DNA of 44,972 nt from Paracoccaceae bacterium (GTDB taxonomy: Bacteria > Pseudomonadota > Alphaproteobacteria > Rhodobacterales > Rhodobacteraceae): contig SLJW01000001.1 of NCBI GenBank assembly GCA_007134865.1, forward strand, positions 1 through 44,972, written 5' to 3'. The translations under genes and the position numbers were made by a program. The notes under the pieces were generated by a model. The model saw nothing but the letters and a program-made list of their open reading frames with translations. It made no database searches and was not told the origin of the DNA. The stretch's first letter is position 1. The number at the start of each line of letters is the position of its first letter. Below, piece by piece: positions 1 through 44,972 of this stretch.

Positions 1-83
1 CACCTGCTGCCAGCGTGCAACGGCAAACTTGCCGCGTCCATGTCGAGCCTGTAATCGGACCCTTGGAAGACACGGAGGAGAGA

Positions 84-1367
84 GTGCCGCAAAACAGCGG
101 ACAGCAGGCGAGACAGCATGTCGCGGTCATTGGCGCCGGTATCATCGGGGTCGCGACAGCGATCTGGCTCCAGCGGCTGGGCCATAAGGTCACTCTGATC
201 GACCGCGAAGGCCCGGCGGCAGGGGCCAGTTTTGGCAATGGGGGTGTGCTGGCCGCCTGTGCTGTGGTGCCTGTGACCGTGCCGGGCCTGTTCGCCAAGG
301 CGCCGGGCATGTTGCTTGACCCGCGCCAGCCGCTTTTTCTGCGCCGGCGCTATCTGCCACGCCTCATCCCATGGCTCCTGCGCTATCTGCGCCATGCGAA
401 CGCTGCGGATGCAACGCGCATCGCAGAAGCGCTGTCCGGGCTGCTCGGCACCTCGCTCGCTGACCATCAGGCCCTCGCCGAAGGCACGGGTGCGGAAAGC
501 TATGTCGTGCCATCGGATTATGTCTATCTCTACGCCAGTCGAAAAGACTATGAGGCCGACGCTTTTGGCTGGGGGCTACGCCGCCGCTTCGAGTTTGACT
601 GGGAGGAGATGACGGGCGATGAGGCGCGCCGGTTTGACCCGCTCATCGGTCCCGAAATCGGTTTTGCGGCTCGCATGGGCGATCACGGGCGCATCTCGGA
701 CCCGGAGCGTTATGTGACCAAACTGGCCGAGCATCTGATCGCAGAGGGTGGGCGCATGGTGCAGGCAGAGGTCACGGATCTGGAGCGCGACACGGGCGCT
801 ATCACAGGTGTTCGACTCAGGGCGAAGGACGGTCAGGCAGACACGCTCGCCTGCGATGCAGCCGTTATCGCCACAGGCGCTTGGTCAGGCCCGCTGGCCG
901 CGAAACTCGGCCTGCGCGTTCCGCTTGAAAGCGAGCGCGGCTATCACATCGACCTCTGGGAGCCTTCGCAGCAATTGCGCGCGCCGGTAATGGTCGCCGC
1001 AGGCAAATTCGTGGCCACCCCGATGGAGGGCCGCATCCGTCTTGCCGGGATCGTCGAATATGGCGGCCTCGATGCTCCGGAAAGCAAAACCCCGCCGGAA
1101 TTGTTGCGCCACCACGTCCGACGCGCCTTCCCCGAGCTGCAATGGCGCGAAGAAAGTGTCTGGATGGGTCATCGTCCCGTCACCGCCGATTCGCTGCCCC
1201 TGATCGGGGCCGTGCCGGGGCTGGCTGGCGCCTATGCGGCCTTCGGGCATCAACATATCGGGCTGACAGCGGGCGCGCGAACCGGGCAGCTTCTGGCGCA
1301 GATGATCTCGGGGCAGCATGTCAATCTGCCGATGGCTGCGTTCGATCCGGCCCGTTTTCAGCGCTGA
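84..1367 (+). CDS. FAD-dependent D-amino-acid dehydrogenase-like oxidoreductase (DadA family)
   Basis: Predicted flavoprotein of the DAO/DadA family, which oxidatively deaminates D-amino acids or related amines and passes electrons to the respiratory chain. Near the N-terminus is the dinucleotide-binding motif VIGAGIIG, followed by an acidic strand end (LIDRE). Near the C-terminus is the usual closing flavin-contact region, with PVTADSLPLIGAVPG and then GHQHIGLTAGARTG. I chose the GTG at 84 because GGAGGAG sits just before it at 74-80; the reading frame stays open to position 15 but that stretch looks non-coding. This gives about 427 residues, normal for the family. It lies 104 bp before paaF on the same strand and could share a transcript. 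The substrate cannot be read from the sequence; proline, glycine or another amine is possible. Family call firm, substrate unknown. Confidence 0.85.
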   Translation: MPQNSGQQARQHVAVIGAGIIGVATAIWLQRLGHKVTLIDREGPAAGASFGNGGVLAACAVVPVTVPGLFAKAPGMLLDPRQPLFLRRRYLPRLIPWLLRYLRHANAADATRIAEALSGLLGTSLADHQALAEGTGAESYVVPSDYVYLYASRKDYEADAFGWGLRRRFEFDWEEMTGDEARRFDPLIGPEIGFAARMGDHGRISDPERYVTKLAEHLIAEGGRMVQAEVTDLERDTGAITGVRLRAKDGQADTLACDAAVIATGAWSGPLAAKLGLRVPLESERGYHIDLWEPSQQLRAPVMVAAGKFVATPMEGRIRLAGIVEYGGLDAPESKTPPELLRHHVRRAFPELQWREESVWMGHRPVTADSLPLIGAVPGLAGAYAAFGHQHIGLTAGARTGQLLAQMISGQHVNLPMAAFDPARFQR

Positions 1368-1471
1368 TGAAGCCGGGACAGGCCGCAGACGAAAAACCGC
1401 TTGCAGGTCTGTCCAATTCTGATGCGGCTTGCCATAAGGCCGATTGAGGTGACAAGGCAGAGGGGGAACAT

Positions 1472-2245
1472 ATGAGCGATCTTGTCCTGCAGGAAAATCC
1501 GGCGCCCAGTGTGCGCTTGCTACGCATCAACCGCCCCGAGGCCCGCAACGCGCTCAACACGCCCTTGCGCAAGGCACTGGCCGAGACCTTCGCCAAGGCA
1601 TCGAAGGAGCCGGATTTGCGGGCCATCGTGCTGACCGGCGACGAGCGCGCCTTTGTCGCCGGGGCCGACCTGCGCGAATTCGCGAACATGTCCACGGCCG
1701 AAGTGGCGCGCATCGATATGCGCGAGACCTGGGGTGTGATCGCGGCCTGCCCCCTGCCGATCATCGCTGCCATCCGGGGCTTTGCGCTGGGGGGCGGGCT
1801 GGAGCTTGCCATGCATGCCGATATCATCATCGCTGGCGAGGGCGCGAAACTCGGCCAGCCCGAGATCAATGTCGGCATCATGCCGGGCGGCGGCGGCACG
1901 CAAAGGCTGGTGCGGGCCGTGGGCAAGTTCAGGGCAATGAAGATGCTGCTGACCGGCCAGCCCGTCTCGGGGCGCGAGGCGTTCGAGATAGGGCTTGTCT
2001 CGGAAGTGGTAGAGGATGCCGATGTGCTGCCCCGCGCCATCGAGATGGCCACGCGGATCGCTTCCCTGCCGCCCTTGTCGGCAAGGCGGATCAAGGAGGT
2101 CGTGCTGGCCGGGGCGGATGCACCGATGGACACCGCGATCATGCTGGAGCGTCGCGCGTTCGAGACCTTGTTCGACACTGCCGACAAGGCCGAAGGCATG
2201 GCCGCTTTCCTCGAGAAGCGCCCGGCCCGGTTCAAGGGAGAATAA
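1472..2245 (+). CDS. paaF: Enoyl-CoA hydratase, probably 2,3-dehydroadipyl-CoA hydratase PaaF
   Basis: Crotonase-fold enzyme of 257 residues. It would hydrate 2,3-dehydroadipyl-CoA to 3-hydroxyadipyl-CoA in phenylacetate degradation. Both catalytic glutamates are present, in GGGLELAMHAD and GQPEINVGIMPGGGGTQRL. The second stretch, and the closing KRPARFKGE, resemble E. coli PaaF more than the isomerase PaaG. The ribosome site GGGGGAA precedes the ATG. paaH starts 3 bp after the stop, so the two are translated as a pair that catalyses consecutive steps. The rest of the paa genes lie about 25 kb away in this window. A broader short-chain enoyl-CoA hydratase role is possible; pairing with a two-domain PaaH supports PaaF. 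Confidence 0.85.
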   Translation: MSDLVLQENPAPSVRLLRINRPEARNALNTPLRKALAETFAKASKEPDLRAIVLTGDERAFVAGADLREFANMSTAEVARIDMRETWGVIAACPLPIIAAIRGFALGGGLELAMHADIIIAGEGAKLGQPEINVGIMPGGGGTQRLVRAVGKFRAMKMLLTGQPVSGREAFEIGLVSEVVEDADVLPRAIEMATRIASLPPLSARRIKEVVLAGADAPMDTAIMLERRAFETLFDTADKAEGMAAFLEKRPARFKGE

Positions 2246-2248
2246 GCC

Positions 2249-3784
2249 ATGCCCCGCAAAGCAGTAGACGCACCCGAGCTGACCCTTGGCATTGTCGGCG
2301 CTGGCGCGATGGGGCGCGGCATTGCGCAGGTCGCGGCCACGGGCGGCATTCGCGTGCTCATCCATGACGCGCGCGCGGGTGCTGCCGAAGAGGCGCGCGA
2401 TTTCGTCGCGGGCATGCTGAAACGCGCGGTCGAAAAGGGCCGCATGGCTGCGCCGGACGCCGAAGCCGCGACAGCGCGCATCACGCCGGTCGAGAGCGTA
2501 GCCGCGCTCGCGCCTTCTGATGTGGTGGTCGAGGCGATTGTCGAGGATATAGAGGTGAAGGCCGCGCTCTTTGCCGAACTCGAGGCACTGGTCGCGCCCG
2601 AGTGTATCCTGACCTCGAACACCTCGTCACTCTCGATCACACGCATTGCGGGCACCTGCGCGCGGCCCGAGCGCGTGGCCGGGTTTCATTTCTTCAACCC
2701 GGTGCCGCTGATGCCACTGGTCGAGGTGATCGCCGGTGTGCGCACCGAGCCAGAGGTGATCGAAACGCTGATGGCGCTGGGGCGGCGCATGGGGCGCAGC
2801 CCTGTGCGGGTGGCCGATGCGCCGGGCTTTCTGGTCAATCAGGTCGGGCGGGGCCTGACGCTGGAGGCCGCGCATCTGGTCAGCGAAGGCGTGGCCGATT
2901 TCGTGACAGTGGACCGGATCATGCGCGAGGCGGCGGGGTTTCGCATGGGGCCTTTCGAGTTGATCGACCTGACAGCGCTCGATGTGACGCACCCGGCTTC
3001 GCTCGCGATCTATGGTGAGAGCTATCACGAGCCGCGCTACCGCCCTTCGGTGCTGATGGGCCAGCGGATGCAGGCGGGGCTCTTGGGGCGCAAGACGGGC
3101 AAGGGGCATTATCGCTATGAGGGCGGCAAGCAGGTGGTGCCGGATGAGGCCCCGGCCCCGGTCTTTTCCGGCGGGCAGTTCTGGGTTGATCCGTCCGGGT
3201 CTGAAGCTGCCCAACTGGCCGCTATCGTGGAACAGGCGGGCGGCACGCTTGACCGTGACCAGACGCCCGCGAGAGACTCTATCCTGCTGGTCATGCCGCT
3301 GGGGGAGGATGCCAGCAGTGTGGCTTTTACCCGAGGGCTGGACCCGACACGCGTGGTCGCCGTCGATCCGCTGTTCGGTTTCAAGCGGCGGCGCTGCCTA
3401 ATGGGCACACCCGCAACCCGCCCCGACATTCTGACCACCACGCAAGCGATGCTTGCCGCGGATGGCACACCCGCCAGTGTGATCGGCGACAGCCCCGGCT
3501 TCGTGGCGCAGCGGATACTCGCGACCATCATCAATATCGCAGCGCAGGTCGCGACGCGGCGCGTTGCCGTGCCTGCCGATATTGACCGCGCTGTGATCAT
3601 GGGCCTGAATTATCCGCATGGGCCACTGGCCTGGGCCGACGCGCTGGGACCTCGTCGAGTGCTGGATATACTGGAAGGGATCAGCCGCGTAACTGGTGAT
3701 CCGCGCTACCGGCCAGATGCCTGGTTGCGACGGCGTGCGCAGCTTCAGTTGTCGATGCTGCACGAGGAGACGCGCCCGGCCTGA
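2249..3784 (+). CDS. paaH: 3-hydroxyacyl-CoA dehydrogenase PaaH (3-hydroxyadipyl-CoA dehydrogenase)
   Basis: NAD-dependent dehydrogenase of 511 residues that oxidises 3-hydroxyadipyl-CoA to 3-oxoadipyl-CoA. The N-terminal Rossmann domain carries IVGAGAMGRGIAQVAA, and the catalytic histidine lies in ERVAGFHFFNP. A first helical dimerisation domain follows. The C-terminal third repeats a second 3HCDH-type helical domain, with SPGFVAQRILATIIN and NYPHGPLAWADALGPRRVL, the layout of PaaH rather than single-domain HBD enzymes. The start follows GGGAGAA and is 3 bp from the paaF stop. It converges with mutT across a hairpin-rich 85-bp gap. The product is the substrate of the thiolase PaaJ encoded at 34.9-36.1 kb. 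Confidence 0.9.
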   Translation: MPRKAVDAPELTLGIVGAGAMGRGIAQVAATGGIRVLIHDARAGAAEEARDFVAGMLKRAVEKGRMAAPDAEAATARITPVESVAALAPSDVVVEAIVEDIEVKAALFAELEALVAPECILTSNTSSLSITRIAGTCARPERVAGFHFFNPVPLMPLVEVIAGVRTEPEVIETLMALGRRMGRSPVRVADAPGFLVNQVGRGLTLEAAHLVSEGVADFVTVDRIMREAAGFRMGPFELIDLTALDVTHPASLAIYGESYHEPRYRPSVLMGQRMQAGLLGRKTGKGHYRYEGGKQVVPDEAPAPVFSGGQFWVDPSGSEAAQLAAIVEQAGGTLDRDQTPARDSILLVMPLGEDASSVAFTRGLDPTRVVAVDPLFGFKRRRCLMGTPATRPDILTTTQAMLAADGTPASVIGDSPGFVAQRILATIINIAAQVATRRVAVPADIDRAVIMGLNYPHGPLAWADALGPRRVLDILEGISRVTGDPRYRPDAWLRRRAQLQLSMLHEETRPA

Positions 3785-3797
3785 CAGCGCGGAAGAA

Positions 3798-3863
3798 GCG
3801 CCCGTTCAGGGCGCCCACCCACCCAACCCTCGCCCTTCACGGGCGCTACCCGGCTGCGCCGGG
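3798..3863. terminator. Cluster of three short GC-rich hairpins between converging genes
   Basis: Three perfect stem-loops follow one another between the ends of paaH (plus) and mutT (minus): GCGCCC/GGGCGC at 3798-3814 with a 5-nt loop, CGCCC/GGGCG at 3831-3845 with a 5-nt loop, and CCCGGC/GCCGGG at 3849-3863 with a 3-nt loop. There is no T-run on either strand, so these are not classical intrinsic terminators. Bidirectional transcript-end protection is the likely role. Confidence 0.45.
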
Positions 3864-3869
3864 CGGGGC

Positions 3870-4268
3870 TCAGAGCCAGTCGCGCAGGATCGGGATCAGT
3901 GGCAGATCGGCGGCTGGCATGGGATATTCGCGCAGCTCTGCCGGTCGCACCCATTTCAGTGCCTGCCCTTCGCGACTCTGCGGCCGCCCCTCCCATTTGC
4001 GACAGGCGAAGAGCGGCATCAGCAGATGAAACTCGGGGTAGGAATGGCTGGCGAAGGTCAGGGGCGCAAGGCAGCTTGCCCATGTGTCGATGCCGAGTTC
4101 CTCATGCAACTCGCGGATCAGCGCCGCCTCGGGCGTCTCGCCCGGCTCGACCTTGCCGCCCGGAAACTCCCACAACCCCGCCATCGACTTGCCTTCGGGG
4201 CGCTGTGCCAACAACACGCGACCATCCGGGTCGATCAACGCGACAGCCGAGACAAGCACTGTCTTCAC
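3870..4268 (-). CDS. mutT: Nudix hydrolase MutT (8-oxo-dGTP diphosphatase)
   Basis: Nudix protein of 132 residues that hydrolyses oxidised purine nucleotides such as 8-oxo-dGTP and so prevents A:T to C:G mutations. The complete Nudix box spans residues 38-60, with GGKVEPGE, REL and the metal-binding HEELGI. The start is a GTG whose GTGA overlaps the argJ stop codon by 4 nt, indicating translational coupling. Length and the C-terminal LKWV element fit MutT rather than larger ADP-sugar Nudix enzymes. The argJ-mutT pairing downstream of secA is familiar in Rhodobacterales. Confidence 0.9.
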   Translation of the reverse strand: MKTVLVSAVALIDPDGRVLLAQRPEGKSMAGLWEFPGGKVEPGETPEAALIRELHEELGIDTWASCLAPLTFASHSYPEFHLLMPLFACRKWEGRPQSREGQALKWVRPAELREYPMPAADLPLIPILRDWL

Positions 4269-5572
4269 GAGCGATAATCCGCGTTGATCTCGATATAGCG
4301 GTTGGTCAGATCGCAGGTCCAGACCGTGGCCGCGCCCACGCCAAGGCGCAGATCGACCCCGATCACGATCTCCTCGTTCTTCATATAAGCCGCACCGACG
4401 TCTTCGCTGTAGCTAGGTGCCACCTGTCCCTGATAGGCAACCAGATGCGGGCCGAAGCGGATCGAGAGACGGTCGCGGTCAGCCTCGGCGCCGGATTTGC
4501 CTACTGCCATCACGATGCGTCCCCAATTCGGATCCTCACCCGCGACAGCGGTCTTGACCAGAGGCGAGTTGGCGATGGCGAAGGCCACTCGCCGCGCATC
4601 GGCATCCGAGCGCGCGCCGGACACGGCAATTTCGACGAACTTGGTTGCCCCTTCACCGTCCCGGACCACCTGATGCGCGAGCTCCAGCATCACATTACCC
4701 AGCGCCTCGGAAAATGCCTTGCCCTCGGGGCTGGACGCGTCTTCGATCAGAGGGGCCTCGCTCTGCCCGGTGGCCGCGACGAGCAGCATGTCCGAGGTGG
4801 ATGTATCGCTGTCGACTGTGATGCAGTTGAAGCTTGCGTCACACTGGCGCGACACGATGGCCTGCAGCGCAGTCCGGGCGATACGGGCGTCGGTGAAGAT
4901 ATAGACCAGCATGGTCGCCATATCCGGCGCGATCATGCCCGAACCCTTGGCAATGCCTGCGATCTGAACAGGCGCACCACCAATATCTACACTCGCCGAA
5001 GCACCTTTCGGGAAGGTATCGGTGGTCATGATCGCGCGCGCCGCGTCGGGCAGCGCGTCGTCCGACAGGCTCTCGACCAGCTCACCCAGCGCGGTTGTAA
5101 TCCGCTCATGCGGCAGCGGCTCGCCGATCACACCAGTGGACGCAGTGAAGATGCGCGAAGCAGGCAGACCGAGCGCCTGGGCGACACCAGCGCAGATGGA
5201 CGAGACAGAGTCGACCCCGGCGGCACCAGTGAACGCATTGGCATTCCCGGAATTCACCAGAATCGCAGCCCCTTCGTTTCCGTCGCCCGCGATCTTGGCC
5301 TCTGCATCAAGCACAGACGCCGCGCGCGTGGCTGACCGAGTGAACGTGCCAGCAATGACGGACCCCGGCGTCAGTTCCGCCAGCATGACATCCGTGCGCC
5401 CCTTGTAGCGCACATCGGCGCCCGCTGTTGCAAAACGAGCACCCCGAATGATGGGCAGGTCAGGGAAAGACTTGGGCGCGAGCGGCGACACCGTGGGCTT
5501 TGCCACGGTCCGCGCCTTCAACTTCCCCTTCAGCGACTTGATCTTGCGCTTGAGCTTCTTGTTCTTGCCCAT
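4265..5572 (-). CDS. argJ: Glutamate N-acetyltransferase / amino-acid acetyltransferase ArgJ
   Basis: Arginine biosynthesis enzyme that moves the acetyl group from N-acetylornithine to glutamate (the cyclic pathway) and can also acetylate glutamate from acetyl-CoA. It is made as a precursor that cleaves itself at the Ala-Thr bond of APDMATMLVYIFTDA, leaving Thr as the nucleophile; this motif is intact. The conserved AILVNSGNANAFTG and NPNWGRIVMAVGKSG-type stretches are present. I start at the ATG at 5572, which follows a GGAG, giving 435 residues; an upstream ATG at 5632 has no support. The first ~25 residues (MGKNKKLKRKIKSLKGKLK...) are a lysine-rich extension before the PLAPKSFPDLP start typical of the family. 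It overlaps mutT by 4 nt. Confidence 0.93.
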   Translation of the reverse strand: MGKNKKLKRKIKSLKGKLKARTVAKPTVSPLAPKSFPDLPIIRGARFATAGADVRYKGRTDVMLAELTPGSVIAGTFTRSATRAASVLDAEAKIAGDGNEGAAILVNSGNANAFTGAAGVDSVSSICAGVAQALGLPASRIFTASTGVIGEPLPHERITTALGELVESLSDDALPDAARAIMTTDTFPKGASASVDIGGAPVQIAGIAKGSGMIAPDMATMLVYIFTDARIARTALQAIVSRQCDASFNCITVDSDTSTSDMLLVAATGQSEAPLIEDASSPEGKAFSEALGNVMLELAHQVVRDGEGATKFVEIAVSGARSDADARRVAFAIANSPLVKTAVAGEDPNWGRIVMAVGKSGAEADRDRLSIRFGPHLVAYQGQVAPSYSEDVGAAYMKNEEIVIGVDLRLGVGAATVWTCDLTNRYIEINADYRS

Positions 5573-5641
5573 CCCGGTGCTCCATGCAGATACGCCTGAC
5601 CGTGACCGGTCCGGCATGGTCGCTGCATACACTCAGGGCTG

Positions 5642-6499
5642 TCAGTCGTCCAGCAACTCACTACGCGCCAAAACCGACGGGTCGAGTTCTTCATAGAGAC
5701 GTTCGATGGTTGCCGCTTCGGTGGCGCGGGTCAGTTCCGCTTGTGCGGCCTCGCGCTGGAGGTTTTCTTCCAGCGCCTCGCGCACCTCGTCTAGCGGTGG
5801 GGCAGAAGACATGCGGGTGTCATTCAGCAATACCAGATGCCAGCCGAAGCGCGTCTCGAGCGGGCCCACGACGCTGCCGACTTCCATCTCGACCACTGCT
5901 TCCTCGAATTCGGGAATCATTGCGCCGAGACCGAACCAGCCCAGCTCGCCACCCGATGCAGCCGCCCCGTCAGTCGAATGCTCACGGGCGAGTTCGGCAA
6001 AATCGGCACCGCCATCAAGCTGTTCACGCAGCGCCTGAGCCTCTTCTTCGGTTTCAACAATGATATGCGAGGCATTGAACTCCTGGGTCGGCTCGCGCCC
6101 GTCGAATTCGGTCACAAAGGCCGCGTAGGCCTCGTCGATATTCTCATCGGTCAATGCAGCCTCGGCGGCGCGGGTCAGCGCGGAATTGGCGATGAAGGCG
6201 CGCTGTTCATTCTCGAGGGCGATCTGCTCGCGCGTGGTGAGCGTGCCCTCGGCTTCCTGCATGATGGCCGTTTGCTCGATAAGTTGCTCGACCAAAGGCT
6301 GGAACAGAGCATCAGCCGGCATCTGGCGGAACTGGTCGGGCAAACTGTCGCGCGCGGCCAGCAGATGGCCAAGCGTGATCTCGGTTCCGTTCACCACTGC
6401 CAGAACTGTATCGCGGCTGGGCTCTTCCTGCGCCATGACGGGTGTGGACACAGCGAGAACTGCCGCAAGAACAACACTGGATCGCGAAAATCTGACCAT
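5642..6499 (-). CDS. Exported parvulin-type peptidyl-prolyl cis-trans isomerase
   Basis: Periplasmic folding helper of about 285 residues. A signal peptide runs from MVRFSRSS through a hydrophobic Ala/Val core to VMA|QEE (cut near residue 23). A helical chaperone-like N-domain follows, with [18 protein letters not shown] and an arm starting [14 protein letters not shown]. The parvulin (PpiC) domain has [33 protein letters not shown] and RFGWHLV. The chosen ATG at 6499 follows AGAGG; the longer form from 6544 would hide the signal peptide. It is divergent from secA, so the export motor and a folding factor for its exported clients share a control region. SurA/PrsA-like in architecture. Confidence 0.88.
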
Positions 6500-6537
6500 C
6501 TTTACCTCTCTTGCGCAGCCGCTTGGGGTGCGCCTCG

Positions 6538-6566
6538 TTGACACTCTTCTGACCGCCCATTACATC
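6538..6566 (+). promoter_or_regulatory. Predicted housekeeping promoter of secA
   Basis: TTGACA at 6538-6543, a 17-nt spacer and TACATC at 6561-6566. The -35 matches the sigma-70 consensus exactly and the -10 matches 4 of 6. The leader to the secA start codon would be about 150 nt. It lies in the 223-bp divergent gap between the PPIase gene and secA. Confidence 0.5.
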
Positions 6567-6722
6567 GCGTGCAGGTCTGGCCTGACTGGGGTCGCTCGGT
6601 TCACCTGTCCTTCTATGGAAGCTTGTGCGGGCCCACAACCCCGCTATGGGGCGCGGGCGCATGACGATTTGGTTAGTGGCTCGGGTAGTGGGCTGCATTT
6701 GGCAGAAAGAGGCAAAGAGCGC

Positions 6723-9413
6723 ATGCTGGGTCTTGGGACGATTTCGAAAAAGGTCTTTGGCACTGCTAATGACCGCAAGGTCAAATCCGTTCGGCCTATT
6801 GTCGCCAAGATCAACGCCCTTGAACCCGAATTTGAGGCCCTGAGTGATGACGGACTGATCGCCAAGACTGATGAGTTGCGCAAACGTGTCGCAGATGGCG
6901 AAAGCCTCGACTCTGTACTGCCGGAAGCTTTCGCCAATTGCCGCGAGGGCGCGCGCCGCGCGCTGGGCCTGCGCGCCTTCGACGTGCAGTTGATCGGCGG
7001 TATCTTCCTGCATCGCGGCAATATTGCCGAGATGAAAACGGGTGAAGGTAAGACGCTGGTCGCCACCTTACCCGCCTATTTGAATGCCCTGACGGGCGAA
7101 GGTGTCCATATCGTCACGGTCAATGACTACCTCGCCAAGCGCGACTCCGAATGGATGGGCAAGGTTTTTGCCAAGCTGGGGATGCGCACGGGGGTTGTCT
7201 ACTCGCAGCAACCCGACGCCGAGAAGGCCGAAGCCTATGCCGCCGATGTGACCTATGCGACCAATAACGAGCTTGGGTTCGACTATCTGCGCGACAACAT
7301 GCGGTTGCGTATCGACGAGATGAAGCAGCGCGGGCATAACTTCGCCATTGTCGATGAGGTGGACTCGATCCTGATCGACGAGGCGCGCACGCCGCTAATC
7401 ATCTCGGGGCCGTCGCAGGACCGCTCGGACCTGTATGTGAAGGTGGACAAGCTGATCCCCTCGCTGGCCCCCGAGCACTATGTGATCGACGAGAAGATCC
7501 GTAACGCCACGCTGTCGGATGAAGGCAACGAATTCATCGAGGAGAAGTTGTTAGAGGCTGGGTTGCTGCAAGAGGGTCAGTCCCTCTACGATCCGGAATC
7601 GACGTCGCTTGTGCACCATGTCAACCAGAGCCTGCGCGCGCACAAGCTGTTCCACAAGGACCAGAACTATATTGTCCGCGACGGGCAGGTGGTGCTGATT
7701 GACGAGTTCACGGGGCGGATGATGGTGGGCCGCCGCCTGTCGGAAGGGCTGCACCAGGCCATCGAGGCAAAGGAAGGCTGCCCGATCCAGCCCGAGAACA
7801 TCACCTATGCCTCGGTCACCTTCCAGAACTATTTCCGACTCTACAAGAAACTCGGCGGCATGACCGGGACCGCTTCGACCGAGGCCGCGGAATTTCAGGA
7901 AATTTATGGCCTCGGCGTGGTCGAGATCCCGACCAACCTGCCGATTGCGCGCGTCGATGAGCACGATCAGGTCTACCGGACTGCGGCAGAGAAGCTCGAG
8001 GGTGTGCTGGAAGAAATCCGCAAGGCCAACGCCAAGGGGCAACCTATCCTTGTCGGCACAACCTCGATCGAGAAATCCGAGGAGCTCTCGGACCTGCTGA
8101 CCAAGGCCGGGATCAAGCATAACGTCCTGAACGCCCGCCAGCATGAGCAGGAAGCGCAGATCGTGGCGGATGCGGGCCGCCTTGGCGCAGTGACAATCGC
8201 CACCAACATGGCCGGGCGCGGCACTGACATCCAGCTTGGCGGCAATGTCGAAATGCGCGTCATGCAGGCGCTTAACGCCGACCCCGATGCTGACCCCGCC
8301 GAAACTCGCGCTCGGATCGAGGCCGAAGTCGCCGAGGAGAAGAAGAAGGTTATCGAGGCCGGCGGGCTCTTCGTTCTGGCCACAGAGCGCCACGAAAGCC
8401 GCCGTATCGACAACCAGTTGCGGGGCCGGTCGGGCCGTCAGGGCGACCCGGGGCGTTCGGTCTTCTTCCTGTCGCTCGAAGATGATCTGATGCGGATCTT
8501 CGGCTCGGAACGGCTGGAAAAGGTGCTTTCGACCCTTGGGATGCAGGAGGGCGAGGCCATCGTTCACCCATGGGTCAACAAGTCGCTCGAAAAGGCACAG
8601 GCCAAAGTCGAGGCGCGCAATTTCGACATTCGCAAGGAATTGTTGAAATATGACAACGTTATGAACGATCAGCGACGCGTGGTATTCGAGCAGCGCCTCG
8701 ACATCATGGAAGCCGAGGACCTTTCCGATGTAGTCGACGACATGCGTCACCAGGTGATCGACGACCTGATAGACGTGCATATGCCGGCGCGTTCCTATTC
8801 CGAACAATGGGATATGGAAGGGCTCAGGACCAAGGTCCTTGAAACGCTCGGGGTCGATATTCCGGCGGTGGAATGGGGTGAGGAAGACGGGGTCGATCAG
8901 GACGTGGTGCGCGAGCGCCTTGTCGAACTCTCTGACGCACTGATGGCCGAGAAGCAGGAACAATTCGGCCATGAAACCCTGCGCAGCATCGAGAAACAGA
9001 TCCTTCTCGAAACGATTGACCGCAAATGGCGCGAGCACCTGCTGACGCTCGACCATCTACGCTCGGCGGTCCGTTTCCGCGGTTATGCGCAGCGAGACCC
9101 GCTGAACGAATACAAGACCGAAGGCTTCACGTTGTTCGAGGCCATGTTGAATTCGCTGCGCGAGGATGTCTCTCGCTATCTCTCGCGTATTCGGCCGATG
9201 AGCGACGACGAGCAGAAAGCCATGTTGCAGCAAATCGCGCTACAGCAGCAAAGCCTGCAGGTTGCGGAAGACAATGATGGTATCGCGCCGACCCCGCTGA
9301 TCGAAGGCTTTGACGAAACCGATCCCTCGACGTGGGGCAATCCTGGCCGTAACGACCCTTGCCCCTGCGGCTCGGGCAAGAAATTCAAGCACTGCCACGG
9401 TCGAATCCTCTGA
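6723..9413 (+). CDS. secA: Preprotein translocase ATPase SecA
   Basis: Motor ATPase of the Sec export pathway, 896 residues from the ATG at 6723. The protein starts [18 protein letters not shown], the usual SecA N-terminus; the upstream in-frame extension to 6186 is antisense to the PPIase gene. Walker A is MKTGEGKT (residues 104-111) and the DEVD box sits in [21 protein letters not shown]-like context. The second helicase half has [14 protein letters not shown] and [13 protein letters not shown]. The C-terminal zinc-binding SecB/lipid tail ends [18 protein letters not shown], with the CxC...CH ligands present. Length and motifs are all normal. A TTGACA promoter lies upstream and an inverted repeat follows the stop. 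Confidence 0.98.
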
Positions 9414-9439
9414 CAGAGCAGGCCGGTCTGATTTGACTA

Positions 9440-9485
9440 AAATCGGGCCGAACTTCCTTTGTTTGGCCCAATTCGAGCCCGATTT
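9440..9485 (+). terminator. Inverted repeat downstream of secA, probable terminator
   Basis: AAATCGGGC at 9440-9448 is mirrored by GCCCGATTT at 9477-9485, with a shorter nested GGGCC/GGCCC pairing inside. The right arm ends in TTT and runs into TTTCTCTGTC. Placement 26 nt after the secA stop suggests a transcript end, although the U-tract is short. Confidence 0.45.
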
Positions 9486-9529
9486 CTCTGTCACCATCAT
9501 ATTGGTGGCAAGAAGTGGTGGGCAGAGAA

Positions 9530-10612
9530 ATGGAAAAACAGACATTGATTCGAGGCGCTGCGATCGTCATCGCCGGTATCGCTGCATCCACTTATGCGGC
9601 GCAGAACATGCTCTCCACATCACCTGCAGACAAGCCTGTCAGCAATGCCGGTCTAACAGACAAGCCTGACCATCTTCTCGGTGCGGGGTTGGTTGCCAGC
9701 AGCGGGAAACGCGAGATCGAGTCTCGTGCCACCGGGGCGAAGCTGTCCGACAGCCCGACCGATCTCAAGGCGGGCCTGTCCGCAGCGGATTCCGCCAAGG
9801 ACGACGCAAAACGGATGGCAGCGCTTCAGGATGACGGGTTGCAACCGGAAGCACAGGCCGGTGACGAGTCCACGCCGCAACTCGCACGCGCCGAGCCGGG
9901 AACTCTTGATGAGGGGATGGATTGCACCCCCCGCCTCGAAGCTGCAGCAAGCGTCGATGCGCTTATCGAACTTCAGTTGAACGCTCCCTGCCACCAGAAC
10001 GAGCGCGTCGTCGTCAGCCATGGCGACCTTGCCTTCAGTGGCTACACCTCTCACGAGGGCCGTTTCAGAAGCTATCTGCCAGCACTGGCTTCGGATGCGA
10101 AGATCGATGTCTTTCTCTCCGATGATCAGTTTCTGCAGGCGGAAGTCGCGGTTGAAAGCGTCGAAGAGCACCTGCGTTTTGTCCTGCAATGGTCAGGTGA
10201 GGCCGATTTCGCCCTGCATGCCTATCATAACGGCGCCCAATTCGGCGATGATGGTCATCTACACGCCTCGCGCCCTTTCGACCCAGAGATTGACGAAGCC
10301 TTCCTGATCACTCTCGGCACGGCCAATGGGCCCGAGCCGCTACGCGCCGAAGTCTATTCGATCCCGGCAGATCAGGCCTCCATGGCGCGTCTCGAGATCG
10401 AAATGCGTTATGTGTCGGCAGACTGCGGACAAGACAAGGCGGTTTATCTGCTGCAGGCGGGTCCGGGGGCAGATGCCGAGGTAAAGGAGATCGTATTTGC
10501 TTTGCCGGAATGCCCCGCAGAGGACGGTATCCTTGTAATGCCAATCCCGCTTGATCCGCCCCGACATGCTGCTCTGCTACGCGATGACGACGCAGATATC
10601 GGACAACCTTGA
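9530..10612 (+). CDS. Membrane-anchored Rhodobacteraceae 'translocase'-type protein of unknown function
   Basis: About 360 residues from the ATG at 9530 (a GTG at 9515 is possible). An N-terminal hydrophobic segment, MEKQTLIRGAAIVIAGIAAS, is an uncleaved anchor or signal peptide. A low-complexity Ala/Ser/Asp linker (to about residue 125) leads to a domain beginning MDCTPRLEAAASVDALIELQL. That domain has repeated beta-strand-like stretches such as RVVVSHGDLAFSGYTSHEG and FVLQWSGEADFALHAYHNGA. I recognise it as the family usually labelled 'translocase' beside secA in Rhodobacteraceae; the name comes from the neighbour and no activity is shown. Cysteines in DCTPRL, APCHQN, ADCGQD and PECPAED could form disulfides outside the cytoplasm. 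It converges with radC, with 6 bp between stops. Confidence 0.75.
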   Translation: MEKQTLIRGAAIVIAGIAASTYAAQNMLSTSPADKPVSNAGLTDKPDHLLGAGLVASSGKREIESRATGAKLSDSPTDLKAGLSAADSAKDDAKRMAALQDDGLQPEAQAGDESTPQLARAEPGTLDEGMDCTPRLEAAASVDALIELQLNAPCHQNERVVVSHGDLAFSGYTSHEGRFRSYLPALASDAKIDVFLSDDQFLQAEVAVESVEEHLRFVLQWSGEADFALHAYHNGAQFGDDGHLHASRPFDPEIDEAFLITLGTANGPEPLRAEVYSIPADQASMARLEIEMRYVSADCGQDKAVYLLQAGPGADAEVKEIVFALPECPAEDGILVMPIPLDPPRHAALLRDDDADIGQP

Positions 10613-10618
10613 GCGCCG

Positions 10619-11356
10619 TCAGAGATAGCCTGCACTTCGGAAACTCAACTCTCGTGACTTTCCGATGATGATGTGGTCGTGCAGAGTAATCGACAAGACT
10701 TCTGCGGCAGTTCGTATCGTCTCTGTCATCGCAATATCAGCTTCGGAAGGTGACGGGTCACCCGACGGGTGGTTATGCACCATGATCAGCGCAGAGGCAT
10801 TGAGCTCCAGCGCCCTGCGGAGAACTTCGCGCGGATAAACCGGCACATGATCGACAGTTCCTTCGCCCTGTGCCTCATCCGCAATCAAGACATTCCTGCG
10901 ATCAAGAAACAGGACGCGGAATTGTTCAGTCGCACGATGTGACATGGTTGTGTGGCAGTAATCGAGAAGCGCCTGCCAGCCTGAGATAATCGGACGATCC
11001 ATTATCCGGGCCCGCGCCATACGCTGCGCGCAGGCTTCGATAAGCTTGAGTTCGGTCAATACCGAATCACCTATGCCGGGAATCACGCGCAAGCGCGCAG
11101 CGGGCGCTGCGACGACATTGTTCAGATCGCCGAACGTGTCGATCAGGAGACGGGCAAGCGGTTTGACATCTTGACGTGGAATGGCCCGAAAAAGAATCAA
11201 CTCTAGCAATTCATAGTCGGCGCAGGCTACGGTACCTCCAGCCAGAAATCGCTCGCGCAGGCGTTTACGATGGTCACGCAGATAAGATGGTGGACGATTT
11301 TGCACTTTTTCAACAAGATCAGCGTAGGGCGTATTGCCATTTTGAAACAATGGCAT
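10619..11356 (-). CDS. radC: RadC family JAB/MPN-domain protein
   Basis: RadC-like protein, historically called a DNA repair factor though its role is disputed. A helix-hairpin-helix stretch (VIPGIGDSVLTELKLIEA) lies in the N-terminal half. The JAB/MPN metalloprotease-like domain follows with VHNHPSGDPSPSEAD and LHDHIIIG, giving the full HxH...D metal site. I prefer the ATG at 11356, preceded by AAGG and giving MPLFQNGNTPY; an ATG at 11392 adds 12 residues and 11422 adds 22. The body from PSYLRDHRKRLRERF onward is typical of Rhodobacteraceae RadC. The ~240-bp gap on its right, before the next gene, is AT-rich and has a weak TTCACA-N15-TGTGAA dyad at 11486-11512. Confidence 0.9.
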   Translation of the reverse strand: MPLFQNGNTPYADLVEKVQNRPPSYLRDHRKRLRERFLAGGTVACADYELLELILFRAIPRQDVKPLARLLIDTFGDLNNVVAAPAARLRVIPGIGDSVLTELKLIEACAQRMARARIMDRPIISGWQALLDYCHTTMSHRATEQFRVLFLDRRNVLIADEAQGEGTVDHVPVYPREVLRRALELNASALIMVHNHPSGDPSPSEADIAMTETIRTAAEVLSITLHDHIIIGKSRELSFRSAGYL

Positions 11357-11593
11357 TTCACCTTCGGCCACTCCGATACGGGTTCTACGCATACCCCAGC
11401 CTGACACAGTAAATGATAACAATGCATTAACCGGCTGTTTTTGTGATTAGACTTGTTGCCAGACCAGAAGCTTGGTGCTAGCATCTTCACAAGTGTGGCA
11501 TATTTCTGTGAACAGGCAGAATTCCGCGCACTTGCTGGGGCATTTGAGCAGTCAAAAAAATATAAACCAAATCTTATCACTTGGAGGACTACA

Positions 11594-11890
11594 ATGAAGA
11601 AGTTCGTACTCCCGGCGCTGGCGCTTGCTCTGGCTCCGTTTTTCGCGACACCGGCCGCTGCCTGGAAAGGCCATGTCGTCGAATGCTTTGACAAGGTCTA
11701 TGTGCCGCCCCAATACAACGTCACCAAGCATCTGGTGAAAGCGGCCAAGACCAAGCTGGAATACCGCAATGGTAAAGGCGTGGAGCAGGTCTATCGTATG
11801 CACTACCCGGCCATCTACGAGGAAAAGAAGCACCTCGTGCGCCCGGGCCACTACGTGATGCGTCCGGCTCCTTGCCGCAAAGGCCACTGA
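11594..11890 (+). CDS. Small basic exported protein, function unknown
   Basis: 98 residues. A clear signal peptide (MKKFVLPALALALAPFF... AAA|W) would be cut after residue 23. The mature ~75 residues are rich in Lys, His and Tyr (KGHVVECFDKVYVPPQYN, RMHYPAIYEEKKHLVRPGHYV). They contain exactly two cysteines, C31 and C94, placed near the two ends and so likely to close a disulfide in the periplasm. A strong ribosome site TTGGAGGA precedes the ATG. I know no function; related hypothetical proteins occur in Rhodobacteraceae. A structural or metal-binding envelope role is a guess only. Confidence 0.75.
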   Translation: MKKFVLPALALALAPFFATPAAAWKGHVVECFDKVYVPPQYNVTKHLVKAAKTKLEYRNGKGVEQVYRMHYPAIYEEKKHLVRPGHYVMRPAPCRKGH

Positions 11891-11978
11891 TCTCTGGTGC
11901 CGAACTGATACACGGATGACAGCATTATAGCGTTGGGTGTTGTCAGAAATCGGCGACCGTGAGATAGTCTGCACAATA

Positions 11979-12009
11979 TCTGGCATGCCATGTCATGTGG
12001 CATGCCAGA
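11979..12009. promoter_or_regulatory. Perfect 12-bp inverted repeat, candidate operator of the lipoprotein gene
   Basis: TCTGGCATGCCA at 11979-11990 and its exact reverse complement at 11998-12009 are separated by 7 nt. Each arm contains the self-palindromic decamer TGGCATGCCA, so the site is two identical palindromes with centres 17 bp apart. A TATAAA at 12012-12017 follows directly. There is no U-tract in either direction, so a protein-binding site fits better than a terminator. Confidence 0.5.
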
Positions 12010-12067
12010 ATTATAAAAAAAGACCGAGGCAAATACATAACGACAGGCAAGCCCCGAGGAGGCTATC

Positions 12068-12412
12068 GTGCGGTTCTTTCCCTTATTCGCAGCGGCAGGC
12101 TTGCTGGCCGGCTGCATGTCGCCAACGAGCGATGATATTCCGTCACGCAGCGCTTGTGAGCAGTCAAGCCACGCACTGCGGGTCCATGATTCCAAGATCG
12201 AAAGCGCCCGAACAGGGTCTCCGGGTCATTTCACTGTTCGGTTGCCCTCCAAAGGACACGCGCCTTATCTCTGCAATATGGAAGGCTCTCAAGCACACTG
12301 TGTTCCTGCTGGAACAGTGGCTGCAGCAAAGCCTGAGAACCGCCATGTCGCAAAGCTCGTCCGCGAGCGCGAGACGATCTATTCACGCGCCCGAAAAGCG
12401 TGCCGAACCTGA
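12068..12412 (+). CDS. Small lipoprotein, function unknown
   Basis: 114 residues starting at a GTG with a strong GAGGAGG ribosome site at 12055-12061. The N-terminus VRFFPLFAAAGLLAGC is a short lipoprotein signal; Cys16 would be lipidated. The remainder holds four more cysteines (in SACEQ, YLCNM, AHCVP and KACRT), which suggests two disulfides in a small extracytoplasmic domain. No family recognised. The stop abuts the dnaJ stop on the other strand with no spacer. A conspicuous double palindrome lies 60-90 nt upstream and may control it. Confidence 0.7.
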   Translation: MRFFPLFAAAGLLAGCMSPTSDDIPSRSACEQSSHALRVHDSKIESARTGSPGHFTVRLPSKGHAPYLCNMEGSQAHCVPAGTVAAAKPENRHVAKLVRERETIYSRARKACRT

Positions 12413-13567
12413 TCAGCCCTTCATTCCGTCCCAGAAGCCTTTGACCTTGTCAAAGAAACTGGAGCTCTCAGGGTTGTTTTCAGCGCTCAGATTCTCGAAT
12501 TCTGCGAGAAGTTCTTTCTGTTTCGTGGTCAAATTTACCGGCGTCTCGACGGCCAGTTCGATCAGCATGTCGCCCTGACCACCACCTCGCAGCGCAGGCA
12601 TACCTTTGCCCCTCAGGCGCATCTGCCGCCCCGACTGGCTACCGGCTGGGACCTTGACTCGTGAACGACCACCGTCGATTGTCGGCACTTCGACTTCGCC
12701 CCCAAGGGCTGCGCGCGCCATGCTGACGGGAACGCGGCAATAAAGCGTCACATCATCGCGCTTGAAGATCGGGTGGTCGGCAACATTGACGAAAATATAC
12801 AGATCGCCGGGCGGCCCGCCGCGCAAACCCGCTTCGCCTTCGCCCGACAGGCGAATGCGTGTCCCGGTCTCCACCCCGGCCGGAATATTTACCGAGAGGC
12901 TTGCTTCCTTTTCAACGCGTCCAGCACCGCTGCAAGCCTTGCACGGGTTCTTCACGATCTGCCCGGAGCCGCCACAGGTCGGACAGGTACGCTCGACCGT
13001 GAAGAATCCCTGCTGAGCGCGCACTTTGCCCATGCCCGAGCAAGTCGGGCAAGTCACAGGCTCTGCCCCACCCTCGGCGCCCGAGCCGTTACACGCCTCA
13101 CAGACCGACAGACGGGGCACGCGGATAGTCTTCCTCGTTCCGGTAAAGGCTTCTTCAAGCGTGATGCGCAGATTATAGCGCAAATCCGAGCCACGCGAAG
13201 CGCGAGCGCGAGCGCCACCCCGCGCACCGCCCATGAAATCGCCGAAGAGATCCTCGAACACGTCCGAAAACGCGCTTGCAAAATCGCCTGAGCCGCCAAA
13301 GCCGCCCGGATGGCCGCCACGGCCCCCGCCCCCCATGCCGCCGTCGAACGCGGCATGGCCGAAACGGTCATAGGCCGCTTTCTTTTCAGGATCCTTCAGC
13401 GCTTCATAGGCCTCGTTCACTTCCTTGAACTGGGCCTCGGCTTCCGGATTGTCTGCGTTACGGTCGGGGTGAAGTTCCTTGGCCTTCTTGCGATAGGCTT
13501 TCTTGATCTCCTCGGCGGTCGCCTGACGATTGACGCCAAGAACATCGTAGAAATCACGTTTGGCCAT
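12413..13567 (-). CDS. dnaJ: Chaperone protein DnaJ (Hsp40)
   Basis: Co-chaperone of 384 residues that delivers unfolded clients to DnaK and stimulates its ATPase. The J domain has DFYDVLGV and the HPD signature in [16 protein letters not shown] Gly/Phe-rich linker follows ([17 protein letters not shown]). The zinc region has all four CxxCxGxG repeats: [24 protein letters not shown] and CKACSGAG. The start is MAKRDFYDV at 13567, after GGAAAGAGAC. It lies 69 bp downstream of dnaK on the same strand, the usual dnaKJ operon, with a stem-loop in the gap. Confidence 0.97.
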
Positions 13568-13589
13568 GTTTGTCTCTTTCCAATAAGAC

Positions 13590-13616
13590 AACCGGCCTGA
13601 GAGGCTCAGACCGGTT
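13590..13616 (-). terminator. Stem-loop in the dnaK-dnaJ intergenic gap
   Basis: AACCGG-C-CTGAG at 13590-13601 pairs with CTCAG-A-CCGGTT at 13605-13616, one mismatch and a 3-nt loop. No U-run follows on the minus strand. It is a candidate partial terminator or RNA-processing and stability element that could lower dnaJ relative to dnaK. Confidence 0.4.
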
Positions 13617-13636
13617 ATCCGTTACGCGTCACAGGC

Positions 13637-15553
<1,917 letters not shown>

Positions 15554-15652
15554 GTTCATTCATCCTCTGTTCAAGCGATGTGGCGTCGGGCGGTCCTGTC
15601 AGGCCCCGGCCCATCTGGTCTGTCGAATACCCCTCGCGGGGCGCGTTGACGG

Positions 15653-15682
15653 CTATATAGGAAGGCCTCCTTGGGGCTGCAA
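15653..15682 (-). promoter_or_regulatory. Candidate heat-shock (RpoH-type) promoter of dnaK
   Basis: On the minus strand, TTGCAG (15682-15677) is followed after 15 nt by CCTATAT (15661-15655). This spacing and the CxTATxT-like -10 suit alphaproteobacterial RpoH promoters. The same DNA can be read as sigma-70 TTGCAG-N17-TATATA, so the two modes may overlap. The leader to dnaK is roughly 95 nt. Confidence 0.45.
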
Positions 15683-15794
15683 CCGTCACGGCTCTGTGAT
15701 TCTTCGCTTAATGAACAAAAATATCCATGCCTTGCGACCATGCATCCGACATGCAATGAGCAGGCCAAATCTGTCCTGAAGGAGTTTTGTTGCC

Positions 15795-16916
15795 ATGCTC
15801 TATGTTGATATCCCAAGCGCTGCCGAGATCGGTAAGCTGGTCGCGGCGCGCGGTGAAGCGATGATCTCGATCTATCTCAAGACCACCCCCGAGACCCAGC
15901 ATATCGATGCGTCCCGCACGCGCCTCAAGCAATTGACCCAAGATGCCGTCGCACAGCTCGAAGAGATCGGGGTGGCCAAGCGCACCATCTGGCCGATCGA
16001 AGAACATCTGCATGACCTGATGGATGATGACGATTTCTGGCGCGTGCAGGCGAATTCGCTGGCGATCTTTGTCACGCCCGAGAGTTTGCGCAGCTATCGC
16101 CTGCCCAATCATCTGACCGAGACCGTGCAGGTCTCGGACCGCTTTCACCTCAAACCGCTGCTGCGGGCCGTCTCGATGCCGCAACATGCGTTTATCCTTG
16201 CGCTGGCAGAAAACGAAGTGCGCGTCATCGAGTTGCTGGGCGACCAACCTGCGCAGGGAGTGCGTGTGCCCAATTTGCCAAAGGACGCTGCCTCGGTAGC
16301 AGGGACGGCAAATGTCAATTCGCGCAGCTATTCCGGGCGGCTGGGGAGTGGCGAAGGGCAGAAACATCATCTGCGCGCCTATTGTCGGCAGATCGACGCT
16401 GCGCTGCGCGGGTTGCTGAGCGGGCGGCATGAACCCTTGATCCTGGCCGCGACCGATCCGTTGCTGTCAATGTATCGCTCGATCAACACCTACCCGCATC
16501 TTGCGTCAGAAGCGGTCGAGACAAGCCCTGTGCGCATTCCGGCGCATGAGCTGGGCACTCAGGCACGGGCGATTGTCGATAACCTGAACGCCCAGTCGGT
16601 CGCCGAATTCGCCGCGCTTTATTCAGCGCGCGAGAACGAGGGCCGCGCGACAACGCAGGTGGCACGCACAGCGCGCGCGGCGACTTTTGGTGCGGTGGAT
16701 ACTCTGCTGGTGGACATGGACTCGATTGTGCCGGGCCTTGTTGATGAGGTCAGCGGCGAAGTGACGTTTGACAAGGAGGCCTCGGCGGTCAGCTATGGTG
16801 TCATTGATGAAATCGCAGGCCGGGTGATCAGCCATGGCGGCAAGGTCATCGCCGTGCGTCGCGATGACATCCCGCAGCAGGCCGAACTGGCCGCCGTGCT
16901 GCGCTACGCAATCTGA
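15795..16916 (+). CDS. Bacterial archaeo-eukaryotic release-factor-like protein (baeRF family)
   Basis: 373 residues. The overall pattern matches the bacterial eRF1-like (baeRF) superfamily, whose members share folds with archaeal/eukaryotic RF1 domains and are thought to act on ribosomes. Landmarks are MISIYLKTTPETQ near the start, DFWRVQANSLAIFVTPESLRSYRLP, VSDRFHLKPLLRAV with FILALAENEVRVIEL, then EPLILAATDPLLSMYRSINTYPHL. The last ~90 residues (FGAVDTLLVDMDSIVPG ... SHGGKVIAVRRDDIP) resemble an L7Ae/pelota-like terminal domain. AAGGAG precedes the ATG by 10 nt. It is divergent from dnaK and ends in a strong hairpin. The specific baeRF subfamily is not certain and no GGQ loop is evident. 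Confidence 0.75.
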   Translation: MLYVDIPSAAEIGKLVAARGEAMISIYLKTTPETQHIDASRTRLKQLTQDAVAQLEEIGVAKRTIWPIEEHLHDLMDDDDFWRVQANSLAIFVTPESLRSYRLPNHLTETVQVSDRFHLKPLLRAVSMPQHAFILALAENEVRVIELLGDQPAQGVRVPNLPKDAASVAGTANVNSRSYSGRLGSGEGQKHHLRAYCRQIDAALRGLLSGRHEPLILAATDPLLSMYRSINTYPHLASEAVETSPVRIPAHELGTQARAIVDNLNAQSVAEFAALYSARENEGRATTQVARTARAATFGAVDTLLVDMDSIVPGLVDEVSGEVTFDKEASAVSYGVIDEIAGRVISHGGKVIAVRRDDIPQQAELAAVLRYAI

Positions 16917-16935
16917 TCGGTTACAAACTTTGCGA

Positions 16936-16968
16936 CGAAAGGGCCGGAGCGCAACTCCGGCCCTTTCG
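16936..16968. terminator. Bidirectional terminator, 14-bp perfect stem
   Basis: CGAAAGGGCCGGAG at 16936-16949 pairs exactly with CTCCGGCCCTTTCG at 16955-16968 around a 5-nt loop. It sits between the converging ends of the baeRF gene and the M3 peptidase gene and could serve both. Confidence 0.7.
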
Positions 16969-16998
16969 CCTGACGGCATTGCGCGGCGCCCTATCCCC

Positions 16999-19008
16999 TC
17001 AAGCCGCGGCCAGCCCCCGCCCTTTCAGCAGGGCCTCGACACCCGGCATGCGCCCCCGGAACGCCGTGTAGAGCGCCTCGGCCTCGTCACGTCCACCCGC
17101 CGACAGGATATGGCTTTCGAGCCGCCCCGCCATTTGCGCATCGAAAGCGTCGCCCGTTTCGCGAAACGCCTCAAAGGCGTCGGCATCCATCACCTCGGAC
17201 CACATGTAACTGTAATACCCGCTCGAATACCCGTCCCCCGAGAAGACATGCGCGAAATGCGGGGTCGCATGACGCATCCGGATAGCCCGGGGCATGCCCA
17301 GCGTTTCGAGCACTTCTGCCTGTTTCTGCATCGGGTCGGCCGGGGGCGGGCCGTCATGAAACTCCAGATCCACAAGTGCCGAGGCAACGTATTCAACCGT
17401 CGCAAAACCCTGGTCGAAATTCTGCGCTGCCAGCAGTCGGTCGAGCAGGTCTTGCGGCATTGGCTCGCCAGTCTCGACATGACGCGCGTGCTGCGACAAC
17501 ACTTCGGGCACCTCCAGCCAGTGTTCGTAGAGCTGACTTGGAAGCTCCACAAAATCCCGCGCAACCGAGGTGCCCGAAATGAAACCATGGGTCACATCCG
17601 ACAGGATCTGATGCAGCGCATGGCCGAATTCGTGAAACAGCGTGCGGGCATCATCATAGGAAAGCAGTGCCGGATCACCCTTGGCGAAATTGCAGATATT
17701 GACCACGATAGGCCGCACCTCGCCGCCCAGCTTGCGCTGGCTGCGCATGGTGGAACACCATGCGCCCGAGCGTTTTGACGTGCGCGCGAAATAATCGCCA
17801 ATGAATACAGCCATATGCCGTCCGTCGCGCGTCACCTCCCAAGCGCGTGCATCGGCGTGATAGAGCGGCACCTCCAGAGGCCGGAACTCCAGCCCGAACA
17901 AACGCTGCGCGCAATCGAAAGCTGCCGCGATCATGCTGTCGAGCGCCAGATACGGCTTCAGTGCCGCCTCATCGAGGTCATGCTCCGCGCGGCGCAGCTT
18001 CTCGGCATAGAAGCGCCAATCCCATGGCTCGAGCGGGCTGTCATATCCGTCGGCCCGCAGCATCGCCTCGAGCTTTTCGGCATCGGCAAGCGCCTTTGCG
18101 CGGGCAGGCGCCCAGACCTGCATCAGCAGGTCACGGACAGCCTCGGGGCTGCCTGCCATCTCGGTTTCCAGTTTGTAGCGGGCGAAGTTCTCGTATCCAA
18201 GCAGCGCCGCACGCTCGCACCTTAGCGCAAGGATCTCTGCCGCAATCGCGCGATTGTCGGTCGCGCCCCCATTCGCCCCGCGTGCGACCCAGGCTTCATA
18301 GGCCCGTTTGCGCAGGTCGCGACGGGTCGAGAATTGCAGGAAGGGCACGATCAGCGAGCGATTGAGCGTGATAACATGGCCCTCGCGTCCCCGCTCTTCC
18401 GCGGCGGCCCGCGCAGTTGCGACCACGAAATCGGGCAAGCCCGCAAGGTCTTCAAGCGGCATCATCCAGTCGCGTTCATCCGCCAGCAGGTTCTGTGTGA
18501 ACTGCGTGCCAAGTGTCGCGAGCCGTCCCTTTATCTCCGTTAGCCGTGTCGCCTCATCGCCTTCCAGCGCGGCCCCGGCCCGCAGAAACATGCGCCGATA
18601 AAGCATCAGAACCCGCATCTGCTCAGCATCGAGACCAAGCTCGTCACGTTCTTCCCAGAGAGTCTCGATCCGCTGGAACAGGGCGCGGTTGTTGATGATC
18701 TCGGAGGAATAGGCCGAGAGTTTCGGTGAGAGATCGCGCTGTAGCGCCTCGCGCGCGGGGTTTGAGTCACTGCCCGCAAGGTTGAAGAACACGCCAGCAA
18801 CGCGGTCGAGCAGGTCATCGACCTGCTCCATCGCCTCAATGGTGTTGGCGAAACTCGGCGCCTCTGGGTTCGACGCAATCGAAGCATAAGCCGCACGCCC
18901 GGCCTCCATGGCCACATCGAACGCCGGGCAGAAGTCACCGTCGCAGATCTCTGCGAAAGGTGGGAGTTGGAAGTCGGTTTGCCATTCGGAAAGAAGCGGG
19001 TTCGTCAT
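16999..19008 (-). CDS. M3 family metallopeptidase (oligopeptidase A / peptidyl-dipeptidase type)
   Basis: Zinc peptidase of about 669 residues that degrades short peptides, probably in the cytoplasm because no signal peptide is seen. The HExxH zinc motif is at residue 459 (TLFHEFGHALHQIL). The third ligand region follows in FISGTSVARDFVELPSQLYEHWL, and the substrate-tyrosine region is near SGDGYSSGYYSYMWSEVMDADAFE. I start at MTNPLLSEWQ (19008) after GAGGTG. The 680-residue class with an N-terminal helical domain covers PrlC (OpdA) and Dcp; which one cannot be settled from the sequence. It stands alone between a terminator and the next gene. Confidence 0.9.
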   Translation of the reverse strand: MTNPLLSEWQTDFQLPPFAEICDGDFCPAFDVAMEAGRAAYASIASNPEAPSFANTIEAMEQVDDLLDRVAGVFFNLAGSDSNPAREALQRDLSPKLSAYSSEIINNRALFQRIETLWEERDELGLDAEQMRVLMLYRRMFLRAGAALEGDEATRLTEIKGRLATLGTQFTQNLLADERDWMMPLEDLAGLPDFVVATARAAAEERGREGHVITLNRSLIVPFLQFSTRRDLRKRAYEAWVARGANGGATDNRAIAAEILALRCERAALLGYENFARYKLETEMAGSPEAVRDLLMQVWAPARAKALADAEKLEAMLRADGYDSPLEPWDWRFYAEKLRRAEHDLDEAALKPYLALDSMIAAAFDCAQRLFGLEFRPLEVPLYHADARAWEVTRDGRHMAVFIGDYFARTSKRSGAWCSTMRSQRKLGGEVRPIVVNICNFAKGDPALLSYDDARTLFHEFGHALHQILSDVTHGFISGTSVARDFVELPSQLYEHWLEVPEVLSQHARHVETGEPMPQDLLDRLLAAQNFDQGFATVEYVASALVDLEFHDGPPPADPMQKQAEVLETLGMPRAIRMRHATPHFAHVFSGDGYSSGYYSYMWSEVMDADAFEAFRETGDAFDAQMAGRLESHILSAGGRDEAEALYTAFRGRMPGVEALLKGRGLAAA

Positions 19009-19102
19009 CGGGCACCTCAATCTGGGTTTGTGCGAGACCTAGATCGAAATACCCGCCGCGACAATGCCGGCACGGCCCGGCGTAAGCGGGGCCGTGCTTT
19101 GC

Positions 19103-21589
19103 TCAACCATCCTTGCGCAGAGTCTCATTGCGTGGATCATAGGGGCTGTCGCAGGTCACTGTGGCGTCCCACAATTGCTCCATGATCCGAACTTTCAGTT
19201 TCGTGCCCTCGACCACCAGATCGGGTTGCACATAGCCCATGCCAATCGACTTGCCGAAAGCGACCGAATAGCCGCCCGATGTCAGCCGCCCGACCCGTGT
19301 TTCGCCGTGATAGAGCGCCTCACGCCCCCATGGGTCGGCATCTTCGGGGCCGTCGATCAGCAGCGTGCAGCATTTCGAGCGGATGCCGGTCGCGGCCATG
19401 GCAGCCTTGCCATGGAACTCTTTCGCCATATCGACAAAGCGCGGCAGGTCAGCCTCGAGCGGCGTGGCATCGCGGCCAAGCTCGTTGCCAAAGGCGCGGT
19501 AACTCTTCTCCTGCCGCAACCAGTTCTGCGCGCGCGCACCCACCAGTTTCAACCCGACATCTTCCCCAGCCGCCATGATCTGATCAAAGAGATAATTCTG
19601 CATCTCGATGGGGTGGTGCAACTCCCAGCCCAACTCGCCCGTATAGGCCACGCGCACGGCCCGCACCGGGCACATGCCCAACTCGATATTGCGCATCGAC
19701 AACCATGGGAAGCGCTTGTTCGACAGCGCGGTATCCGGGTTGGCATCCTTGACCAGCTTGCGCAGCAGATCGCGCGATTTCGGCCCTGCCACGGCGAACA
19801 CGCCCCATTGAGTGGTGACATCATGGATGTCGATCCAGCCGAATTCGGCCAACTTGTCTTCGGCGGCCTTGCGCAGGAAATCCCCGTCATAGGCCGTCCA
19901 AGCCCCCGCCGAAATCAGATAGTATTCGTGCTCGCCCAGCCGCACGATGGTGTATTCGGTGCGCACTGTGCCCGCATCAGTCAAGGCATAGGTGAGGTTG
20001 ATCCGCCCGACCTTCGGCAGCTTGTTGCAGGTGAACCAGTCCAGAAACGCCGTCGCCCCCGGGCCGCGCACGAGATGCTTGGCAAAGGCCGTCGCGTCGA
20101 TCATACCGACTCCTTCGCGGATGGCTTTCGCCTCCTCGACCGCATATTGCCACCAGCCGCCGCGCCGGAAACTGCGCGCGCCATGGTCGTCAAAACCTTG
20201 CGGAGCATAGTAGTTCGGCCGTTCCCAGCCATTCACATGCCCGAATTGCGCGCCGCGCGCCTTTACCCTGTCGTAACAGGGGGCCGTGCGCAGCGGACGG
20301 CAGGCCTCGCGCTCCTCATCCGGGTGATGGAGAATATAGACATGCTCGTAGCATTCCTCATTCTTGCGCGCGGCATATTCGGTGGTCATCCAGTCGCCAT
20401 AGCGCTTGGGATCGAGGCTGGCCATGTCGATCTCGGCCTCACCCTCGGTCATCATTTGCGCGAGGTAATACCCGGTGCCACCCGCTGCCGTGATCCCGAA
20501 ACTAAACCCCTCGGCCAGCCACATGTTGCGCAGCCCCGGCGCCGGACCGACCAGCGGGTTGCCATCGGGCGTGTAGCAGATCGGACCGTTGTAATCGTCT
20601 TTGAGCCCCACAGTCTCCGATGACGGGAGACGATGGATCATCGACATGTACTCCTCCTCAATCCGCTCCAGATCGAGCGGGAAGAGGTCAGCGCGAAAGC
20701 TCTCGGGCACATCATAGAGGAACCGCGCAGGCGCATTGCGCTCATAGGGGCCGAGGATCCAGCCGCCGCGCTCTTCGCGGACATACCATTTCGCGTCAGC
20801 ATCGCGCAGGACGGGGTGTTCCGGATTGTCCTTGCGATAAGCCTGCAGGGCTGGGTCGGGTTCGGTGACGATATACTGATGTTCCACCGGAATGGCGGGG
20901 ATCTTGATCCCCAAAAGACGCGCGGTGCGCTGGGCATGGTTGCCCGTCGCGGTGACGACATGCTCGGCCGTAATCTCGAAGCTTTCGTCAGAGGGAACCA
21001 GATTTCCGCCTTTCTCGACCATCCTGACGCAAGTCACGACCCAGTCGCTGCCGGTCCAGCGGTAGCCTTCGACCTGTACACGACGCTGGATTTGCGCGCC
21101 AAACTGACGCGCCCCCTTGGCCATGGCCTGCGTTACATCGGCCGGATTGATGTATCCGTCGGTCGGGTGATAAATCGCGCCAATCAGGTCCTCGGTGCGC
21201 AGTAGCGGCCAGCGATCCCTCATCTGCGCCGGCGTCATCCACTCATACGGGATGCCCACAGTCTCCGCGGTACTTGCATAGAGGCGATACTCATCCATCC
21301 GGGCCTGCGTCTGCGCCATGCGCAGATTGCCTACGACATAAAATCCGGGGTTGAGACCGGTCTCAGCCTCCAGTGTTTTGTAGAACCGAACGCTGTAATC
21401 ATGTATGTGGCTGGTCGCATAGCTCATATTGAACAAAGGCAGCAATCCTGCCGCGTGCCAAGTCGAGCCTGATGTCAACTCGTCCCGCTCCAGCAGCATT
21501 GTCTCCCAACCTGCTTTCGCCAAGTGATATGCGATCGACGCACCGACGGCGCCACCGCCAACAATGAGGGCTCGAACATTGGTTTTCAT
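19103..21589 (-). CDS. FAD-dependent dimethylglycine/sarcosine dehydrogenase-like protein with GcvT domain
   Basis: 828-residue fusion flavoprotein. The N-terminal DAO domain has IVGGGAVGASIAYHLAKAGW (residues 9-28) and His45 in STWHAAG, the position that carries covalent FAD in dimethylglycine dehydrogenase. A FAO middle domain precedes a C-terminal GcvT/aminomethyltransferase part (about residue 430 on; VAYTGELGWELHHP, GARAQNWLRQEKSYRAFGNELG), which would pass the released one-carbon unit to tetrahydrofolate. Expected reaction: oxidative demethylation of dimethylglycine to sarcosine, or a related N-methyl amine. The ATG at 21589 follows GGAG. Sarcosine oxidase genes lie 22 kb further on, fitting glycine-betaine catabolism. 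The exact substrate is inferred. Confidence 0.88.
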   Translation of the reverse strand: MKTNVRALIVGGGAVGASIAYHLAKAGWETMLLERDELTSGSTWHAAGLLPLFNMSYATSHIHDYSVRFYKTLEAETGLNPGFYVVGNLRMAQTQARMDEYRLYASTAETVGIPYEWMTPAQMRDRWPLLRTEDLIGAIYHPTDGYINPADVTQAMAKGARQFGAQIQRRVQVEGYRWTGSDWVVTCVRMVEKGGNLVPSDESFEITAEHVVTATGNHAQRTARLLGIKIPAIPVEHQYIVTEPDPALQAYRKDNPEHPVLRDADAKWYVREERGGWILGPYERNAPARFLYDVPESFRADLFPLDLERIEEEYMSMIHRLPSSETVGLKDDYNGPICYTPDGNPLVGPAPGLRNMWLAEGFSFGITAAGGTGYYLAQMMTEGEAEIDMASLDPKRYGDWMTTEYAARKNEECYEHVYILHHPDEEREACRPLRTAPCYDRVKARGAQFGHVNGWERPNYYAPQGFDDHGARSFRRGGWWQYAVEEAKAIREGVGMIDATAFAKHLVRGPGATAFLDWFTCNKLPKVGRINLTYALTDAGTVRTEYTIVRLGEHEYYLISAGAWTAYDGDFLRKAAEDKLAEFGWIDIHDVTTQWGVFAVAGPKSRDLLRKLVKDANPDTALSNKRFPWLSMRNIELGMCPVRAVRVAYTGELGWELHHPIEMQNYLFDQIMAAGEDVGLKLVGARAQNWLRQEKSYRAFGNELGRDATPLEADLPRFVDMAKEFHGKAAMAATGIRSKCCTLLIDGPEDADPWGREALYHGETRVGRLTSGGYSVAFGKSIGMGYVQPDLVVEGTKLKVRIMEQLWDATVTCDSPYDPRNETLRKDG

Positions 21590-21754
21590 CAGCGCGGCTC
21601 CGTCTCAGATCAGCAGCCCCCTCTTCGCAAATCTCGCATCCCAGCGACTCCGCACGCACGACACTGGACGGCTGAAAAGCGACCTTGACTGTCTGACCAC
21701 CCGAATGGTTGCGGCTTGGAATGCGTCTGCGCAGTCGCGGCTGCAACACATCCG

Positions 21755-21793
21755 CCCGCTATCGAAGCTCTTGCGTTACAGTCTGATAGCGGG
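21755..21793. promoter_or_regulatory. 9-bp inverted repeat in the flgI-dehydrogenase gap
   Basis: CCCGCTATC at 21755-21763 is the exact reverse complement of GATAGCGGG at 21785-21793, spacer 21 nt. A second short dyad, CGCTAA...TTAGCG, lies at 21801-21826. The 248-bp gap otherwise shows no gene. It could be a regulator site for the dehydrogenase or the 3' structure of the flagellar mRNA; there is no U-tract. Confidence 0.35.
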
Positions 21794-21837
21794 TTGCTTG
21801 CGCTAACCTGTACAGCGCGCTTAGCGAACCGCTTCTA

Positions 21838-22947
21838 TCACCTGACAATCAGTTCGGCGTGTAGCGCCCCCGCCGCATTAATCGTGTTTAGAATATCGAT
21901 CATGTCGCGCGGAGCCACGCCCAGCGCATTCATGCCGGCAACGATCTCGGACAATGACGTTCCGCCGTACAATTCTGCGAGGCCAACCTGGTTTTCGTCT
22001 TCCAGCGTTACAGTACTACGCGGAACCACCACGGTCTCACCTTCCGCGAATGGGTTGGGTTGCGACACAAGCGGCGCCTCCTCGACCCGCAAGGTGAGGC
22101 CACCCTGAGCCACGGCGACACGGCTGATGCGGACGTCTTCCCCAAGCACGATAGTGCCAGATCTCTGATCAACGACCACTCGCGCCCGTGTTTGTGGCGC
22201 AACTCGAATATTTTCGATCCGTGCCAGCGCATGTGCTGGCGAGGACATGCCGGTCGCGGCAAGATCGAGCATCACAGTCCCAGGATCTGTCATCACCGCG
22301 ACGCGCTTCTCAAAAGACTGATTGATGCCGGTTTCGATCTGCGCAGCCGTGGAGAAATCCGGCATGCGCAAGGCCAGTCGCACCCGCGACAGGCTGGAAA
22401 GTTCGAAATCCACCTCACGCTCAACCCTCGCCCCGAGTGGTATCGTCCCGGATGTAGGCACGCCGCGAACTTCGCGCGCTGCCTGCCCCTCCACCGCAGC
22501 ACCACCGGCAACAACCGTGCCTTGCGCGACCGCATAGATCGTTCCGTCTGCGCCATTGAGGGGCGTCATCACCAGTGTGCCACCAAGAAGGCTTGATGCA
22601 TCTCCGATCGCCGAGACAGTCACGTCGATCCGGCCACCTGCGCGTGCAAACGGCGGTAATATGGCCGTGACAATCACAGCGGCGACGTTCCTCGGGCGGA
22701 ACTGTTCGCCCGTCACATTGACACCAAGGCGTTCAAGAATATTTGATAACATGTCTTCGGTGAAGGGCGAGTTGCGAATCCCATCACCTGTTCCATTTAA
22801 CCCGACAACAAGACCGTAACCCAGAAGATCGTTGCCTCGGACACCATCAAATTCAACGAGATCCTTGAGTCTGACCGTCGCGTCTGCGCCGCCGGACACG
22901 CAGATCATCAAACAGAACAGCCCGAAAAGTCGCGACAACGCACTCAT
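21838..22947 (-). CDS. flgI: Flagellar P-ring protein FlgI
   Basis: 369-residue precursor of the periplasmic P-ring, the bushing around the flagellar rod in peptidoglycan. A signal peptide (LSRLFGLFCLMICVSGGADA) would be cleaved near residue 23, leaving TVRLKDLVEFDGVRGNDLLGYGLVVGLNGTGD, the conserved FlgI start. LERLGVNVTG and the C-terminal region (SLSEIVAGMNALGVAPRDMIDILNTINAAGALHAEL) are typical. The start overlaps the flgL stop as ATGA, so it is translationally coupled and last in the five-gene flagellar run. Confidence 0.96.
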   Translation of the reverse strand: MSALSRLFGLFCLMICVSGGADATVRLKDLVEFDGVRGNDLLGYGLVVGLNGTGDGIRNSPFTEDMLSNILERLGVNVTGEQFRPRNVAAVIVTAILPPFARAGGRIDVTVSAIGDASSLLGGTLVMTPLNGADGTIYAVAQGTVVAGGAAVEGQAAREVRGVPTSGTIPLGARVEREVDFELSSLSRVRLALRMPDFSTAAQIETGINQSFEKRVAVMTDPGTVMLDLAATGMSSPAHALARIENIRVAPQTRARVVVDQRSGTIVLGEDVRISRVAVAQGGLTLRVEEAPLVSQPNPFAEGETVVVPRSTVTLEDENQVGLAELYGGTSLSEIVAGMNALGVAPRDMIDILNTINAAGALHAELIVR

Positions 22948-23951
22948 CGCAGATACTCCACCAAGGAAAGCCGCGACAAACGTGCCGTGAGCGTATACAC
23001 TGTATCAAGCCGGACCATGGCCTGCTCCAGACGCGTTGCAGTCTCGTATGGGTCGGCCTCGCGCAAGGCGGATAGGGCGATTGACATCGCACTTTTCTCT
23101 GCAATGGCCCGACTGGTGGCACGGGCATGTTTTTCCTCTTCGATGCCAATCCTGGCCGAAAGGTCTGTCAACGGCAGACTGGAATTGGCCAACATCTGAC
23201 CTGCTTTTACCAAAACCTCCTGCTGTGACTGAAGGTCACCCGCGAACACGTCGCGCGACAAGACAGCACCCGTCGCAAACGCCGATAGTGTCTTTCGGAT
23301 AGCCGGTTCCTGCGCGGTTACACCAAGATTGCCGACCACACCTTGCCCCAACTCGAATTGCTCGGGTATGGGCTGACCGCCGGAATATCCCGCAGTATCG
23401 AAACCACCGCCAGGCAAGAACCAATCCGAAATATGGTTCGCGAGATCGGTGGCGTTCAAACCAGGCGGAAGACTTGAAACAAGCGCATCCAACATCTGCG
23501 CGGCACCTGCAAGAGCCGGCCGATCGCTTGCGACACCGGCGAATACCGTGCGACCAGCGACTGAAATGTTCAGCTTGCCAACAATCTCGGAAAAGCCCTG
23601 CGCCATCGCGTCGATAGCCACAGGAACTGAGGGCACCAATCCGGACTGCTCAAGCACTATCAAGTCCTGAAATTTCTTTTGCGAAAGATCCAGCAGATCA
23701 TGAATGACCGCCTGCTGAGCTTCGAGGAAAAGGTTCCCACTTTCTGCGGTGCGCTGGTGCACAGATGCCTGCTCAACCGCGCGATTTAACCCTGACAATC
23801 GGGTGAGATCGCCGGAAAGATGCCGAGGCTTATCTGCCACCTGGCCTGAAGATAGTTCACCGGAGAGACGGGCTACATCCTGTTTGAGCATCATCCCGGC
23901 GCGTCGCAAGGCCAAATATCTTGCCATATCTCCGAAGCCTGTCTCAATCAT
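22944..23951 (-). CDS. flgL: Flagellar hook-associated protein 3 FlgL
   Basis: 335-residue hook-filament junction protein. The N-terminal helix (ARYLALRRAGMMLKQDVARLSGELSSGQVADKPRHLSGD) has the flagellin-like pattern, and the C-terminal helix ends LEQAMVRLDTVYTLTARLSRLSLVEYL. These terminal coiled segments form the D0/D1 shell in flagellin homologues. The variable centre is specific to this lineage. Its start is 3 bp after the flgK stop and its end overlaps flgI by 4 nt, so the order K-L-I is an operon. Flagellin itself would be longer at the N-terminus and start with TNxxA, so FlgL fits better. Confidence 0.9.
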   Translation of the reverse strand: MIETGFGDMARYLALRRAGMMLKQDVARLSGELSSGQVADKPRHLSGDLTRLSGLNRAVEQASVHQRTAESGNLFLEAQQAVIHDLLDLSQKKFQDLIVLEQSGLVPSVPVAIDAMAQGFSEIVGKLNISVAGRTVFAGVASDRPALAGAAQMLDALVSSLPPGLNATDLANHISDWFLPGGGFDTAGYSGGQPIPEQFELGQGVVGNLGVTAQEPAIRKTLSAFATGAVLSRDVFAGDLQSQQEVLVKAGQMLANSSLPLTDLSARIGIEEEKHARATSRAIAEKSAMSIALSALREADPYETATRLEQAMVRLDTVYTLTARLSRLSLVEYLR

Positions 23952-23954
23952 TGA

Positions 23955-25400
23955 TTAAATCTCCATCAGATTGCGCAGCATGGCATCCACGGTTGAGAGC
24001 ACGCGGGCATTTGCAGCATAAGCTTGTTCGAGCCGTAGCAACTTGCTGAGTTCCGCGTCAGTATCGACACCGCGTGCGCCCAAAGTGTCTTGAACCGCAA
24101 CGAGCCGAGCGTCGGCGCTGCTCTGATTTAACTCTGTCGCGAGGCGCTTCGCACTGAGGCGGGATACAATGTCTGTCGTATGACCATGCACAGAGCGTGA
24201 GACGATGCCCGAAACGCCAAGGGCAAGAGGACGTGCGAGCGCAGCAGTCATGCGGGAGAGTTGCGAATTGTCTGCGACAAAGCCGGGTCCCGGAGCGCCT
24301 ATCCCGGCACGCAACCGCCAGATATCGCCACCTTTTTCGGGGTCGACGGCGGCATTCACCACCAGCCGTCCCGCAATCCCTGTCAGTGTCGCTGGAACAG
24401 TGCTCTCGCCCGAAATAGCAAAGAGCCCGAAGGCTCCTGTGGGAAGGGTGGGATCGGCATCGGGTGCCATGAATCTGGTGACCAGATCTGCAGCAAGTGT
24501 GTCAAGTTCATCCTGCGCGCTTGGGCCGAGCACATCTCTGATCTCGAATGCAGCACCCAGACGGCCCTCTGCCATAAGGGCACTATCTGATGTTACCGTC
24601 TTCCCGTTGACCCTGAGTTGCGACAATGCACCGGTCTGAACCAGATCAGCAGGGCTGATCGCAGTAGTGCGGTCGAAACCGAATTCCGCAGCACCTCGGT
24701 CGGCAAGAACTGTTCCATCTCGTGCGAGTAGCAGAGAGCGACCATCCTCGCGCGGGATCTCAGTCACCGGGATGATTTCGGCAACATCATCGATCAACGC
24801 CTGTCGACGGTCCATCAGAGCCTGTGGAGTGCCACCCAACAGAGTCTGCCGCTGGATTTCGCGATTAAGCCGGGCTATTTCCTCTAGTGCAGTGTTCAGC
24901 TCGGCGACATCACGGGCAATCGAGGCATCAGCAGCATCGCGCTGGTTGAGCAGAGTGGTCTCCACCAAGTTGAAGTTTCGGGTGAGATCATTTGCAACAT
25001 TGGTGATAACCTGCAGGTTGACATCCGACTCCGGGTTCGCAGCGGCCATAGATAATGCGTCCTCCAGCCGTCCAATCTGATGGACGAGACTGCCATGCTC
25101 ATCCGGCATGCCAAAGCTGCGCTCGAGTTCAAGCCAGAATTGCGTAAGGCTGCCTTGCTGCGCGGCAGATGATACAGCATTACGATGCTCGTTCAGAAGG
25201 CCCTGATCGATATCTCTGTGCACTCCGACCGCGCGCACGCCATTGCCGGCGCCACCTAAAACCTGCGCAGATTGATCCAGAGAACGGACTGCATAGCCCC
25301 TCGTTTGGGCGTTCGCGATATTGTCAGCGACAAGTCGCGTGCCGCGCGACGCGACATGCAATCCACTAAGCGCTGACGAGAAGGAGAGAGAAAGCGACAT
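23955..25400 (-). CDS. flgK: Flagellar hook-associated protein 1 FlgK
   Basis: 481-residue hook cap/junction protein. It begins with the axial-protein signature SFSSALSGLHVASRGTRLVADNIANAQTRGYAV and ends with LEQAYAANARVLSTVDAMLRNLMEI, both standard for FlgK. A helical central region (VVETTLLNQRDAADASIARDVAELNTAL-type heptads) matches D1. It sits between flgE and flgL on the minus strand with 24 bp to flgE. At 481 residues it is shorter than enterobacterial FlgK (~550), mostly by a smaller surface domain. Confidence 0.94.
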   Translation of the reverse strand: MSLSLSFSSALSGLHVASRGTRLVADNIANAQTRGYAVRSLDQSAQVLGGAGNGVRAVGVHRDIDQGLLNEHRNAVSSAAQQGSLTQFWLELERSFGMPDEHGSLVHQIGRLEDALSMAAANPESDVNLQVITNVANDLTRNFNLVETTLLNQRDAADASIARDVAELNTALEEIARLNREIQRQTLLGGTPQALMDRRQALIDDVAEIIPVTEIPREDGRSLLLARDGTVLADRGAAEFGFDRTTAISPADLVQTGALSQLRVNGKTVTSDSALMAEGRLGAAFEIRDVLGPSAQDELDTLAADLVTRFMAPDADPTLPTGAFGLFAISGESTVPATLTGIAGRLVVNAAVDPEKGGDIWRLRAGIGAPGPGFVADNSQLSRMTAALARPLALGVSGIVSRSVHGHTTDIVSRLSAKRLATELNQSSADARLVAVQDTLGARGVDTDAELSKLLRLEQAYAANARVLSTVDAMLRNLMEI

Positions 25401-25424
25401 GGGTCATCCCGACATGTAGAGCAT

Positions 25425-26711
25425 TCAGCGTTTGATATTCGTCGTTTCCTGCAGCATTTCATCCACTGTCTGGATGACCTTGGCGTTCGAGGAATATGCC
25501 CGCTGGGTCTGGATCAGGCTGGTCAGTTCTGCAGCGATATCGGTAGCGGATTCCTGAAGCGCGAAGCCTACGAAATCACCGACAGGGCCGGTTCCAGCGT
25601 CCCAAAGATAAAACGAGCCGCTATCACGCGACACCCGGAAAGCCTGACTGTCGAGAGCTGTCAGCCCATTCGGGTTGGGCACATCGACAATCGGAATGCG
25701 GTAAAGGGTTCTACGGAAACCTTGATCGTAAACGGCCTCGAGGTTCCCGCTGGCATCGATGATGAGGCCGACGAGATTCCCGGCGCCGACGCCATCCTGT
25801 TGGACACCCGCACCGGAGAAAGTCACGCCGCGCTGGACGATGCCACCACCAACACCGATCTCACCCAGCGACAGCTCAATGTCCTGCCCACCAATGTTAA
25901 TCGTGACCACCTTGTTATCGCTGGTTGCGTCGGGATCCGGAGACACCGACAGCAATGTGCCGGCCGTTCCAGGCGCATCATCAAATACAAGCGTGTAGCT
26001 ACCCAGAGCATCGCCAGTATCGGCGTGGACCAGGCTCATCTCCCATGTGTTCAATGCAACCGGAGTGAACTCGACATCGATTGTGTTGGACAATCCGAGG
26101 GTCGTGAAGAACTCGACTGAGAGGAACGACGTATCTCCGGACGCGGTTGGCAAAGTTGCCGAGGCGGGGAGATTTACACCGAGGTCAATCCGGGTTGTCG
26201 CAGAGAACGCCTGTTGATTGGTGTCAATTCTGACTGGCCGAAGGCCCGAATTGCTATCGCGCGGAAAGGGTGGAATGGTGCCATCCTGCGACGCAGGTAC
26301 GCCAAGCAAGGTATAGCCGGCGGCATCGCGGAGATAACCGTTGGCATCCATACGAAAGGAACCGGTCGTTGTGAGCAACATCGGCGCGGTGCCATCCTGC
26401 AAGGTCGCGCCGATCCCGGTTGTCACCGGCAGAAAACCGCGACCGGACAATGCGATATCCGTCGCATTGTCCGTTCCGACCAGCCCACCGCCCTGATCCA
26501 CGATGCGCTGGCTTGTGGTCCTGACGCCGCCCGCAGAATAATTCGCCTGCCCCGCCATTCCTGACCCGACAACCATGGAGTGAAAACTGGTCTGCGATCG
26601 GCGATAGCCATAGGTCGCCGAATTCGAGATGTTGTCAGAGATGGTCGCAAGTCGGTTGGCATTGGCCCGCAGTCCTGCCACACCCGCATTCATAGACGAC
26701 GAAATACTCAT
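25425..26711 (-). CDS. flgE: Flagellar hook protein FlgE
   Basis: 428-residue structural subunit of the hook. The N-terminus SSSMNAGVAGLRANANRLATISDNISNSATYGYRRSQ carries the flagellar rod/hook motif. FlgE-specific segments follow, with GGVRTTSQRIVDQGGGLVGTDNATDIALSGRGFLPV. The C-terminal helix LTSLIQTQRAYSSNAKVIQTVDEMLQETTNIKR closes the D0 domain. A middle domain rich in Thr, Ser and Asp (SGDTSFLSVEFFTTLG...) forms the surface. It follows motB by 78 bp and leads the E-K-L-I structural genes. Length is normal for the class with one outer domain. Confidence 0.95.
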   Translation of the reverse strand: MSISSSMNAGVAGLRANANRLATISDNISNSATYGYRRSQTSFHSMVVGSGMAGQANYSAGGVRTTSQRIVDQGGGLVGTDNATDIALSGRGFLPVTTGIGATLQDGTAPMLLTTTGSFRMDANGYLRDAAGYTLLGVPASQDGTIPPFPRDSNSGLRPVRIDTNQQAFSATTRIDLGVNLPASATLPTASGDTSFLSVEFFTTLGLSNTIDVEFTPVALNTWEMSLVHADTGDALGSYTLVFDDAPGTAGTLLSVSPDPDATSDNKVVTINIGGQDIELSLGEIGVGGGIVQRGVTFSGAGVQQDGVGAGNLVGLIIDASGNLEAVYDQGFRRTLYRIPIVDVPNPNGLTALDSQAFRVSRDSGSFYLWDAGTGPVGDFVGFALQESATDIAAELTSLIQTQRAYSSNAKVIQTVDEMLQETTNIKR

Positions 26712-26789
26712 GTCAGATCCATTCCACTACTGATTCTCTTCCGCCAACCTTGCGCCCGCTTTATTAAGATCAGCATAATGAGCACGAAC

Positions 26790-27578
26790 TCACTGGGCGA
26801 TATCACTGCGCAGCAAGACCAGTTCGACTCGCGAATTGCGTGCAGCCGTGGGTCTGGGGTCGACCGCGGAACGATCAGCATGGCCTGTCACCCGCTGAAA
26901 ACGCGCATCGGGTAACCCGTCCTCCATCAGCATTACGTGGACTGCCTGCGCCCGACTGACGGTGAGCGGCCAAACCTCATTGTCGAGTATCACCGCAGGG
27001 AGACTTCGGGTATGCGCACCGATGGCAATCTGATTGGTCACGGTTGCGAAGACCTCGGCGATGACCGAAGTCAGCAACCGTAATACAGGGCGAGCCTCGG
27101 CTGTCTGTTGGTCGAACAGCGTCGCGTCTTCGAGATCGAACAATTCGACAACCAGACCTTCGTCAGTCATCCGGATTGCAACATGATTGAATGCGTCAGA
27201 CAATGCGGCGTCCTGCGCCGCGATGGATTCGAGTACCCTTACCAGGCTTTCCAACGCGGATGCCTCCGAGAGGGATCGTTCACGCGTTGCAATAACGTCG
27301 GTCAGTGACGATTCGTGCGACAGTGACATGCCACCCATGACCCCATCGGAACCTGAGGAATGACTCTCAATCGCGTAGGTCTCGGAGAAATAGTCCGCGA
27401 TGCCCTGCCGCTTGTCATCTGTCACAGAGCCGAGAAGCCAGAGCATCAGGAAGAAAGCCATCATCGCGGTCACGAAATCAGCATAAGCAACCTTCCAGGC
27501 ACCCCCGTGATGCCCGCCATCTGCATTCTTCTTTTTACGCTTGATGATAACCGGCCTGACATTGTCAGAACGTGGCAT
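26790..27578 (-). CDS. motB: Flagellar motor stator protein MotB
   Basis: 262-residue inner-membrane stator subunit that anchors MotA to peptidoglycan and conducts ions. A basic N-terminus (IIKRKKKNADGG) precedes a single transmembrane helix, AWKVAYADFVTAMMAFFLML, in which Asp34 is the conserved proton-binding residue. The C-terminal OmpA-like domain contains VSRAQAVHVMLMEDGL, VTGHADRSAVDP and the closing ARNSRVELVLLR. motA is not next to it in this window; the next gene upstream is a divergent lytic-transglycosylase lipoprotein. It heads the flagellar run. Confidence 0.92.
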   Translation of the reverse strand: MPRSDNVRPVIIKRKKKNADGGHHGGAWKVAYADFVTAMMAFFLMLWLLGSVTDDKRQGIADYFSETYAIESHSSGSDGVMGGMSLSHESSLTDVIATRERSLSEASALESLVRVLESIAAQDAALSDAFNHVAIRMTDEGLVVELFDLEDATLFDQQTAEARPVLRLLTSVIAEVFATVTNQIAIGAHTRSLPAVILDNEVWPLTVSRAQAVHVMLMEDGLPDARFQRVTGHADRSAVDPRPTAARNSRVELVLLRSDIAQ

Positions 27579-27723
27579 GTCCCACCCATATTTTCACCCG
27601 AAGTCACGCTAGCACCCATGTCTGAACGAGCGGTTAATCCAGCAGCTCTGCGCCAACATGGTCACAATCGCTTCAGCGCAGTCTTCAGGTTCGGATCGGG
27701 CGCCGGAATCCATCCCCAAGGGG

Positions 27724-27752
27724 ATTACATGCGGCGCCAATTCCGCTATGAT
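27724..27752 (+). promoter_or_regulatory. Predicted promoter of the transglycosylase gene
   Basis: ATTACA at 27724-27729, a 17-nt spacer and TATGAT at 27747-27752. The -10 matches 5/6 and the -35 4/6. It is 24 nt before the ATG and directly followed by an A-rich leader with the GAGG ribosome site. Confidence 0.5.
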
Positions 27753-27775
27753 AAAAGAAAAAATCTGAGGACATC

Positions 27776-28366
27776 ATGAGCAGATTCCTTTCCGCGTTAT
27801 TGCTGCTTGCCCTGCTGGCAGGGTGCGGCTCGCGTTCGCCAAGCTTCACCGCGCCCCGCAATCTGGAAAATGCCTGCCAGTTGGAGCGCGAGCGGCCGCA
27901 ATACTTCGCCGCGATGCGTGCGACCGAGCGGCGCTGGGGCACTCCGCTGCCCGTTCAGGCAGCGATCATCCATGCCGAAAGCCGGTTCATCGGCGATGCG
28001 CGCACCCCGCTGCGCTACACGCTTGGGGTTATCCCGATGGGACGGCAATCCTCTGCGTTGGGCTATTCTCAGGCGCTGGATGGCACATGGGACGAATATG
28101 TTCAGGAAGTTGGCAGCCGCCGGTCATCCCGCACCAATATCCGCGACGCGACCGATTTCATCGGCTGGTACACCAACAAGACGCGCGAGCGGAACAATGT
28201 TCCGCTGAGCGATGCGCGCAACCAGTATCTGGCCTATCACGAAGGTCATGCGGGGTTTCGGCGCGGATCCTATAACTCCAAGCCCTGGCTTCTGGGCGTT
28301 GCCGACAGGGTGGCTGCGCGAGCGGCTATGTATGACGAGCAGTTGCGGGCCTGCGGGCGGCGCTAG
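27776..28366 (+). CDS. Lipoprotein with lytic transglycosylase (SLT) domain
   Basis: 196 residues. The N-terminus MSRFLSALLLLALLAGCGS has a lipobox (LLAGC, lipidated Cys17). The body matches a compact SLT-type lysozyme fold: AAIIHAESRFIGDARTP with the presumed catalytic Glu in HAES, then SALGYSQALDGTWDEY, and later YLAYHEGHAGFRRG. Such proteins cut glycan strands of peptidoglycan. The GAGG ribosome site supports the ATG at 27776. It is divergent from motB, so it may open peptidoglycan for flagellar parts, but a general cell-wall role is equally likely. The stop lies 3 bp from the paaZ stop on the opposite strand. Confidence 0.85.
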   Translation: MSRFLSALLLLALLAGCGSRSPSFTAPRNLENACQLERERPQYFAAMRATERRWGTPLPVQAAIIHAESRFIGDARTPLRYTLGVIPMGRQSSALGYSQALDGTWDEYVQEVGSRRSSRTNIRDATDFIGWYTNKTRERNNVPLSDARNQYLAYHEGHAGFRRGSYNSKPWLLGVADRVAARAAMYDEQLRACGRR

Positions 28367-28369
28367 GGC

Positions 28370-30421
28370 TTACGCCGCCCAGGTTTTCGCGACCATCGTC
28401 AAGACATCATACAGCGCGACGAGCTCATCCTTCTGGTTGCGGACCTGACAATCCCAGCGCACCTCGCCATACTCGCCGTCGGCACGCGGATTGATTTCCT
28501 TGCAGGTGAGGGTCACTTGCAGCGTGTCTCCCGGATAGACCGGGGTCAGGAAACGCAGATTGTCGATGCCGTAATTCGCCAGCACGGGGCCGGGATCGGG
28601 CTGCACAAAGAGCCCTGCAGCGAAGGACACGATCAGGTAGCCATGCGCCACGCGCCCGTCAAAGAACGGGTTGGCGCGCGCAGCGGCCTCGTCCATATGC
28701 GCGTAGAACGTGTCGCCAGTGAATTCCGCGAAATGCTCGATATCGGCGAGGGTTATCTCGCGCGCAGCGGTCACGAGCTGGTCGCCGATGCGCAGTTCAG
28801 CCAGTGCCTTGCGGAACGGATGAATGTCGCGGCGCGCCTCTGCGCCATTCAGCCAGCGGCCTGTTACAGCGCCAAGGAGGCGCGGTGCGCCCTGAACGGC
28901 CGTGCGCTGCATGTAATGATGCAACCCGCGCATCCCGCCCAGCTCTTCGCCCCCGCCCGCACGCCCCGGGCCACCATGCACAAGCATCGGCAGCGGCGAG
29001 CCGTGACCCGTGGAGGTTTTCGCGCTGTCGCGATTGCCGATCATGACGCGGCCATGGAATGGGGCGAGGCCCAGCACGACCTCCTCGGCCACCTCGGGAG
29101 CATGGGTGAAAAGGGAGGAGACGAGTGAGCCTTTGCCCTTGGCTGCAAGCTCCGTGACTTCGCCCAGATCGTCATATGGCATGAGCGTAGCAACCGGACC
29201 GAAAGCCTCAACCGCGTGAATGGCCTCTGCGCGCATTGGCTGGTCACCATAGAGCAGAACAGGGTTGAGGAACGCGCCCTTTTCCGCGTCGCCTGTCGCC
29301 ACGCGCACGGTGTCAGGGTCGCCCCCAACGATTTCGGCCTCGTTTGCAAGCTGCGCGATTGCCGCGCGCACATCGGCGCGCTGGTCAAGACTTGCGAGCG
29401 CGCCCATGCGCGTGGAAGGGTCTGCGGGCAGGCCGACAGCGACCTCGGACAGTTTCGCAGCGAGCGCATCGCGCACGGCCCCGGCCTGCGCGCGGGGAAT
29501 GATTACACGACGGATCGCCGTGCATTTCTGCCCGGCTTTCGCGGTCATCTCGCGCGTGACTTCCCGGATGAAGAGATCAAACTCAGGGCTCTCCGGTGTC
29601 GCATCAGGGCCAAGGATGCAGGCATTGAGACTATCGGCCTCCATCGTGAAACGCGTGCTCTCGCGGATAATCGCGGGATGGGCGCGCAGCTTTTGGCCCG
29701 TGCTGGCAGAGCCGGTGAAGGTCACGACATCCTGCCCGGTCACATGATCCAGAAGATCGCCCACCCCGCCGCATATCAGTTGCAGCGATCCCTCGGGGAG
29801 AAGCCCCGTCTCGATGATCCGTCGCACCATCAATTCGGTGAGGTACGCGGTCTGGCTCGCAGGTTTCACGATGGCCGGCATGCCCGCGAGCAGATTGGGA
29901 GCGAGTTTCTCGAGCATCCCCCAGAGCGGGAAGTTGAAAGCGTTGATATGCACCGCGACCCCGCGCAGCGGCGTCAGGATATGGTGCGCTGAAAAGGTCG
30001 CATCCTTCGAGAGCGGCTCCACCACCCCATCGGTCAGCACCCGTGTGTTGGGCAATTCGCGACGTGCTTTCGAGGCATAATTCAGCAGCGTGCCGATGCC
30101 ACCCTCAATATCGATCCAGCCATCCTTCGGCGTGGCCCCGGTGGCCAGCGAGAGCGCATGGAACTCGTCCTTCTGCTCCATGAGCTTAAGGCCCAGCGCC
30201 TTGAGCATCAGCGCGCGTTCGTGGACGGTGAGCGCACGCAGCGCAGCACCTGAGCGCCGCCCATGCGCCAACGCTTCGGCGAAATCAAGGCCAGTGGAAT
30301 CGATCTCGGCAACCAAGTCGCCCGTGGCCGCATCATGAAGCGGCTTTGCCGTCCCCTGCCCCTTGCGCCAAGCGCCGCAGACATAGCTTTCGAGCGCGCG
30401 CGGCTGCCATCCGTCAAGCAT
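28370..30421 (-). CDS. paaZ: PaaZ: oxepin-CoA hydrolase / 3-oxo-5,6-dehydrosuberyl-CoA semialdehyde dehydrogenase
   Basis: 683-residue bifunctional enzyme of the phenylacetate pathway. The aldehyde dehydrogenase half spans about residues 1-525; its catalytic cysteine is in TAKAGQKCTAIRR. The C-terminal MaoC-like hydratase half starts after ~residue 540, with FAEFTGDTFYAHMDEAA and FFDGRVAHGYLIVSFAAGLF, which opens the seven-membered oxepin ring. The semialdehyde is then oxidised by the first half. It is last in the paa operon and overlaps the preceding ferritin-like gene by 8 nt. The ATG follows GGAGTG. Full length with both active-site regions present. Confidence 0.96.
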   Translation of the reverse strand: MLDGWQPRALESYVCGAWRKGQGTAKPLHDAATGDLVAEIDSTGLDFAEALAHGRRSGAALRALTVHERALMLKALGLKLMEQKDEFHALSLATGATPKDGWIDIEGGIGTLLNYASKARRELPNTRVLTDGVVEPLSKDATFSAHHILTPLRGVAVHINAFNFPLWGMLEKLAPNLLAGMPAIVKPASQTAYLTELMVRRIIETGLLPEGSLQLICGGVGDLLDHVTGQDVVTFTGSASTGQKLRAHPAIIRESTRFTMEADSLNACILGPDATPESPEFDLFIREVTREMTAKAGQKCTAIRRVIIPRAQAGAVRDALAAKLSEVAVGLPADPSTRMGALASLDQRADVRAAIAQLANEAEIVGGDPDTVRVATGDAEKGAFLNPVLLYGDQPMRAEAIHAVEAFGPVATLMPYDDLGEVTELAAKGKGSLVSSLFTHAPEVAEEVVLGLAPFHGRVMIGNRDSAKTSTGHGSPLPMLVHGGPGRAGGGEELGGMRGLHHYMQRTAVQGAPRLLGAVTGRWLNGAEARRDIHPFRKALAELRIGDQLVTAAREITLADIEHFAEFTGDTFYAHMDEAAARANPFFDGRVAHGYLIVSFAAGLFVQPDPGPVLANYGIDNLRFLTPVYPGDTLQVTLTCKEINPRADGEYGEVRWDCQVRNQKDELVALYDVLTMVAKTWAA

Positions 30422-31175
30422 CGGTTTTCACTCCGCATTCGGACAAGTGCATCGCCACAGTCGCCTCCCACTCGGCGAGCATCTCGGCATTGGAGCGGTG
30501 CCGAAGCCCAAGCGCCTTCAAGCGTTCGAAACGCTCCGAGTCCTTCGCGCCAAAGCCCAGCGCCACGCGCGGATACCAGTACGCCAATGAGTCGCGGACA
30601 TGATCGGGTGCGTCATGCGCCAGCGTCAGAAGCCCGGCCCTCCCAAGCTCTGCATGGCGCGCCTCACGCGGCAGGATCGCGCGGAAGCACTCTGCAAGCG
30701 GCTGATAGGAGACTTGCGAAAACTCTCGAAGCTGGATTACCGCTGCGGCGCCCTGCAGGACATTCATCACAACAGAATCCACCCAGCCGGTCAGCGGGTA
30801 GTGAAACACCGCGAGCCGCATATCGCCGCCCTGCCGCACTGCCCCGATATCGGCTTCTCGCGGCAGTCGCGCGGCCCATGGGTGCGTGCCGACGTAGCGC
30901 GACACATCCGCGCCGAATTCGGCCATGATCTTGAGCACGCGTTCGGCATGATCGGCCTTCTCCAGCACGATCCGCGCGGCGGCAATCCGCGAGGTAATCC
31001 CCGGCGCGTCATTGATCACATCGGCAAAACCCGCCGACCCCGCCATCTCGCTGTCGATGAACGAGGCCATCATGCGCAGCAACTCCCCCCGATAGCGCGG
31101 CGGCACATTGCCGGGCGAGGTCAGCCGTCCGCCCTGCGCCAGATACTCCTCGATGGGCATGGTCTCATTCGTCAT
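30414..31175 (-). CDS. PaaA/PaaC-like ferritin-fold protein (phenylacetic acid catabolic family), extra paralogue
   Basis: 253 residues, alpha-helical, of the phenylacetic-acid-catabolic (PaaA/PaaC) family, inserted between paaE and paaZ. Compared by eye with PaaA of this same operon, the helix carrying DEAGH in PaaA (Glu86, His89) reads EKADH here (Lys73, His76), so a predicted iron-ligand Glu is replaced by Lys; the second ExxH (EARH, Glu171/His174) and the first Glu (Glu43) remain. This suggests an incomplete or altered di-iron site, closer to the structural subunit PaaC, which also lacks a full set. It overlaps paaE by 11 nt and paaZ by 8 nt, so it is firmly part of the operon. Function unproven. 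Confidence 0.8.
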   Translation of the reverse strand: MTNETMPIEEYLAQGGRLTSPGNVPPRYRGELLRMMASFIDSEMAGSAGFADVINDAPGITSRIAAARIVLEKADHAERVLKIMAEFGADVSRYVGTHPWAARLPREADIGAVRQGGDMRLAVFHYPLTGWVDSVVMNVLQGAAAVIQLREFSQVSYQPLAECFRAILPREARHAELGRAGLLTLAHDAPDHVRDSLAYWYPRVALGFGAKDSERFERLKALGLRHRSNAEMLAEWEATVAMHLSECGVKTDA

Positions 31176-32235
31176 AGCTGATCACCAATTTGTCGGAGAG
31201 GGGCAGACACTGGCAGGTCAACACATAGCCCTGCCTGACCTCGTAATCCTCGAGCGCGTGGTTGACGGCCATCTCGGCCTCGCCCTCAATCACCTTGGCG
31301 CGACAGGTCGAGCAGACCCCGGCCTTGCAGGCGAAGGGCGCATCGAGCGAAGCGCCCAACGCAGCATCGAGCACCGAAGTGCCATCCAGCGGCAGGTCCA
31401 GATTGCGCGTCGTGCCATCCAGCGTCACCGTCAGCGCGCAGGACTTGCCCTGCGCTGCCTGCACCTGCGCACGCGCCGACTGCTTGAGCCGCCCCGGCTG
31501 GTTCGAGGCAAACAGCTCGAACTTGATCTGACTGTCTTCCAGACCGTGATCGCGCAACGCGTCCGCAATGGTCAGCATCATCGGCTCGGGCCCGCAGATG
31601 AAGGCCGTATCTACAGATTTCGGATCAACCCAATGCTGGAACAACGCCGCCATCTTCTCGGCATCCACGCGACCGGTAAACAACTCGATCTCCTGCGCGT
31701 CCTGCTCCAGCACGTGAAGCACCGACAGCCGCCCCAGATAGAGGTTCTTCAAATCCTCCAATTCCTCTCGGAACATGATCGAGCTGATCTGGCGGTTGGC
31801 ATAAACGAGCGTGAAGCGGCTTTTCGGCTCGCGCGCCAGCACAGTGCGGATGATCGACAGCACCGGCGTGATCCCCGATCCGCCCGCGAAGCCCAGATAA
31901 TGCCGCGCCTCATCTGGGGCGAGGGGCACATGGAAATTCCCCGCAGGCGGCATCGCCTCCAGCTCATCACCGGGCGCGAGGTTCTCATTCGCCCATGTGG
32001 AAAACGCCCCGCCATCGACCCGCTTGATGCCAACGCGCAGATGTCCATCATCGAGCCCCGAGCAGATGGAATAGGAGCGCCGGATTTCCTGTCCGTCGAA
32101 ATCGCGGCGGAAGGTCAGATACTGGCCCTGAATGAAGCGGAACGTCTCTGCATCGGGTGCCTGCAAGGTGACGATGACCGAATCGCGCGTGTCATGCAGC
32201 ACATCGGTCACTTTCAAAGGGTGAAATCGGCTCAT
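31165..32235 (-). CDS. paaE: PaaE: phenylacetyl-CoA 1,2-epoxidase reductase
   Basis: 356-residue electron-transfer subunit. The ferredoxin-reductase part has the FAD motif RRSYSICS and an NAD(P)-binding GFAGGSGITPVLSI plus ICGPEPMM. The C-terminal plant-type 2Fe-2S ferredoxin holds CKAGVCSTCRAKV and the last ligand in LTCQCLPL. It feeds electrons from NADPH to the PaaAC oxygenase core. The ATG at 32235 follows GAGGG; the 14-residue upstream extension is spurious. The gene follows paaD by 10 bp and overlaps the next gene by 11 nt. Confidence 0.95.
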   Translation of the reverse strand: MSRFHPLKVTDVLHDTRDSVIVTLQAPDAETFRFIQGQYLTFRRDFDGQEIRRSYSICSGLDDGHLRVGIKRVDGGAFSTWANENLAPGDELEAMPPAGNFHVPLAPDEARHYLGFAGGSGITPVLSIIRTVLAREPKSRFTLVYANRQISSIMFREELEDLKNLYLGRLSVLHVLEQDAQEIELFTGRVDAEKMAALFQHWVDPKSVDTAFICGPEPMMLTIADALRDHGLEDSQIKFELFASNQPGRLKQSARAQVQAAQGKSCALTVTLDGTTRNLDLPLDGTSVLDAALGASLDAPFACKAGVCSTCRAKVIEGEAEMAVNHALEDYEVRQGYVLTCQCLPLSDKLVISYDE

Positions 32236-32245
32236 CTCGCGGCCC

Positions 32246-32752
32246 TCAGATACATTTGAAATAATCGAACGGCTCAAGACAGGACCGGCACTGATAGGCG
32301 GCCTTGCAAGGCGTGGAACCGAATTGGCTCACCTTTTGCGTATCCTCCGACCCGCAATGCGGGCAGGGCACCACCAGCGCCGCTCCGGTCAACCGCTTGA
32401 TCCGCCCTTCGACCACGCCTTCGGCGCGCGTGCCGTCGATGGGGGGCGCGATGCCATAGGCGCGCAGCTTCTCACGCGCCTCGGGTTTCAGCCAGTCGGT
32501 CGTCCATGGCGGGTCAAGCTGTCGCTCCAGCCGTACATCCGCGACACCCTTGTCGCGCAGCGCCTTCTCAATCTCGAAATTGATCACCGAGGTCGCCGGG
32601 CAGCCGGAATAGGTGGGCGTCACTGTCACCACCACGGTTTCGCCTTCGACGGTCACATCGCGCACGATGCCCAGATCAGTGACCGAGATCACCGGGATCT
32701 CGGGGTCCGGCACTTCCGATAGCCAGTCCCAGACTTGTGCCTCGCTTACCAT
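32246..32752 (-). CDS. paaD: PaaD: epoxidase maturation protein (MIP18/DUF59 family)
   Basis: 167 residues. The N-terminal MIP18-type domain (VWDWLSEVPDPEIPVISVTDLGIV, TPTYSGCPATSVI) is shared with iron-sulfur assembly factors. The C-terminal zinc ribbon has CPHCGSEDT and CRSCLEPFDYFKC. PaaD is needed to mature the epoxidase, probably its iron centres, and is not part of the purified enzyme. The ATG at 32752 overlaps the paaC stop by 7 nt. An alternative start at 32782 would lie fully inside paaC and is unlikely. Confidence 0.94.
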   Translation of the reverse strand: MVSEAQVWDWLSEVPDPEIPVISVTDLGIVRDVTVEGETVVVTVTPTYSGCPATSVINFEIEKALRDKGVADVRLERQLDPPWTTDWLKPEAREKLRAYGIAPPIDGTRAEGVVEGRIKRLTGAALVVPCPHCGSEDTQKVSQFGSTPCKAAYQCRSCLEPFDYFKCI

Positions 32753-33516
32753 GTCGCGTCCGGATAGGCGCGCTGCAGCCATTGCATCGTGGCCAGCATA
32801 TGGCCCAGATGCTCCGAATGCGTGCCTTGCTTTCCGCCCTTGTGCAGGTAGGCGCCTTCGGGCGCCGTCAGCGTCGCCTCATCCAGCACTTCACCCACCA
32901 GCGACTCCCAAGTCGGGCGGATGCTGTCAGGCGCGGCCATGATGCCCGCCTCTGCCAGTGCGCGGTCAGTCTCATCACTCGTCAGCATCTCGCCAGTATA
33001 GGGCCAGAGCTTGTCGAGCGCCGTCTGCATCCGCTTGTGGCTCTCCTCGGTCCCGTCGCCGAGCCGAATCACCAGATCGGCTGAGCGCTCCAGATGATAT
33101 GCCACTTCGCGCCCTGCCTTCGCGGCGATCTCCGCAATGCGCGCATCGTTCGAGCCCTCCAGCGCCTTCAGCATCGGCTGGTGCCAGGCATCGAACAGGA
33201 ATTGCCGCATCAGGGTCTGACCGAAATCCCCGTTGGGCCGCTCGACCAGCAGCAGGTTGCGAAACTCCCAGACATCGCGGCGGAACGCGAGCGCATCCGC
33301 ATCGCGCCCCTTGCCCTCGACCTCACCCGCAAGGCCAAGCCAAAGCTGGGTCTGCCCGATAAGATCGAGCGCCATATTCGCGAGCGCAATATCCTCTTCC
33401 AGAACCGGCGCATGGCCGCACCATTCCGACACCCGATGCCCCAGCACCAATGTCGAATCCCCCAACCGACACAACCCTTCGAACAGCGCCGCGTCCAGAT
33501 CGACCACCGCCTCCAT
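32746..33516 (-). CDS. paaC: PaaC: phenylacetyl-CoA 1,2-epoxidase structural subunit
   Basis: 256-residue helical ferritin-like subunit that pairs with PaaA in the epoxidase. Conserved stretches are LGDSTLVLGHRVSEWCGHAP, LLVERPNGDFGQTLMRQFLFD and AAKAGREVAYHLERSADLV. PaaC lacks a working di-iron site, and EVAYH is consistent with this. The start ATG at 33516 overlaps the paaB stop as TGATG, typical of coupled translation; a GTG one codon earlier (33519) is possible. It overlaps paaD by 7 nt. Confidence 0.95.
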   Translation of the reverse strand: MEAVVDLDAALFEGLCRLGDSTLVLGHRVSEWCGHAPVLEEDIALANMALDLIGQTQLWLGLAGEVEGKGRDADALAFRRDVWEFRNLLLVERPNGDFGQTLMRQFLFDAWHQPMLKALEGSNDARIAEIAAKAGREVAYHLERSADLVIRLGDGTEESHKRMQTALDKLWPYTGEMLTSDETDRALAEAGIMAAPDSIRPTWESLVGEVLDEATLTAPEGAYLHKGGKQGTHSEHLGHMLATMQWLQRAYPDATW

Positions 33517-33800
33517 CACATCTTCCCCACATCTTCGGGAATGTCGAAAAAGGTCGGGTGCCGATAGACCTTGGAGTTCGACGGCTCGAACAGCGGCCCC
33601 TTTTCCGACGGGCTCGAAGCGGTGATCGCCGCGGACCGCACTACCCAGATGCTCACCCCCTCATTGCGCCGCGTATAGACATCGCGCGCATGCTTGACCG
33701 CCATCTCGGCATCGGGCGCGTGCAGCGAGCCCACATGCCGGTGGTTCAGCCCATGCTGACCGCGAATGAAGATCTCCCATAAAGGCCATTCACCGGACAT
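33516..33800 (-). CDS. paaB: PaaB: phenylacetyl-CoA 1,2-epoxidase subunit
   Basis: 94 residues from the ATG at 33800, which follows AAGGA; an upstream ATG at 33815 lies within a repeat-like leader. The protein begins MSGEWPLWEIFIRGQHGLNHRHVGSLHA and ends with RHPTFFDIPEDVGKM, matching PaaB, a small subunit of the epoxidase complex needed for activity in vivo. It lies 60 bp after paaA, the widest gap inside the operon, and that gap contains a strong hairpin. It overlaps paaC by one base (TGATG). Confidence 0.95.
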   Translation of the reverse strand: MSGEWPLWEIFIRGQHGLNHRHVGSLHAPDAEMAVKHARDVYTRRNEGVSIWVVRSAAITASSPSEKGPLFEPSNSKVYRHPTFFDIPEDVGKM

Positions 33801-33841
33801 ATCTCGATCCTTCATTTTCTTGCTGAAAATACTCCGGGGGT

Positions 33842-33860
33842 GCGGGGGCAGAGCCCCCGC
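33842..33860 (-). repeat. 8-bp stem hairpin and conserved leader in the paaA-paaB gap
   Basis: GCGGGGGC at 33842-33849 and GCCCCCGC at 33853-33860 form a perfect stem with a 3-nt loop, beginning right after the paaA stop codon. On the minus strand the hairpin is followed by ACCCCCGGAGTATTTTC and AGCAAGAAAATGAAGGA before paaB. From memory, sequences of this shape recur between genes of Rhodobacteraceae, so this looks like one copy of a dispersed element. It may attenuate transcription or stabilise the paaA message. Confidence 0.55.
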
Positions 33861-34838
33861 TCACTCCGCTGCGATCTTGCGCGCCGCCCGCTTGGCTGCA
33901 TGCGCCATCAGCCCCTCGCGGAACCATGCGCCATCGTCCCACGCTTTCTGCCGTGCTTCCATCCGCTCGGCATTGCAGGGGCCATTGCCCTTGATCACCT
34001 CGAAGAATTCCGACCAGTCGGGCTCGGAGAAATCATAGCCGCCCTTCTCCTCGTTCCAGCGCAAGTCCGGGTCGGGAATCGTGAGCCCCAGATACTCCGC
34101 CTGCGGCACAGTCTGATCGACGAATTTCTGGCGCAGTTCGTCATTGGTGTTGATCTTGATCTTCCACGCCATCGACTGCGCCGAATGCACCGAATCCTTG
34201 TCCGACGGGCCGAACATCATCAGCGAGGGATACCAGAAGCGGTTTAGCGCATCCTGCGCCATGGCCTTCTGTTCCGGCGTGCCCTGCGCCATCTTCATCA
34301 TGATGTCATAGCCCTGCCGCTGGTGGAACGACTCCTCCTTGCAGATGCGGATCATCGCACGGCTATAAGGGCCGAAGCTGGTGCGCTGCAACGGCACCTG
34401 ATTCATGATCGCGGCACCATCGACCAGCCAGCCCACGGCACCGATATCGGCCCAGTTCAGCGTCGGGTAATTGAAGATCGAGGAATATTTCATCTTGCCC
34501 GACAAGAGCGCCTCGGTCAGTTCATCGCGGCTCACCCCCAGCGTCTCGGCCGCGCAATAGAGGTAAAGCCCATGGCCTGCCTCATCCTGCACCTTGGCGA
34601 GCAGGATCGCCTTGCGCTCCAGCGTCGGCGCGCGGGTGATCCAGTTACCCTCGGGCAGTTGGCCCACGATCTCGGAATGCGCATGCTGGCCGATCTGGCG
34701 GATCAGCGTCTTGCGGTAGCCTTCGGGCATCCATTCCTTCGGCTCGATCTTCTCGCCCGCATCAATGCGCGCCTGAAAGGCCGCGAGCTTCTCGGGGTCC
34801 TCATTCGTCGCCTCCGATTTTACCATCTGTGCATACAT
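33861..34838 (-). CDS. paaA: PaaA: phenylacetyl-CoA 1,2-epoxidase catalytic subunit
   Basis: 325-residue di-iron oxygenase subunit that epoxidises the aromatic ring of phenylacetyl-CoA. The ferritin-like iron ligands are visible: Glu56 in AHSEIVG, Glu86/His89 in QDEAGHG, and the later [11 protein letters not shown]. The C-terminus ends in [28 protein letters not shown] precedes the ATG at 34838. paaJ lies 17 bp upstream in the operon and paaB 60 bp downstream, across a hairpin. Partners are PaaB, PaaC and PaaE encoded next to it. Confidence 0.97.
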
Positions 34839-34854
34839 TTCCAGACCTCCAGTC

Positions 34855-36060
34855 TCAGACCCGTTCCAGTATCAGGGCAGCACCCTGCCCCACGCCAACG
34901 CACATCGTGCACAGCGCATAGCGCCCGCCCCGACGGCTCAATTCCCATGTCGCTGCCGCGACCATCCGTGCGCCTGAGGCCCCCAGCGGATGACCCATCG
35001 CAATCGCGCCGCCATTCGGGTTCACATGTTCGGCATCATCCGGCACGCCCAGGTCCCGCAGCGAGGCGAGCGCCTGCGCAGCAAACGCTTCGTTAAGTTC
35101 GATCAGGTCGATATCCTCGATCTTGAGCCCTGCCAGCGCAAGCACCTTGCGTACAGCAGGCACCGGGCCGATACCCATCACCCGCGGCTCCACACCCGCC
35201 GCGGCATAGGCCACGACTCGCGCGCGTGGTGTCAGCCCTTGAGCCTGCGCGACCTCCTCCGAGGCCAGCAGCAGGGCCGCCGCGCCGTCATTCACGCCTG
35301 ACGCATTGCCTGCTGTCACGCTCAGATCCGGCCCATTGATGCCGCGCAGCTTGGCCAGCGCCTCGGGCGTGGTCTCGGGGCGGGGGTGCTCGTCCATGTC
35401 GATCACCAGCGGATCGGCTTTGCGGCGCGGCACCGTGACGTGACAGATCTCATCAACAAAGCGACCCGCTTTCTGCGCCGCTGCCCAGCGCTGTTGCGAG
35501 CGTAGCGCGAAAGCATCCTGATCCGCCCGCGGCACGCCCCAGTCAGCTGCAACATTGTCAGCCGTCTGGGGCATCGAGTCGATGCCATACTCCGCTTTCA
35601 TCTTCGGATTCACGAAGCGCCATCCAATCGTCGTATCATAAACCGAATTCGCACGCGAAAACGCTGCCTCTGCCTTGGGCATGACAAACGGCGCGCGGCT
35701 CATGCTCTCAACCCCGCCCGCCATCATGAGCCCCGTGTCGCCAGAGCGGATCGCACGCGCGGCCATGCCAACGGCATCAAGCCCCGACGCACAAAGACGA
35801 TTCACGGTGATGCCCGGCACCTCGACAGGCAGACCCGCCAGCAGCGCCGCCATCCGCGCAACGTTGCGATTGTCCTCGCCGGCCTGATTGGCGCAGCCAT
35901 AGATCACATCCTCAACCTGCGCCCAGTCCAGCCGAGGATGCCGCTCGATCAGCGCACGGAGAGGGATTGCCGCCAGATCATCGGCCCTCACTGACGCCAA
36001 GGCACCGCCGTAGCGGCCAACTGGCGTGCGCTGGGCATCACAGATGAAGGCGTGTGGCAT
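34855..36060 (-). CDS. paaJ: 3-oxoadipyl-CoA / 3-oxo-5,6-dehydrosuberyl-CoA thiolase PaaJ
   Basis: 401-residue thiolase, last enzyme of the pathway, giving acetyl-CoA and succinyl-CoA. The acyl-accepting Cys90 is in NRLCASG; the other signatures are [20 protein letters not shown] and the general-base Cys in CVGVGQGAA. The strong GGGAGGAG ribosome site selects the ATG at 36060 rather than 36090. It is the first gene of the paa operon and sits just downstream of a predicted promoter and two dyad elements. PcaF of the protocatechuate route is nearly identical in sequence; the paa context decides the name. Confidence 0.92.
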
Positions 36061-36093
36061 AGGCGCTCCTCCCAAAGCTGGCACTGCCAAAAC

Positions 36094-36109
36094 TCGACCG
36101 ATTGGTCGA
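36094..36109 (-). promoter_or_regulatory. 16-bp dyad, candidate TetR-type operator at the paaJ transcription start
   Basis: TCGACCGATTGGTCGA is symmetric at 14 of 16 positions and abuts the predicted -10 element, so a bound protein would block the start. A second copy differing at three positions lies at 37223-37238 before the TRAP operon. ACCG-N-CGGT-like cores are typical of TetR-family sites, including the PaaR type of phenylacetate repressor in other proteobacteria as I recall it. No tetR gene is present in the window. Confidence 0.6.
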
Positions 36110-36138
36110 ACAATATCTCGAAAGCATCACACATCCAA
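36110..36138 (-). promoter_or_regulatory. Predicted promoter of the paaJABCDE-(PaaA-like)-paaZ operon
   Basis: On the minus strand, TTGGAT (36138-36133), a 17-nt spacer and TATTGT (36115-36110). The match is weak (3/6 and 4/6), as expected of a regulated promoter. It is flanked by the 16-bp dyad on the downstream side and overlapped by one arm of a wide inverted repeat. Confidence 0.45.
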
Positions 36139-36167
36139 GGAAAAATATGGGTATCTTGTGATGCTTT
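36121..36167. promoter_or_regulatory. Wide inverted repeat over the paaJ promoter, candidate PaaX site
   Basis: AAAGCATCACA at 36121-36131 and TGTGATGCTTT at 36157-36167 are exact 11-bp reverse complements separated by 25 nt. One arm is within the -35/-10 spacer, the other upstream of -35. The core TGATGC resembles the TGATTC half-site I recall for E. coli PaaX, but the arms face the other way, so this is only a suggestion. It could also form a stem at the 3' end of the paaX message. Confidence 0.5.
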
Positions 36168-36195
36168 TGGGCCGGACGAAAAAACTCTTGCGTTT

Positions 36196-37050
36196 TCATG
36201 CACTCACCAAGTTGCGCAGTGTATCATAGCGGGCACGGGTCTGGGGCGTGACGCGGGCAAGCGGCCCGGATGCTGCGGCAAACATCGTACCGACAGCCGA
36301 ATCAGCGTCAGGGCTGAGATGCAGATAGAGGCGGGCAAATTCCTTGCGCGCCGCATGACCGGGCCAGTGCTCGGGGAGCGCCTCGGGCACCAGTTGCGGA
36401 TCGCGCAAAGCGATTTCGCGGTAGGTGTGGACCAGAATGACGCGCAGCGCGAGCGCTGCGGCGGGGCTTGGGTAATCCGTTTTCGCGATCTGTCGAGAGA
36501 AGGTAAGAAACCCCTCGTAGGACTTGGCAAGCCCGTCCAACGGCCAGAGCTGTGCAACCATGGCGCGCAGCCCCGCGATAGACCCCTCGGGTCGCGCCGC
36601 AAAGGCAACCGCGCCCACGGGGCAAGCGCCGCGTGCCGGACCAAGGGCAAACATGTCGGATATCACGACAAACCCCGGCTCTGCCAGCGCTGCAACCTGC
36701 TGAGTGGCACCGCCTTCAGGAAAGCAGAGGAACCGCCATTCTGACACGGAGGGCGTGCCATAAATCACATCACCTGCTTGCGCATATTCGATACGTGCGG
36801 CCTCGGTCAGCGCGTAGAAACTTCGCCGCCCCTGCCGCAGACCCCGCACCTGTCCAGCAGCGACAAGCCGTGACATGGCCGTACGGATCAATGTCTCGCT
36901 TAGTCCCAGAGGCGCGCAAAATGTGATGATGTCACGGATGCCAACTTCACCGCCGCGCGGCGCCACAATGTCGCCGAACAGGGTGACAATGAAACTGCCC
37001 GCGCGCAGCGGTCCCGTCTGGGGCCATCGCATCTGGGTCAGTTCATCCAT
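36196..37050 (-). CDS. paaX: Phenylacetate regulator PaaX
   Basis: 284-residue transcription factor that represses paa genes and is released by phenylacetyl-CoA. After a short leader, a winged-helix domain covers roughly residues 15-95 (GSFIVTLFGDIVAPRGGEVGIRDI, LGLSETLIRTAMSRLVAAGQVRGLRQGRRSFYALTE). The PaaX-type middle and C-terminal domains follow, including LVHTYREIALRDPQLVPEALPEHWPG. The ATG at 37050 is chosen because the 38 residues upstream are cysteine/arginine-rich and unlike the family; the ribosome site is weak (CGGA). It is divergent from the TRAP operon and 135 bp upstream of paaJ. Confidence 0.93.
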   Translation of the reverse strand: MDELTQMRWPQTGPLRAGSFIVTLFGDIVAPRGGEVGIRDIITFCAPLGLSETLIRTAMSRLVAAGQVRGLRQGRRSFYALTEAARIEYAQAGDVIYGTPSVSEWRFLCFPEGGATQQVAALAEPGFVVISDMFALGPARGACPVGAVAFAARPEGSIAGLRAMVAQLWPLDGLAKSYEGFLTFSRQIAKTDYPSPAAALALRVILVHTYREIALRDPQLVPEALPEHWPGHAARKEFARLYLHLSPDADSAVGTMFAAASGPLARVTPQTRARYDTLRNLVSA

Positions 37051-37222
37051 CTTCACTATCCGAACCCGGTAGGTCTGCCAGCTTGCCCTGATAGCCTTTG
37101 GCGCGCAACGCCTGCAGCGAATCAAATCTTGATTTTTCAGAGCAAGACAGGTCAATCTCAACACATAAACATCTGCCGGGAGGGCGCTTCAACGCAAGCA
37201 CGAGCGCGTGTCGGGCACAAAA

Positions 37223-37238
37223 TCAACCGCTCGGTCGA
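37223..37238 (+). promoter_or_regulatory. Second copy of the 16-bp dyad, upstream of the TRAP operon
   Basis: TCAACCGCTCGGTCGA is identical to the paaJ-proximal dyad at 13 of 16 positions and is followed by the same A. It lies 82 nt before the dctP-type start codon in the 269-bp gap between paaX and the transporter. No convincing -35/-10 pair was found around it. It links the transporter to control of the paa operon. Confidence 0.6.
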
Positions 37239-37319
37239 AAAAACAGTGGCGTGAGGTCGAAACTTGTGCTTTCACTAAGATCGTTGCGGATGCAACATTA
37301 TCGATGGGAGGAGTAAGAC

Positions 37320-38357
37320 ATGAAACGCAGACCGATTCTGGGCCTGATGGGAGGAGCAGCTCTGGCGTTGTCGTTGGGCGCATCTGCCGCAACTGCACAG
37401 GAAGTCACGCTCAGGCTACACCATTTCCTTGCGGCGCAAGCCAATGTGCCGACGCATATTCTTGATGTCTGGGCAGACCAGGTCGAGGCGGACAGCGATG
37501 GCCGGATCAAGGTCGACCGCTTTCCCTCGATGCAGCTCGGCGGCACTCCCGGGGAGCTTTACGATCAGGCCGTCTCTGGGACGGCTGACGTGATCTGGAC
37601 CGTGGTCGGGCTGACACCGGGCCGCTTCCCCTCGACCGAGGTGTTCGAATTGCCCTTCATGGTCAGCGATGCACGCTCAGCCTCCTATGCCTATTGGCAC
37701 ATGTTCGAGGAATCGATGCAGGAGGAATTCTCCGAAACCAAGATCCTCGGCACATGGGTGCATGGCCCCGGTGTGATTCACACAGAGGATCCGGTCACCA
37801 GCCCTGATGATCTGCGCGGGATGCAGATCCGCGGCCCGTCGCGCCTGACCGTGCAACTGCTCGAGGCACTGGGCGCAACACCCGTTGGTATGCCGATTGC
37901 GCAATCCCCGGAGGCACTCTCGCGCGGAGTGATAAATGGGGCAATCATGCCCTGGGAGGTCACACCGGCACTTCGTATCCCGGAACTTGTAGAGAACCAC
38001 ACCGAGTTCGAGGGCGACATGCTCTATACGGTGACCTTCGTGCTGGCCATGAATCAGGAGCGCTACGACGCGCTTCCCGATGACCTGAAAGAGGTGATCG
38101 ACAACAATTCCGGGCTGGAATTCTCGGTCTTTGCAGGCGGCACCCAACAGGATTGGGACGCACCAGGGCGCGAAATGGCTGATGAGTTGGGAAATAACAT
38201 CATCACGGTCTCGGCGGACGATGCCGAAGTCTGGCGCGAGCGGGCAATGCCGATCTACGAGCGCTGGATTTCCGAAATGGAAGGTCGCGGGATCGATGGT
38301 CAAGCGATGATCGACCGCGCCCGTGAGTTGATGGCCGAATACGAGGCTGCCAACTAA
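37320..38357 (+). CDS. TRAP transporter substrate-binding protein (DctP type)
   Basis: 345-residue periplasmic receptor. The signal peptide (MKRRPILGLMGGAALALSLG...ATA|QEV) is cut near residue 26. The mature protein follows the DctP fold, with LRLHHFLAAQANVPTHILDVWADQ at the start. The carboxylate-binding arginine region is DLRGMQIRGPSRL, followed by the hinge-like GVINGAIMPWEV. Such receptors bind organic acids. GGGAGGAG precedes the ATG. Context (paaX next door, shared dyad with the paa operon) suggests phenylacetate or a related aromatic acid as ligand; the sequence alone does not tell. A terminator follows directly. Confidence 0.9.
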   Translation: MKRRPILGLMGGAALALSLGASAATAQEVTLRLHHFLAAQANVPTHILDVWADQVEADSDGRIKVDRFPSMQLGGTPGELYDQAVSGTADVIWTVVGLTPGRFPSTEVFELPFMVSDARSASYAYWHMFEESMQEEFSETKILGTWVHGPGVIHTEDPVTSPDDLRGMQIRGPSRLTVQLLEALGATPVGMPIAQSPEALSRGVINGAIMPWEVTPALRIPELVENHTEFEGDMLYTVTFVLAMNQERYDALPDDLKEVIDNNSGLEFSVFAGGTQQDWDAPGREMADELGNNIITVSADDAEVWRERAMPIYERWISEMEGRGIDGQAMIDRARELMAEYEAAN

Positions 38358-38382
38358 GAAAGAACCCTCCTTGCATGAACGG

Positions 38383-38410
38383 ACGGCCCTGCTCGCCGGG
38401 GCCGTTTTTT
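38383..38410 (+). terminator. Rho-independent terminator/attenuator between dctP- and dctQ-type genes
   Basis: ACGGCCC at 38383-38389 pairs with GGGCCGT at 38399-38405, followed by TTTTTT. It stands 26 nt after the receptor gene stop and 28 nt before the small-permease ATG. Partial termination here would yield more binding protein than permease. Confidence 0.8.
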
Positions 38411-38437
38411 CCAAAGGGACCGACCCAAGAGGCTGAC

Positions 38438-39022
38438 ATGCACGCAATCGCGATGGGCTTGTCGCGCGCACTGGCCATGATCGGAGGGATCGTGCTGGCC
38501 GCGCTGATCCTGATGACCTGCCTCTCGATCCTGGGTCGGCAACTCAGCATTCTACTACACAGCGACCTCGCACAAACCATCGCGCCCGGTCTTGCCACAG
38601 CGCTTCTCGGCATGGGTGTTGGCCCGATCTTTGGTGATTATGAGCTAACCGAACTCGGAATGGGCTTTGCGATCTTTTGCTTCCTGCCGCTGTGCCAGAT
38701 CACAGCGGGGCACGCGCGGGTCGATATCTTTACCTCCTTCCTCAAGGCTGGAACACAGCGCTGGCTGAGGCTTGTGATCGAGATCCTGTTTTCGGCGGCC
38801 CTCATTCTGATTGCGTGGCGCCTCTCGGTCGGCATGATGCGCCGCGTCAATACAGGTCAGACGACCTTCCTGCTGGAAATCCCCTACTGGTGGCCCTATG
38901 CCGCCTGTTTCGTGGCCGCGAGCATCACGGCGCTGGTTGGCATTTACATGGTCTGGGTGCGCCTGATGGAGGCAGTCAGCGGGCAAGACATCATCGGTGA
39001 AGGCGCGGAGGGCGAACATTGA
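38438..39022 (+). CDS. TRAP transporter small permease (DctQ type)
   Basis: 194-residue membrane protein with four hydrophobic segments: ALAMIGGIVLAALILMTCLSI near the start, then GMGFAIFCFLPLCQI, LVIEILFSAALILIAWRLSV and PYWWPYAACFVAASITALVGIYM. The ITAGHARVDIF element is the family signature. It partners with the large permease in Na+-driven uptake. AGAGG precedes the ATG at 38438; the upstream extension covers the terminator and is rejected. Its TGA overlaps the TTG start of the next gene. Confidence 0.9.
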   Translation: MHAIAMGLSRALAMIGGIVLAALILMTCLSILGRQLSILLHSDLAQTIAPGLATALLGMGVGPIFGDYELTELGMGFAIFCFLPLCQITAGHARVDIFTSFLKAGTQRWLRLVIEILFSAALILIAWRLSVGMMRRVNTGQTTFLLEIPYWWPYAACFVAASITALVGIYMVWVRLMEAVSGQDIIGEGAEGEH

Positions 39023-40515
39023 GCGCTATGGCAATCGGCCTGTGGTCCTTTCCGGCCCTGCTGACCCTCATCTTCCTGCGCGTGCCCATCGGTCTCGCGA
39101 TGTTCGTGACCGGGTTGGTCGGGCTGGTGCTGGTGACTGGCACCACCAACACACCGCTCTCACGGCTGCAGACCGAGACCTTCACCACCTTCGCAAGCTA
39201 TTCGCTCTCGATCATCCCGATGTTCCTGCTGATGGGCCATTTCGCCACGCTGGGCGGCATGTCTCAGGCGCTGTTCAAGGCCGCAGAGGGCTGGTTGGGT
39301 CACCGCAAGGGCGGCGTCGCGATGGCCGCTATTGGCTCCAGCGCGGGCTTTGGCGCGATCTGCGGCTCGTCTCTCGCCACGGCGGCCACGATGAGCCGCG
39401 TCGCGCTGCCGGAGTTGAAGCGCTACGGCTATGCGGGTGGCTTCTCGACCGCAACACTCGCGGCAGGCGGGACGCTGGGCATCCTGATCCCGCCATCCGT
39501 GGTGCTTGTGATCTATGCCATTCTGACCGAACAGAACATCGCGAAGCTCTTTCTCGCAGCCTTCGTCCCGGGCATCATGGCCGCGCTCGGATATCTGATC
39601 GTGATCGCGATCTATGTGCGCGTGAACCCCGAGTCCGCAGGAATCCGCCCCCGCATCCCATATGGAGAGCGTTTCCGCGCACTCGCAAAGGTCTGGCCAG
39701 TGATGGTGGTCTTCGGGCTTGTCGTGGGGGGAATCTACGCGGGCTGGTTCACACCCACCGAAGGGGCCGCTGTGGGGGCGCTCGGGACAGGGCTGATTGC
39801 ATGGGTCAATGGCGGCCTCACCCGCAAGACATTGGCCGAAAGTTTCTATGTGACCGCGCGCTCATCCGCGATGATCTTCTTCATCATCTTCGGCGCGGCG
39901 TTCTATAATGGATTTCTCGCGCTCACACAGGTGCCGCAAAGCATTGCTGCATGGGTCGGGGGGTCCGGCTTCAGTCCGCTTATGGTGCTGCTGCTGATCC
40001 TTTGCTTCTACCTGATCCTTGGCTGCGTGATGGACAGCCTGTCGATGATCCTGCTGACAATTCCGATCTTCTGGCCCATCATGATGGAGTTGGATTTCAA
40101 CTTCGTCACCATGGCCGATCTTCATGCCGCGCGCGCACGCGAAGCGATTCGCGCTGGCGTTGAGGTCGCGCCCGAGATGTTGCGATCCGTCGAGGCCGCG
40201 ATAGCCGCTGGCGCGGAATTGACGCGCGAACAGATTCAGGCGCTGGGTCTGCGTCGCGTGAATGAGTTGGCCTTGCAACGCGCGAATATCGAGATGACTG
40301 CGATCTGGTTCGGCATACTGGTGCTGATCGTCGTCGAGGTCGGCTTGATCACACCACCCGTGGGAATGAACCTCTTCGTCATCAACGCAATGGACCCGAA
40401 AACGCGGATTACCGACACCTATCGGGCAGTTCTGCCATTTGTGGCATCCGATCTGATCCGCGTCGTCATTCTCGTGGCGTTTCCGGCGATTACTCTGTTT
40501 CTGTTGGCGATCTGA
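39019..40515 (+). CDS. TRAP transporter large permease (DctM type) with an unusual internal insert
   Basis: 498-residue channel subunit of a TRAP transporter with about 12 membrane segments. Signatures are SIIPMFLLMGHFATLGGM, AAIGSSAGFGAICGSSLATAATM, LAAGGTLGILIPPSVVLVIYA and the late VGLITPPVGMNLFVINAM. The family is usually ~430 residues. The extra length is a ~60-residue hydrophilic, Ala/Glu/Arg-rich segment (about residues 362-423, DLHAARAREAIRAG ... LALQRANIEM) between two membrane helices. The TTG start at 39019 has an ideal GGAGGG six nt upstream; an ATG at 39028 is less well placed. Coupled to the small permease by overlapping codons. Confidence 0.9.
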   Translation: MSAMAIGLWSFPALLTLIFLRVPIGLAMFVTGLVGLVLVTGTTNTPLSRLQTETFTTFASYSLSIIPMFLLMGHFATLGGMSQALFKAAEGWLGHRKGGVAMAAIGSSAGFGAICGSSLATAATMSRVALPELKRYGYAGGFSTATLAAGGTLGILIPPSVVLVIYAILTEQNIAKLFLAAFVPGIMAALGYLIVIAIYVRVNPESAGIRPRIPYGERFRALAKVWPVMVVFGLVVGGIYAGWFTPTEGAAVGALGTGLIAWVNGGLTRKTLAESFYVTARSSAMIFFIIFGAAFYNGFLALTQVPQSIAAWVGGSGFSPLMVLLLILCFYLILGCVMDSLSMILLTIPIFWPIMMELDFNFVTMADLHAARAREAIRAGVEVAPEMLRSVEAAIAAGAELTREQIQALGLRRVNELALQRANIEMTAIWFGILVLIVVEVGLITPPVGMNLFVINAMDPKTRITDTYRAVLPFVASDLIRVVILVAFPAITLFLLAI

Positions 40516-40594
40516 CCGACGGTTCATCTACTCAGTGAGAGCCAGATTTTTCGGTAGTGCTTCAAAGGCGCCCATCTCTCGTCATATTCCCGCC

Positions 40595-40610
40595 TTAAGC
40601 GCTCTTTAAC
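40595..40610 (+). promoter_or_regulatory. Perfect CtrA-type box TTAA-N7-TTAAC
   Basis: TTAA at 40595-40598, seven bases, and TTAAC at 40606-40610 match the full CtrA site known from Caulobacter and other alphaproteobacteria. It is 33 nt before the ATG of the small ORF at 40644 and outside any coding sequence. A weak TAGAGT at 40620-40625 could serve as -10. Confidence 0.6.
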
Positions 40611-40643
40611 AATCTTGGGTAGAGTAGAACCAAGAGGACGATC

Positions 40644-40823
40644 ATGTTTCAGAACAAACCTGACGCAGAGTCTGTTGCAGCGCCGAAGAACGCCATGGGC
40701 ATCGCCCATATGTTGGGTCTCCGGAAAAAAGAAGAGATCAATCCGGTCATTGACGCGCGGCTGGAAGGGCTTTCCGTGCATCTCGACGAACGCCTGCCCC
40801 CAAAGGGTTGCTTCAAGCACTGA
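40644..40823 (+). CDS. Small protein of 59 residues, unknown function, CtrA-type box upstream
   Basis: MFQNKPDAESVAAPKNAMG, then a short amphipathic, charged stretch (LGLRKKEEINPVIDARLEG), ending KGCFKH. The ribosome site AGAGGACG precedes the ATG by a few bases. No membrane segment or signal peptide; one cysteine four residues from the end. The last 11 nt overlap the end of mipZ on the opposite strand. It resembles nothing I can name. Support comes from the good ribosome site and the CtrA-type box; the protein could still be a chance ORF. Confidence 0.55.
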   Translation: MFQNKPDAESVAAPKNAMGIAHMLGLRKKEEINPVIDARLEGLSVHLDERLPPKGCFKH

Positions 40824-41622
40824 GCCGCAGGGCTGACACCCCAAGGGCCTCAATCAGCTCGCGCAATTCCTGACGCGCGGCAATATGCGAGAGTGTCATG
40901 CTCTCATTGCCCACGTCAGGCAGGTCGAGCAGTGTCAGGCCCTTGGGGAACAATTCGCGAAAAATCACGCGCTCACTGAAACCGGGAGCGATTCGAAACC
41001 CGATGCGTTTCGACAGGGCCTCCAGCGCGTCGCCAACCTTGCGCTTGTTGTGCATCGCCGTGGTGCCAAGGCGGTTGCGCAGCACGATCCAGTCCAGCGG
41101 GCGCAGCCCGGCCTGCGCACGGGTCTGCCGTGCTTTCCAGACCATCTCGGAATAGATCGACGGGGCAAGGACCGCCCCGGTTTCAGGGTCAGTCCGCGCG
41201 AGCAGGTCGAAATCAATGAAACTGTCATTGATCGGGGTCACCAGCGTGTCGGCGACCGAATGCGCATACTGGCTATAGCGCGTATGCGAGCCGGGGCAGT
41301 CGATCACGATGACATCCGAACGCGGCTCAATCTCTTCGAGCGCAGCCGCCATCCTGGCATCATGCAGCGCGGGACCTTCCGGCAGATCAAAGCGCGAGGC
41401 CTCGGGCAATGGCATGAACTCCGGTGTCGGCAGCGCGATCCCATTTCGGGCGCACCAGTTACGGCGATTCTCGATATAGCGGCCGAAGCTCAACTGCCGC
41501 AGGTCAAGATCCATCGCTCCCACTCGCAGCCCATCCCGCGCCAGGGCAACCGAGAGGTGCATCGACACGGTCGATTTCCCCGACCCGCCCTTCTCGTTTC
41601 CCACGACGATGATATGCGCCAT
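40813..41622 (-). CDS. mipZ: ParA-family ATPase MipZ (division-plane positioning)
   Basis: 269-residue Walker-type ATPase. The deviant Walker A is VGNEKGGSGKSTVSMHLSVALARDGL, followed by AMDLDLRQLSFGRYIENRR, VIVIDCPGSHTRYSQYAHSVADTLVTPINDSFIDFDLLA and FRIAPGFSERVIFRELFPKGLTLLDL. All of these match Caulobacter MipZ, which forms a gradient from the ParB-bound origin and inhibits FtsZ near the poles. The ATG at 41622 follows AGAGG; the 25-residue upstream extension is not MipZ-like. It is downstream of rpmE across a strong terminator and overlaps a CtrA-boxed small ORF at its 3' end. Confidence 0.95.
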   Translation of the reverse strand: MAHIIVVGNEKGGSGKSTVSMHLSVALARDGLRVGAMDLDLRQLSFGRYIENRRNWCARNGIALPTPEFMPLPEASRFDLPEGPALHDARMAAALEEIEPRSDVIVIDCPGSHTRYSQYAHSVADTLVTPINDSFIDFDLLARTDPETGAVLAPSIYSEMVWKARQTRAQAGLRPLDWIVLRNRLGTTAMHNKRKVGDALEALSKRIGFRIAPGFSERVIFRELFPKGLTLLDLPDVGNESMTLSHIAARQELRELIEALGVSALRLSA

Positions 41623-41710
41623 CTGCTTGCCTCTTGTGCCGATCATCACGGGGTCTAGGCCCATCGAGGCACAGTTGCAAGCTCTGGAAAGAACCACTTA
41701 ACCCCTTGTG

Positions 41711-41747
41711 AAAAAACGAGAAGGGCGCGGAAAACCCGCGCCCTCTC
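41711..41747 (-). terminator. Rho-independent terminator after rplS-rpmE
   Basis: On the minus strand GGGCGCGG pairs with CCGCGCCC around a short T-rich loop, extended by GAGA/TCTC with one bulge, and is followed by GTTTTTT (plus-strand A-run at 41711-41716). It separates rpmE from mipZ. Confidence 0.85.
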
Positions 41748-41768
41748 GCATAATCTGCTGTGACTGGA

Positions 41769-41990
41769 TCAGAAGCCAAGCCCGGCGTATTTGTTCTTGA
41801 ATTTCGAGACCCGGCCGCCCGTGTCCATCAGACGCGTGCCGCCACCCGTCCAGGCTGGGTGTACCGACGGGTCGATATCGAGCGAGAGCGTTTCCCCCTC
41901 TGCGCCCCAGGTCGATTTCATCTGGACGACAGTGCCATCGGTCAGCTTGACATTGATCAGGTGATAGTCGGGATGCGTGTCGGCTTTCAT
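41769..41990 (-). CDS. rpmE: 50S ribosomal protein L31 (cysteine-free type)
   Basis: 73 residues, starting [19 protein letters not shown] and ending [12 protein letters not shown], the usual alphaproteobacterial L31. It has no cysteine, so it is the zinc-independent form rather than the CxxC type. GAGGAG precedes the ATG, and it begins 11 bp after rplS. A strong terminator follows. L31 helps bridge the ribosomal subunits. Confidence 0.97.
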
Positions 41991-42001
41991 CGCAGCACTC
42001 C

Positions 42002-42382
42002 TCAGGCTGAAGCGTCCAGGGGACGGTAGTTGGTTTTCTCGGCGATACGCGCCGATTTGCCGCGACGGGCGCGCAGATAGTAAAGCTTCGCGCGGCGCAC
42101 CTTGCCGCGGCGAACCACGGTGATGCTGTCGATATTCGTCGAATAGAGGGGGAACACACGCTCCACACCCTCACCGAAGGAGATCTTGCGCACAGTGAAG
42201 GACGCACCGATCCCATTGCCGCCCTTGCGCCCGATGCAGACGCCTTCGAAATTCTGGACACGCGAGCGCGTGCCCTCGGTCACTTTGTAGCCAACGCGGA
42301 TGGTATCGCCGGCCTTGAAATCCGGGATATCCTTGCCGAGCTCCGCGATCTGCTCGGCTTCAATCTGAGCGATCAGGTTCAT
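42002..42382 (-). CDS. rplS: 50S ribosomal protein L19
   Basis: 126 residues. It begins [34 protein letters not shown] and contains [41 protein letters not shown], the L19 core at the 30S-50S interface. The ATG at 42382 lies six nt after GAGGA; an ATG two codons earlier would touch the ribosome site. In many relatives trmD precedes it, but here the ~240 bp upstream hold no gene and then the cupin-sox genes. It is co-transcribed with rpmE. Confidence 0.97.
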
Positions 42383-42621
42383 CGCCATTCCTCTTCATTT
42401 GCGCACGGTTGTTCCGCGCAGGTGTGGCTGTCCAAGAGCTCTGGTCTTCGTCCGGGTCCACCGCAGTGCCCGCCAGAGGTAGGTCAAGCTTGTCATTTCC
42501 ATAGCCTACCCCAGCATAGGTCTTCGCGAAGTCAGAAGATCAGCCAAAGGCAGTAGTTCCGCAGCCGAGTCTCGGTTGCAGATTGCGGTGCTTTACGGTC
42601 ACTCGCGGCGCGCGTCAAGTC

Positions 42622-43053
42622 TCACGAGCCGTGGGGGATCTCAAAATCCGGGGGTGCAAGCTCGAACCCCTCGAAGCGAAAGCCGGGCGAGACAGTGCAG
42701 CCGACCAGTGTCCAGTCGCCAAGGCTGCGCGCCGCCTGCCAGTGATGCGGCGGGACAATCGCCTGCGGCAGATGCCCCTGGGCAAAATCGCTCCCCAACA
42801 CATGCGCTGTAGTGGGCCCCGCTTCGTTGGGCGCGATCAGCAATTCCAGCGGCGCGCCTGCGTGGAAGTGCCAGATCTCGGCAGCGTCTACGCGGTGCCA
42901 GTGGCTGCGTTCGCCCACGCGCAACAGAAACAGGATCGACGTTCCGGCCGGACGCGCGCCACGCTCCGCCTCGGCCACCCAGGTCTGGCGGTACCACCCG
43001 CCTTCGGGATGTCGCGCGAGGCCGAAATGGGTGATGATCTCGTCAGCCGTCAT
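42622..43053 (-). CDS. DUF985 (cupin_5) family protein
   Basis: 143-residue cupin of the DUF985 family. The fold is marked by HPEGGWYRQTW, TSILFLLRVGERSHWHRVDAAEIWHFHAGAPLEL and a closing VSPGFRFEGFEL; the His residues in HWHR and WHFH could bind a metal. Enzymatic role unknown. Its start overlaps the soxG stop as ATGA, so it is translated with the sarcosine oxidase genes. To its left is a ~240-bp region before rplS with no recognisable gene. Confidence 0.85.
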   Translation of the reverse strand: MTADEIITHFGLARHPEGGWYRQTWVAEAERGARPAGTSILFLLRVGERSHWHRVDAAEIWHFHAGAPLELLIAPNEAGPTTAHVLGSDFAQGHLPQAIVPPHHWQAARSLGDWTLVGCTVSPGFRFEGFELAPPDFEIPHGS

Positions 43054-43583
43054 GTCACCGCTCGCCTTGCCGCAACGCCGCGCATGGCATGGTCGAGTTC
43101 ATTGATGAGACTGCCTGCCATGGAACGATACGTCCAGAGTTGGAACTCCGTCTCGCTCTCCTTCACCAGCAAAAGCGGCAGATGCCCTAGCAACGTGCGC
43201 GCTGACGATGGCGCCGGCAGTTCGCGCAGTTCCATCGCCACCAGCCGCGCCAATACGGCTTGCGCGTCCTCGCCTTCCAGCATCACACCAGCCCAGCCAT
43301 CCGACTGGTCGTTGAGAGAGGCACAATCTTCCAACCCATCGGGCAGACCCTCGCCAAATGCGAGGGCCTGTTCGCGCCCCGCCCAGACGAGACGCAGATC
43401 CGCCTCCAACACTTCGCCAGGTGCAGGAAACTCACCCAGCATCTTTGCGAGCGCCTCTGTCTTGCCGGGCAAGGGCGTAATCATTGTCATACGCGCAGGC
43501 ACCATCGCACTCAGACGCGTAGCCCCGTGGGAAACGGGCAGGTGCAAACCTCCAAACGGTTGGCTTGCAGACAGCTCAATCAC
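43050..43583 (-). CDS. soxG: Sarcosine oxidase gamma subunit (SoxG)
   Basis: 177 residues from a GTG at 43583 that follows GGAGGG and overlaps the soxA stop by 8 nt; the in-frame extension to 43718 is antisense-like and unsupported. SoxG is the small subunit of heterotetrameric sarcosine oxidase. Recognisable parts are RMTMITPLPGKTEALAKMLGEFP, DLRLVWAGREQALAFG and LDHAMRGVAARRAV. Sequence conservation in this subunit is low, so the call leans on its position after soxA. It overlaps the cupin gene by 4 nt. Confidence 0.85.
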   Translation of the reverse strand: MIELSASQPFGGLHLPVSHGATRLSAMVPARMTMITPLPGKTEALAKMLGEFPAPGEVLEADLRLVWAGREQALAFGEGLPDGLEDCASLNDQSDGWAGVMLEGEDAQAVLARLVAMELRELPAPSSARTLLGHLPLLLVKESETEFQLWTYRSMAGSLINELDHAMRGVAARRAVT

Positions 43584-44972
43584 GCATCCGCCCTCCCTCT
43601 GGGTCAAAGAATACCGGGTCGCAGAGCGTGACCTCGCAGCGATTGCCCCGCAGACCATCATCGAGCCGAAGCATCTCACCATGCCGCGCGCGTCCATTCG
43701 TGACCAGCGCCAGCCCAAGCCATGTGCCCAGCGTGGGCGAATAGCAGACCGATTTCACATGCCCTTGCCCATGCGCTGCCTTGGCCGGAGCCTCGCGCGG
43801 GTAGAGATGCGCACCAGCGGTCAATTCCTCCGTCGGGTCTTGCGGGCGCAGGCCCACCAATTGCAACCGTTCTGCTCCCGTCAGCCCCGGTCGCCCGCTT
43901 GCCGCCTTCCCGATGAAATCCTTCTTGCGCGACATCATCCCCTGCAGCCCAAGGTCAAAGGTCGTCACCCGCCCGTCAATCTCGGCATGCGTGAGAAACC
44001 CCTTCTCGATACGCAGCACGTTCAGTGCCTCCATCCCATAGGCACCGCCCCCGAGCCCCTCGGCCAGCGCTACAAGTTGACGGAAGAGATCGGCCCCGTA
44101 TCGCGCAGGCACGGCCAGCTCATAGCCCCGCTCGCCACTGAACGAGATGCGGAACAGCCGCGCGTTGATCTTCCCGATCTGCACCGGCTGATACCCCATG
44201 AAGGGCAGGTCCGGCACCTCGCCCAGCACATGCGCCAGCAACTCGCCCGCCAAGGGCCCGGCAACCGCCATCTGCGCCCATTGCTCGGTCACAGAACAGA
44301 GCCGCACCTGCCAGCCGCGGCAAAACGCCTGCTGCACAAATTCCAGATGCCGCATCACCTCGCCCGCAGCGGCAGTGGTGGTCGTCACCAGATAATCCTG
44401 CTCGTTCAGCCGCGCGCAGGTCCCGTCATCCATGACATGACCATCCTCGCGCAGCATCAGCCCATAGCGGACGCGCCCGACGGCAAGGCGCGACATGGTG
44501 CCGGTATAGACAAAATCCAGAAACCGCCCGGCATCGGGTCCCTGCACAGAGATCTTGCCCAGCGTCGAGACATCGCAGACCCCGACAGCCTTCCGGACAT
44601 ACCCGACCTCGCGGTTGCAGGCCGTGCGCCAGTCGGGATCACCGGGTTTCGGGAAATAGGAGGGCCGGTACCACAACCCCGCCTCGATCATCGGCGCACC
44701 CATCGCGCGCATCTGCGCGTCCGAAGTCGTGCGCCGCTCGGGCCGGAACCCCTTGCCCCGCGCTCCGGCCCCAAGCGCGCCGATGCTGACCGGCACGAAG
44801 GGCGGCCGGAAGGTGGTGGTGCCCGTGTCCGGAATGCTGCCACCTGTCGCGTCGGCCAGCACTGCCAGCGCCCCCATGTTTGACGACTTGCCCTGATCCG
44901 GCGCCATCCCTTGCGTGGTGTAACGCTTCATGTGCTCGACCGAGGCGAACCCCTCCTGTGCTGCGAGGGTCA
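43576..44972 (-). CDS. soxA: Sarcosine oxidase alpha subunit (SoxA), C-terminal part, runs off the window
   Basis: The reading frame is open through 44972 and continues outside; 465 residues are visible of a ~1000-residue subunit. The visible start reads LAAQEGFASVEHMKRYTTQGMAPDQGKSSN, the junction typical of SoxA. The rest is the GcvT-like folate-binding domain, with VGVCDVSTLGKISVQGPDAGRFLDFVYTG, SFSGERGYELAVPARYG and GMEALNVLRIEKGF. It demethylates sarcosine to glycine with tetrahydrofolate as one-carbon acceptor, producing H2O2. The ATG at 44931 is internal and not a real start. soxG follows with 8 nt overlap; soxB and soxD would lie to the right. Confidence 0.93.
   Translation of the reverse strand, partial: TLAAQEGFASVEHMKRYTTQGMAPDQGKSSNMGALAVLADATGGSIPDTGTTTFRPPFVPVSIGALGAGARGKGFRPERRTTSDAQMRAMGAPMIEAGLWYRPSYFPKPGDPDWRTACNREVGYVRKAVGVCDVSTLGKISVQGPDAGRFLDFVYTGTMSRLAVGRVRYGLMLREDGHVMDDGTCARLNEQDYLVTTTTAAAGEVMRHLEFVQQAFCRGWQVRLCSVTEQWAQMAVAGPLAGELLAHVLGEVPDLPFMGYQPVQIGKINARLFRISFSGERGYELAVPARYGADLFRQLVALAEGLGGGAYGMEALNVLRIEKGFLTHAEIDGRVTTFDLGLQGMMSRKKDFIGKAASGRPGLTGAERLQLVGLRPQDPTEELTAGAHLYPREAPAKAAHGQGHVKSVCYSPTLGTWLGLALVTNGRARHGEMLRLDDGLRGNRCEVTLCDPVFFDPEGGRMRD

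Follow-up and report, generated by a model that had tools for sequence, protein, structure and literature searches.

Is the import of aromatic acids in this Paracoccaceae bacterium under the same control as the phenylacetate (paa) pathway encoded beside it, and if so, which regulator would be responsible? The question is raised by two similar 16-bp near-palindromes in the window analyzed here (the whole stretch of 44,972 nucleotides), one at paaJ and the other before the genes of a TRAP transporter. The first-pass annotation had read them as a shared operator, recognized by a TetR regulator encoded elsewhere, and the transporter as a dedicated importer of phenylacetate-type acids. The features on which the argument turns are:

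28370-30421, minus strand: paaZ (TIGR02278, 1015 bits)
30414-34838, minus strand: paaA, paaB, paaC, paaD, paaE and a further PaaA/PaaC-like gene (30414-31175), by profile matches
34855-36060, minus strand: paaJ, 3-oxoadipyl-CoA thiolase (TIGR02430 and NF006551, both above cut-off)
36094-36109, minus strand: candidate PaaR box of the paaJ operon, TCGACCGATTGGTCGA (minus-strand reading TCGACCAATCGGTCGA)
36115-36110, minus strand: putative -10 of the paaJ operon, TATTGT, directly upstream of the paaJ PaaR box
36121-36167, no strand assigned: AAAGCATCACA-N25-TGTGATGCTTT, a widely spaced inverted repeat of the paaJ promoter and, by position and form, a candidate PaaX operator
36196-37050, minus strand: paaX, PaaX-family regulator, upstream of paaJ (PF07848 and PF08223 above cut-off)
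37223-37238, plus strand: candidate PaaR box of the TRAP operon, TCAACCGCTCGGTCGA, 81 bp before the dctP ATG
37283-37301, plus strand: GTTGC-N3-TGCAAC-N-TTAT element, TRAP promoter or leader, exact at the TRAP genes of 17 of the 18 paa-positive genomes
37320-38357, plus strand: dctP, TarP-like TRAP solute-binding protein (profile match, structure model, fold match)
38375-39022, plus strand: dctQ, small TRAP membrane subunit (PF04290, 61 bits; no NCBIfam match)
39019-40515, plus strand: dctM, large TRAP membrane subunit (TIGR00786, 286 bits, above cut-off)

Two dyads in one window

Both dyads are present as described, one in the gap between paaJ and paaX and the other in that between paaX and dctP; they differ at 3 of 16 positions (13/16 identical). 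The -10 predicted beside the first was only partly borne out: ACAATA (36110-36115; TATTGT on the minus strand) does adjoin the dyad directly, but the promoter scan does not list it. The only sigma-70-like site that the scan lists between paaJ and dctP is TTGAGA-N18-AAAAAT (37132-37161, minus strand), upstream of paaX, which could be the paaX promoter. Two further features of the window are an extra PaaA/PaaC-like protein between paaE and paaZ (30414-31175, minus strand; PF05138, 63 bits), on top of the usual paaABCDE set, and a group of flagellar genes (21838-27578, minus strand; FlgI, flagellin-like, FlgK-like, rod-protein-like, MotB-like) that lies 0.8 kb beyond paaZ.

How unusual is such a pair? 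With up to three mismatches, TCGACCGATTGGTCGA matches only the two dyads in the 45-kb window (4 strand-hits), while shuffled windows give a mean of 0.63 strand-hits and reach 4 in 1 of 100 shuffles. Genome-wide, where the first-pass annotation had proposed a scan with the 16-mer, the same tolerance yields 82 strand-hits where the reversed control yields 28; a pattern this loose lacks specificity, and the count is uninformative. Tighter patterns fare no better as counts. The consensus TYRACCRNNCGGTCRR has 4 hits in this genome (before paaI-paaK-TetR, at paaJ, before the TRAP genes, and one inside an ORF) against 6 for its reversed control, and RACCRNNCGGTCGR, drawn from the paaJ and TRAP sites, has 16 against 15. 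With these counts no higher than the control, what carries the case is location, conservation and a separately trained motif.

A third copy, a TetR protein and conservation in the genus

One of the RACCRNNCGGTCGR hits precedes paaI, paaK and a TetR gene on another contig of the same genome (L060; G000:C168). The paaI and paaK products match TIGR02286 and TIGR02155, each above cut-off; the TetR protein downstream of paaK carries PF00440 (TetR_N; 53 bits, cut-off 24) and PF17932 (TetR_C_24), and its best PDB sequence match is 3ccy, named as a putative TetR-family regulator. TetR_N has seven matches in this genome, six above cut-off and one below, none of them on the window's contig, and a TetR regulator inside the window was therefore rejected. 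In the genus, a TetR gene directly follows paaK in all 18 genomes that have paaK (in one, G026, truncated by the contig end). The paaK-paaR operon is headed by paaI in the present genome (L060, 3141-5483) and four near relatives; in 12 other congeners (L086-L097) a different gene, which by eye resembles paaG, extends as far as paaI.

Among known systems, the closest is PaaR of Burkholderia cenocepacia, also a TetR protein encoded with paa genes, a repressor of these genes with a dyad of ACCRNNCGGT core at paa promoters. Here too, dyads of the ACCRNNCGGT type are found at several paa promoters: paaI or paaG, paaJ, and the TRAP genes. The published B. cenocepacia operator, ACCGACCGGTCGGTT (PMC2770484, PMC9493321), differs from the present boxes outside the core. 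Hamlin et al. describe the repeats as specific to phenylacetate catabolic clusters (PMC2770484); unlike here, the excerpts of this literature name no transporter as a target, and there is no PaaX homologue in that system. The TetR gene directly downstream of paaK is treated as the candidate paaR, and the earlier expectation of a TetR regulator encoded elsewhere is supported.

A symmetrized weight matrix was trained on 17 boxes of the genus paaG/paaI-paaK-paaR operon, with the window sites left out. It ranks the paaJ site first in the window (17.95) and the TRAP site second (14.85), ahead of a third position at 12.48; for random sequence of the same dinucleotide composition as the window, the first two scores correspond to 0.03 and 0.11 expected matches per 45-kb window, or about 0.0002 and 0.0006 per intergenic gap of 260 bp. 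Training on distinct boxes only leaves the order unchanged (17.24, 14.47 and 13.5 for the third; 0.04 and 0.16 expected). The test is not fully independent, since the training boxes were found with patterns drawn from window-type sites (5 by a loose pattern, 12 by a matrix that included such sites); the set is not arbitrary either, since all its members share one fixed sequence context before the operon. The third-best position, CTGAACGAGCGGTTAA (27622-27637), lies in the gap between the MotB-like and lytic-transglycosylase genes and is probably a chance match.

The comparison set comprised 37 genomes of the genus, this one included. A dctP of at least 79% identity (the partial gene of G013 has 96%), paaK and the TetR gene occur in the same 18 of the 37 (Fisher 6e-11 for dctP and paaK, with genomes counted as independent regardless of kinship). 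All 18 paa-positive genomes have the TRAP box, 17 of them matching the strict pattern and one (G014) a degenerate form; of the 17, one ends in CAA (G033), one has TA in the center (G016), and that of G013 is on another contig. Upstream of four more distant TRAP orthologues (73-76% identity; G001, G012, G015, G029) no such dyad was found, and their genomes have neither paaK nor the TetR gene. Over 17 aligned TRAP loci, the columns of the box average 98% identity; the figure falls to 46% at 7-60 bp on the upstream side (toward paaX) and to 75% over the next 19 bp toward dctP. The 4 bp preceding the box are likewise conserved. The stretch from box to ATG holds two kept blocks, CTTGTGCTTTCA and GTTGC-N3-TGCAAC-N-TTAT, and the region upstream of the box is variable. 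The latter block, which has only 2 further hits across the 37 genomes, may act as an additional operator, belong to the promoter or form a hairpin in the leader. The promoter scan lists no sigma-70 promoter at the TRAP box, and no convincing -35/-10 pair was recognized there, which leaves simple promoter blocking unsupported at this site.

Within the genus, the paaK-TetR operon has a box at its promoter (before paaI or paaG) in each of the 17 loci for which upstream sequence exists (L081-L097; G004 left out). The TTGACC that these boxes contain could be a -35 hexamer, which would suit repression. Outside the genus, five of eight paaK loci have a box scoring at least 16.6 within 2 kb of paaK; another (L129) has one of 19.7, but 4.1 kb away, and two score 13.2 in the same context as the genus boxes. 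Two of the eight also have a good match inside an ORF (in L127 identical to the TRAP 16-mer), so that single hits mean little. Exact copies of the TRAP 16-mer likewise occur inside ORFs in G033 and G043, and of the extra hits from a search for further regulon members in the genus, the four inspected all lie within ORFs (named by eye from the translations: hslU-like in G018 and G024, aspartate-carbamoyltransferase-like in G033, one without a name in G036). Taken together, the third copy at paaI-paaK-TetR, the separately trained motif and the persistence of the TRAP box throughout the paa-positive congeners support the shared operator that had been proposed, and PaaR very probably controls both the paaJ and the TRAP operons.

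Three other readings of the dyads have to be set against this one. That their resemblance is due to chance might be argued from the abundance of loose matches in the genome and from tight-pattern counts no higher than the reversed control, but a TRAP dyad nearly invariant in 17 aligned loci, and recovered by a motif trained elsewhere, makes this hard to credit. Dyads of this general form are used by many TetR proteins, and with six TetR_N matches above cut-off this genome offers other candidates; yet among the stretches of 4-10 kb around the seven TetR_N hits, only that of the paaK-linked TetR contains a RACCRNNCGGTCGR site, and this TetR and the TRAP box are found in the same genomes, so a different TetR reader appears very improbable. 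A somewhat better case can be made for the 37223 box serving the divergent paaX, not (or not only) the TRAP genes, in which event PaaR would set the level of PaaX: the box stands between the two genes, at distances of 172 bp (paaX) and 81 bp (dctP) in the window. Across loci, however, it keeps an almost fixed spacing of 81-90 bp from the start of the dctP match (shorter by a few bp if measured to the likely ATG of L033 and L040-L044), whereas its distance to the extrapolated paaX start ranges from 86 to 186 bp, and the flank toward dctP is the better conserved of the two; we regard this reading as improbable.

A second inverted repeat at the paaJ promoter

The PaaR reading of the dyads meets a difficulty at paaJ. 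Of 17 paaJ promoters from congeners, 10 have the box (one set contributes 9 of 16, and G013 the tenth; G026 left out). In six of the seven congeners without it, a group that includes G024, the wide inverted repeat of the same promoter is exact in its CACA-N25-TGTG core, and this combination counts against the PaaR reading. Overall, 15 of 16 congeners keep CACA-N25-TGTG unchanged at paaJ (L038 deviates), while the outer parts of the arms are less conserved, with 6 to 11 of 11 positions pairing.

By position and form, the wide repeat is likely a PaaX site. The paaX product scores 86 bits for PF07848 (cut-off 24.8) and 60 bits for PF08223 (cut-off 22), and 190 bits for the NCBIfam equivalog TIGR02277, below the cut-off of 264.55, which makes it a PaaX-family protein and not a certified equivalog. 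As in Escherichia coli, such a protein is encoded beside paa genes and a wide inverted repeat is present; the E. coli operator is TGATTC-N27-GAATCA (PMC9493321), whereas the arms here are AAAGCATCACA and TGTGATGCTTT, with N25 between them. The 16-bp dyad was also considered as the PaaX site and rejected, because it recurs before paaI-paaK-TetR and because paaJ has a separate wide repeat that is better kept. This agrees with the earlier remark that PaaX has a different kind of site.

The TRAP receptor, its cargo and the proposed regulon

What would the transporter carry? Its operon has the make-up of TarPQM: a DctP-type receptor with a small and a large membrane subunit. Ranks 1-5 among the fold matches of the DctP structure model (mean pLDDT 86) all go to TarP_Sse in complex with coumarate or cinnamate; identity is 65-66%, and the rmsd is 1.1-1.2 over 314-316 columns. 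Next come Rfer_2570, a marine receptor labeled “specific for aromatic acid ligands”, and TarP_Csal. This label stands at ranks 7-10 and 15, and TarP_Rhp with 4-hydroxyphenylacetate stands at rank 22. R171 and R175 are invariant in 29 receptors, as candidates only for the arginine that holds the ligand carboxylate in TarPQM. The likeness to TarPQM (Rhodopseudomonas palustris; TarP_Sse, PDB 7NR2/7NRA) thus extends to sequence and fold; the difference lies in the genes around it, TarPQM being at a coumarate locus (PMC3610893) and the present TRAP genes being linked to paa genes and PaaR boxes.

The neighborhoods of related receptors point in more than one direction. Among the homologues from named genomes, 80 of 574 were taken (some with flanks shorter than 3 kb), and paa queries find a match in the flanks of at least seven of these loci. 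Three are from this genus; two more are Rhizobiaceae MAGs, and one is an Ahrensia MAG, whose match is PaaZ-like. The last, Oceaniradius, has its thiolase next to an aldehyde dehydrogenase and a benzoate-CoA-ligase-like gene and is therefore not clearly a paa locus. In the two Rhizobiaceae MAGs (L261, L262; paaR 40-41% identical), a PaaR box is followed after about 0.85 kb by paaK-paaR-paaZ-dctP-dctQ-dctM, all on one strand. In the Ahrensia genome, paaK is away from the TRAP genes, and there is no box within the 19 kb taken around it.

Congeners aside, boxes scoring above 12 within 400 bp of dctP occur in 3 of the 77 homologous loci listed (L181, L218, L247). L247 has a PaaR-like dyad at -202 with a score of 21.4, yet its neighbors cluster with gentisate-type genes, and this argues against linking all dyads of this kind to paa. 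Among the neighbors of the 77 (L178-L254), a fumarylacetoacetate-hydrolase-like family is found in at least 14 loci, a gentisate-dioxygenase-like family in at least 11 and a 3-hydroxybenzoate-6-monooxygenase family in at least 3; the families were named from one representative each, the first two of which score below curated cut-offs. Close homologues of this transporter (L180, L184 and others) stand beside gentisate and 3-hydroxybenzoate genes in other Rhodobacteraceae. The TarP subfamily, which by these neighbors and by its fold kinship looks like a group of aromatic-acid importers, suggests recruitment to several aromatic pathways; in this genus, the link to paa genes probably points to phenylacetate-type acids as the cargo.

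An alternative is that PaaR controls the transporter but that its main cargo is another aromatic acid (coumarate, cinnamate, hydroxyphenylacetate or a benzoate-type acid), with phenylacetate a minor substrate or none at all. The closest solved receptor holds coumarate or cinnamate, related ones have been solved with ferulate, caffeate and 4-hydroxyphenylacetate, R. palustris TarP has nanomolar Kd values for coumarate, caffeate, ferulate and cinnamate (PMC3610893), and the homologues beside gentisate or 3-hydroxybenzoate genes include some of about 60-70% identity to this one. Against these stand the company of dctP with paaK and PaaR in all 18 genus genomes, and the Rhizobiaceae MAGs with the transporter in a row with paaK-paaR-paaZ; such a cargo seems possible, though on balance unlikely. 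Of the earlier claim of a dedicated phenylacetate-type importer, the importer has become likely, through co-regulation, the Rhizobiaceae linkage and the TarP-like receptor; “dedicated” is unsupported, given the range of ligands in the solved TarP receptors. Three partial SSF matches in this genome leave room for a second importer besides TRAP.

The reading preferred here, and held with good confidence, is that both dyads are PaaR operators, that PaaR controls paaI-paaK-paaR, the paaJ operon and the TRAP operon, and that the transporter imports phenylacetate or close relatives. The boxes, their conservation, the linkage of the TetR gene and the receptor's kinship with TarP are read directly from sequence; PaaR binding, repression, phenylacetyl-CoA as effector, and the transported substrate are inferred. 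In Burkholderia and Thermus, PaaR is reported to be released by phenylacetyl-CoA (PMC9493321, PMC4424350). Without phenylacetyl-CoA, PaaR would sit on the paaI-paaK-paaR, paaJABCDE(-paaZ) and TRAP promoters and keep all three low. Once an aromatic acid had entered and PaaK had made phenylacetyl-CoA from it, PaaR would let go, and ligase, catabolic operon and importer (TarP-type receptor, DctQ and DctM) would rise together; at the paaJ promoter, PaaX would act as a second repressor, probably through the wide inverted repeat. The dyad of L247, one of the gentisate-side homologues, shows that similar dyads also occur without visible paa linkage. An extension is offered tentatively, with some leaning against it: the regulon may be split between repressors of two different families, PaaR alone acting on the TRAP and paaI-paaK-paaR operons and PaaX and PaaR together on paaJABCDE, both sensing phenylacetyl-CoA. 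A receptor-dependent, high-affinity TRAP system would then replace a PaaL-type permease, and import and ligation would be induced first, ring epoxidation following once phenylacetyl-CoA had cleared both repressors.

Several parts of this scheme have precedents. The nearest one found is in Roseovarius nubinhibens, also a case of a TRAP importer for an aromatic pathway in the Roseobacter clade, where TRAP genes beside the pca cluster are up-regulated with 4-hydroxybenzoate (PMC12442348); it concerns the beta-ketoadipate pathway and 4-hydroxybenzoate instead of paa, and PaaR and PaaX are not mentioned in that paper. PaaL and PaaM of Pseudomonas putida are a case of transport tied to the phenylacetate pathway (PMC3224230), and PaaL is sigma54-dependent in P. 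putida CA-3; as of 2011, P. putida U was described there as the subject of the only functional study of phenylacetate uptake in Pseudomonas (PMC3224230). RegPrecise 3.0 names PaaR among its regulog collections, and a 2026 study predicts PaaX and PaaR together in several groups from gene neighborhoods, the word TRAP being absent from its main text (PMC13186573). Among the papers listed from the open-licence literature, judged by titles and the beginnings of abstracts, no TRAP transporter in a PaaR regulon was found. The parts are thus already known; new is a TRAP importer in a PaaR regulon beside a paa promoter marked for both PaaX and PaaR. PaaL of P. putida, unlike the TRAP system here, is a permease without a periplasmic receptor, and to our knowledge few phenylacetate importers are known at all. 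A PaaR-controlled, TarP-type TRAP system would be a concrete and testable one for the Alphaproteobacteria, and would tie a TarP receptor to a pathway by regulation, not by name. For the co-occurrence of PaaX and PaaR, predicted earlier, there is now a conserved candidate site for each, and the paaJ promoter would be a natural promoter with the two side by side.
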